Made by a program: the position numbers and the translations under genes
The notes under the pieces: generated by a model
Told to the model about the DNA's origin: nothing
Seen by the model: only the letters and a program-made list of their open reading frames with translations
Databases searched by the model: none
Shown: positions 1-30,375 of the stretch, in pieces
How positions within the stretch are numbered: the first letter of the stretch is position 1
Layout of the letters: every line of letters starts with the position of its first letter
From: a virus
Reading direction: 5' to 3' (one strand)
Virus record (IMG/VR): IMGVR_UViG_3300043788_000147
Location: 1-30,375 of that record
Length of the DNA: 30,375 nucleotides

Positions 1-721
1 CAGACTTGCCGAACGAGAACATGCGCTGCCAGAGATTGCCCTGCGACGATTTGCGGATTTCGTTCGAGTACCAGTAGAGGGAGGAGGTCGGGCGCAGGTA
101 GTCCTGGAACTTTGGGAACATGCCGTGTGCCATGTAGACCGGCATCTCGTCGAGGATCGTCATGGCGTAGGCTTGCTGGAAGTCCCCGCTGGGAGGGAGC
201 TGCGTCGGGAGGATGCAGGGAGCGCCGTAGGAGAGGAGACGGACGGCGCCCTGTCCCTGGCCGCCGAAGTCCCGCGAGTAGACCGGGCGTATCCAGCCCG
301 TGCAGGTCGCCGCGGCGTACTGGAGGGCTTCCTTGATTTTCACGTCGGCGAAGGTTTCGAGATACCATGCACGGACGTATTTGTTGAATAGTTCCGCGTT
401 GGCGGCGAAGGCGGAGTTGTCGGAGGAGTAGCCCCATAGAGGGCGGAGTTTCGCCAGTGCGCCGACAACCTCGCGGATATTGCGTTTGAGGTGGTTCGTG
501 TTCAGCTTGGAGCGGTATTTGAGGGCTTGCGGGCCGACGTTGCCGGAGATCACGTCGAGGGCCTGGCGCCAGTCGCTGTGGCCGCGTTGGGCGCGTAGCC
601 AGTTGAGGCCACACTCGGTGTTCTCGTTCAGCCAGCCGAGGACGCGCTCAGTGGGGACTCCCTTTGGTGGACACTGCCACTCGTGCAGCTTACCGTCGGA
701 ACGCTCTGAGTCCACGCTCAC
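1..721 (-). CDS. Putative portal protein, N-terminal part (runs off window)
   Basis: The frame is open from a GTG at 721 to the window edge (about 240 residues), and the 3' part lies outside. The GTG overlaps the TGA of the upstream gene as GTGA, indicating translational coupling. The product is soluble, rich in Trp, Tyr and Asn, with no signal peptide; stretches such as NLKRNIREVVGAL-like helices followed by WGYSSDN and FADVKIKEALQYAA resemble portal proteins of podovirus-like environmental phages. A portal is the dodecameric DNA gate at one capsid vertex, which docks the terminase. Its position just downstream of TerL and one small gene fits this role. The family assignment is inference from resemblance and gene order. 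A different head-tail joining protein is the main alternative. Confidence 0.5.
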   Translation of the reverse strand, partial: MSVDSERSDGKLHEWQCPPKGVPTERVLGWLNENTECGLNWLRAQRGHSDWRQALDVISGNVGPQALKYRSKLNTNHLKRNIREVVGALAKLRPLWGYSSDNSAFAANAELFNKYVRAWYLETFADVKIKEALQYAAATCTGWIRPVYSRDFGGQGQGAVRLLSYGAPCILPTQLPPSGDFQQAYAMTILDEMPVYMAHGMFPKFQDYLRPTSSLYWYSNEIRKSSQGNLWQRMFSFGKS

Positions 722-1137
722 AGGGATTCACCGAGGAGTTCTTCCGCGTTGCGCGGCTTGTCGAAGTTGAGTAATTCAAAGTAAGAAAGGCGCTGGTGGA
801 TGATGTCAGCGTATTTCTGCCGTCGTGTCTCGTCACGTAACTGGCACCATCCCCGCAAGAATTCTTTTGTCTGTAGGTCCGTATCGACGCTTTCCATACG
901 AGCCATGATTTTTCGTCGAATCTCCCGGCGCTTCTCCATGAATAAGGCTTCGTCTCGTTCACACTCCTGTTCGGCACGGTCAACAGAGTCACGCTGCATC
1001 CTCTTTTCGAGAGCAGCCACTTCGTAGATCGTGTTGGCTTCCTTGCGAATATATCCACTAGGAGTAGGTGTGTCAGACGTGGGAGGAAGAGAGATCACGC
1101 CAGAGGAATTCTCGAAATAGACAACATGTAGGGGCAT
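718..1137 (-). CDS. Hypothetical coiled-coil protein between TerL and portal
   Basis: This 139-residue protein follows TerL after 26 bases and overlaps the portal start by 4 bases. A GGGAGGA ribosome site precedes the ATG. The first 35 residues look flexible (Ser/Pro/Thr). From about residue 35 to 110 the protein is strongly charged and helical (Glu, Arg, Lys with regularly spaced Leu, Ile and Met), consistent with a coiled coil. No enzymatic motif or membrane segment is visible. Its location between terminase and portal suggests a packaging or head-assembly accessory, but that is inference only. Confidence 0.75.
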   Translation of the reverse strand: MPLHVVYFENSSGVISLPPTSDTPTPSGYIRKEANTIYEVAALEKRMQRDSVDRAEQECERDEALFMEKRREIRRKIMARMESVDTDLQTKEFLRGWCQLRDETRRQKYADIIHQRLSYFELLNFDKPRNAEELLGESL

Positions 1138-1163
1138 CGCCAGTCCTCCCGCTCACGATACCA

Positions 1164-3422
1164 TTACAAGTCCGACAGGTCCAGTGGCTTGTAGTTGTCG
1201 TCGCTCCTCGATGGAAACTTCTGTCCCACCGTCGGGCCGAGGTCGAGTGGGGGGAGCCGCCCCGCATCCGGGTCTCCCATGAACCGCTTTTTGGATCGCT
1301 CCGTCTTCGACTGCTTGCCGCGGACGATCTCGATCGAGATAGCTGCGGCGAAGATCCCGTCGTCGTGCTCGCCGTCCTCGTGCTCCTGCTTGATCTTCCC
1401 GCTGGCCGTCGAGTGTGCCTCGAAGTGCTCGCATTCGTGCAGCGTCCACGGGGAGTTGAGTTCGTACCAGCCCTGCTCGATGGTGTCGATGAAGCTGCCG
1501 ATCAGGATCGGGCGCGACCACGAGAATGTGTACCAGCCGAGCTTGTTGGACTTCGTGGATTTCTTGTTGTCGTAGCGCGTGAAGCCGAAGAATCGCTGGT
1601 AGCCCATTGAGCGCATCTGGACGAGACACACGTCGCCGACGGAGGCTACCACTTCCGGCGCGACGAGGGGCTGACGGTGCAGTTGGCCCTCGGCGGTCAT
1701 AGCGGAGGCGTAGTAGGACGCGATTGCCATGACAAACGCGTAGGCTTGAACGTGAGAGACGTAGCAGGAGCGGAATTCCGCCGCCTGACGGTCGGGCATC
1801 CCGGCGCGCGGGGCGATCTCGGTCACGCAGATCACGGTAGCGTCCTGACCCTTGCCCTCGGAGGTGTCGATGCCGATGGAGTAGTCGAAGCCGGGCCGAG
1901 GCGGGTGCCACACGAAGAGTTTGCCTTGGGCCGCGTCCCAGAAGGCGTCGGGATTGGACTTGCGCCATCCCTCGATGCGAGCGCGGTCCCACTTGAGAGG
2001 GATCAGCTCCCAGTTGTAGACCGGGCCGCGCGGGGAGCGGAATCGGACTGGGATGCGCGGGCGCGGGTCGGAGGGGGTACCGTAGTCGATGTCGTCCGGG
2101 TCCGGCTCGTAGTCGTCCTCGATGGACTGGCCGGTCAGGCCGTAGACGGAGTAGTCGCGGATGCGGTCGCGATCCACGCGCTCCATGACGTGATGGCCGA
2201 ACACGGACTCGGAGGATCGCTGGAGGGCTTCCACGTCGTCACCGGCCATCTCTTGGAACCATGTGCCCTCCGCACCCTTGGCCTTCGCTTCCTCATGCCC
2301 TACCTCCCAAAACCACTGCTGCTCGATAGGCATTGTGCCGTCCACCCACCAGTGCGCCTTCTGCGATCCCAGTTCAGGGTGAGGCGCACAGAGATGTTTG
2401 CGGATCATCTCGTGAGTACGGACGTAGAGTTCAGCCTTGGCGACATGCTCACGGGTATCCGGCAGCCGGTTCTCGTAAAATCCAGTCGGCACAGGCCGAG
2501 CACGCAGCCACGCAGGCTTGGGATAGATGTCGAGGCCGACAAACCACGGCAGAAAGCAGGGGAATAGTCGTGCCATACGATTGTCCCAGTTCGCTTTCGA
2601 GTGTCGCCATGTGTCGGCCAGCCAGCCCACGTCGCCCTCGCCAGTGCCCTCACCGATCCCGAGAATCGACGGCGATGCGTGGACGGCGCGGAAGAGGGAA
2701 GCCTCAATTTGCTCCTCGGGGTTCGAGAACGATCCGATCTCCGAGAGGTGCCAGATTGTAGGCGTCGAGCCGCGAGCGATGCCGCTCATCTGGTTGCCGT
2801 GCTGGATCGAGACGCCGGAGTTCAGGTAGGAGAATTCCAGCTTGCCGCGATCGGACTCGACGCGAGCGGTGAACTGGGGGCGCAGCCATTGCGGAAGCAT
2901 GTCATACGCCATGAAGAGTTTCTTCGCCATCATCAGCGACTTGCCTTGGTCGGCGGAGGCGATGACCGCGTTCACGCCGTAGGAGAAGACGATGCGGAGC
3001 ATGATGAGGAGTTCGACTACAGTGGTCATTCCAAGCTGGCGTGCCTTGAGTATCAGAATCTCAATCGCCACTTCCATCGCTTCGAGATCGCCGATGATGC
3101 CGAACAGGATCTGCTGCGCGATGCGAAATGCGAACCGACGCACCGCGCCTTCCTCATCCACTACGTAGCAGTATCGCGTGACGGCGTAGTCCGCGTCCGC
3201 CATGACGAGACAACGTTCGTTCAGCATCCATTGCGTTTCCCAATCGACGAGATTCTGCGTTCCGCACGGGCGGCCCTGATCGTCGTAAATATATTTCTTC
3301 TCGTTGTGTAGATGTTCCTCGAACATGGAGACTTCTTCGACGGAGTGGCGCTCGGGAGTGAAGTGGAATACGTCCTCGACTTCACTGCGGATGCGCTGGG
3401 CGACTTTAGTCGGATGATACAT
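1164..3422 (-). CDS. Terminase large subunit (TerL): packaging ATPase-nuclease
   Basis: This is the 752-residue DNA-packaging motor, which pumps phage DNA into the prohead and cuts it. The N-terminal ATPase has a Walker A-like motif KARQLGMTT (residues 126-134, the ARQLG-type phage P-loop) and a Walker B-like WHLSEIG (224-230), with E228 as the probable catalytic glutamate. The C-terminal RNase H-like nuclease shows IGIDTSEGKGQD (517-527; D519 expected to bind metal) and HDDGIFAAAI (686-695; D687/D688 as the terminal acidic residue). Length exceeds the common 450-600 residues, largely through N-terminal sequence and a long linker around 270-500. The ATG at 3422 lies inside the upstream gene's end (17-base overlap). 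Portal and small-terminase candidates flank it. Confidence 0.92.
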   Translation of the reverse strand: MYHPTKVAQRIRSEVEDVFHFTPERHSVEEVSMFEEHLHNEKKYIYDDQGRPCGTQNLVDWETQWMLNERCLVMADADYAVTRYCYVVDEEGAVRRFAFRIAQQILFGIIGDLEAMEVAIEILILKARQLGMTTVVELLIMLRIVFSYGVNAVIASADQGKSLMMAKKLFMAYDMLPQWLRPQFTARVESDRGKLEFSYLNSGVSIQHGNQMSGIARGSTPTIWHLSEIGSFSNPEEQIEASLFRAVHASPSILGIGEGTGEGDVGWLADTWRHSKANWDNRMARLFPCFLPWFVGLDIYPKPAWLRARPVPTGFYENRLPDTREHVAKAELYVRTHEMIRKHLCAPHPELGSQKAHWWVDGTMPIEQQWFWEVGHEEAKAKGAEGTWFQEMAGDDVEALQRSSESVFGHHVMERVDRDRIRDYSVYGLTGQSIEDDYEPDPDDIDYGTPSDPRPRIPVRFRSPRGPVYNWELIPLKWDRARIEGWRKSNPDAFWDAAQGKLFVWHPPRPGFDYSIGIDTSEGKGQDATVICVTEIAPRAGMPDRQAAEFRSCYVSHVQAYAFVMAIASYYASAMTAEGQLHRQPLVAPEVVASVGDVCLVQMRSMGYQRFFGFTRYDNKKSTKSNKLGWYTFSWSRPILIGSFIDTIEQGWYELNSPWTLHECEHFEAHSTASGKIKQEHEDGEHDDGIFAAAISIEIVRGKQSKTERSKKRFMGDPDAGRLPPLDLGPTVGQKFPSRSDDNYKPLDLSDL

Positions 3423-4119
3423 CGTCGGCGTCTCCCTCCGTCGAGTAGTCGCCGTCCACGGTTACGACTTCGTGGGTATGTCGAGGCATGAACGCCATCT
3501 CTACCGGGGGAGCGGGTGGGAGCGCTGGTTGCTGGCCGGAAGTGAGCGTCGCCGCAGATCGCTGCCGCGCCTCAACCATCTTGCGAATCGTGTCTTCCGG
3601 CGCGGGGAGAGTGGATACGTCAGCCTTGGCTGCGGCGTTCGCGGTGGCGTTGATACCGATGTTGATGGTGGAACCCTTGGGAGAGGGAGTGAATCCCATG
3701 TGCTTCAAGTGCGCCATGCGGTCGGTCACGCCGTCGGGCAGCATGGCGCACTGCGACGATACCTCAACGATGGCCTCGTGGCGCTCGGCGGCTTTGATCG
3801 CTCCGAGTTGCGCCTTCTGAAGTCGGATCACTTCGGCGATGACGCCGAACAGTCGCGTAGGAGACAGTCCGGCGGCTACCGAGAATGCTTCGAGCGGCAG
3901 CACTTTACGGACAAACGATGGCAGGATCGGGTTGTCGTATTTCGAGATGAAGTGGCGGGCTTCCGGGAGGTCCGATGCGCGGAGCGCGTCCAGCGCCGTC
4001 GCAGCTCCACCTTCGATGCGGGCAATCAGGTGGGTAATCTTTGGCGCGTCGGCCAAGGCGGTCGGGTCCACTCCGAGGAGAAGGAGAGCCTTGGCGCGTT
4101 GAGAGTTAGCGGTCGCCAT
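3406..4119 (-). CDS. Hypothetical protein upstream of TerL; candidate small terminase
   Basis: About 237 residues. The ATG at 4119 (MATANSQRAK) is preferred over in-frame upstream starts because a GAGGGAT ribosome site precedes it and the upstream residues are low-complexity Arg/Pro/Ser. The middle (roughly 60-160) is predicted helical with LFGVIAEVIRLQKAQLGAIK, and the last 80 residues are Pro/Ala/Thr-rich and probably disordered, ending in an acidic tail. The gene overlaps the TerL start by 17 bases. Small terminase subunits (DNA recognition, TerL regulation) often sit directly upstream of TerL, so that role is proposed from position. No clear helix-turn-helix was recognised, so confidence in function is low although the gene itself looks real. 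Confidence 0.7.
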   Translation of the reverse strand: MATANSQRAKALLLLGVDPTALADAPKITHLIARIEGGAATALDALRASDLPEARHFISKYDNPILPSFVRKVLPLEAFSVAAGLSPTRLFGVIAEVIRLQKAQLGAIKAAERHEAIVEVSSQCAMLPDGVTDRMAHLKHMGFTPSPKGSTINIGINATANAAAKADVSTLPAPEDTIRKMVEARQRSAATLTSGQQPALPPAPPVEMAFMPRHTHEVVTVDGDYSTEGDADDVSSD

Positions 4120-4282
4120 CGGAATCCCTCGTTTGCCAGCCACGTGCGAAGTCGGCGTCGGTGGCGACGGAGAACTCGGCCTTGCGCGTGGGGCGACGGG
4201 GCGGTGGCGGCGCGAGGCGGTCGAGCGCATCGGCGATGCGGCGCACCAGGACGAGGAATCGCGGCATGACGCGGATGGTCAT
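4106..4282 (-). CDS. Small basic hypothetical protein, 58 residues
   Basis: A short gene whose ATG (4282-4280) overlaps the TGA of the preceding gene by one base (TGATG) and whose end overlaps the following ATG at 4119 by 14 bases, so it fills an otherwise empty gap in a tightly packed operon. It starts MTIRVMPRFLVLVRRIADAL, followed by a proline run (APPPPRRPTRK) and a polar tail. The hydrophobic N-terminus is too Arg-rich for a clear membrane segment. No family was recognised. Confidence 0.6.
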   Translation of the reverse strand: MTIRVMPRFLVLVRRIADALDRLAPPPPRRPTRKAEFSVATDADFARGWQTRDSDGDR

Positions 4283-4809
4283 CAGAGTAGATTATCCGGT
4301 GTGAACCCGCCGATCTCCCGCCGCGCCTCCGCCGTCTTGTCCACAATCTCGGGCTCAGTGAAGTCCTCTGCCTGCATTCCTACGTCGATCGGTCGGTACT
4401 GAACGAGTTCCTCCCGTGTGTGGCCGTCACCGCCGAGCACGTCAACAGTGACCGGCAGCGAGTGCTCGACGCGGGCCAGGTTCGGGGAGGTGATCTCGCG
4501 CGACAGGCCGGACGACGTGAGGATGGATTCCGGCGATGGGTCTGAGAGCGGAAACGACTCCAGAGCCGCGTGGTCGGTGTCGATGGCCGGCGCGGGGCGG
4601 GACTGGGTGACTTCGACCGCAGTCGGCATCGCAGGCAGGTCAAGGTGGAGAGTCACGCGGATGTCGTAGGCGATGCGCGAGTACGCGGACTGGCCTGCGA
4701 GGAAGCCGGACTCGGAGACCATGCGGTGGATGTCGGATTCGATGATAGCGGCGAGTTCGGTTCCGGCGAGCGGACGATTGCTGACGAGTTCCTTCGACGT
4801 GGGTGACAT
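4282..4809 (-). CDS. Hypothetical protein, 175 residues
   Basis: The ATG at 4809 overlaps the TAA of the upstream gene (TAATG), and its TGA overlaps the next ATG, so it is part of one translationally coupled operon. The first 60 residues (SKELVSNRPLAGTELAAIIE onward) look globular and are followed by a beta-like stretch RIAYDIRVTLHLDLP; the rest is Ser/Pro/Asp/Glu-rich and likely flexible. No catalytic motif, signal peptide or membrane segment. No family recognised; a structural or packaging accessory is possible from context. Confidence 0.7.
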   Translation of the reverse strand: MSPTSKELVSNRPLAGTELAAIIESDIHRMVSESGFLAGQSAYSRIAYDIRVTLHLDLPAMPTAVEVTQSRPAPAIDTDHAALESFPLSDPSPESILTSSGLSREITSPNLARVEHSLPVTVDVLGGDGHTREELVQYRPIDVGMQAEDFTEPEIVDKTAEARREIGGFTPDNLL

Positions 4810-5171
4810 TAGGATTCCTTTCGTACTCGGAGTGGCCGCGCGGCGCGCAACCGTTCACTGTTCGACAAGTATAACGCGACGCGGGCCTCCAGTGACGACC
4901 GGGATTCGCGTGGGTCGTCAAGGGCGAGACGGCGGATCACGCGGAGGGGGATGCCGCGGGACAGGAGGGATGACAGCCACAGGCGATGATCGCTGCGCAA
5001 CGTCTCGATGAGCGGCACCTTGGAGAATATCTTCCGCATGATCGGAGAGTGCTCCCACTGGGCCAGCCACACGAGAGTCGCCGCGTGCCAGTGCTGCCAG
5101 CGGGAGTCGGCGATGGCGGCGAAGTGGGGGGTAGCGGTGAGCGTGGCGGTCGGAGTGGTTGCGGAGATCAT
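4809..5171 (-). CDS. Hypothetical protein, 120 residues
   Basis: Coupled on both sides: its ATG overlaps the upstream TGA as ATGA, and its TAA overlaps the next ATG. Residues 20-50 are tryptophan-rich (WQHWHAATLVWLAQWEH), followed by an Arg/Leu-rich helical C-terminal half (LSSLLSRGIPLRVIRRLAL). There is no cysteine cluster and no convincing transmembrane helix. Function unknown. Confidence 0.7.
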   Translation of the reverse strand: MISATTPTATLTATPHFAAIADSRWQHWHAATLVWLAQWEHSPIMRKIFSKVPLIETLRSDHRLWLSSLLSRGIPLRVIRRLALDDPRESRSSLEARVALYLSNSERLRAARPLRVRKES

Positions 5172-5707
5172 CCCATATCCTCCAGCCCCGGCGGGGGCGG
5201 CACGGTGCGGGGGCGGCGAGCCTCTGAAAGTTTCTCCATGTCCGACAGCCGCGAATTATCGTCAAGTTTTTTAGCCAATTCGTCGTATCTCTGGCGGATT
5301 ACCGCTGGCAAAATTTCTATTCCCTGTTTCGCCAGCTCCTTATTTAAATCCGAAGCCAATTCCTGCACTAGAGTTGGCTGTGGTAGCGGCTCCAGCGTGA
5401 TCCCGTGCTTCCGCGCTTTGGCCCGCAGCCGATCCGCGCGACGCCGCTTCACCGCCGCCTTCCTGAGCCGCCGCCGCTCGGCCTCGGATGGAGTACGCCC
5501 GTGAGCCGTCGTCGCCGAGGTGTCCCAGTACGCCGAGTGGCACAGCGGACAGGTCTTCGGGTGCACCGTGCGGCCGGTCCAGCGGTTGCCGCAGCGGAGG
5601 CACTCGTGGGTCGGGGTCGGCGTCTGAAGCGCGGCGTCTACGAGTCCCGCGATGCGGTCCAGCTCGCAGTAGAGCAGGTCCGGCGCGTTTGAGTCGTCAA
5701 TGCTCAC
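5168..5707 (-). CDS. Zinc-ribbon hypothetical protein, 179 residues
   Basis: It starts at a GTG (5707-5705) overlapping the upstream stop as GTGA. Residues about 36-57 form a CxxC...CxxC zinc ribbon (CLRCGNRWTG ... CPLCHSAYW). A highly basic segment follows (about 75-105, many Arg and Lys), then a charged helical region and a proline-rich tail. The ribbon plus basic stretch is compatible with nucleic-acid binding. Ribosome site is weak, so expression probably depends on coupling. Function is unassigned; DNA binding is inference. Confidence 0.72.
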   Translation of the reverse strand: MSIDDSNAPDLLYCELDRIAGLVDAALQTPTPTHECLRCGNRWTGRTVHPKTCPLCHSAYWDTSATTAHGRTPSEAERRRLRKAAVKRRRADRLRAKARKHGITLEPLPQPTLVQELASDLNKELAKQGIEILPAVIRQRYDELAKKLDDNSRLSDMEKLSEARRPRTVPPPPGLEDMG

Positions 5708-6003
5708 TGCTTCACCAGCCCAAGAGTCCCACCATCCATTTGCGCCCGTGTCTGTTCCGGTTGCGGGTCCACCAGCTTGAACATGTCGGTGAACTGCATC
5801 CCCCCACTGAATGGAACGGGCATGGTGGCAACCAGCATCATCATCCCCTGGAGCGGCATCCCGCCGCCGGGGGACTCGATGACGCCCGCCGATTCGAGTT
5901 CGACGATGCGGAAGGTCAGCGCCGGGGATTGCAGCGTGACGCGGACGAGGTCGCCGCGGCGCAGCTCGTTCCCCAGCGCGTCGAGTGGTCGGGAGCGTTC
6001 CAT
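5704..6003 (-). CDS. Hypothetical beta-rich protein, 99 residues
   Basis: The sequence (RRGDLVRVTLQSPALTFRIVELES and later methionine-rich LQGMMMLVATMPVPF) suggests a small beta-barrel, SH3-like fold. It overlaps the next GTG start by 4 bases and begins 7 bases after the upstream membrane gene. No enzyme motif, signal or membrane segment. Function unknown. Confidence 0.68.
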   Translation of the reverse strand: MERSRPLDALGNELRRGDLVRVTLQSPALTFRIVELESAGVIESPGGGMPLQGMMMLVATMPVPFSGGMQFTDMFKLVDPQPEQTRAQMDGGTLGLVKQ

Positions 6004-6010
6004 CGCCCGG

Positions 6011-6412
6011 CTACTCCTTCACCGCCGCGGCTGGAGTAGACGGCGCAGACGCCGGCGAAGGCGCGACCGCCGCTCCGAGATTCGTGTTCAGCGTTTCGAG
6101 CGTCGTCTCGTTCGCCTGCACGGTAGCCAGCGCGGACTGGAGCGACTGAACCGCGGCCAGCACCTGCGGATCTTCAGCAGCGGCAGACGACCCGAGCGCG
6201 GTGATTGCGGCAGTGACGTTCGTGTTCAGGCTGGCGAGATCGGTTGACATCTGAGTGGCGAAGGATTGCAGCGTGGGGACCAGCGCCTGCAACGCGGTGA
6301 GTCCGGGGGTAGCGCTCGACATGATTTTGTCTCCGATGTAGAGGATTGTGCCCGCGATGGCTCCCGCGATGATCAACGACGCTGCGAGGATGGCCACGGC
6401 GATCACTGCCAA
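6011..6412 (-). CDS. Membrane-anchored coiled-coil protein; possible lysis-related
   Basis: About 133 residues from a TTG at 6412, although GTG at 6406 is an alternative, since neither has a strong ribosome site. Residues 1-28 form one hydrophobic transmembrane helix (AVAILAASLIIAGAIAGTIL). Residues 38-115 are a heptad-like Leu/Ala/Thr/Gln coiled coil, followed by an Ala/Pro-rich tail. One N-terminal anchor plus a coiled coil resembles inner-membrane spanins and some holin-associated proteins, but no spanin partner was identified next to it. It is the first gene of the left packaging operon. Membrane topology is well supported; the lysis role is speculative. Confidence 0.62.
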   Translation of the reverse strand: MAVIAVAILAASLIIAGAIAGTILYIGDKIMSSATPGLTALQALVPTLQSFATQMSTDLASLNTNVTAAITALGSSAAAEDPQVLAAVQSLQSALATVQANETTLETLNTNLGAAVAPSPASAPSTPAAAVKE

Positions 6413-6820
6413 CCACAGTACCGCGATGGGACGCGGGTGTCAAGGGGGAAAGTGAGAGGCGACGCAAGAGGCGACGGAGTAGGTGACGAAAATAAAATAT
6501 AAAATGTTGATATGGTGGGGGATGAGGGCGTGAACATGACACCGTCCACCCGGCCCATCTCTCACGGACAACTCGCGCCGCGGCCGGCGGACTCGGGATC
6601 GGGATCGGCGGCGCGACGAGGGATCAGCCCGCGACGGGCGACGGGCGGTAGGATCGGCGACGGCGCGACCCCGTGACGGAGCCGGCGCGACCTGGTGAGC
6701 TGGTAGGCCGCCGGTCGTCGCGGACTGGGACGTGGGACTCTCCGGTCGCGGGACCGATTCGTACAGCGAGAACCAGTCACTAAACCCCTCCCCCCCTCCC
6801 CCCCTCTCTGTAGCCAACCA
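6413..6820. other. Mostly non-coding divide left of the HNH gene
   Basis: About 400 bases without a convincing gene. The only long frames here are Arg/Pro/Ser low-complexity readings with no ribosome site. Two things stand out: an AT-rich island at about 6485-6512 inside otherwise GC-rich DNA, possibly a promoter or melting site for the minus-strand operon (no good -35/-10 pair was found), and a pyrimidine tract near the right end. No terminator with a T-tract was recognised. Confidence 0.5.
6785..6806 (-). repeat. G-rich homopurine tract (minus strand)
   Basis: The plus strand shows C runs of 4, 7 and 7 separated by single T residues, so the minus strand carries G7-A-G7-A-G4 within 22 bases. 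It lies 15 bases downstream of the HNH stop codon. Such tracts can form G-quadruplex or triplex DNA and are prone to length change; whether this one is functional is unknown. Confidence 0.6.
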
Positions 6821-7048
6821 TCATGCCCAAGTATCAGGATCGCATCGGCGCAACCTGGCGTGCTCCTCACGATGATGTTTGACGCATAGCCAAACGATGA
6901 GTAGGGGCTGATGATAGTCCGGATGGTGGCCTTGCACTTTGGTATCAGCACAGACTTGGCACGGTTGCTTAACGATCTTGCCAGAGGCGATGGCGCTAGA
7001 TAGTTTATTCCTGGCGCGGTTGCCGAGCGCAGCTCTTTCGGGATTCAT
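6821..7048 (-). CDS. Small HNH-type endonuclease-like protein
   Basis: A 75-residue protein with the pattern CQVC (about residues 30-33), QGHHPDY (43-49) and CVKHHREEH (about 56-64), i.e. two cysteine pairs/HH signatures around a beta-beta-alpha zinc-binding HNH core, as in many small phage endonuclease VII/HNH proteins. The basic N-terminus (ALGNRARNKLSSAI) probably contacts DNA. It is encoded divergently from the right operon, with about 180 bases containing a plus-strand promoter between them. The ribosome site is weak. Possible roles include a nicking nuclease in packaging or a mobile nuclease; the sequence does not decide. Confidence 0.72.
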   Translation of the reverse strand: MNPERAALGNRARNKLSSAIASGKIVKQPCQVCADTKVQGHHPDYHQPLLIVWLCVKHHREEHARLRRCDPDTWA

Positions 7049-7122
7049 TGGACGATCTTATCATGTGTGCGTTTTCATCAGGTGAAGGTGACCAAGGCAA
7101 TCGGGATGCCATCGGACGCATC

Positions 7123-7143
7123 ACTTTCACAGAGTGAGAAAGT
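7123..7143. promoter_or_regulatory. Imperfect palindrome upstream of promoter, possible operator
   Basis: Arms ACTTTC and GAAAGT are perfect over 6 bases and enclose 9 bases that also pair partly (CA/TG). It lies 22 bases upstream of the -35 of the rightward promoter, where a regulator could bind. No protein partner can be named. Confidence 0.35.
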
Positions 7144-7165
7144 TAGGAGGATTGTGTTATTTCTC

Positions 7166-7195
7166 TTGACAAGTATTAACAGGTATGCGAATATC
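7166..7195 (+). promoter_or_regulatory. Sigma70-like promoter for the accessory operon
   Basis: A perfect TTGACA (7166-7171) is followed after 18 bases by AATATC (7190-7195), a moderate -10. It lies just upstream of the first leader cassette and the first gene of the rightward operon, with no gene on either strand across it. Confidence 0.5.
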
Positions 7196-7200
7196 TACCT

Positions 7201-7227
7201 GTCTTTGATCGCTGCCACGGAGGGAAT
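7201..7227 (+). repeat. Leader cassette type 1, copy a
   Basis: It begins GTCTTTGATCGC and ends with a GGAGGG ribosome site just before the ATG at 7228. The same leader start recurs at 7336, and a related one at 9187 and 10118. Confidence 0.6.
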
Positions 7228-7335
7228 ATGCAAGACGGATTCACAATCGGTGCAATCGGTGGTTTGATTATCGCCTTGGTTGTGGTTGGGATTCCGACCG
7301 CATACGTTCTCTTGGCGGATCGGTTTGGATGGTAG
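7228..7335 (+). CDS. Very small single-pass membrane protein, 35 residues
   Basis: GGAGGG sits 4-5 bases before the ATG. The peptide has a short polar N-terminus (MQDGFTIGAIGG), one transmembrane helix (LIIALVVVGIPTAYVLL) and a charged end (ADRFGW). It is first in the rightward operon, directly after the promoter and leader. Small phage membrane peptides of this kind can act in lysis, superinfection exclusion or host-membrane interference; nothing here distinguishes between them. Confidence 0.65.
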   Translation: MQDGFTIGAIGGLIIALVVVGIPTAYVLLADRFGW

Positions 7336-7368
7336 GTCTTTGATCGCGGCCACAACGGAGGAATTGAG
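7336..7368 (+). repeat. Leader cassette type 1, copy b
   Basis: It starts immediately after the stop of the membrane peptide and shares GTCTTTGATCGC with the copy at 7201, then differs (GGCCACAACGGAGGAATTGAG) and ends with GGAGGA before the ATG at 7369. Confidence 0.6.
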
Positions 7369-7545
7369 ATGACGAAAACATTCAAAGTCGAAGCGAAGGG
7401 TAAGCAGACCTGGGTCGTGATCCGCCAGATGCCGCATGATCCTCAGTACAAAGTGGGATCGCGGATTCCGGGTTACGGGAAGGTGGTGGAGATTTCCACC
7501 GCTCCCGTTCTCTGCTACTCCGAGTTGCTAGGCGGTGCTCAATGA
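7369..7545 (+). CDS. Small hypothetical protein, 58 residues
   Basis: A good GGAGGA ribosome site precedes the ATG and the stop overlaps the next ATG as ATGA. Sequence is mostly beta-like (TFKVEAKGKQTWVVIRQ, later KVVEISTAPVLCYSEL), a compact soluble protein. No family recognised. Confidence 0.65.
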   Translation: MTKTFKVEAKGKQTWVVIRQMPHDPQYKVGSRIPGYGKVVEISTAPVLCYSELLGGAQ

Positions 7546-7736
7546 CGACAAATGCACAGGAAGCCGCGAAGTGGAATGCCGCTGGCGCTTATCGTACCGA
7601 AGCCGATATTGAGCAGTCTCGGGCTAAGGCTGCCACGATGCTGTGGATTGGAACTCTGCCCTGCTATGAATCAGAGACGCAGGCGCATATCACGGCCTTT
7701 TATCAGCGTCATCCAGAAGCGGTGTCAAATGTCTAG
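7542..7736 (+). CDS. Small hypothetical protein, 64 residues
   Basis: The ATG overlaps the upstream TGA (ATGA), implying coupled translation. The protein is mainly helical with acidic and alanine-rich segments (EAAKWNAAGAYRTEADIEQS). It ends inside the following gene by 8 bases. Function unknown. Confidence 0.62.
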   Translation: MTTNAQEAAKWNAAGAYRTEADIEQSRAKAATMLWIGTLPCYESETQAHITAFYQRHPEAVSNV

Positions 7737-7953
7737 CTCGGAGATCAGGAAGCAAATCCGCGAGACGCGCAAAGAGATGAAGGCCAAAGGGATTCGCCGG
7801 ATCGCCTGTTTTAATGGCGGATTATCCGGTGAAGTTTACAGCCTTAACGCGAAGATGTTTCGCCTTGAGTTGGCTTTGGGCGACGCTATCAAGGCCGAAC
7901 GGATTCAGAGGATAGACGAAACAACGCTGTGGGATATTGCGACAGGGAGATAA
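7729..7953 (+). CDS. Small charged hypothetical protein, 74 residues
   Basis: ATG 7729 was chosen over a far-upstream in-frame start because the longer version would overlap the whole preceding gene with low-complexity sequence. The N-terminal half is strongly charged and helical (EIRKQIRETRKEMKAKGIRR), and the C-terminal half contains another amphipathic helix. Possibly nucleic-acid or protein binding; no family recognised. Confidence 0.62.
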   Translation: MSSSEIRKQIRETRKEMKAKGIRRIACFNGGLSGEVYSLNAKMFRLELALGDAIKAERIQRIDETTLWDIATGR

Positions 7954-7955
7954 GT

Positions 7956-8255
7956 ATGCGAGTCAAGATGACAGATGCAGGCTGTCTTCTCGTGAAGGAA
8001 CTCGGAGACCCGAAGCTCTATCACGAATCAACCGTTGGCTACCACATGAAGAAACTGCTTAACCAGCTCCCCATCGGCTACAAGTTTGTGCGGATGAATC
8101 CAAGCAAAAATGGCCTCACATCCTGCAAACTTGGCCTGATTGACCACGGCGCTGGAATCATTCTCTGGCACGAGCGTTACGCAATAGAGAATGCAGCGAC
8201 TGAGTTTAACTCTGGTGGCGTGTTCTTCCAGCGCGTTATGGTAGGTGCCCAATGA
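7956..8255 (+). CDS. Hypothetical protein, 99 residues
   Basis: ATG at 7956 follows a GGGAGA ribosome site; the upstream in-frame start at 7929 lies in the previous gene. Soluble alpha/beta composition with no catalytic signature visible (HESTVGYHMKKLLNQLP; FVRMNPSKNGLTSCKLGLID). Its stop overlaps the next ATG as ATGA. Confidence 0.62.
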   Translation: MRVKMTDAGCLLVKELGDPKLYHESTVGYHMKKLLNQLPIGYKFVRMNPSKNGLTSCKLGLIDHGAGIILWHERYAIENAATEFNSGGVFFQRVMVGAQ

Positions 8256-8347
8256 TCGTATGCGCGGCCTGCAATCGAGCCATGCGACCAAAGAAAAACG
8301 GGGTCGCCTTTGTGGAGATGGCCCAAGCGAAAGAGTGGAGCCGATGA
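8252..8347 (+). CDS. Very short CxxC protein, possibly truncated zinc ribbon
   Basis: 31 residues, coupled at both ends by ATGA overlaps (8252-8255 and 8344-8347). The start MIVCAACNRAMRPKKNGV resembles the N-terminus of small phage zinc-ribbon proteins that normally continue to a second CxxC, which is absent here. Either a natural short peptide or a truncated gene kept for translational coupling. Confidence in coding rests on the exact overlaps. Confidence 0.5.
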   Translation: MIVCAACNRAMRPKKNGVAFVEMAQAKEWSR

Positions 8348-8508
8348 CAGCCGAAGAGATTCGCAATTACCAAGACTCGACAGCGCCTAGCAACTCTCTT
8401 GCGCCAGAAGCAACGCCGTACACGATTCGGGATTGCTGCTGTGATTTTCACGCGGATGGTGGTGCTATGGCCGTGCGATGCATAAACAAGGCCAAGCGTG
8501 TGGGCTAG
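8344..8508 (+). CDS. Small cysteine-containing hypothetical protein, 54 residues
   Basis: The ATG overlaps the previous TGA (ATGA); longer in-frame starts upstream are disfavoured by that arrangement. It has a helical start (MTAEEIRNYQD) and a CCC-D-H...C cluster near residues 33-47 that could bind metal. No family recognised. Confidence 0.5.
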   Translation: MTAEEIRNYQDSTAPSNSLAPEATPYTIRDCCCDFHADGGAMAVRCINKAKRVG

Positions 8509-8534
8509 ATCGCTGAAAGGGAGGATGAGAGATT

Positions 8535-8684
8535 ATGACGCACCGACCGACGATTTACGAAGCACTCGCAGCGAAGCTGGGTCGCACGCCGACGAATGCG
8601 GAACTTAGGGCAGAGATCGACCGAATCAAGGAAGAGGCGTTGATCGAACTGGCCAGCAAGGGCAAGCTAAAATTTCAGCGTTGA
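8535..8684 (+). CDS. Small helical hypothetical protein, 49 residues
   Basis: AGGGAGGA precedes the ATG by about 9 bases. Sequence IYEALAAKLGRTPTNAELRA then EIDRIKEEALIELASKGKLK reads as two helices with a turn, similar in feel to small DNA-binding or adaptor peptides. It ends 6 bases before the inverted-repeat element at 8691. Confidence 0.6.
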   Translation: MTHRPTIYEALAAKLGRTPTNAELRAEIDRIKEEALIELASKGKLKFQR

Positions 8685-8690
8685 GTCTTG

Positions 8691-8766
8691 CATTGGATTC
8701 CGCCCTGATCAGGCGAATCAGCCTATGTATACCTGCCATGGCGGGGAGTTGTGACGGAATCCAATG
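8691..8766. repeat. 76-base structured inverted-repeat element
   Basis: Perfect 12-base arms CATTGGATTCCG (8691-8702) and CGGAATCCAATG (8755-8766) enclose 52 bases holding two more near-palindromes: CGCC/GGCG around TGATCA (about 8701-8715) and one centred on CCATGG (about 8732-8745). The right arm ends beside the GGAGGG ribosome site of the next gene, so folding could limit its translation. It has no T-tract and lacks tRNA features. Function unknown. Confidence 0.7.
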
Positions 8767-8778
8767 GAGGGTTGTAAC

Positions 8779-8949
8779 GTGAGTTGCTGTGAAAAGTGCT
8801 GGGGAGATGCGTATATGAGGCACTTGATCGATCCTGGTAAGTCTCAGGCTGAGCATTATTCGGAACTGCTGATCGAGCGTAAGGATAACCCCTGCACGCC
8901 CGACCAGCAAACCGGACGCAATACTGGCCGCGAAAGGAACCACCAATGA
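8779..8949 (+). CDS. Small cysteine-rich hypothetical protein, 56 residues
   Basis: GTG at 8779 is preferred because GGAGGG (8765-8770) lies 8 bases before it; the in-frame ATG at 8764 would sit inside the inverted-repeat arm with no ribosome site. The start VSCCEKCWGDAYMRHL looks like a half zinc-binding knuckle. The stop overlaps the next ATG (ATGA). Confidence 0.58.
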   Translation: MSCCEKCWGDAYMRHLIDPGKSQAEHYSELLIERKDNPCTPDQQTGRNTGRERNHQ

Positions 8950-9179
8950 CCGCATGGCTCGTTGAATCATCTCGAAAGACTCCATCGAATAGCCCTCTTT
9001 GGCTAAGGATGTACGCCTACTATAGCAATGGCGTTCCCGGGAAGCCTGAGCCAGAGTGGACTGAGCATTCTGAATTGGCTTGGCAGTTCGCACGGAAGCA
9101 AGATGCCGAGTACGCAGTCTTGCTATATCCGCAAATGTGCGCTCTGGCATTCGTCAGTGAACATGTTTTCGTTGAGTAG
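8946..9179 (+). CDS. Hypothetical protein, 77 residues
   Basis: Coupled to the upstream gene by ATGA, with AAAGGA before the ATG. Aromatic, soluble sequence (WLRMYAYYSNGVPGKPEPEW; ELAWQFARKQDAEYAVLLYP). It ends directly at a leader cassette. No family recognised. Confidence 0.62.
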   Translation: MTAWLVESSRKTPSNSPLWLRMYAYYSNGVPGKPEPEWTEHSELAWQFARKQDAEYAVLLYPQMCALAFVSEHVFVE

Positions 9180-9226
9180 GGCCCCCTGTCTTTGGATCAC
9201 CGAATTTCAACCTGGAGGAAGGAAAA
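9180..9226 (+). repeat. Leader cassette type 2, copy a
   Basis: The 47-base intergenic leader runs CCCTGTCTTTGGATCACC, GAATTTCAACC, then TGGAGGAAGGAAAA before the ATG at 9227. It is nearly identical to 10115-10160. Confidence 0.75.
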
Positions 9227-9511
9227 ATGTCAGAGAAAACGAAACAGGGCTGGGACAATTCCCGCCTTAACCTAGACCAGTATTTGCAGATCGGCGACGC
9301 GGTAGACGAAGCCATGATGTACTACTTTCTGGAAGTGCTCCCGCCCGCGTGCTACCGTGCGAATCTTATCCAGATCGGCGAGCCGTACTCGCATGTTGGC
9401 GGACGCGCTACGTTCTCAACCATCTACAAGCCTCTCGGCGCGTCTCAGTGGCTCTACGCTGGCCATTGCCACAGGGGCGAATGGTCGGAAGCTGTGGCCG
9501 CACATGCCTAA
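9227..9511 (+). CDS. Hypothetical protein, 94 residues
   Basis: It is preceded by leader type 2a with GGAGGAAGG. The N-terminal half is helical and acidic (LDQYLQIGDAVDEAMMYYFL), the C-terminal half has aromatic beta-like sequence (GRATFSTIYKPLGASQWLYA). It overlaps the next gene by 8 bases. Function unknown. Confidence 0.65.
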   Translation: MSEKTKQGWDNSRLNLDQYLQIGDAVDEAMMYYFLEVLPPACYRANLIQIGEPYSHVGGRATFSTIYKPLGASQWLYAGHCHRGEWSEAVAAHA

Positions 9512-9881
9512 CGAGCGATTCATGCGGCACTACTACGGCGCTAGTGGCTTCGTGCCCAAGGAGAAACCAGCGAAGGAGATTTACAACGTACCGGACACGC
9601 CGGAATATCTCGCCAATTGGATTTGGGAGCACTACGTTGGCATCATTCGCACCGAGCCATACGATGCCGAATATACACGGCTACTCGAACGAGTCCAACG
9701 CCTGCATCGGCAAGCTTTCGTCGCTGGCCTGAACGAATGCGCAAGGCAGATGCACAAGCTGGCTCTATGCCCGACTTGCGGTAGCGACTCGCCCCAGATT
9801 CGTAAATGTGCAGGCGGACTCAAGGATGAATGCCCGCACGGTCACGACGATTGCCAAGATGAGTTTCACGTTCCGAGGTGA
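9504..9881 (+). CDS. Hypothetical protein with C-terminal Cys/His cluster
   Basis: 125 residues from ATG 9504; upstream in-frame starts would overlap the preceding gene entirely. The N-terminal part is helical (YLANWIWEHYVGIIRTEPYD; LERVQRLHRQAFVAGLNECA). The end carries CPTCGSDS, then C..CPHGHDDC, a probable structural zinc site. It is followed immediately by leader cassette 3a. No family recognised. Confidence 0.65.
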   Translation: MPNERFMRHYYGASGFVPKEKPAKEIYNVPDTPEYLANWIWEHYVGIIRTEPYDAEYTRLLERVQRLHRQAFVAGLNECARQMHKLALCPTCGSDSPQIRKCAGGLKDECPHGHDDCQDEFHVPR

Positions 9882-9921
9882 GCCGTTAAGGGGATCACAA
9901 TTCAAGCCGAGGGAGCCGGAA
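9882..9921 (+). repeat. Leader cassette type 3, copy a
   Basis: It begins GCCGTTAAGGGGATCACAAT right after a stop codon and ends in GAGGGAGCCGGAA before the ATG at 9922. The first 26 bases are identical to those at 10353 (allowing for the stop-codon G). Confidence 0.75.
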
Positions 9922-10114
9922 ATGCAAAATGGAGTCAATCTCAGTTCGCCGTGGAGCAATCAAATCAAGATCGTGATTCGCTCTTGGGGGTGGCACCGGC
10001 GAGCTACCTTGCCCGTTAGGTTGCGGCGGTATTCTGCATTACATCGTTGCCAGCTACAACGGGCACATGCACGCGAAGTGCTCGACCGACAAATGCGTAA
10101 GCTGGATGGAGTAG
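9922..10114 (+). pseudogene. Frameshifted small zinc-finger gene
   Basis: Reading from ATG 9922 (good leader and ribosome site) gives MQNGVNLSSPWSNQIKIVIR, then frame is lost at a G5 run (9986-9990). Downstream in the +1 frame the sequence reads ELPCPLGCGGILHYIVASYN and ends with C..KCVSWME and a TAG (10112-10114) exactly where the next leader cassette begins. One G fewer in the run would join the two parts into a 63-residue Lar-like zinc-finger protein. A true mutation, programmed slippage or an assembly error are all possible. Confidence 0.6.
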
Positions 10115-10160
10115 GCCCCTGTCTTTGGATCACCGAATTTAAACTTGGAGGAAGGAAAAA
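10115..10160 (+). repeat. Leader cassette type 2, copy b
   Basis: 46 bases, nearly identical to 9180-9226: CCTGTCTTTGGATCACCGAA, then TTTAAACTT, GGAGGAAGGAAAAA and the ATG at 10161. Confidence 0.75.
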
Positions 10161-10352
10161 ATGGTATACGTTTATCGCGTTCAGTTTCAAGATTATTACA
10201 TTTTGCGACTGGACGAATCCGTTAAGGCTGCGCGTGCTTGGGCAAAGAGGGCCTTCCCAAGGTTGAATCCTAGCGTATCGCGGGACACGGCTCTAATGGC
10301 CTTTTGTGGCGATTGCGATTCGTATCCGTGTGTATGCCGAGAGATCGAGTAG
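10161..10352 (+). CDS. Small hypothetical protein with C-terminal Cys cluster
   Basis: 63 residues after leader 2b. It starts with a beta-like VYVYRVQFQDYYILRLDES, has a helix (VKAARAWAKRAF), and ends in CGDCDSYPCVC, a probable metal-binding cluster. The stop is directly followed by leader 3b. Confidence 0.63.
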   Translation: MVYVYRVQFQDYYILRLDESVKAARAWAKRAFPRLNPSVSRDTALMAFCGDCDSYPCVCREIE

Positions 10353-10393
10353 CCGTTAAGGGGATCACAATTCAAGCACGGGAGGGGAAATAA
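10353..10393 (+). repeat. Leader cassette type 3, copy b
   Basis: It shares CCGTTAAGGGGATCACAATT and CAAGC with 9882-9907, then GGGAGGGGAAATAA before the ATG at 10394. Together with the other copies it gives the order 2-3-2-3. Confidence 0.75.
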
Positions 10394-10921
10394 ATGAAAA
10401 TGAACGAAATAGAACGCGAAACTATTACGGTTCTGGAATATTCGGAGCCGTGCGTGGGGCTTGCTTCGGAGGCGAAGGAAGTCTTGGGTTACAGCGTTTT
10501 GAGTCAGGCCATCTCGGAGCCAACCGAACACACCGCCTTAGAGATTGCGCTGGCTTCCTGTGGCATCGAAGTACTCAACGCCGAAGATGTCGCCACCTAT
10601 CAGCGAGAACTCTTGATTGAGCGTACTTCGGCAATGTTGCAGGAATGGCTGAAGAATCCCACCGGGACATTCATCGGCCCATCATGGGACAAGACGAAGA
10701 TCGAGCAGTATCGGGAGCCGATTCCTGAATTTGTGCTCAACAAGGCCATTCAGATCAAGAAGGCCATGCCGGAGGTCCGCATTTACATCCAGCATCTCAG
10801 CGAACATCCCGACCCGTTCTTGGTCGTCGCCACGAAGCACAAGAATTACGAGATTCTGGACGAGCAAGAGCTCTGGATTGAGGTTTGGGAAGAGCCGAAG
10901 TTCGAGGGGAGACTGCGATAG
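10394..10921 (+). CDS. Hypothetical protein, 175 residues
   Basis: The largest gene of the accessory operon, preceded by leader 3b with GGGAGGGG. Acidic, soluble alpha/beta protein: a helical N-terminal half (EPTEHTALEIALASCGIEVL) and a beta-rich C-terminal part (EVRIYIQHLSEHPDPFLVVA; ELWIEVWEEPKF). No catalytic motif, membrane segment or cysteine cluster. Function unknown. The 87 bases after it hold no convincing separate gene. Confidence 0.7.
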   Translation: MKMNEIERETITVLEYSEPCVGLASEAKEVLGYSVLSQAISEPTEHTALEIALASCGIEVLNAEDVATYQRELLIERTSAMLQEWLKNPTGTFIGPSWDKTKIEQYREPIPEFVLNKAIQIKKAMPEVRIYIQHLSEHPDPFLVVATKHKNYEILDEQELWIEVWEEPKFEGRLR

Positions 10922-11008
10922 AAAGCGAGGTGATTCCTATGAGGGCGGAACGGGAGCGGTTGCTAACCGAAAGCCGCCCGATTAGGAAGAATCTAGCGGA
11001 GGTAAACC

Positions 11009-11194
11009 ATGTCAGTCACTTGGGGATCAATGAAGCCGCAGCGCCCAACCCGCACCGATATCGAACTCTTGAACCTGCTCCGCCGCCGGCCGTGGGAGTC
11101 GCGCCACCGGTTGACGCTGGTGCGCGCCGCGGCGAATGCGATCCTGGGGAGCGCGGTGGTGTGGGGCATCATCTACTGGCTGTTAACTCACTAA
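11009..11194 (+). CDS. Small membrane protein, 61 residues
   Basis: GCGGAGG sits 7 bases before the ATG. A basic cytoplasmic-looking N-terminal part (RTDIELLNLLRRRPWESRHR) is followed by one C-terminal transmembrane helix (ANAILGSAVVWGIIYWLL). C-tail-anchored topology is inferred. Role unknown. Confidence 0.65.
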   Translation: MSVTWGSMKPQRPTRTDIELLNLLRRRPWESRHRLTLVRAAANAILGSAVVWGIIYWLLTH

Positions 11195-11208
11195 CGGAGG
11201 CAATCAAG

Positions 11209-11427
11209 ATGGGACGAACTCTCGAACCAGCACGACCAAACCGCTACCGGGCCAGCAACGAGCACAATCGCATCGCGCCTGCATGTGGGTGCGAGATCGG
11301 ACGCGACCAGAGCCCGCTCGGACACACACGTCCGCGCCAAGTGGGCCGGAAAGCAGGATTAACTGTGTATCAGCGCGAGCAACAGGCGGTCAGACGGGCG
11401 GCGAGGGCGCTTCGGCGGACGCTGTAG
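11209..11427 (+). CDS. Small basic hypothetical protein, 72 residues
   Basis: Start ATG 11209 follows CGGAGG; a much longer in-frame extension upstream would overlap two genes. Basic, Arg-rich sequence (TLEPARPNRYRASNEHNRIA, and a C-terminal RRAARALRRTL), perhaps nucleic-acid binding. Its 3' end overlaps the convergent minus-strand gene by 38 bases, marking the end of the accessory operon. Confidence 0.6.
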   Translation: MGRTLEPARPNRYRASNEHNRIAPACGCEIGRDQSPLGHTRPRQVGRKAGLTVYQREQQAVRRAARALRRTL

Positions 11428-12478
11428 AGGGATCTCTGTATCCTCGCGCAAAGTTAGACGTATGGGCCTGCTTACGCCTAACTTTGAACGGATCGTGACA
11501 GCCCGACCAATCGACGCCTAGTGGATACTTCTCGTTGATCTCATCCACGGTCTCGGTGGTGCGCTGCCCGAACGGGACATCCTCCATCACTCCGTCGCAC
11601 TCGCCGCAGGTGCAGAGTGAGGCGGGGTCGCTGAACTCCTTGGTAGGATCATTCTCGTGCGTCTCTGGATCAGGCTCGTTGGCAGGGGTCGGCGTGTCGC
11701 ATTCGCGGTAGAAGTCACCGGCGGTGGCCATCAGCCGATCGCCGTCGTTCCTCATCAGGACTCGCGCGGCGGTGTGTCCGCATACGTCGGTCAGCAATGA
11801 CTCCGTAGACGCGAACATCCACTTGAGCACGCGCATCGGGTCGATCTCGCGGTAGGGCTGAATCGACCATCCTACGCCGGCGATCTTGCGGAGTTGGTCA
11901 AGGGTATCGCGGTAGGGGAGCTGCGCTGCTTGGAGCACAAAGCGAACGCGGGAGTGTGTCGGGTGCGCCTCGAGCACGCGCCGGCGGACGTTCGACATCC
12001 CGCGGCGGCGGAACCATTGCGCCAGCGTGGCTGCTACCTTGCGAGCCTTCTTCATGTCGTCCTTTGGGCCAATGACCTCGACTCCGACTTGGCGCTCAGT
12101 ACGGACAATCGGCGCTCGTGTGCGGAGCCAGCAATGGAGCAGGTTGTGAGGCTGCCCGCAGTACATACAGATGAGCAGGTGGCAGGTGTGGCGGTGAGCC
12201 TTGGCGGCGTTCCCTTTCTTGCACTTTTTGTAGACGGAACCGTAGCGCCCGCAGTCGGCGAGGCGCTGCGCCGCGTTCTCGAACTCCCACGACTCGGCGA
12301 GCGTGACGACGGCTTCGCGAGTGTGCTTGCGCAAGGACTGGTAGCGTGGCGCGATCTGGCCGTGGATAACGGCGGTCAGGCGATCGGGCTCAGGGTTGAC
12401 GGTGAGTATCTCTTCGGTCAGGCGGGGGTCGTTGAGGTTGATGGTGGACGATGAAGGCGTAACGGCACTGGTTGTCAT
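11390..12478 (-). CDS. Zinc-finger protein, possible replication-initiator-like
   Basis: 362 residues with GGGAGAG upstream of the ATG. Residues about 75-115 are Cys/His-rich (CGRYGSVYKKCKK ... HTCHLLICMYCGQPHNLLHC), reminiscent of zinc knuckles before the catalytic domain of some rolling-circle Rep proteins. A basic helical region follows (AATLAQWFRRRGMSNVRRR), then AHPTHSRVRFVLQA, and a late CTCGECDG cluster (near 285-292). No intact HUH/Tyr catalytic pair was recognised. Residues 12-32 share the NDPRLT..E.LTVNP motif with the SSB-like protein at 19423. It is one of few minus-strand genes in the middle of the window, next to a DnaA-box region. A transcription regulator is an equally open alternative. 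Confidence 0.75.
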   Translation of the reverse strand: MTTSAVTPSSSTINLNDPRLTEEILTVNPEPDRLTAVIHGQIAPRYQSLRKHTREAVVTLAESWEFENAAQRLADCGRYGSVYKKCKKGNAAKAHRHTCHLLICMYCGQPHNLLHCWLRTRAPIVRTERQVGVEVIGPKDDMKKARKVAATLAQWFRRRGMSNVRRRVLEAHPTHSRVRFVLQAAQLPYRDTLDQLRKIAGVGWSIQPYREIDPMRVLKWMFASTESLLTDVCGHTAARVLMRNDGDRLMATAGDFYRECDTPTPANEPDPETHENDPTKEFSDPASLCTCGECDGVMEDVPFGQRTTETVDEINEKYPLGVDWSGCHDPFKVRRKQAHTSNFARGYRDPSTASAEAPSPPV

Positions 12479-12575
12479 TTATGCGTCTCTCCCTGCGAGG
12501 AGTTACTTAAGGGGAAGGGTTCGCAGCCCCTCCCCCGCTTAGAGATTGAGTGGTTATGCCGTTCCACCCCGGCTC

Positions 12576-12591
12576 TCCAGTGGTAACTGGA
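12576..12591. promoter_or_regulatory. Palindrome TCCAGT-GGTA-ACTGGA, possible operator
   Basis: Perfect 6-base arms with a 4-base centre, just downstream of the -10 of the candidate leftward promoter, in the 5' leader of the minus-strand zinc-finger gene. The position would suit repression, for example by the adjacent ribbon-helix-helix protein (inference). Confidence 0.4.
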
Positions 12592-12593
12592 CC

Positions 12594-12621
12594 ACATTAT
12601 CATCAAAAAGTCAAGTGTCAA
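12594..12621 (-). promoter_or_regulatory. Candidate leftward promoter for the zinc-finger gene
   Basis: On the minus strand a perfect TTGACA (12621-12616) is followed after 16 bases by TAATGT (12599-12594). It sits at the end of the ribbon-helix-helix gene and about 115 bases upstream of the ATG at 12478. The -10 match is only moderate. Confidence 0.4.
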
Positions 12622-12853
12622 GCGTTTGTAATATTTTATTTTGGGGCGTGGTCATCCTCCCCTGCTCCTCCTCCACGCTGGGGCGACCGAACTGTCTACG
12701 CCAGGCGATGCCGTCCCAGATCAGGGCGCGGAGGGCAGAATGGAGGTTACGGTCCTCTCCGATGGCAATTCGTTCGGCATGGATGTGAAGCTCGACCGGA
12801 ATGCGCATGTACGTGACCTTGCCGGGCGGATGAGGACTTTTCGTTCGGGTCAT
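12611..12853 (-). CDS. Ribbon-helix-helix-like DNA-binding protein
   Basis: 80 residues from ATG 12853. A beta-strand-like TYMRIPVELHIHAERIAI is followed by a helix (EDRNLHSALRALIWDGIAWR), the order expected of CopG/Arc-type ribbon-helix-helix repressors. No ribosome site precedes the ATG and a promoter -10 ends 7 bases before it, so the mRNA may be leaderless. It faces the divergent promoter of the recombination operon and could autoregulate the intergenic region. An in-frame upstream extension would run through the promoters and is unlikely. Confidence 0.65.
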   Translation of the reverse strand: MTRTKSPHPPGKVTYMRIPVELHIHAERIAIGEDRNLHSALRALIWDGIAWRRQFGRPSVEEEQGRMTTPQNKILQTLDT

Positions 12854-12859
12854 AGAGCC

Positions 12860-12888
12860 AGTGTGCCACAAATCAGGGAGTGTGTCAA
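12860..12888 (-). promoter_or_regulatory. Promoter for the ribbon-helix-helix gene
   Basis: Minus strand: TTGACA (12888-12883), 17-base spacer, CACACT (12865-12860; A2, A4 and T6 match the consensus -10). Transcription would start almost at the ATG (12853). Confidence 0.45.
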
Positions 12889-12894
12889 TAATAA

Positions 12895-12903
12895 TTATCC
12901 ACA
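12895..12903 (+). promoter_or_regulatory. Consensus DnaA box between divergent promoters
   Basis: TTATCCACA, the high-affinity DnaA box of many bacteria, in an AT-rich intergenic patch between two divergent TTGACA promoters. It may mark an origin or a DnaA-responsive switch; one site alone proves neither. Confidence 0.55.
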
Positions 12904-12914
12904 GTTGATTTTTC

Positions 12915-12943
12915 TTGACAGCATTCCGCTTGGCGCGTATATT
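12915..12943 (+). promoter_or_regulatory. Strong sigma70-like promoter for the DNA-metabolism operon
   Basis: TTGACA (12915-12920), 17-base spacer, TATATT (12938-12943; 5 of 6 to consensus). The start would fall near 12950, giving a short leader with GGAGGA before the ATG at 12968. Confidence 0.72.
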
Positions 12944-12967
12944 CCTCACATAGCAACGGAGGAATCA

Positions 12968-13414
12968 ATGGCAATGCGATCACACGAACTGGCAGCACAA
13001 CTCATCGCGACCGGGCAGTACCTCCTGTCCCGGCCCGACTTCGAGACTCCTTGTACGTCCCACTCGCTGTACCTGGGATCGTACTGGGACGACAAGGAGC
13101 GATTTATCGCAGCGGTACGGGCGCTCGGTGCCGGCATCAAGTCCTACAACGGCTCTGATCTCCAGTTCAACACCAAGACTCCGTTGGAGATATGGACGCG
13201 GATCAATCGGCAGTCTGTATGTAAGAAGGTGCAGGAGGAGAAGTGGGAATGTGAGCCCTTGCTGACGCCAGACGAGGACGCGGCTATCGGAGGGGACGCG
13301 TCTACACCTCCAGTTCCAGCACCTTACGAGGGTAACCTCGTTGGCGGGTTGATGGGCGCAGTGGACAAGGTAACCGATGCGAGCGTTATGACCGACGACG
13401 ATATACCGTTCTAA
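12968..13414 (+). CDS. Protein of unknown fold with SSB-type DDDIPF tail
   Basis: 148 residues; ATG 12968 follows CGGAGGA and lies 24 bases after the promoter, excluding the longer upstream frame. Residues 1-100 look like a small alpha/beta domain (SHELAAQLIATGQYLL; DDKERFIAAVRALGAGIKSY) without an evident OB fold. A flexible Pro/Ala/Gly linker follows, and the protein ends TDDDIPF, the acidic tip by which bacterial SSB recruits repair and replication enzymes. It leads the operon with the Cas4-like gene, so a role in replication or recombination is likely. The tail may bind host SSB partners or imitate host SSB (inference). A degenerate SSB is the alternative. Confidence 0.75.
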   Translation: MAMRSHELAAQLIATGQYLLSRPDFETPCTSHSLYLGSYWDDKERFIAAVRALGAGIKSYNGSDLQFNTKTPLEIWTRINRQSVCKKVQEEKWECEPLLTPDEDAAIGGDASTPPVPAPYEGNLVGGLMGAVDKVTDASVMTDDDIPF

Positions 13415-13428
13415 GGAGGCTAAGGCCA

Positions 13429-15087
13429 ATGACATCAATCACTTGGACGGATCGATCGCGGATTGAAACATTCCAATCCTGCCCGAGAAAACGCTGGCTC
13501 GAATACCACGAGGGACCGAGTGGACGCGGGATCGTACCGACGCGGAAGCCGCTTCCGTTGGCAGTCGGCGGGAGTGTGCATAAGGGACTGGAATCCCTGT
13601 TGCTAGGCCACTCTGAGGACGAGGCCGTCGCCGCGGCCCTCGCCGACTTCGCCACGCACCGCTCCGCGCTGGCCTTGGACATCGCCGAATCGTCCGCCAT
13701 CGCCGCGGAGGTGGACCCGAAGGATCAGGGCTTCGACGCCCAGGTGCTAGCGACGGCGCGGGATCTCGGGATGTCCCCGGACGACCCGGCGATGCAGGAG
13801 CTGCTCGGCCGGCAACGGAATGCCGCAGCGGAGTTCGACGACTGGCTCTGGCGCGAGCAGGCGGCGCTGGTCGAGGGGCTGGTGCGGGCGTATGCGCGGC
13901 GGCGACTAGGATCGCTGCTCGAGGAGTTCGAGGTGCTGGAGGTGGAGCGGGAGGGGGACTGGGAGCTGGCGGAGCTGCGTGAGGAAGTAGTACAGGAGTG
14001 GCCAGTGTATAACGTGTTAGTGGATGGCGCGGCGATCCGCTTTATGTCCCGCCCCGACGCCCTCTTACGCAGCCGGAACGACAACTCCCTCTACCTGCTG
14101 TCGTACAAGACGGCAGCCACGTGGGACATCCGCAAGGCGCGGGACGCGGAGCATGACATGCAGGGGCTGAGTGAGGGCGTGGAGGTGGAGCGGCGGCTGG
14201 GGGAGTGGTGGGCGCTGCTGCACGACGGTAGTTGCGAGGGCCTGACGAACAACGAAGCCTGCAACGAGATTGGCGTGGAGCAGAGCGATATGGCTACGGT
14301 TGCGTACCTCCGCCACCTCCCCGCCCCGCCTCGCATCCTCGGCATCCGCTACGAGTACCTGCTCAAAGGCGGGCGTTGGGAGGATGACCGCCTGTCGAAG
14401 CACTTCGGGATCAAGGTATGGTCACAGCGGTCACCACTGATCCGTCGCTACGTCGCGCACTCGACGCCATCGCGCGGAAAGAACGCTGGAGGATTCAACA
14501 TCGGCGATCACTGCTGGTCGTGGGACTACCATCTCGAAGATGGCACGGTGTCGAAGCTGTCCGCGTCGAACTGGCATTCCGAGTCAGTGTGGGACGGATC
14601 AGACGGCATGACGATTAAGGAATGGATCGACGCTCTCGATGCGACCGCCGAGGCCATGTCCGCGTACGACTCTACTACCGGCGCGGAGCCACGATCGCTC
14701 GGCTACTCCGGGCCGGCGCAATCGCTCGGATTCACGGCGACGCATCCCTTGGACGAGGTGTTCCCGGCGCCGCTGACCGTCTACCGCCAGGACGACCAGC
14801 TGCGCGATCTCGTGGACCAGATTGAGGCGCAGGAGGTGCGGGTCGCGGATGGCGTGGCGGCGGTAGCGGAGGCGACAGATGCTGGCGAGCGGCGCCACCT
14901 GTTGAACGTGCACTTCCCACAGAGCCGTCGGAGCTGCTGCTATCCGTCGCTGTGTGTGTTCGATCGCGTGTGCTTCGGCGGCGAGGATATCCAGGCGGAT
15001 CCGGTCGGGAGCGGGTTGTATCAGATCCGCGTCGCCAATCACTCACAGGAGCGGGATGGAGCGAGGGCCGAGCCCAATGTGGTCTAA
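13429..15087 (+). CDS. Cas4/RecB-like PD-(D/E)XK family Fe-S protein
   Basis: 552 residues with GGAGG upstream. Early cysteine C18 (FQSCPRKRWLEYH) and the late cluster C503/C504, C509, C515 match the one-plus-three cysteine layout of Cas4 and AddB 4Fe-4S nucleases. Nuclease-like motifs: GSVHKGLE (48-55), RPDALL with D210, and LLSYKTA with K227; the usual acid two residues before the lysine is Ser225, so catalytic competence is not certain. Such enzymes process DNA ends in recombination. The gene follows the SSB-tail protein directly. A divergent paralogue lies at 26281-27378. Confidence 0.8.
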   Translation: MTSITWTDRSRIETFQSCPRKRWLEYHEGPSGRGIVPTRKPLPLAVGGSVHKGLESLLLGHSEDEAVAAALADFATHRSALALDIAESSAIAAEVDPKDQGFDAQVLATARDLGMSPDDPAMQELLGRQRNAAAEFDDWLWREQAALVEGLVRAYARRRLGSLLEEFEVLEVEREGDWELAELREEVVQEWPVYNVLVDGAAIRFMSRPDALLRSRNDNSLYLLSYKTAATWDIRKARDAEHDMQGLSEGVEVERRLGEWWALLHDGSCEGLTNNEACNEIGVEQSDMATVAYLRHLPAPPRILGIRYEYLLKGGRWEDDRLSKHFGIKVWSQRSPLIRRYVAHSTPSRGKNAGGFNIGDHCWSWDYHLEDGTVSKLSASNWHSESVWDGSDGMTIKEWIDALDATAEAMSAYDSTTGAEPRSLGYSGPAQSLGFTATHPLDEVFPAPLTVYRQDDQLRDLVDQIEAQEVRVADGVAAVAEATDAGERRHLLNVHFPQSRRSCCYPSLCVFDRVCFGGEDIQADPVGSGLYQIRVANHSQERDGARAEPNVV

Positions 15088-15098
15088 GGAGGTGCACC

Positions 15099-15122
15099 AT
15101 GAGAAACGCAGCCGGAATATGA
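15099..15122 (+). promoter_or_regulatory. Seven-codon leader reading frame
   Basis: An ideal AAGGAGG lies 7 bases before an ATG that encodes only MRNAAGI. Its TGA overlaps the ATG of the next gene as ATGA, so the strongest ribosome site here serves a tiny peptide that hands ribosomes on. Confidence 0.4.
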
Positions 15123-15226
15123 TTATTGACGACGAAGTTGAGTGCCCGCGATGTGGTGGCAGCGGTATCACGCTAGAAGGCTGGGATTGTGATTACTGCG
15201 ATGGGGACGGGGTCATATATTTTTGA
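15119..15226 (+). CDS. Mini DnaJ-type zinc-finger protein, 35 residues
   Basis: The sequence reads CPRCGGSGITLEGWDCDYC then DGDGV, i.e. two CxxCxGxG-like knuckles as in one zinc module of DnaJ. It is reached through the 7-codon leader frame (ATGA); an in-frame GTG at 15092 is an alternative start, but it sits on the ribosome site. Function unknown; similar mini zinc fingers are common among phage small genes. Confidence 0.6.
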   Translation: MIIDDEVECPRCGGSGITLEGWDCDYCDGDGVIYF

Positions 15227-15234
15227 GGTGATTT

Positions 15235-15861
15235 ATGAGCGGTGATGATGCAGGGAAGGTAAGAGCGCAGTTCGAGCAAGCGCTTCACATATTCGGCGAA
15301 GCTTCGTACCGAGATGCGGTAATCGGGCAGCGATCTACTAGCGACGTGCGACTACGAGAATCATCCAATCGCGTGGCCGAGGCGAAACTTGCAGTGGTTG
15401 CGGCGTTCGAGGCCGGGGCAGCTTACGCCCAAGGGTCGCAGGCCGCACCGCAACCTTTCGCAGACCTCGTCCGCAAAGTGATGACTGTTTGCAAAGACGA
15501 GGCCGCATCCAAGGCGGTTCTATTGATGCTGGCGCACGAGGGAGCGCTGACAATCACTTCAGACTGGGAGGTAGCTCCGCAATCCGCACCGGGGCCGCGA
15601 GATGAAGTTTTCGATCAAATATTGTCGCGTGTCAGGAAATTCGTTGCGGAGCGCACTGAAGACGCTTGCTTCCATGTAAATATGATTGGCGCGAAGAAAA
15701 TCGTAGAGGTGTTTTCCGGTTCCGTAGCTCCCCCAGAAGCCGAGCGCCGCTGTCAGATTTGCTGCGGTACGGAAGAGGATCATCGCAAGGCCGTCCAGAA
15801 ATGCAGCATTACTCACGCATCTTCTCCGAAGGCCGAGCGCCAGCAGGAGGAAGAAAAATGA
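15235..15861 (+). CDS. Hypothetical protein, 208 residues
   Basis: GAGGTG precedes the ATG. Helical, alanine-rich N-terminal half (AKLAVVAAFEAGAAYAQGSQ), central helices, and a late C..CC..(H)..C segment (RRCQICCGTEEDH) that may bind zinc. The end AERQQEEEK is encoded by CAGGAGGAA-type sequence and doubles as the ribosome site for the next gene, which overlaps it (ATGA). No family recognised. Confidence 0.65.
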   Translation: MSGDDAGKVRAQFEQALHIFGEASYRDAVIGQRSTSDVRLRESSNRVAEAKLAVVAAFEAGAAYAQGSQAAPQPFADLVRKVMTVCKDEAASKAVLLMLAHEGALTITSDWEVAPQSAPGPRDEVFDQILSRVRKFVAERTEDACFHVNMIGAKKIVEVFSGSVAPPEAERRCQICCGTEEDHRKAVQKCSITHASSPKAERQQEEEK

Positions 15862-16067
15862 ACGTTCTATGTTGGCTGGGTATTCACTCGTGGGAGCACA
15901 TGGGCATGTTGGGGTTATCGCTTGACAGTAGTCTGAAGCGATGTCGGCGTTGTGAAATCGGGCACATGGACATCTGCTACGGCCAAGCATACTGCCGCTA
16001 TACGCCAGTGCAGGTGGAAGGACTGTTGCGACTAGTGGCCGAGCGGCCACAGCAGGAGGAAAAGTGA
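15858..16067 (+). CDS. Small zinc-binding hypothetical protein, 69 residues
   Basis: Coupled to the preceding gene (ATGA) with GGAGGAAG inside that gene's end. It starts MNVLCWLGIHSWE and carries KRCRRCEIGH and CYGQAYC; this CWLG-H-W...CxxC layout is common in small phage proteins of unknown role. It ends AERPQQEEK, again embedding the next ribosome site. Confidence 0.68.
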   Translation: MNVLCWLGIHSWEHMGMLGLSLDSSLKRCRRCEIGHMDICYGQAYCRYTPVQVEGLLRLVAERPQQEEK

Positions 16068-16423
16068 AACTAAGCACACTTGAGCCGCATTGGATCACCT
16101 TAGAAGGCTGGGCGAGTACCGACCCATTTTACATCGGAGTGTCGTTCCTTTGCCCCCATTGTAATGTTGGTCCTTGCCCGACTTGCGGTAAGGATCAGGG
16201 GAAAAGGCTGGCGGTGAAGTTCCATCCTCCAATTGACCCCGCTGGCCTGATGGGTAAAGTGTTTGATCCGCTCCCAGAGTACGGCCACAAGCGCTTATCG
16301 GGAGAAACGTTCGACACGCTAACGCTACATCCATCCATCGGCTTCGACAATCCGCCTCACTTTCACGGCACGATCATAGACGGTGAAGTGACGAATAAGT
16401 ATCCGAAGAAGGACTCCCAATGA
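16064..16423 (+). CDS. DUF6527-like hypothetical protein, 119 residues
   Basis: GTG start at 16064 overlaps the previous TGA (GTGA), with AGGAGGAAAA just before it. The N-terminus HWITLEGW, CPHC..CPTC insert, LAVKFHPPIDPAG, GETFDTLTLHPSIGF and HFHGTIIDGEV resemble the small phage/plasmid proteins grouped as DUF6527, which end in a His-containing beta hairpin. Family recognition is from memory; biochemical function is unknown. The CPTCG insert looks like a zinc knuckle. Confidence 0.65.
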   Translation: MKLSTLEPHWITLEGWASTDPFYIGVSFLCPHCNVGPCPTCGKDQGKRLAVKFHPPIDPAGLMGKVFDPLPEYGHKRLSGETFDTLTLHPSIGFDNPPHFHGTIIDGEVTNKYPKKDSQ

Positions 16424-17181
16424 CCGACAAACCCAAGGCAGAGCGCCCCGCAGCGCAACCGGGCACGCCGCTCAACGCAATCTGCCTGAATTGCAAGATG
16501 CCGTTCAGTGATCATCAGGCGAGCAAGGAGCCGCACTGCCCGAAGGGACACTGGGAATGGGCTGACACGGTATTCGCTGCTGAAGTCTACCGAGTGGCCG
16601 AGGCCCTAGCGTCCCAATGGAAAGAATGCCCAAAATGTCATCAACCCGTCAGCGGCCCGCACGAATGCTACAACTCAGTATTGAATGGGGAGGCCCCAGC
16701 GCAGATCCCAGGAACCGACGATGTACTGCTTCCATGTCCGTTTTGTGGTGGCCCAGCCTATTACACAGAGAGCGTAAATGGGTCGCGTATGGTTTATGTT
16801 GGATGCTCTGTTTGCGGAATAGCTCATAAAGCCGAAAAAGTCTACCGACCCGGTGGTGATTACTTGACCAAAGATGTTAAAGCAGCATGGAACAAGCGAG
16901 CGTTGAGCAGCGCGGCATCCTCCCCAGAGCCCGCATCAAAGCCCTTTGAAGACGCCAAAGATGACGCGAAGCAGGAAGGATTCAGGGCGGGCCTAATCGA
17001 AGCAAAGAACATTGCCGATGAATGCCAAGCTGCGGAGTGTGACTGTTACGAGCGCATCGAGGCGGCGGCGATCCGGGCCAAGGCGTCCGCAACTCAATTC
17101 CCCATCGACAAGACCGACGATTGGGAAGCGCGGCAGGATGCCAAGGCGTCCGCAGAGAAAGGAGAAAGCGATGCCAGTTAA
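16420..17181 (+). CDS. Lar-like zinc-finger protein, 253 residues
   Basis: ATGA-coupled to the previous gene. It has three cysteine modules: CLNCKMPF (near 22-30), CPKCHQPV (near 70-77) and LLPCPFCGGPAYY ... GCSVCG with a distal AAWNKRA, the pattern of Lar-type restriction-alleviation zinc fingers (about residues 102-160). The rest is acidic and helical. Lar proteins soften host type I restriction, but many Lar-like phage proteins are uncharacterised, so that role is only possible. It ends with ASAEKGESDAS, a repeated gene-end module. Confidence 0.7.
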   Translation: MTDKPKAERPAAQPGTPLNAICLNCKMPFSDHQASKEPHCPKGHWEWADTVFAAEVYRVAEALASQWKECPKCHQPVSGPHECYNSVLNGEAPAQIPGTDDVLLPCPFCGGPAYYTESVNGSRMVYVGCSVCGIAHKAEKVYRPGGDYLTKDVKAAWNKRALSSAASSPEPASKPFEDAKDDAKQEGFRAGLIEAKNIADECQAAECDCYERIEAAAIRAKASATQFPIDKTDDWEARQDAKASAEKGESDAS

Positions 17182-17440
17182 GACGATTCTCTGGTCTATT
17201 CTAGTGCTCTCGACGTGTGGTAGGGTTTTTCGTTGTAACTATCTCGGAGTGTATTCCGGTAGTGGACACTACGATTGTACCTGCGTGACTCCGAAGCGTG
17301 GCGACCGCGTGCATCGAGTAATCATCTCCTATCCGTTGCGCGGAATTTTCATATTCCCATCCGATCCGCAGTTTCCTGTACCGTCAGAGTTGAAGGGAGA
17401 GGACAATGCGAAGGCGTCCGCAGAGAAGGAGCAGAAATGA
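17171..17440 (+). CDS. Possible secreted or membrane-associated small protein
   Basis: 89 residues; ATG 17171 follows AAAGGAG inside the upstream gene's end. The N-terminus (MPVKTILWSILVLSTCGRVF) has one Lys then a hydrophobic stretch and a Cys, like a weak signal or lipoprotein leader, followed by beta-like sequence (GVYSGSGHYDCTCV; HRVIISYPLRGIFIFP). The end NAKASAEKEQK repeats the module at the end of the previous gene. Export is inferred from the leader only. Confidence 0.58.
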   Translation: MPVKTILWSILVLSTCGRVFRCNYLGVYSGSGHYDCTCVTPKRGDRVHRVIISYPLRGIFIFPSDPQFPVPSELKGEDNAKASAEKEQK

Positions 17441-17751
17441 TGCGAGTAACGTTCACCGAGCCAGTTGGCTCATGGCGCAAGGGGTATTCAACACAAGAGG
17501 TCGAGGCAGAAGTCGTTGGCCCGACGAGCACGCTTGGTGACCACTACTTAGTCCTCTTGACCGACGATGGGCAATTTTATAGTACGTTCACTCAGCACCT
17601 GCCGAGCGATTATGCCGGAGGAGCCGGAGGGAGAAGACAATGCCAAGTGACGCGCCACCGAAAATCTGCCCCACATGCTTATTCAACGCACAAGAACGCC
17701 GTGTACTCAATCCGTTCGGCAAAACAGTGGCCGAGCACTACCGCGATTTGA
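17437..17751 (+). CDS. Hypothetical protein, likely frameshifted near its 3' end
   Basis: ATGA-coupled start (MMRVTFTEPVGSWRKGYSTQ) and a beta-rich body up to about residue 60. In frame it would run 112 bases into the next gene and give unnatural Arg/His/Ser-rich sequence. In the +1 frame the DNA before the next ATG reads MPEEPEGEDNAK followed by TGA (17647-17649), matching the GEDNAK tail of the preceding gene. The natural end may therefore be at 17649 after a one-base frameshift near 17600. Confidence 0.5.
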   Translation: MMRVTFTEPVGSWRKGYSTQEVEAEVVGPTSTLGDHYLVLLTDDGQFYSTFTQHLPSDYAGGAGGRRQCQVTRHRKSAPHAYSTHKNAVYSIRSAKQWPSTTAI

Positions 17752-17837
17752 TCGGAGAGAGCAACCACTCATTTAACGTGCTCCGGGACTTACCGGCTGA
17801 GCGGTCAGGCGAGGCCCGCCAGGAGATCGGAGACTGA
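17640..17837 (+). CDS. Small CxxC hypothetical protein, 65 residues
   Basis: GGAGGGAGAA precedes the ATG. It starts with KICPTCLFN, a zinc-knuckle-like motif, then a helical region (TVAEHYRDLIGESNHSF) and a charged tail. It is the last gene before the regulatory gap at 17838-17980. Confidence 0.62.
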   Translation: MPSDAPPKICPTCLFNAQERRVLNPFGKTVAEHYRDLIGESNHSFNVLRDLPAERSGEARQEIGD

Positions 17838-17840
17838 ATC

Positions 17841-17857
17841 CGTCCACCGGGTGGACG
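17841..17857. promoter_or_regulatory. Perfect palindrome after the small-gene run
   Basis: CGTCCACC-G-GGTGGACG, flanked on both sides by GAATCC-like bases. It may be an operator or an RNA hairpin at the operon end; there is no T-tract, so an intrinsic terminator is not supported. Confidence 0.4.
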
Positions 17858-17914
17858 AATCCAGCGACGTTTTGGTGCCGGAAGCCTCAGCCGTGACGGG
17901 ACGATCATAAAACG

Positions 17915-17923
17915 TTTTCCACA
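17915..17923 (+). promoter_or_regulatory. DnaA-box-like site upstream of second promoter
   Basis: TTTTCCACA fits the relaxed box TTWTNCACA. It is 18 bases upstream of a TTGACA, echoing the arrangement at 12895-12920. Confidence 0.4.
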
Positions 17924-17941
17924 GACAATCAAAAATAATCC

Positions 17942-17970
17942 TTGACATGCTTCTACCCACGCTGTATGTT
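17942..17970 (+). promoter_or_regulatory. Sigma70-like promoter for the replication genes
   Basis: TTGACA (17942-17947), 17-base spacer, TATGTT (17965-17970; 4 of 6 to consensus). The ATG of the next gene begins 11 bases after the -10, leaving room for only a few leader bases. Confidence 0.6.
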
Positions 17971-17980
17971 GGTACGCGTT

Positions 17981-18157
17981 ATGAGCAAACTGACCACACC
18001 AAGACTACAGAAAGCCACAACCGTCTGGAGGCTTCGAGTCCCGAAGTCGCTGGTCGCCAAGATACGTAAATTGGCGGACGAACAGCGCCGCTCGGTCACC
18101 AAGCAGGCCGAGTTGTTGCTTGAGGAGGCAGTGAATGGCACGCAACCCCTACGTTAA
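17981..18157 (+). CDS. Second ribbon-helix-helix-like regulator, 58 residues
   Basis: ATG 17981 is chosen because upstream in-frame starts fall within the promoter. VWRLRVPKSLVAKIRKLADE followed by RRSVTKQAELLLEEAV is the strand-helix-helix pattern of CopG/Arc-type DNA-binding proteins. There is no ribosome site and almost no leader, as for the regulator at 12611-12853. It overlaps the next gene by 23 bases. Likely a local repressor; its operator is unknown. Confidence 0.62.
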   Translation: MSKLTTPRLQKATTVWRLRVPKSLVAKIRKLADEQRRSVTKQAELLLEEAVNGTQPLR

Positions 18158-18365
18158 AATCGCACTGTTCGATCCCAAATCCGCGCCCAACCTCCAAGGC
18201 GGCACCGTCGTCGGCCAGTCCGGCGACTACATCCTGGTCGAGCGCCCGCCAGCCAAGCCGCGGGCATCGCGGAAGGGGACTACGTCTGTGACTCCGCGGA
18301 AGCCGCGAACGCCGAAGCCAGCGGCCCAGCCGGCGACATCGTTCCCGCCGCAGCAGGAGGGGTGA
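18135..18365 (+). CDS. Small basic Pro/Lys-rich protein, 76 residues
   Basis: GAGGAGG lies inside the upstream gene 7-8 bases before the ATG. The first 35 residues look beta-like (NPYVKIALFDPKSAPNLQGG; GDYILVERPP), and the rest is a flexible basic tail (PRKPRTPKPAAQPA) typical of nucleic-acid-binding extensions. It sits immediately before the Sak4-like ATPase and may assist it, which is inference. Confidence 0.62.
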   Translation: MARNPYVKIALFDPKSAPNLQGGTVVGQSGDYILVERPPAKPRASRKGTTSVTPRKPRTPKPAAQPATSFPPQQEG

Positions 18366-18366
18366 G

Positions 18367-19404
18367 ATGGCTGATAGCGGCGTACTATACGGCGAAACCG
18401 ACACGTTCAAAACCACTGCCATCGGTCACATGGCGCAATACATCGCTGAGAAAACGGGCAAGGCGACTCTACTGTTCTCGGCGGATGGCGGCGGCTGGAA
18501 GCCGGTTCAGGAGGAGATCGACGCAGGAATGATCCGGCCATACCGGTGCGACACGGCGGTGATCCCGCTGCCGATCCTGCGCAAGGTGTCGCAGGGCTAC
18601 TGGCCGCGAAACCCAGAGGAGACGAATATCTCCCTCGTGGACTTCTGTCCCATCGATTGGTCGGACGTGGGCGCGGTGGCGATTGAGGGATTCACCTCGA
18701 TCGGGACCATGCTGATGCGCCACGTTGCGGACAAGAATCTCAAGACGGGGGAGGAAGGCACGACCCCGTTCTCCATGCCGATCCGCGTCTCCGGCGAACT
18801 GCGCAATGAGACCTTCGCCGGCAATTCTCGCGGTCACTATAATTTCGTTCAGAACCAGCTGTACGGGCTCACCATGAACTTTATATCGTGGCCGGTCGCG
18901 TATGTCCTGTTCACGGGCCACGAGAAGAAGACGGAGGAGGGTGACCGTACCGTCGTCATGGGTGTGGCGGTACCTGGCAAGGCGATCACGCCGCTAATCC
19001 CAACGTGGGTCGGCGACTGTATCCACGCGCAGGACTACCAGACGGAGAAGGTGACGCTGCTGCCGAAGCCTGGCGGCAAGCCCGGCGAGACCGTCGAGGA
19101 CAAAACGTTCGAGCGGCACTGTCGATACTACTTTCGCAAGCACCCAGATCCGGTGACAGGGCTGTGCTTCCCAGCGAAACCACGCGTGACTCACTCGGCG
19201 GTGAAGGAGCTGGATCGGCGATTCCCTGGCGGATTCTTCGAGCCGACGCCGGAACACGGGTTCGACCTGTACCTGCGCGCGCTGGATGAGCTGGCGGCGT
19301 CGAAGTCGAACGCGATGAAAGGCTGGCGTGAGCGTGTAGATCTGAAATTGGGGCGTGGTAAAGCCTCAGCGGTAGCAGAACTGGCATCAAAGTCAATCAC
19401 ATAA
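18367..19404 (+). CDS. Sak4-like RecA-fold ATPase with variant P-loop
   Basis: 345 residues; AGGAGGGG precedes the ATG. VLYGETDTFKTTAIG (6-20) lies where Walker A is expected; it keeps Lys15-Thr16 but has Phe14 in place of the usual Gly. AVAIEGFTSIG (103-113) is Walker B-like with Glu107. AYVLFTGHEKK and AVPGKAITPLIPTWVGD match the later strands of phage single-strand-annealing ATPases of the Sak4 type. It is followed after 18 bases by an SSB-like gene, the common Sak4 pairing for phage recombination. The unusual P-loop leaves ATP hydrolysis uncertain. Confidence 0.72.
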   Translation: MADSGVLYGETDTFKTTAIGHMAQYIAEKTGKATLLFSADGGGWKPVQEEIDAGMIRPYRCDTAVIPLPILRKVSQGYWPRNPEETNISLVDFCPIDWSDVGAVAIEGFTSIGTMLMRHVADKNLKTGEEGTTPFSMPIRVSGELRNETFAGNSRGHYNFVQNQLYGLTMNFISWPVAYVLFTGHEKKTEEGDRTVVMGVAVPGKAITPLIPTWVGDCIHAQDYQTEKVTLLPKPGGKPGETVEDKTFERHCRYYFRKHPDPVTGLCFPAKPRVTHSAVKELDRRFPGGFFEPTPEHGFDLYLRALDELAASKSNAMKGWRERVDLKLGRGKASAVAELASKSIT

Positions 19405-19422
19405 CCTTAAAGGAGAACCACT

Positions 19423-20172
19423 ATGAGCAGCTTCGGCGATGTTACGTATGCTGACGCGCCTGCGGAAACCGCCGCAGCCTCGCCCAGCGATCCCACGACA
19501 ATCATTGATCCCAACGACCCTCGACTCACGTCGGAAACCTTGACCGTGAACCCGGACGCGGACGCGTATGCGATCCTCCCGCCGCTCCCCGACGGCAAGT
19601 GGCGCGCAAAGGCGAAGCAGGTTGACATCAAGGACGACAAGGGCCAGCAGCAACGGTACGCAGTGTTCAGCCGCGCCAAGATGGCCAACGGCGCGCCGTT
19701 CTTCGCCACCAACATCGAATACTCGATCATCGACCATTCCGGCGAGTTCGACGGGGTCAAGCTGACCGAATACTGGGTCAAGACGCTTGTCGATGCGCGC
19801 AAGGGCACGTCGCAGGCGGCGACCATGATCGGCAAGCTGGGGGGGAAGGTGCCGCCGAGTGGCAGCCAGAAGGCGTACATCGACGCGCTGCTGGCGACTC
19901 TCGCCGCCGAGCCGGAACTGATATTGGAGACTGCGTGGTCGGCAGAGTGCCAGCACTGCCAGGAGGTGGCGAAGAAGAAAGGTGACAAGGCGCCACGTCC
20001 GTTCCTGTCCGGGATGCACCGGTTCCCGGCGACCAAGACTCCAGGCGTCCACGACCCGATCGTCAAGTGCCCGACGTGCGCGAGTCAGGTCCGCGCGCAG
20101 GCCCGGCTGGTGGCTCCGTTCTCGCTGAGGGAGTCGCAGGCCACGCGAGGGACGGGGGCGGCGGGGAAGTAG
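19423..20172 (+). CDS. Putative SSB-like protein with zinc-finger insert
   Basis: 249 residues; AAAGGAG precedes the ATG. A disordered N-terminus contains the NDPRLT..E.LTVNP motif (residues 26-47) also found in the protein at 11390-12478. A beta-rich core (about 52-125: GKWRAKAKQVDIKDDKG, FFATNIEYSIIDHSG) and a helix (AYIDALLATLAAEPE) resemble DUF669/OB-type phage ssDNA-binding accessories. CQHC (near 183) and CPTC (near 221) form a probable zinc site. Pairing with the upstream Sak4-like ATPase supports ssDNA binding, but the OB fold is not proven and there is no DDDIPF tail here. Confidence 0.62.
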   Translation: MSSFGDVTYADAPAETAAASPSDPTTIIDPNDPRLTSETLTVNPDADAYAILPPLPDGKWRAKAKQVDIKDDKGQQQRYAVFSRAKMANGAPFFATNIEYSIIDHSGEFDGVKLTEYWVKTLVDARKGTSQAATMIGKLGGKVPPSGSQKAYIDALLATLAAEPELILETAWSAECQHCQEVAKKKGDKAPRPFLSGMHRFPATKTPGVHDPIVKCPTCASQVRAQARLVAPFSLRESQATRGTGAAGK

Positions 20173-20271
20173 CTGACTTCGGCGCCGACTTGGGATGGGG
20201 CGACGCTGGACGGGCGAGGGACAGCGGTTGATTCCGTACCCTCGCCCTTTGACATTCGACGGAGGTGGGCG

Positions 20272-20466
20272 ATGGCGATGGCGCTGAAGCTGGCGGAGAA
20301 GACGAACGAGGAATGGGTAGAGGATCGCGTGGCGGAAGCGGACCAGTCACAAGGCATGGTGTTCGCCTGTCAGGAAGCGCGGTGCGAACCGCTCCCGCCA
20401 CACGCGCACTCGGCGCGGCCGTATCTGGCGTGGAAGAATCCGTCGCTGACTGCGAGGAAGAGATGA
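20272..20466 (+). CDS. Small hypothetical protein, 64 residues
   Basis: ACGGAGG precedes the ATG; the stop overlaps the next ATG as ATGA. Helical acidic start (ALKLAEKTNEEWVEDRVAEA) and a Cys/His/Pro-containing end. The 99 bases before it hold no other feature. Function unknown. Confidence 0.58.
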   Translation: MAMALKLAEKTNEEWVEDRVAEADQSQGMVFACQEARCEPLPPHAHSARPYLAWKNPSLTARKR

Positions 20467-20645
20467 GATCAGTAACGATTACACGCGTCATCCCCGGAGA
20501 ATGGGACGTGACATCTAGTGGCGCTACGCCAAAGCACTTCACTGATTGGGATAATCTGGTCAGGTTCGTTAGTGGAGAGTTCGATGCTCAGACGACAGCT
20601 AACGAGAAGCTCGACGCTATCGCCAAGATCGTAGACAACTACTGA
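20463..20645 (+). CDS. Small hypothetical protein, 60 residues
   Basis: ATGA-coupled start at 20463; an upstream in-frame extension is Gly/Arg low-complexity and lies over the previous gene. Sequence RSVTITRVIPGEWDVTSSGA is beta-like, then a helix (NEKLDAIAKIVDNY). One base separates its TGA from the next ATG. Confidence 0.58.
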   Translation: MRSVTITRVIPGEWDVTSSGATPKHFTDWDNLVRFVSGEFDAQTTANEKLDAIAKIVDNY

Positions 20646-20646
20646 G

Positions 20647-20895
20647 ATGACCCTCATCGAGAAAGCCCTCGCCGCGGCGCGAGACAAGAAGCTGAAGCCC
20701 GTGTCGAAGACCATCGACGAGGAGATCGAACTGGCTCTGGCGTGGGCGGAGGGAAAAGTAACCTCCTATCAGGCGCGAGTGGCAATCGGTGTGGAAGAGT
20801 CCAACGGATACAGCAACCGATTATACAGCTTCATGGCTACTCGACTGAGAGAGGGATTACGGCGCAATGTGATCGTTCGCAGGAGAACCAAGTGA
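20647..20895 (+). CDS. Small HTH-like hypothetical protein, 82 residues
   Basis: Translationally linked to both neighbours (TGA-g-ATG before, TGATG after). LIEKALAAARDKKLKPVSK and EEIELALAWAEGKVTSYQAR resemble small phage proteins in which ELALAWA-x-G-(E/K)-(V/I) precedes a helix-turn-helix; the last part is basic (LREGLRRNVIVRRRTK). DNA binding is likely but unproven. It is directly upstream of the helicase. Confidence 0.65.
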   Translation: MTLIEKALAAARDKKLKPVSKTIDEEIELALAWAEGKVTSYQARVAIGVEESNGYSNRLYSFMATRLREGLRRNVIVRRRTK

Positions 20896-22280
20896 TGAGC
20901 TTCGACGCGTCCCCCGACCCGGCAGCCACCGCCGCCGACTCGCCCACCCCCGACAGCGGGAACGGGACTGACCACTCCGTTCCCGCGCCCGCCGAGGAAT
21001 CGACGGTGCCAGCGGAGCCGACGGTGCCGTGCGAGTTCACCTGCGGCGTGGCAGGCTCCGGCAAGACCTACGCATGGCGCGAGCGCATCGCCGCCTGCCC
21101 CTCCGACGGCATCCTCGCGGCCACGACCGGGATCGCGGCGGTGAACCTTGGCACGGTCACGCTGAATTCTTTGCTGTCCTTCTTCGACACCGACTCCCTC
21201 CGCGACGCCTACCTGAACGGGTCGCTCGTCCGTCGGCTCAAGTCCCTGCGCGAAGACTACCGGCGCCTCGTGATCGACGAGGTGTCGATGATGGACGGCG
21301 ATCAACTGTCGATCCTCGTCCGGGCGATGCTGGAGTGCAATTCGTTCCTGTCGCCGACGCACGCGCCTGCGATGGGGATCGCGCTGGTCGGAGACTTCGC
21401 CCAGCTACCGCCCGTGCGTGCCCGATGGGCCTTCGAGTCCGACGAATGGTGGCGGTTCGACGCCGCGACGACTCGGCTGACCAAGGTATGGCGCCAGGAC
21501 GCCGGGCCGTTCCTGAACGCGCTTAACCTGTGCCGATCTGGCTGCGGGGACGCCTCGTCGCAGGTGCTATCGCAGGAGGGGATGGAGTGGCATTCGGCGC
21601 TATCCATCGACTTCGACGGAACGACGATCGTCACTAAGAACGACGCGGTGGACCGATATAACGGGATGGCGCTGGACCGCCTGCCGGGACGCGCGTTCAC
21701 GCCGACGAATCGTCGCTGGGGCAAGGCACGCGGAGAGTGGAAGCAGATCCCGGATCGCGTGACGCTGAAGCCGGGATGCTACGTTATGTTGCTGTCGAAT
21801 CGGTATGACGAGGACAAGAATCTGATCTACGCCAATGGCGATTGCGCTTATGTGATCGGCTTGCAGCCCGGAGGCTCGTTCCTTGACGTTAAGCTGGTGC
21901 GCAACGACCGCGTAGTCAGCGTTCCCCGCGTGATCCGCGACGTGGGCCGCAAGGACAAGCCGGACGGCTGGGACCGGACGACTGGACACGGTGAGTGGCT
22001 CCCGCGGCCACACTGGCTCTCGGACAAGCGGAGGTATGTGGAGGGACAACTAGAATTTTTCCCAATTCGTTTGGCCTACGCATCTACTGTACATAAAAGT
22101 CAAGGGTTGTCTCTAGATCGTCTTCAGATAGATATACGAGATCATTTCTTTTCGTCTCCTGCAATGCAATACGTGGCCCTCTCTAGAGCAAGAACTATGG
22201 GGGGTTTGAGAATAGTGGGTCAGCGCGAGAGATTCATACGCAACTGCAATATTGACGAACGAGTTAGACCTTGGCTGTAG
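20895..22280 (+). CDS. Pif1/RecD-like SF1 helicase with replaced 3' end
   Basis: 461 residues from ATG 20895, which overlaps the upstream stop (TGATG). A Pro/Ala-rich N-terminal 45 residues precede helicase motifs: GVAGSGKT (51-58), VIDEVSMMD (126-134), VGDFAQLPP (165-173), STVHKSQG (397-404) and YVALSRAR (426-433). It should unwind DNA 5' to 3' in phage replication or recombination by family precedent. From about 22050 the DNA changes to lower GC and AGA/TTG/ATA codons, and the last 21 codons have a diverged second copy at 22859-22924, beyond the HNH gene. The 3' end thus seems to have been swapped when the HNH gene arrived; the protein is intact. Confidence 0.85.
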   Translation: MSFDASPDPAATAADSPTPDSGNGTDHSVPAPAEESTVPAEPTVPCEFTCGVAGSGKTYAWRERIAACPSDGILAATTGIAAVNLGTVTLNSLLSFFDTDSLRDAYLNGSLVRRLKSLREDYRRLVIDEVSMMDGDQLSILVRAMLECNSFLSPTHAPAMGIALVGDFAQLPPVRARWAFESDEWWRFDAATTRLTKVWRQDAGPFLNALNLCRSGCGDASSQVLSQEGMEWHSALSIDFDGTTIVTKNDAVDRYNGMALDRLPGRAFTPTNRRWGKARGEWKQIPDRVTLKPGCYVMLLSNRYDEDKNLIYANGDCAYVIGLQPGGSFLDVKLVRNDRVVSVPRVIRDVGRKDKPDGWDRTTGHGEWLPRPHWLSDKRRYVEGQLEFFPIRLAYASTVHKSQGLSLDRLQIDIRDHFFSSPAMQYVALSRARTMGGLRIVGQRERFIRNCNIDERVRPWL

Positions 22281-22293
22281 GTGGAGGTTACAA

Positions 22294-22857
22294 ATGTCTA
22301 AGTTTATAGATATGACGGGCAGGCGATTTGGGAAACTGGTTGTTTTGTGTAGGTCCATAAGGCCCTCTAACGGCGGACATACTTATTGGGAATGCTTGTG
22401 TGATTGCGGCACCACGAAGACGATCAGTAGAAAACACTTACGAAGTGGAGGCACTAAAAGTTGTGGCTGTGTTAGGCGAGCGCGTGGGCCTCATCGTGGT
22501 TCTTGGCGTCATGGCATGAACAATACTCCAGAATATGAGGCTTATTATTCTGCTCGAAATCGTTGCAACAGCACCAACGCCACTAAGTACTTGTCATATG
22601 GTGGACGTGGAATAAAGTTTAAGTTTGTGGCTTTTGATGAATTTTTTAGAGCGGTTGGGCCTCGTCCATCGCCACAACACTCACTCGATCGTATAGACAA
22701 CAACGGTAACTATGAGGTAGGCAACGTTCGTTGGTCTACTTACAGCACGCAGCGAATTAACTCGCGTGTTCGACGAAGTATTGAAAACTTTTCGGATGTG
22801 GTGTTGTTGGCTGAGATTTATCGACGCACTCCTGAATATGGATTAGAGGGGTGCTGA
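22294..22857 (+). mobile_element. Free-standing HNH homing endonuclease gene
   Basis: 187 residues from ATG 22294 with GTGGAGG upstream. The N-terminus MTGRRFGKLVVL (7-18) and the Cys module WECLCDCG...KSCGC (32-59) are the DNA-reading parts seen in many phage HNH homing enzymes. The catalytic stretch is HSLDRIDNNGNYEVGNVRW (129-147), containing the H-N-N signature. Codons are AT-rich compared with the surrounding replication genes. It lies between the helicase end and a leftover copy of that end, so it is a mobile gene that likely cuts helicase alleles lacking it. It carries no intron or intein signature. Confidence 0.88.
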
Positions 22858-22858
22858 C

Positions 22859-22924
22859 GTGGGGCAACGGGAGAGGTATGTGAAGAATTGCACGATTGAT
22901 CCGAGAGTTCGACCTTGGTTGTAG
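22859..22924 (+). pseudogene. Remnant of the original helicase 3' end
   Basis: Translation gives VGQRERYVKNCTIDPRVRPW plus Leu and stop, 16 of 21 residues identical to the helicase C-terminus (22215-22280), with 45 of 66 bases identical. It begins one base after the HNH stop and has no start codon of its own. It is best explained as the displaced native end of the helicase gene. Confidence 0.8.
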
Positions 22925-22933
22925 GAGGCACTT

Positions 22934-23218
22934 ATGATTACCGTCAGGTTCCCGAGTGGATTCTCAGTGCAATACAACTCGCTCTGTGCCATGAAGTGGG
23001 ACAACAGTAGTAATGGAATGGTTCTCTACGCGTCTGTTGCGGATCGGGATGCGGGCAAAGGATGGGTGGTCCACGTCCCTGCTGACTGCATAGTGGAGTT
23101 CATTAGCCCGTGCCGGACCTATGACGCCAAGGTTGAGGACAACAAGTTTCACGCCATTCAGGCCGAAATACGCAAGCTGAAGAACGCCGTCAATCGGATC
23201 GCACGCAATGCGAAGTAA
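22934..23218 (+). CDS. Hypothetical protein, 94 residues
   Basis: GTAGGAGG precedes the ATG; the 3' end overlaps the polymerase start by 11 bases. A beta-rich front (MITVRFPSGFSVQYNSL; GWVVHVPADCIVEFISP) is followed by a charged helix (KFHAIQAEIRKLKNAVNRIA) that may form a coiled coil. Its location between helicase and polymerase suggests a replication accessory role (inference). Confidence 0.66.
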   Translation: MITVRFPSGFSVQYNSLCAMKWDNSSNGMVLYASVADRDAGKGWVVHVPADCIVEFISPCRTYDAKVEDNKFHAIQAEIRKLKNAVNRIARNAK

Positions 23219-26123
23219 GCCACCTAGTTGCGAAGGTTGCCCTTGCCACTCCCACGGCACCGACTTTTCCCGCGTCGAGGGCACGGGCTCGCTTGGCGTG
23301 CTCGTGGTAGCAGAGGCGTCCGGCGAAATGGAAGCGCGGGATCAACTCCCCCTGCGTCCGTACGCGCCTGCTGGCTCGCTGCTGGAGCGGACGTTCAAGC
23401 GGATGGGGTACTCGCGCCAGCAGTTCTCGCTGACGAACACTCTGCGTTGCCGCCCGCGCAACAACTGGCTTTCTGGTTCTCCGTACGAATGGTCCGCGCT
23501 CAACGCCTGCCGCCCGAACTTGGACGCGGCGATACGAGAGAGGAGGCCGAGGGCGATCCTGACGCTGGGAGACACGGCGCTGCGAGAGCTGACGGGGGAG
23601 GCGGGGGAGCAGCGGGGCGTGAGTCACCTGTGTGGGTACGTGCTACCTAGTTGCCTGTTGCGGACGCCGCTAATGAAGCCGTGTGAATGCGTAAAGGACA
23701 CGGGAGCCATAGACCCGAAGTGCTTCCTGTGCGACGGCGTTGGTGAGTTGAATTACGGTACGATGCCGGACCAGCAGCCTATCCCGGTCATCCCCGCCTA
23801 CCATCCAGCCTTCATCCGCCGCGGCAAGGCGGCGTACCAGGGATTCTTCGCCCGCAACCTCCAACGCGCGGTGAACGTCGCGGCGGGCAAGGATCGAGAA
23901 TGGATCTGGGGGATCGACCCGGAACGGAAGGAGACGTATGCGACGCTCGACTACCAAATCCATCCAAGTCTCGAGGAGGCTTGGGCGTTTGCTCAACGAG
24001 TTAGAGATAACTCAAACCTTGTTGTCAGCTACGATATCGAAACTTTCGAGTCAGCCTCACTCGATGAAGACGCACGAGATGGATTCACGGATACTCGAAT
24101 ACGGCTTATACAATTCTCGGTTGAGGGAATGCATGCAATTGCCTTGCCTTGGGAATCTGGGTACCGATTGGCGGCACAAGCTATCCTCCAATCCCCTAAC
24201 GTCAAATGCGGCCACAACCTCTGGCTCTTCGACAACCGCGTCCTCGAAGCCTGCGGAGCCCGCGAGGGACTCGACCTGACCCCACGCGGCGTCATCCACG
24301 ACACTCTCCAGATGTTCCACCACTGGCAACCGGACCTCCCGGCGCACCTCCAGTTCTGCGCTCAGTTCGTCCAGTTCCCGTTCCCGTGGAAGCACCTGGC
24401 GGCGACGAATCTCGAATTCTATGGCTGCGTGGACGTGGACGCGACGCTGCGGCTGTATACGTTCCTGCGATCGGCACTGGAGAAGGACGGCATTTGGGAC
24501 TCGCCGTACGACGCCTCCGGCGATTGCGTCGGCGGATACGTGGGCCAGGTCGCGCAGGTGAGGCCGATCCTGGCCGCGATGGAGAGGCGGGGGCTGCCCG
24601 TCGATGACGCCGAGCGCCTCCGCCTGAAGGAAGAGTTCAAGTTGGCCGCGTCCGAGTTGGCACAGGAACTCATGCCACGATTTCCTGAATCGGCGAAGAA
24701 ACTGGATCCGTATAAGACGTTCCCGCCGGAGCTGAAGAAACTCCCCGAGTCCGATTGGGGCCAACTCTTCCGCGAGCCTGACAAGATCGACAAGAAGACA
24801 GGTCGGCTCAAGGCGGGCAAATGGTATCGCTACGGGCAGCGGGAAGTCCCTGAAGCGACGGAGGTGGACGGTCAGCCCGTTACGAAGATGGTGCTTCGCT
24901 GGTGCTATATCCCTGAGTTCAACCCGAACTCCGGCAAGCAACTCATCGAATACATGAAGGCGAAGAAGCACAAAGTCCCGAAGTCCAAGGCGACGGACGA
25001 AGAAGGCAACGAGAAGGATACGACGAACAAGAAGGAGTTGGAGCGGCTGGCGCGGCGCACAGGCGACAACTTCTACCTGAAGACGATCGAGTTCCGAGAG
25101 CTGACGAAGATGGAGGGAACCTACGTCGATGGATTCGCGCCACACGCGGACGGCCGCGTGCATACCACCTTCACGTTCGATACTGGCATCGGACAGCTAT
25201 CCAGCCGCAACCCCAACATCCAGAATTATCCGAAGCATGGGCGATTGGCCAAGGCGGTACGCAAGATGATCGCGGCTCCTCCGGGGCACCTGCTCGTTGA
25301 GTGGGATTATAAGTCCTGCCACGTCCTGACGCTCGGCTTCCTCGCCGAAGATCCTGACTACATCCGCGCCGCACGCATCGACATGCACTCAATCGTCACC
25401 GGGCATCGGCTCAAACTGTGGACGGTAGCGGAACTCCTGACTCACGACGATGCTTACATTAAGGCCAAGTGTAGATGGCTGAAGTCCAATCCCGAGTGGA
25501 AGCACATCCGAGACGCCCGCATGAAGCACGCTATCCTCGGCATCGGCAACGGGCTCAAGGCACGCGGGCTCTACGAGAAGCACATGGAGGACTTCTCCGG
25601 TGTCAAGGAGGCACAACAGTTCCTCGACGTAGTCTACGAACTGTTCCCACGCGTGTTCGAGTGGCACGACATCGTACAGAAGCGGGCGCATGAGCAGCAG
25701 TTCCAGCGGACCCAGTACGGCCACATGCGACGGTTCTACGAAGTGTTTCGATGGGACTATAAGAAGGCCGCGTACTCGCACGGCGACCAGGCGGAGGAAG
25801 CGATCTCCTATCACCTCTCGAACATCGCGTTCGGCTACATCCGCGAGCACATGAAGCTGCTGGAACGGGCTGGGCTGAACGCCAAGTACGGCTTGTGCAA
25901 CAACGTTCACGATTCGCTGCTGTTCCACTTCCCCGCGTCGATGCTGGAGGAGCACGTGGCTGAAGTGTATCCGTTGCTGATCCAGCCATCGGCGGTGCTG
26001 CGCCATCCGACGATCTGTCCCGACGGATTGTGGATCGACGCCGAGTGCAACGCCGGACCAGATTGGAGTAGCATGACTGAGATCAACGTGAAGGAGGCTA
26101 CATGTCAGACGACGAACCAGTGA
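23208..26123 (+). CDS. Fused UDG-like, 3'-5' exonuclease and PolA-type DNA polymerase
   Basis: 971 residues. Residues 1-240 resemble family 4 uracil-DNA glycosylases: C8/C11/C13, AEASGEMEA (35-43), NTLRCRP (77-83), AYHPAF (197-202), with an extra Cys module (C159, C161, C172, C175). Residues 250-430 are a DEDDy exonuclease: YDIETF (D276, E278), GHNLWLFD (N337, D342) and YGCVD (Y405, D409). Residues 450-960 are family A polymerase: motif A EWDYKSCH (D700, His705 where Glu is usual), motif B RDARMKHAILGIGNG (K773, Leu777 at the E. coli Phe762 position) and motif C VHDS (D902, Ser903 where Glu is usual). It is the probable phage replicase. A lower-GC patch covers about 23940-24190. Confidence 0.88.
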   Translation: MRSKPPSCEGCPCHSHGTDFSRVEGTGSLGVLVVAEASGEMEARDQLPLRPYAPAGSLLERTFKRMGYSRQQFSLTNTLRCRPRNNWLSGSPYEWSALNACRPNLDAAIRERRPRAILTLGDTALRELTGEAGEQRGVSHLCGYVLPSCLLRTPLMKPCECVKDTGAIDPKCFLCDGVGELNYGTMPDQQPIPVIPAYHPAFIRRGKAAYQGFFARNLQRAVNVAAGKDREWIWGIDPERKETYATLDYQIHPSLEEAWAFAQRVRDNSNLVVSYDIETFESASLDEDARDGFTDTRIRLIQFSVEGMHAIALPWESGYRLAAQAILQSPNVKCGHNLWLFDNRVLEACGAREGLDLTPRGVIHDTLQMFHHWQPDLPAHLQFCAQFVQFPFPWKHLAATNLEFYGCVDVDATLRLYTFLRSALEKDGIWDSPYDASGDCVGGYVGQVAQVRPILAAMERRGLPVDDAERLRLKEEFKLAASELAQELMPRFPESAKKLDPYKTFPPELKKLPESDWGQLFREPDKIDKKTGRLKAGKWYRYGQREVPEATEVDGQPVTKMVLRWCYIPEFNPNSGKQLIEYMKAKKHKVPKSKATDEEGNEKDTTNKKELERLARRTGDNFYLKTIEFRELTKMEGTYVDGFAPHADGRVHTTFTFDTGIGQLSSRNPNIQNYPKHGRLAKAVRKMIAAPPGHLLVEWDYKSCHVLTLGFLAEDPDYIRAARIDMHSIVTGHRLKLWTVAELLTHDDAYIKAKCRWLKSNPEWKHIRDARMKHAILGIGNGLKARGLYEKHMEDFSGVKEAQQFLDVVYELFPRVFEWHDIVQKRAHEQQFQRTQYGHMRRFYEVFRWDYKKAAYSHGDQAEEAISYHLSNIAFGYIREHMKLLERAGLNAKYGLCNNVHDSLLFHFPASMLEEHVAEVYPLLIQPSAVLRHPTICPDGLWIDAECNAGPDWSSMTEINVKEATCQTTNQ

Positions 26124-26284
26124 TCCAGACGGAGTGGGGGCCAGTGACGCCTTGGGCGCGGAAGCAGGCGGTGCTGAACTACCGTCGCGACCCGGCTAAG
26201 CTCAAGGAGGCTATCGCTAGGTTTGGCGAGGATCGAATGCGACGAGACTTCCCGGAATGTTTTGTGGTGGACGATGATGCTTAA
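26102..26284 (+). CDS. Small acidic hypothetical protein, 60 residues
   Basis: AAGGAGG inside the polymerase gene end drives the ATG, with a 22-base overlap. Sequence TPWARKQAVLNYRRDPAKLK then EAIARFGEDRMRRDFPECFV is helical and charged, ending in an acidic VVDDDA. It converges with the minus-strand gene; the two TAA stops share the palindrome TTAA at 26281-26284. Function unknown. Confidence 0.65.
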   Translation: MSDDEPVIQTEWGPVTPWARKQAVLNYRRDPAKLKEAIARFGEDRMRRDFPECFVVDDDA

Positions 26285-27378
26285 CCGCTGGTTCCAACGC
26301 CGACGCCTGCTCGGTCGAAACGCGAGGGTGCGTCAACTCCTGGCGTGGCACGCGGAGGCGGAACTGCGCGAATCTGGTATAGTCCCGACAACGCGATCCC
26401 CGCGACCGAGTAGTCCTCAGAAAAACAACAAGTTTGCCATGCGCACGGCCCTCCCACCGGATCGCACGCCGCCCGCGACATTGGCACCTGCATCGGCGAC
26501 TCAGGTCGAGAGTGCTCTGCTAGCGTCTCTGCCATCGCGGACGCCAATCGCGCGATCTCCGCACGTATTCTCCGTGACTGCTCGTGCGACGGTTGCGATA
26601 TGGATATGTGATGGAGAAGGGACTGCGTGACGCCGTCCGCGTCCATGAGGTCGCACCATGCGTCGGCGTCCGGGCGCGTCTGGTCGGAGTACCAGAGCGG
26701 TCGCCACTTCTCGCCGGACAGCTTCCGCCAGCCGCCCTTGCCGTCCGGTCGCTGAAATCGGCACTGGCCTGCGATGATAGGGTGGCGGTAGCAGCGGGCC
26801 CACGGAGAGTGTCGGCGCCCGAAGCGCTGTTGACCGATGTCGATCGCGTGGAGCATCAGCGGCGCGTCGGCGATCACCATGTCGCCGATCACCGCCCACG
26901 AGTGAGCCTCCCGCGCCAGGACCTCGTCGTCGAACGAGTCACAGACGATCCAGCGGTGCAGGGTGCCGGAATCGTCGGACCAGGAGAGAGGGAGATATGA
27001 CAGGTTACGGTTTGACTCTATTGGTACTGGTTGCATTCTATCTAGGGTTAGGAGTGTTAATCGAGAGATTGTGGTTAGCGCCGTCGAAAGCATCCCCGCC
27101 CAGTCCTGAGCCACCGTCCACGGATCGCCACTCACCAGATCCAGCCCCGGATTCGCCGCCTGCGTCAAGAACCGAGTTCGAGCGTTGGATCGAGTCGTGG
27201 CGGGATCGGACCCATTTGACAGCGCGAATATCCCGTCTCTCAGGCAACTCAGAAATAGTGACCGGGGTCGCCATCGTACCACACGCCAGTGACGATCCAG
27301 AAGCCAGCGGCGTTGACACGCCTGGAAGTTCCGCAGATCGGACGCGCTCACAGTGATCGGCGCAGCACTATTCGTCAT
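26281..27378 (-). CDS. Divergent Cas4/RecB-like Fe-S protein without visible nuclease motifs
   Basis: 365 residues; its ATG overlaps the upstream TGA as ATGA. The N-terminal SASDLRNFQACQRRWLLDRH (C21), the late cysteines C305, C312, C317/C318 and the closing SGLYQIRA match the protein at 13429-15087 (SCPRKRW; SGLYQIRV). The central parts also align (SPWARCYRH with SPLIRRYVAH; PDADAWCDLM with TIKEWIDAL). The RPDALL and YKT nuclease motifs are not seen here, and the equivalent region is shortened. It may be a structural or regulatory Fe-S partner. Codons between about 26997 and 27090 are unusually AT-rich. Confidence 0.72.
   Translation of the reverse strand: MTNSAAPITVSASDLRNFQACQRRWLLDRHWRVVRWRPRSLFLSCLRDGIFALSNGSDPATTRSNARTRFLTQAANPGLDLVSGDPWTVAQDWAGMLSTALTTISRLTLLTLDRMQPVPIESNRNLSYLPLSWSDDSGTLHRWIVCDSFDDEVLAREAHSWAVIGDMVIADAPLMLHAIDIGQQRFGRRHSPWARCYRHPIIAGQCRFQRPDGKGGWRKLSGEKWRPLWYSDQTRPDADAWCDLMDADGVTQSLLHHISISQPSHEQSRRIRAEIARLASAMAETLAEHSRPESPMQVPMSRAACDPVGGPCAWQTCCFSEDYSVAGIALSGLYQIRAVPPPRATPGVDAPSRFDRAGVGVGTSG
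26997..27356 (+). CDS. Possible antisense membrane protein inside the Cas4-like gene
   Basis: A GAGAGGGAG ribosome site precedes ATG 26997. The 119-residue product has one strong transmembrane helix (GLTLLVLVAFYLGLGVLI), then a Pro/Ser-rich segment and a soluble tail. It lies wholly antisense to 26281-27378, where that gene uses atypical TTA, CTA, ATA and AGA codons. Could be a real overlapping gene or a chance by-product. Confidence 0.3.
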   Translation: MTGYGLTLLVLVAFYLGLGVLIERLWLAPSKASPPSPEPPSTDRHSPDPAPDSPPASRTEFERWIESWRDRTHLTARISRLSGNSEIVTGVAIVPHASDDPEASGVDTPGSSADRTRSQ

Positions 27379-28748
27379 TGTTCTGGCGATTCTTCTTCTT
27401 CATCGGATGGGGGAGGGCTGACCGTGCGTGGCCTTGACATCACCGTTCCGCGTCGTGCTGCATTTGATGCGCTGGAGTCCACAAACGCAGATCGCACGGC
27501 CTTGTTGACTGTTTTGGTGGGCGACGCCGCCAACAACTCTCCTGGATGAATCCTTGGCGTGAATCCCGCTCCGCCTGGGTGCAGAGACGTGCTGATTCGC
27601 ATTCGCGACAGCGGCGACGGACCAGAATGCTTGGACTCGACATGGCGTAGCGTACGCTCCTGCGCGTCGAGTTGATCGCGCACGTCGATCAGGTGCGATT
27701 GTGTGAGCTTGTCCGACCGGAAATCCTGACCGGGGAATCGCTTGTTGAGTTCGTCGTACAGCGCATTCCGTGACTCATCCGCTACGATCTTGTCCACCAT
27801 CGTATCGACACTGGATCGCATCGCTGCCATCTGCGCCGATCCAGACTTGCCCTCAAAGGAGCGTGTCAAGCCGTTACGGTATATCCGTTCCTTGTTCAGA
27901 TCCGCCAGAGTCCACGGGCGTTGATACTCCGTCGCGGCACCTCTAAGTTGTCGTGCAATCGCCTGACCTTCTGCGGTTGGCGGCATCTCTCCAGCCTTAG
28001 CATCCAGCGCAGCGCTGATATCTACCGGCACGATACTGACTCCGCGTGTCCGTGCAATCGCTGTATTGAATTTCTGCTCCAGCCGCGCTCCGGTAGCCTT
28101 GACTGCCTCGTGCAGGTCGCCTAGCGTCTCTGGAACTTTTCCTTTGAGCGTCTTGTCGAGTTCCGGCAGTGCAGCCTTGATCCCAGCCTCTTCACCCCCC
28201 GCCGCGAATCCTAGCTTGCTCACGCGAGACTCAGTGGATAGTTTAGGCTTGCCACGCAACAACAGAGCGTTTACTAAGGTCCCTACGGCGTCTCCGGCCG
28301 CTCCACGCCAGTTCTTGTTCGCCACATCCTCGCCGAAGTTGGCTACACCCTGCCCCCCAACCGGGGCCAGCATCCCCTTGAGTTGGAAATCCGTCGCAGC
28401 GGCTCCGGCTTTTCCGAGATTCTCTTTGACCGAACCTCCCTTGCCGATATTCTCACCTGCCTCGTAGACTTCTTTCGCGGATCGCCTGCCTTGTTCGTAG
28501 AGGTTCTTGCCATAGCCATAGACCGCCTTGCCTGCTGTCACTGCTGGACCGCCGATGATCTCCGCAGTGGATGGCTGAGCGGCTTCCAACTCCTTCATGG
28601 ACGTAGGTGCGCCGACTGCTTCGCCAAAGCGCTGAATCGCGCCGGGGGGTTTGGGAGCTGTTAGGCGCGTGGGTTCAGACTCCACAGGAGTCCACCCATT
28701 TGGCTGCGTCTCAACCGGAGTCCATCCGTTATTTTGCTGCTGGGGCAT
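27375..28748 (-). CDS. Putative virion-associated protein with GWTPVE repeats
   Basis: 457 residues. The first 22 contain two GWTPVE units (NNGWTPVETQP, NGWTPVESEP). The middle is Gly/Ala/Lys-rich and helical (roughly 45-170), then long charged helices (LNKERIYRNGLTRSFEGKSG; SHLIDVRDQLDAQERTLRHV) and an acidic end (SDEEEESPEQ). No enzyme motif. Such large Gly/Ala-rich helical proteins at the end of phage structural operons are often internal virion or ejected proteins; that is inferred. The start overlaps the upstream gene by 20 bases and the stop overlaps the next ATG. Confidence 0.7.
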   Translation of the reverse strand: MPQQQNNGWTPVETQPNGWTPVESEPTRLTAPKPPGAIQRFGEAVGAPTSMKELEAAQPSTAEIIGGPAVTAGKAVYGYGKNLYEQGRRSAKEVYEAGENIGKGGSVKENLGKAGAAATDFQLKGMLAPVGGQGVANFGEDVANKNWRGAAGDAVGTLVNALLLRGKPKLSTESRVSKLGFAAGGEEAGIKAALPELDKTLKGKVPETLGDLHEAVKATGARLEQKFNTAIARTRGVSIVPVDISAALDAKAGEMPPTAEGQAIARQLRGAATEYQRPWTLADLNKERIYRNGLTRSFEGKSGSAQMAAMRSSVDTMVDKIVADESRNALYDELNKRFPGQDFRSDKLTQSHLIDVRDQLDAQERTLRHVESKHSGPSPLSRMRISTSLHPGGAGFTPRIHPGELLAASPTKTVNKAVRSAFVDSSASNAARRGTVMSRPRTVSPPPSDEEEESPEQ

Positions 28749-28764
28749 CGGTCAGAGTCCATCC
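28687..28764 (-). repeat. Three GGRTGGACTC repeats across a gene boundary
   Basis: Read on the minus strand, GGATGGACTC, GGATGGACTC and GGGTGGACTC encode GWTLTDAP at the end of one gene and GWTPVETQP and GWTPVESEP at the start of the next. The first copy is in a different frame from the other two. Confidence 0.6.
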
Positions 28765-30375
28765 TTTGGGGAGAGGCGTGCCTTCTGCGGCCTGATGAAC
28801 GACGCCTTGTGGGTCTTTGGCGTATATCGCCTTACCAGAGGGCGGAGGAGGGACCGTGCTGGGACGTTCCGGCAACGCCGCCGCAGAACCCAGCAGCGGG
28901 TTTCGCTTGCTGACGACGTTCGTCTCCTGGATGAAGTTGTTCACCCGTCGCGCGGCTTCGGACTTCGACGTGACCGGGCCAGGAGTCGGGAGCTCCCCCC
29001 GGAGCGTGTTATACGACCACTGCGCGGAACTGGCCCCGGTAGCCGCCCGCATGCCACCAATGGTCCCAAGCACACGATAGTAGTCGGCGACAAACCTCTG
29101 CTCCTCTTTCGACAGTCCACGCGACGCATCCGCCAGCGCCCCTTGCTGCAACCCGATCACCGCTTGCGGTAGCCCGATGTACCATTCCGCTGCTGCCCAA
29201 GCGCCCTGCCCGGCTACGGTCTTAGCTTCGTTGGCGATCTGAGAGTTGACCAGACCGAGGTACTCGCTGATCCGTTTGACCGAGTCAGGATTGTCGAACA
29301 CGGAAAGGTCCGCCGCGAGTCCACCGACTGACTTGGTGGGGTCCGGCCCGGCGAGCGCGTTCCGTGCCTCGTCGATAGCCGTGGCCTGCTTCTGGAGGAT
29401 GTTGAACTGGCGGGCAGGAATGCCATGACGGGCGCCAGACACGGCTGGGCCAGCCCCACTACTCGGCCCCTTACCGCTACCATTCGATGACGACTTTCCA
29501 CCGCTGGACGCAGCCTTGCCCCCTCCCCCTCCTGGCATCACCTTCTTAGACGTAGAGTGCGTCGGTTGCTGCTCAAACTGTCCCGTGTCGGGGTTGTACA
29601 CTGGCATCTCGCCTGTGTGTTGCGTCTCCATCATGCTCGTGGGGATGATCGTGGGATTGTCGATCTTGGTTCCGTCAGGGCCGAACACTTCCCCGGTCGT
29701 GGGATCCTGTAGCGCTGGAACCTGCGTCCCGTCGGGATTGCTTACCTTGACCGGGTGCATGGACTTGGCCCGGATAGCAGCACCCCCAACTTTAGCCTTA
29801 ACGATCTCATGTATCTGGTCTTCGTTGAAACCGGCTGCTTTAAGGCCAGATACCATACCCTCGATCTTGCCGGACTCTTCCTCGCGTTGCTTGGCACCCT
29901 CGGCGCTGGCGGCGGACTGGGATTTCATCGCCGCATCCTCCGCCTCCTCAGTCGCGCCCTCCTGCAACGGATTCGGCGGTGGCGGCACCGTCTGCTGTGG
30001 CGTGGCGGCTCCCTGTGGCGGCGCGGGCACGGTCTGACTCCCCTGCTGCGCTGGCGCACCCGGCGCACCCTGCTGCCCACCTTGTCCCGCCTGCCCGCCC
30101 TGCCCCGTGATATGCTTCAGCAGTCCGCCCATCTGCTGAATGATCGGCTTGGCTGCCTTAGCCTTCCCTGCGATCTTAAAGTAGTCCTCTTTCGCTCCGT
30201 CCGCCTGCTTCTGCCACGTCTCCAACTCCTCCGGCGTGACTGGCTGACCAGTCGTAGGATTCTTCCCATTGATCTTGGCTTGCATAAGCATCCCGTAGTA
30301 GTGCTTCGCCGTCTGTGCGTGCCGGGTGGCGTCAGCCATTACCTGATCGTGATGCGCCTTCAGCGCTGCGTCGAT
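28729..30375 (-). CDS. Large putative virion protein, 5' end beyond the window
   Basis: 548 residues are visible. The frame stays open upstream of the Met at 30339 to the window edge with normal helical sequence (DAALKAHHDQV) and that Met lacks a ribosome site, so the true start is outside. The front is helical (QTAKHYYGMLMQAKINGKNP), then Gly/Gln/Pro-rich low-complexity segments (near 80-130 and again near 285-310), a beta-rich piece (DPTTGEVFGPDGTKIDNPTI) and a helical C-terminal domain. It ends with GWTLTDAPAAK. No catalytic motif. Probably an internal virion or tail-associated protein by context and composition. Confidence 0.7.
   Translation of the reverse strand: MDAALKAHHDQVMADATRHAQTAKHYYGMLMQAKINGKNPTTGQPVTPEELETWQKQADGAKEDYFKIAGKAKAAKPIIQQMGGLLKHITGQGGQAGQGGQQGAPGAPAQQGSQTVPAPPQGAATPQQTVPPPPNPLQEGATEEAEDAAMKSQSAASAEGAKQREEESGKIEGMVSGLKAAGFNEDQIHEIVKAKVGGAAIRAKSMHPVKVSNPDGTQVPALQDPTTGEVFGPDGTKIDNPTIIPTSMMETQHTGEMPVYNPDTGQFEQQPTHSTSKKVMPGGGGGKAASSGGKSSSNGSGKGPSSGAGPAVSGARHGIPARQFNILQKQATAIDEARNALAGPDPTKSVGGLAADLSVFDNPDSVKRISEYLGLVNSQIANEAKTVAGQGAWAAAEWYIGLPQAVIGLQQGALADASRGLSKEEQRFVADYYRVLGTIGGMRAATGASSAQWSYNTLRGELPTPGPVTSKSEAARRVNNFIQETNVVSKRNPLLGSAAALPERPSTVPPPPSGKAIYAKDPQGVVHQAAEGTPLPKGWTLTDAPAAK

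Follow-up and report, generated by a model that had tools for sequence, protein, structure and literature searches.

We showed that two otherwise unrelated proteins of a family of soil bacteriophages carry nearly the same short N-terminal segment. In one of them, an SSB-like protein, this segment forms a conserved arm; in the other, a Cys-rich protein (the Zn protein), it recurs in a form that varies with the arm of the same genome. The analysis concerned the window (the whole of a 30,375-base phage record) together with approximately 27 related IMG/VR phages that were recovered. The motif is very probably real and maintained by selection. The preliminary description of this DNA had suggested a docking peptide for a common partner, and this remains the best explanation: we give a probability of about 0.55 to the reading that the SSB arm and the Zn segment dock on a common partner. 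The conservation of the arm and its recurrence on a second protein speak in favor of this idea, but in some Zn proteins the motif is missing or degenerate, and it is therefore not strictly required there.

Organization of the window

The left-hand part of the window contains a block of minus-strand structural genes, including a terminase-like gene (1164-3422, minus strand), to the right of which lies a plus-strand replication/recombination block. The Zn gene (11390-12478, minus strand; 362 aa) adjoins the latter block, and its divergent neighbor encodes a PDDEXK nuclease (13429-15087, plus strand). A Sak4-like (RecA-like) annealing protein is encoded at 18367-19404 (plus strand; phrog_124, E 1.2e-6), and the gene of the SSB-like protein (19423-20172, plus strand; 249 aa) is located directly 3' of it. 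A Dda-like helicase gene follows in the same plus-strand block, which also contains the gene of a family A DNA polymerase (23208-26123, plus strand) that carries a UDG-like domain at its N-terminus. A uracil-DNA-glycosylase-like domain and a polymerase are thus joined in a single ORF (Pfam PF03167, E 5.8e-16; PF00476, E 7.3e-33).

The segment shared by the two proteins

The segment comprises residues 12-32 of the Zn protein (12383-12445, minus strand; TINLNDPRLTEEILTVNPEPD) and residues 26-47 of the SSB-like protein (19498-19563, plus strand; TIIDPNDPRLTSETLTVNPDAD), where it lies within the conserved arm (residues 29-58). The claim of the preliminary description that the two proteins have this motif in common and are otherwise unrelated was confirmed: 13 of the 17 core residues are identical, and the similarity is limited to residues 3-34 of the Zn protein. 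The local alignment of the two N-termini scored 86, compared with a mean of 25.4 for shuffled sequences (sd 5.0, maximum 52; 500 shuffles).

The match had also been described as one kept at the protein level, and this view was upheld. The same codon is used for only 4 of the 13 identical residues and the nucleotide identity is 65%, which shows that the resemblance resides in the protein. These values bear directly on the alternative of an element at the DNA or RNA level (a regulatory site, a recent duplication or a product of gene conversion) in place of a protein motif. Such an element would fit the location of the segment close to the 5' end of both genes, as well as the recombination documented at the 5' end of the Zn gene (see below). 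Against it stand the different codons of 9 of the 13 identical residues, the similarly low nucleotide identity in other genomes (0.58-0.69), the unequal position of the segment (codon 16 in the Zn gene, codon 31 in the SSB-like gene) and the upstream DNA, which is dissimilar as judged by eye. The codon differences and non-matching positions largely refute this alternative, which we regard as very improbable.

Conservation of the arm in the SSB-like family

Direct searches with the SSB-like protein yielded eight close relatives plus a more distant one (55% identity), and more were obtained via searches with Sak4 and PDDEXK. The arm has the consensus [ND]DPxLxSExL..x..xDAYAxPPPxPDG in this family and is its best-conserved stretch (21 aligned sequences, with identity down to 29%). 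The mean frequency of the most common residue is 0.73 in the arm, compared with 0.55 in the rest of the protein and 0.44 in residues 1-28; the residues preceding the arm thus vary freely. Five of the 13 invariant columns fall within it (D32, P33, L35, D47 and A50). A single member, the remote relative L110, lacks the NDP core and retains only the second half of the arm (ANQYAAPRPPTPG).

The Sak4 gene adjoins the SSB-like gene in all related loci. This neighborhood supports the label “SSB-like” used in the preliminary description, whereas support from sequence similarity is absent, since neither the window protein nor the 21-member alignment matched any entry of Pfam, PHROG, NCBIfam or PDB. In view of this lack of a family assignment, we infer a putative SSB function from the position of the gene beside Sak4, by analogy with phages HK620 and Tunturi_1. 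The AlphaFold model of the SSB-like protein is of low confidence (mean pLDDT 44) and gave no meaningful Foldseek match; Foldseek matches from the low-confidence models of both proteins were not interpretable. No prophage or host copies were found when sought via Sak4 in genome_contigs.

The Zn-protein family and the recurrence of the motif

Single-sequence searches with the Zn protein detected no relative in viral_contigs, genome_contigs, phages or PDB, and the family came to light only by inspection of the PDDEXK neighborhood and by the use of profiles. In the homologue of G009 the motif is present together with the Cys region; profile searches then added the homologues of G004, G005, G006 and G008. 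Further members (L078, L079, L081, L077, L084, L069, L072, L068 and L102) were recognized by their position, cysteine pattern and weak profile scores, family membership being least certain for L068, L069 and L072. Wherever a record includes the PDDEXK gene, the Zn homologue adjoins it on the opposite strand. The bodies of these proteins are very divergent (approximately 20-25% identity), and the cysteines appear to have been lost from some homologues (L068, L104).

The N-termini of the Zn proteins are represented by INLNDPRLTEEILTVNPEPD (G000), ALTSEILTIDPTADAYS (G004), ITANDPRLFTTLQRIDPAANWYA (G005), ISANDPAITNQILNENPNGDSY (G009), TIDPNDPRLTQQILDV (L078), AIDPNDPRLYEPIDP (L102), LPSINDPSLDALQ (L084) and LPDINDPGLDKIVD (L081). 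The pattern [ND]DPx[LI] is retained in 8 of 15 Zn proteins. It occurs near the N-terminus in 7/14 of them, and additionally in L102 (IDPNDPRL), compared with 3 of 1440 background ORFs (minimum length 150 aa); the nominal binomial value of 6e-16 overstates the evidence, because related phages do not supply independent Zn proteins. In the G004 protein the NDP half is missing and the second half of the arm is kept. The motif is degenerate in G006, G008 and L079, and absent from L068, L069 and L072. In the Zn homologues of G000, G004 and G009 the identity is 0.38-0.50 within the motif, compared with 0.18-0.23 in the body.

The recurrence was also apparent from a blind scan, in which a profile built from SSB N-termini alone was run over all six-frame ORFs. 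In ten phages (6305 ORFs) the Zn proteins of G000, G004, G009 and G005 took the first four places among the non-SSB matches. With a profile from 24 SSB sequences (9145 ORFs) no non-SSB match reached E<0.05 except the Zn proteins from G000, G009, L078 and G004. A strict DNA pattern for NDPRLTxExLT recovered SSB copies only. A third gene carrying the motif was sought in these genomes and none was found.

Both segments are located near an Ala/Ser/Thr/Pro-rich N-terminus, and one might therefore suspect a chance or compositional resemblance of two low-complexity regions. This possibility, whose probability we consider negligible, is refuted by three counts: the score of the window pair, approximately 12 sd above the shuffles, the first rank of the Zn proteins among 9145 ORFs in the blind scan, and the motif frequency of 7/14 versus 3/1440. 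The preliminary description had raised the question of whether the motif recurs on different domains within one genome, and had named homologues of both proteins devoid of it as refuting evidence. Such recurrence was seen in many phages, in which the arm is present on both the SSB-like and the otherwise unrelated Zn protein. With regard to homologues devoid of the motif, the picture is mainly favorable, the exceptions being L110 and the several Zn proteins in which the motif is lacking or degenerate. In its presence on two proteins that are unrelated elsewhere, and in its protein-level conservation, the segment has the properties of a shared short linear motif.

A different structural module is present in G001, G002, G003 and G007. 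These four phages keep the SSB arm, and no Zn homologue was detected in them by profile, which indicates that the arm does not depend on this Zn protein. At the position of the Zn gene, G001 and G007 encode a different Cys-containing protein without the motif (L070, 3672-4724; L076, 1191-2303).

Some members of the Zn family weakly resemble, at the same region, the zinc domain of IS91-type transposases and rolling-circle Rep proteins (PF14319, Zn_Tnp_IS91). The arrangement of cysteines is similar, and weak matches, below the curated cut-off, were obtained for three homologues (G008, L079 and L084; E 0.0033, 0.0055 and 0.68). The region following the Cys part also looks ferredoxin-like in a low-confidence model. 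Unlike the IS91/Rep proteins, the Zn proteins have no consistent HUH motif or catalytic tyrosine as read by eye, and by the same means no HxH pattern could be aligned across the members compared (the corresponding region reads FYAIHIG in G004, FHVIHEG in G005, FHVLWID in G008, KIFYVG in G009 and RFVLQA in G000). The weak resemblance to the IS91/Rep zinc domain, together with the divergent promoter-like sites near the gene, suggests that the Zn protein may have a DNA-binding role in replication or regulation.

A separate observation concerns the C-terminus of the Zn proteins, which ends in PPx or PPxx in 10/14 members (11390-11410 in the window), compared with 1% of other ORFs. Endings such as SPPV, SPPS, SPPPW, PPSA and PPPE are found, and homologues of this type are L060, L034, L038, L041, L056, L077, L079, L081, L084 and L069. 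The G004 protein ends with VSPPS if read past the fetched boundary.

Co-variation and history of the segment

The two copies of the segment resemble each other in a genome-specific manner. Both proteins read LTSEILTI[ND]PxADAY in G004, both contain NENPxGDxY in G009 and both have LPDINDP[SG]L in L081. Own-genome Zn/SSB pairs outscored permuted pairings (p ~0.001; 11 genomes, with a statistic that ignores shared ancestry), and p values of 0.01-0.03 were obtained for subsets chosen as clade representatives. The signal is driven mostly by the LPxxDDP clade versus the rest.

The within-genome nucleotide identity of the two segments gives no sign of recent copying, and the codons lend no support to gene conversion within a genome; recent gene conversion can be excluded on these sequence grounds. 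The SSB gene closest at the nucleotide level to the Zn motif of the window is that of G004 (0.80), and the motif may thus represent an old capture from the SSB gene of a relative. A different kind of event was seen in G005 and G006. The bodies of their Zn genes (L034, 11095-12159; L038, 16571-17623) are 98-100% identical from approximately +120 nt, whereas their initial 95 nt and the 300 nt that precede the genes are sharply diverged (57-73% nucleotide identity). The abruptness of this change near +95 nt points to a recombination joint just after the motif, by which the 5' ends of the Zn genes were exchanged.

This exchange, as well as the loss or degeneration of the segment in about half of the Zn proteins, is what might be expected if the 5' end of an SSB-like gene had once been copied onto a Zn ancestor and merely persisted, or was repeatedly acquired, without any common function. 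We consider such a historical relic improbable. The codons of the two copies differ widely (in the window the same codon serves only 4/13 identical residues), so that the residues have outlasted many synonymous changes. Moreover, both the retention of the motif on Zn bodies that are 18-23% identical and its co-variation with the SSB copy argue for selection.

A putative docking arm and its proposed mimic

The SSB-like protein appears to consist of a flexible N-terminal tail, the conserved [ND]DPxLxSExL(x)n DAYAxPPPxPDG segment and a folded core, and the segment could serve as its recognition arm. The Zn protein, a member of an unrelated and fast-evolving family, would bear a copy or mimic of this arm at its own N-terminus. 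An invariant segment that follows a presumably flexible N-terminus, is carried by two unrelated proteins and is genome-specific fits a shared docking peptide. Both arms would then dock on one surface of a core protein of recombination or replication; a single site of the phage DNA replication or recombination machinery probably receives both proteins. The Zn protein might thereby be recruited to the SSB-coated complex or compete with the SSB there.

SSBs usually recruit their partners via an acidic C-terminal tip. An acidic C-terminal tail of the IPF type was found in none of the 24 SSB-like proteins of the phages studied here. In phage HK620 the C-terminal tail of the SSB is required for Sak4 to bind SSB-coated DNA (PMC5928155), and the neighboring Sak4-like annealase is for this reason a sensible first candidate partner, although we think it rather doubtful that Sak4 itself is the one. 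The polymerase, the helicase and the SSB core are alternatives. Most records also encode a nuclease, a helicase and a polymerase, and the partner therefore cannot be picked from the sequence alone.

The family studied here resembles known SSBs with a C-terminal tip (DDDIPF, or NDYPPF in HK620, which has Sak4) in that a short peptide is conserved outside the presumed DNA-binding core, the adjacent gene is of the Sak4 type and the peptide is the proposed contact for partners. The peptide described here differs in being N-terminal and devoid of the acidic-IPF sequence, in having a docking role predicted from sequence, and in its presence on a second, unrelated phage protein. The Tunturiibacter phage Tunturi_1 likewise groups its exonuclease, Sak4 and SSB genes, but its SSB ends with DDSDIPF and has no detected arm, whereas the SSB-like protein of the window has the arm and no such tail.

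Alternatively, the arm might be a self-association element, which packs on the core of the neighboring SSB subunit; the Zn copy would then bind the SSB as a recruited partner or as a cap by which the growth of the oligomer is stopped. This would agree with the direct continuation of the arm into the conserved PPPxPDG and the first predicted core strand (low-confidence model), with the presence of the arm in nearly all SSB-like proteins, irrespective of whether a Zn homologue accompanies them, and with the variation of the Zn copy with the SSB of the same genome. Sequence cannot separate this arrangement from docking on a third protein; we judge it unlikely.

If the docking reading is correct, this phage lineage, which lacks the acidic tip and has instead a nearly invariant N-terminal arm that is also borne by an unrelated protein of possible regulator or replication type, would constitute a natural case of docking-site mimicry. 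A specific interaction between small proteins, approachable by peptide binding, is thereby predicted. Tentatively, and with somewhat less confidence than in docking as such, we propose that a previously undescribed N-terminal docking code replaces the C-terminal tip in this phage SSB family, and that a Rep-like zinc protein mimics this code, co-evolves with it genome by genome and is dedicated to the SSB-recombinase complex, either as a recruit or as an antagonist. No paper describing an N-terminal docking motif of phage SSBs was found in a literature search. The shared segment would provide a first functional lead for two undescribed phage protein families, neither of which has a match above the cut-off in Pfam, PHROG or NCBIfam.

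Other features of the window

A divergent pair of promoter-like sites is located at 12894-12943 (consensus matches only): TTGACA-17-TATATT on the plus strand (12915-12943) and CTGTCA-16-GATAAT on the minus strand (12921-12894). These sites separate a leftward pair of genes, i.e. a small ORF (12853 to 12611; possibly of ribbon-helix-helix type, as judged by eye) and the Zn gene, from the rightward replication block. No iteron-type repeats were evident near the Zn gene, and no anti-phage defense families were found. Upstream of the PDDEXK gene, an ORF at approximately 12836-13414 (plus strand), with no Pfam match and no counterpart in the related phages tested, has the C-terminal sequence VMTDDDIPF, which resembles the C-terminal tip of bacterial SSBs.

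The terminase of the window (1-7000 region) shows 77-78% identity to those of four uncultured relatives, in which the 7.5-11 kb ORFs have no match. Among cultured phages, the closest one found by terminase was Tunturi_1, whose host is an acidobacterium, at only 30% identity.

Follow-up and report, generated by a model that had tools for sequence, protein, structure and literature searches.

We analysed a stretch of phage DNA of 30,375 nucleotides (IMG/VR virus record IMGVR_UViG_3300043788_000147, positions 1 to 30,375), referred to here as the window. On its plus strand, a helicase gene is followed by a free-standing HNH gene and then by a second copy of the helicase C-terminus. The locus contains the following features:

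20895-22280, plus strand: helicase P0001 (Dda/PIF1-like), 461 aa; phrog_325, E 3e-55
20895..22043, plus strand: GC-rich helicase body with Walker A/B, assigned from phrog_325, a GC3 of 0.84 and identity to eight relatives
22044..22214, plus strand: low-GC stretch with the helicase motifs STVHKSQG and VALSRAR, 5' of the duplicated part; left limit from the change-point at 22044
22215..22280, plus strand: recoded helicase C-terminus, 21 codons and a stop, carried with the HNH gene; 45/66 nt and 16/21 aa against the downstream copy
22294..22857, plus strand: free-standing HNH endonuclease P0002, 187 aa; phrog_374, E 1e-50
22846..22851, plus strand: GAGGGG, Shine-Dalgarno (SD)-like, seven bases 5' of the remnant GTG; read from the sequence
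22859..22924, plus strand: leftover helicase C-terminus VGQRERYVKNCTIDPRVRPWL and a stop, with a possible GTG start; tblastn E 1e-6
22922..22928, plus strand: AGGAGG, SD-like for the ORF 22934-23218 and overlapped by the remnant stop; read from the sequence

The helicase frame is intact, and its residues 45-383 share 71-80% identity with eight relatives. Its GC3 is 0.844 over 20895-22049 and 0.368 from there to the gene end, in agreement with an earlier note that had placed a change of character at about 22050. The best single GC3 change-point falls at 22044 (2-log-unit interval 22029-22047), with a log-likelihood ratio of 37.2; none of 300 permutations exceeded 7.7. In the relatives' helicases (n=8), the last 76 codons have a GC3 of 0.51-0.79. 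The HNH gene is likewise intact, starts at ATG 22294, 13 bases 3' of the helicase stop, and has a GC3 of 0.42, low like that of the helicase tail. Downstream of the element GC3 rises slowly, to 0.68 in the ORF 22934-23218 and 0.77 in the polymerase gene. As composition recovers gradually on this side, the right border of the putative import is taken from the repeat and not from composition. For the proposed single transferred unit of about 800 bases, the left break stands at 22044; its right border is not marked by a comparable shift. The polymerase itself (DNA polymerase A, window 23208-26123) has an N-terminal uracil-DNA glycosylase domain (PF03167 + PF00476).

Alignment of the two C-terminal copies (22215-22280 and 22859-22924) bore out the reading of the downstream segment as a second helicase end, with 16 of 21 residues identical (17 of 22 including the stop) but only 45 of 66 bases; nine codons differ synonymously and five nonsynonymously. 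The near copy is in frame with the helicase body, and its DNA has diverged more than its protein. Within the 30 kb, the second C-terminus is by far the strongest second match (scores of 119 and 98 for the two copies, 30 for the next). The endonuclease frame therefore lies between two copies of one gene end, the remnant beginning one base 3' of the HNH stop codon. This remnant had been said to lack any start, which is not strictly true: its first codon is GTG, and together with the GAGGGG upstream it could give a peptide of at most 21 aa. It does not belong to a longer gene, as its stop at 22924 precedes the next ORF at 22934. Several relatives have an ATGA overlap between the helicase stop and the start of the following gene, so the helicase end may matter for translation of the gene that follows, and the end retained in the window may do the same.

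P0002 carries a Cys4-type N-terminal motif and a HSLDRIDNNGNYEVGN core, and it retains the conserved motif residues and invariant columns of the HNH family; its model contains a beta-beta-alpha element (pLDDT 85). The protein has no match in Pfam and no significant match in the PDB, either by sequence or by fold search of the model, so the enzyme assignment rests on PHROGs and the conserved motif residues. Its catalytic motif and its place in a phage endonuclease family (phrog_374) point to a homing endonuclease. Relatives of P0002 occur in 972 phage records, the nearest being about 50% identical, and most relatives of this phrog_374 type stand without a duplicated gene end. A second allele bearing the same element was not found among them, so mobility of the window copy was not observed.

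HNH genes are common in phage introns, and the locus could be read as a group I intron (or an intein) with an HNH gene, in which 22859-22924 would be the true last exon: excision of 22215-22858 joins codon 440 to the downstream end in frame. Yet the HNH frame takes up all but about 80 of these 644 bases, and 66 of the 80 are the helicase end with its stop, leaving no space for an intron core. Rfam gave no match, and hence no intron family, over 20000-24500 at E<=1, and no intron match at gathering thresholds in the window and four related loci. An intein is contradicted by the HNH gene having its own start and stop and by the host stop, which ends at 22280. We therefore agree with the earlier note that the element is neither intron nor intein, and regard splicing as highly improbable.

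Eight IMG/VR phages without the HNH gene encode helicases about 70-77% identical to that of the window. Each has a single C-terminus, and a downstream copy in HNH-free relatives, which the earlier note had named as part of a refuting finding, occurs in 0/8. In one of them (L101) the polymerase start follows directly on the helicase stop, with no gene between; in other relatives the helicase-polymerase junction is a hot spot for inserted genes, including some that are not homing endonuclease genes (HEGs). In a comparison over 63 bases, the upstream copy is nearest to L165 and L119 (50/63 and 49/63) and the downstream copy to L103 (47/63), with the two copies of the window matching each other at 42/63. 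Each copy thus has a closer counterpart in a relative, a different one for each, than in its tandem partner. This speaks against duplication in place, a scenario in which the helicase 3' end was duplicated locally, the HNH gene then inserted between the copies and divergence followed. The copies do lie in tandem, both open, as local duplication predicts. The break at 22044, however, is 171 bases 5' of the duplicated part, and we disfavour this scenario as very unlikely. Which end is the resident one is not settled by distance alone, as the helicase body is about equally near to both lineages (0.79-0.80 to L003, which is L103, and to L004/L007, which are L165/L119); a test of body against tail protein distances gave a weak discordance signal over a short tail. 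Composition favours the upstream tail as the imported one.

To see how widespread this anatomy is, HNH genes of the P0002 family were scored for encoding the same peptide on both sides, using 400-base flanks at 94 loci and 752 swapped-flank pairs as a control. The window scored 98 (n=752 swapped pairs, maximum 54), through the shared helicase-end peptide; L071 and L233 each scored 97 and L090 scored 64. In an enlarged set with longer flanks and 193 non-identical HNH loci, flank duplication proved rare in the family, with three clear cases and one weak one (L090). High flank scores at L347, L343, L353, L355 and L298 were judged by eye to reflect repeated modules of the HNH proteins and not host genes; the highest swapped-flank scores in the enlarged set are also the HNH proteins' own modules. 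Homologue scans with the HNH proteins of L005 and L104 returned almost no relatives.

The two other clear cases are mirror images of the window. In the IMG/VR contig L071, the HNH gene is flanked upstream by a gene's old 5' end and downstream by a recoded one; the ends share 18/20 residues and 43/60 bases, differ at 13 synonymous versus 2 nonsynonymous codons, and the gene has a GC3 of 0.39 for its first 41 codons and 0.79 after. L233 is a cultured jumbo phage, Xanthomonas phage LucasX (MW825358). Here the recoded start of the macrodomain gene LUCX_97 overlaps the stop of the HNH gene (LUCX_96), the old start lies ~930 bases upstream, and the 5' ends differ at 12 synonymous and 5 nonsynonymous codons; this gene has no significant composition break. 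At L090 (3835-5033), the weaker case, a C-terminal peptide is duplicated on the minus strand (14/26 residues) with the HNH gene on the plus strand, so that the enzyme gene may also sit in the opposite orientation. These loci bear on a further explanation, namely that the window is an assembly chimera of two phages in one sample, which a metagenomic contig with a sharp composition break might suggest. Such a chimera implies two separate joins in a span of 900 bases, of which the right one lacks shared sequence, and together they would have to restore the full helicase frame; moreover, the same anatomy recurs in other assemblies and in cultured LucasX; we find it barely credible.

Close relatives of the window phage have the same anatomy with other enzymes. 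In L104, a RecA-like (Sak4-type) gene is interrupted at the P-loop: its old start reads in frame into a NUMOD4/HNH_3 gene, and downstream of that gene the RecA-like frame begins anew with recoded codons (GC3 0.11 over nine codons, then 0.82). In L167, the old helicase N-terminus breaks off at AGS|GKT in an in-frame fusion with a LAGLIDADG gene, and the new helicase start further downstream has a GC3 of 0.43 for 74 codons and 0.82 thereafter (likelihood ratio 21.6 against 10.3). These two P-loop insertions, fused in frame to the displaced old start, suggest that the endonuclease borrows the start codon of the host gene. L167 also has an HNH gene, followed by a Lar-like gene, between the polymerase 3' end and a second polymerase C-terminus (10690-11642; 20/31 residues). 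The Lar-like gene belongs to the restriction-alleviation family PF14354 (E 2e-12) and is possibly cargo of a homing element. In L128, a LAGLIDADG-like gene lies between two polymerase 5' ends; its protein has no Pfam match and belongs to phrog_5046, in common with the LAGLIDADG protein of L167. Neither the L167 polymerase nor the L128 case has a significant composition break. A scan of the window together with nine phage records gave 23 same-strand peptide pairs of >=32 bits and 0 opposite-strand pairs; ordinary repeats or paralogues make up several of these 23. The occurrence of the same anatomy, 3' and 5', in independent loci marks a recurrent pattern and not a one-off.

Other repeats were set aside. 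Low-complexity sequence, paralogues or DNA repeats account for many of the same-strand duplications at the helicase loci, and the window repeat at 9185/10118 was rejected as a further gene-end duplication, being a noncoding leader repeat before small ORFs. The window has two such leader repeats, 9183-9227/10116-10160 (45 bases, 96%) and 9881-9907/10351-10377 (27 bases, identical); they share GGATCAC(NN)AATTYAA (3 exact matches, 0 in 100 shuffles) and look start-associated.

The most serious competitor is plain mosaic recombination, in which a segment from a low-GC relative, comprising a helicase tail and a neighbouring HNH gene as passenger, replaced the resident one and an imprecise crossover left the old end behind. 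The composition break is equally compatible with such ordinary exchange, and so is the variable helicase-polymerase junction of the relatives, where genes other than HEGs have inserted too. L006 (5305-6362) shares its contig with L104; there, a PAPS-reductase-like gene (phrog_424) separates the helicase from a polymerase-start remnant, MRQKPSSCD, so that a gene start is duplicated with no endonuclease gene. The remnant has a 16-base match to the window helicase end that is maybe a recombination joint and possibly chance, and we give this match no weight. Against mosaic recombination, duplicated ends adjoin several endonuclease types at no fewer than five (>=5) unrelated genes, a cultured jumbo phage included, and the recoding at these ends is often mostly synonymous. 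We judge it unlikely.

We therefore favour, as probable, a non-splicing homing cassette made of the HNH endonuclease gene and a recoded end of the gene that it invades. The earlier note had seen a unit that replaces a gene end and keeps the helicase whole, and this gains support from the duplicated end, its absence in the eight relatives and the independent 3' and 5' cases. As we picture it, the HNH enzyme would cut element-free helicase alleles near codon 441 (VGQRER). The cassette would enter at that codon, its incoming end completing the helicase so that the gene is never broken, and the resident 21-codon end would be displaced 3' of the HNH gene. The cassette probably came in through double-strand-break repair templated by a low-GC donor phage, and ~170 bp of the helicase on the upstream side (22044-22214) would have been co-converted in the process. 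This 171-base low-GC stretch reads as a co-conversion tract from the donor, in line with the co-conversion known in phage homing (PMC2988022). Recoding would remove the enzyme's own target, so that the carrier allele escapes further cutting.

Elements of this kind have precedents in fungal mitochondria. In the available text of PMC3630166, which cites Paquin 1994, Allomyces macrogynus atp6 has a mobile endonuclease ORF with a foreign C-terminus, and in Glomus sp. atp6, atp9, cox2 and nad3 an endonuclease ORF brings a new C-terminus and the old end is left downstream; between the two atp6 ends of Glomus, identity is 63.5% at the DNA level and 91% at the protein level, and the transcript of the gene includes the foreign end. 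Phlebia and Endoconidiophora are reported to have comparable alternative or duplicated ends (PMC4019555, PMC6279837). The window shares with Allomyces and Glomus the endonuclease ORF at a gene's 3' end that supplies a new C-terminus, with the old end downstream; the enzymes there are LAGLIDADG or GIY-YIG and not HNH. Unlike in the phage cases, a 5'-end version is not described for the fungal elements in the same text.

Among phages, T4 SegF, SegG and Mob home without introns by break repair with flanking co-conversion (PMC2988022). They resemble the window element as free-standing phage HEGs with essential-gene targets, homing being presumed for the window, but they lie near the target gene, and their cut site can be away from the insertion site. 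The free-standing HEGs mobE in Aeh1 nrdA and mobA in T4 gene 60 lie inside critical coding sequence (PMC2988022), as does the window's, with no splicing element; in those cases the host gene is left as two separate coding parts, whereas in the window the gene end is re-supplied. Phage HEG islands, with nuclease genes at exchange boundaries (PMC10448857), are alike in placing HEGs at recombination borders near essential genes. Term searches of the available text found no mention of gene-end duplication in the T4 mobile-element review (PMC2988022) or in the phage HEG survey (PMC10448857), and the open-access literature yielded no phage precedent for a gene-end-replacing HEG (subscription papers and preprints lay outside this scope). 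With fungal precedents known and no phage case found, the kind is known; the version found in phages with an HNH enzyme seems not to have been described before, nor does the 5' mirror form. Somewhat more tentatively than for the window itself, we lean towards the view that non-splicing homing cassettes form a general class in phages, entering conserved coding sequence at either gene end and used by HNH and LAGLIDADG enzymes, the 3' form carrying a recoded C-terminus and the 5' form a recoded N-terminus that can leave the enzyme fused to the displaced old start.

The usual picture of HEGs has them entering conserved coding sites chiefly within introns or inteins, or else lying between genes. 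The cassette proposed here would be a further splicing-free solution in phages, in which the endonuclease carries the end of the gene it breaks, so that HEGs can lodge in essential coding sequence without splicing. It would account for gene ends that are oddly duplicated, for sudden shifts of codon use within phage core genes and for some of the fused starts of endonuclease genes, and core-gene phylogenies could be misled by it. As the recoded end is directly comparable with the element-free ends of close relatives, the locus would also offer a simple test of carrier protection by recoding.
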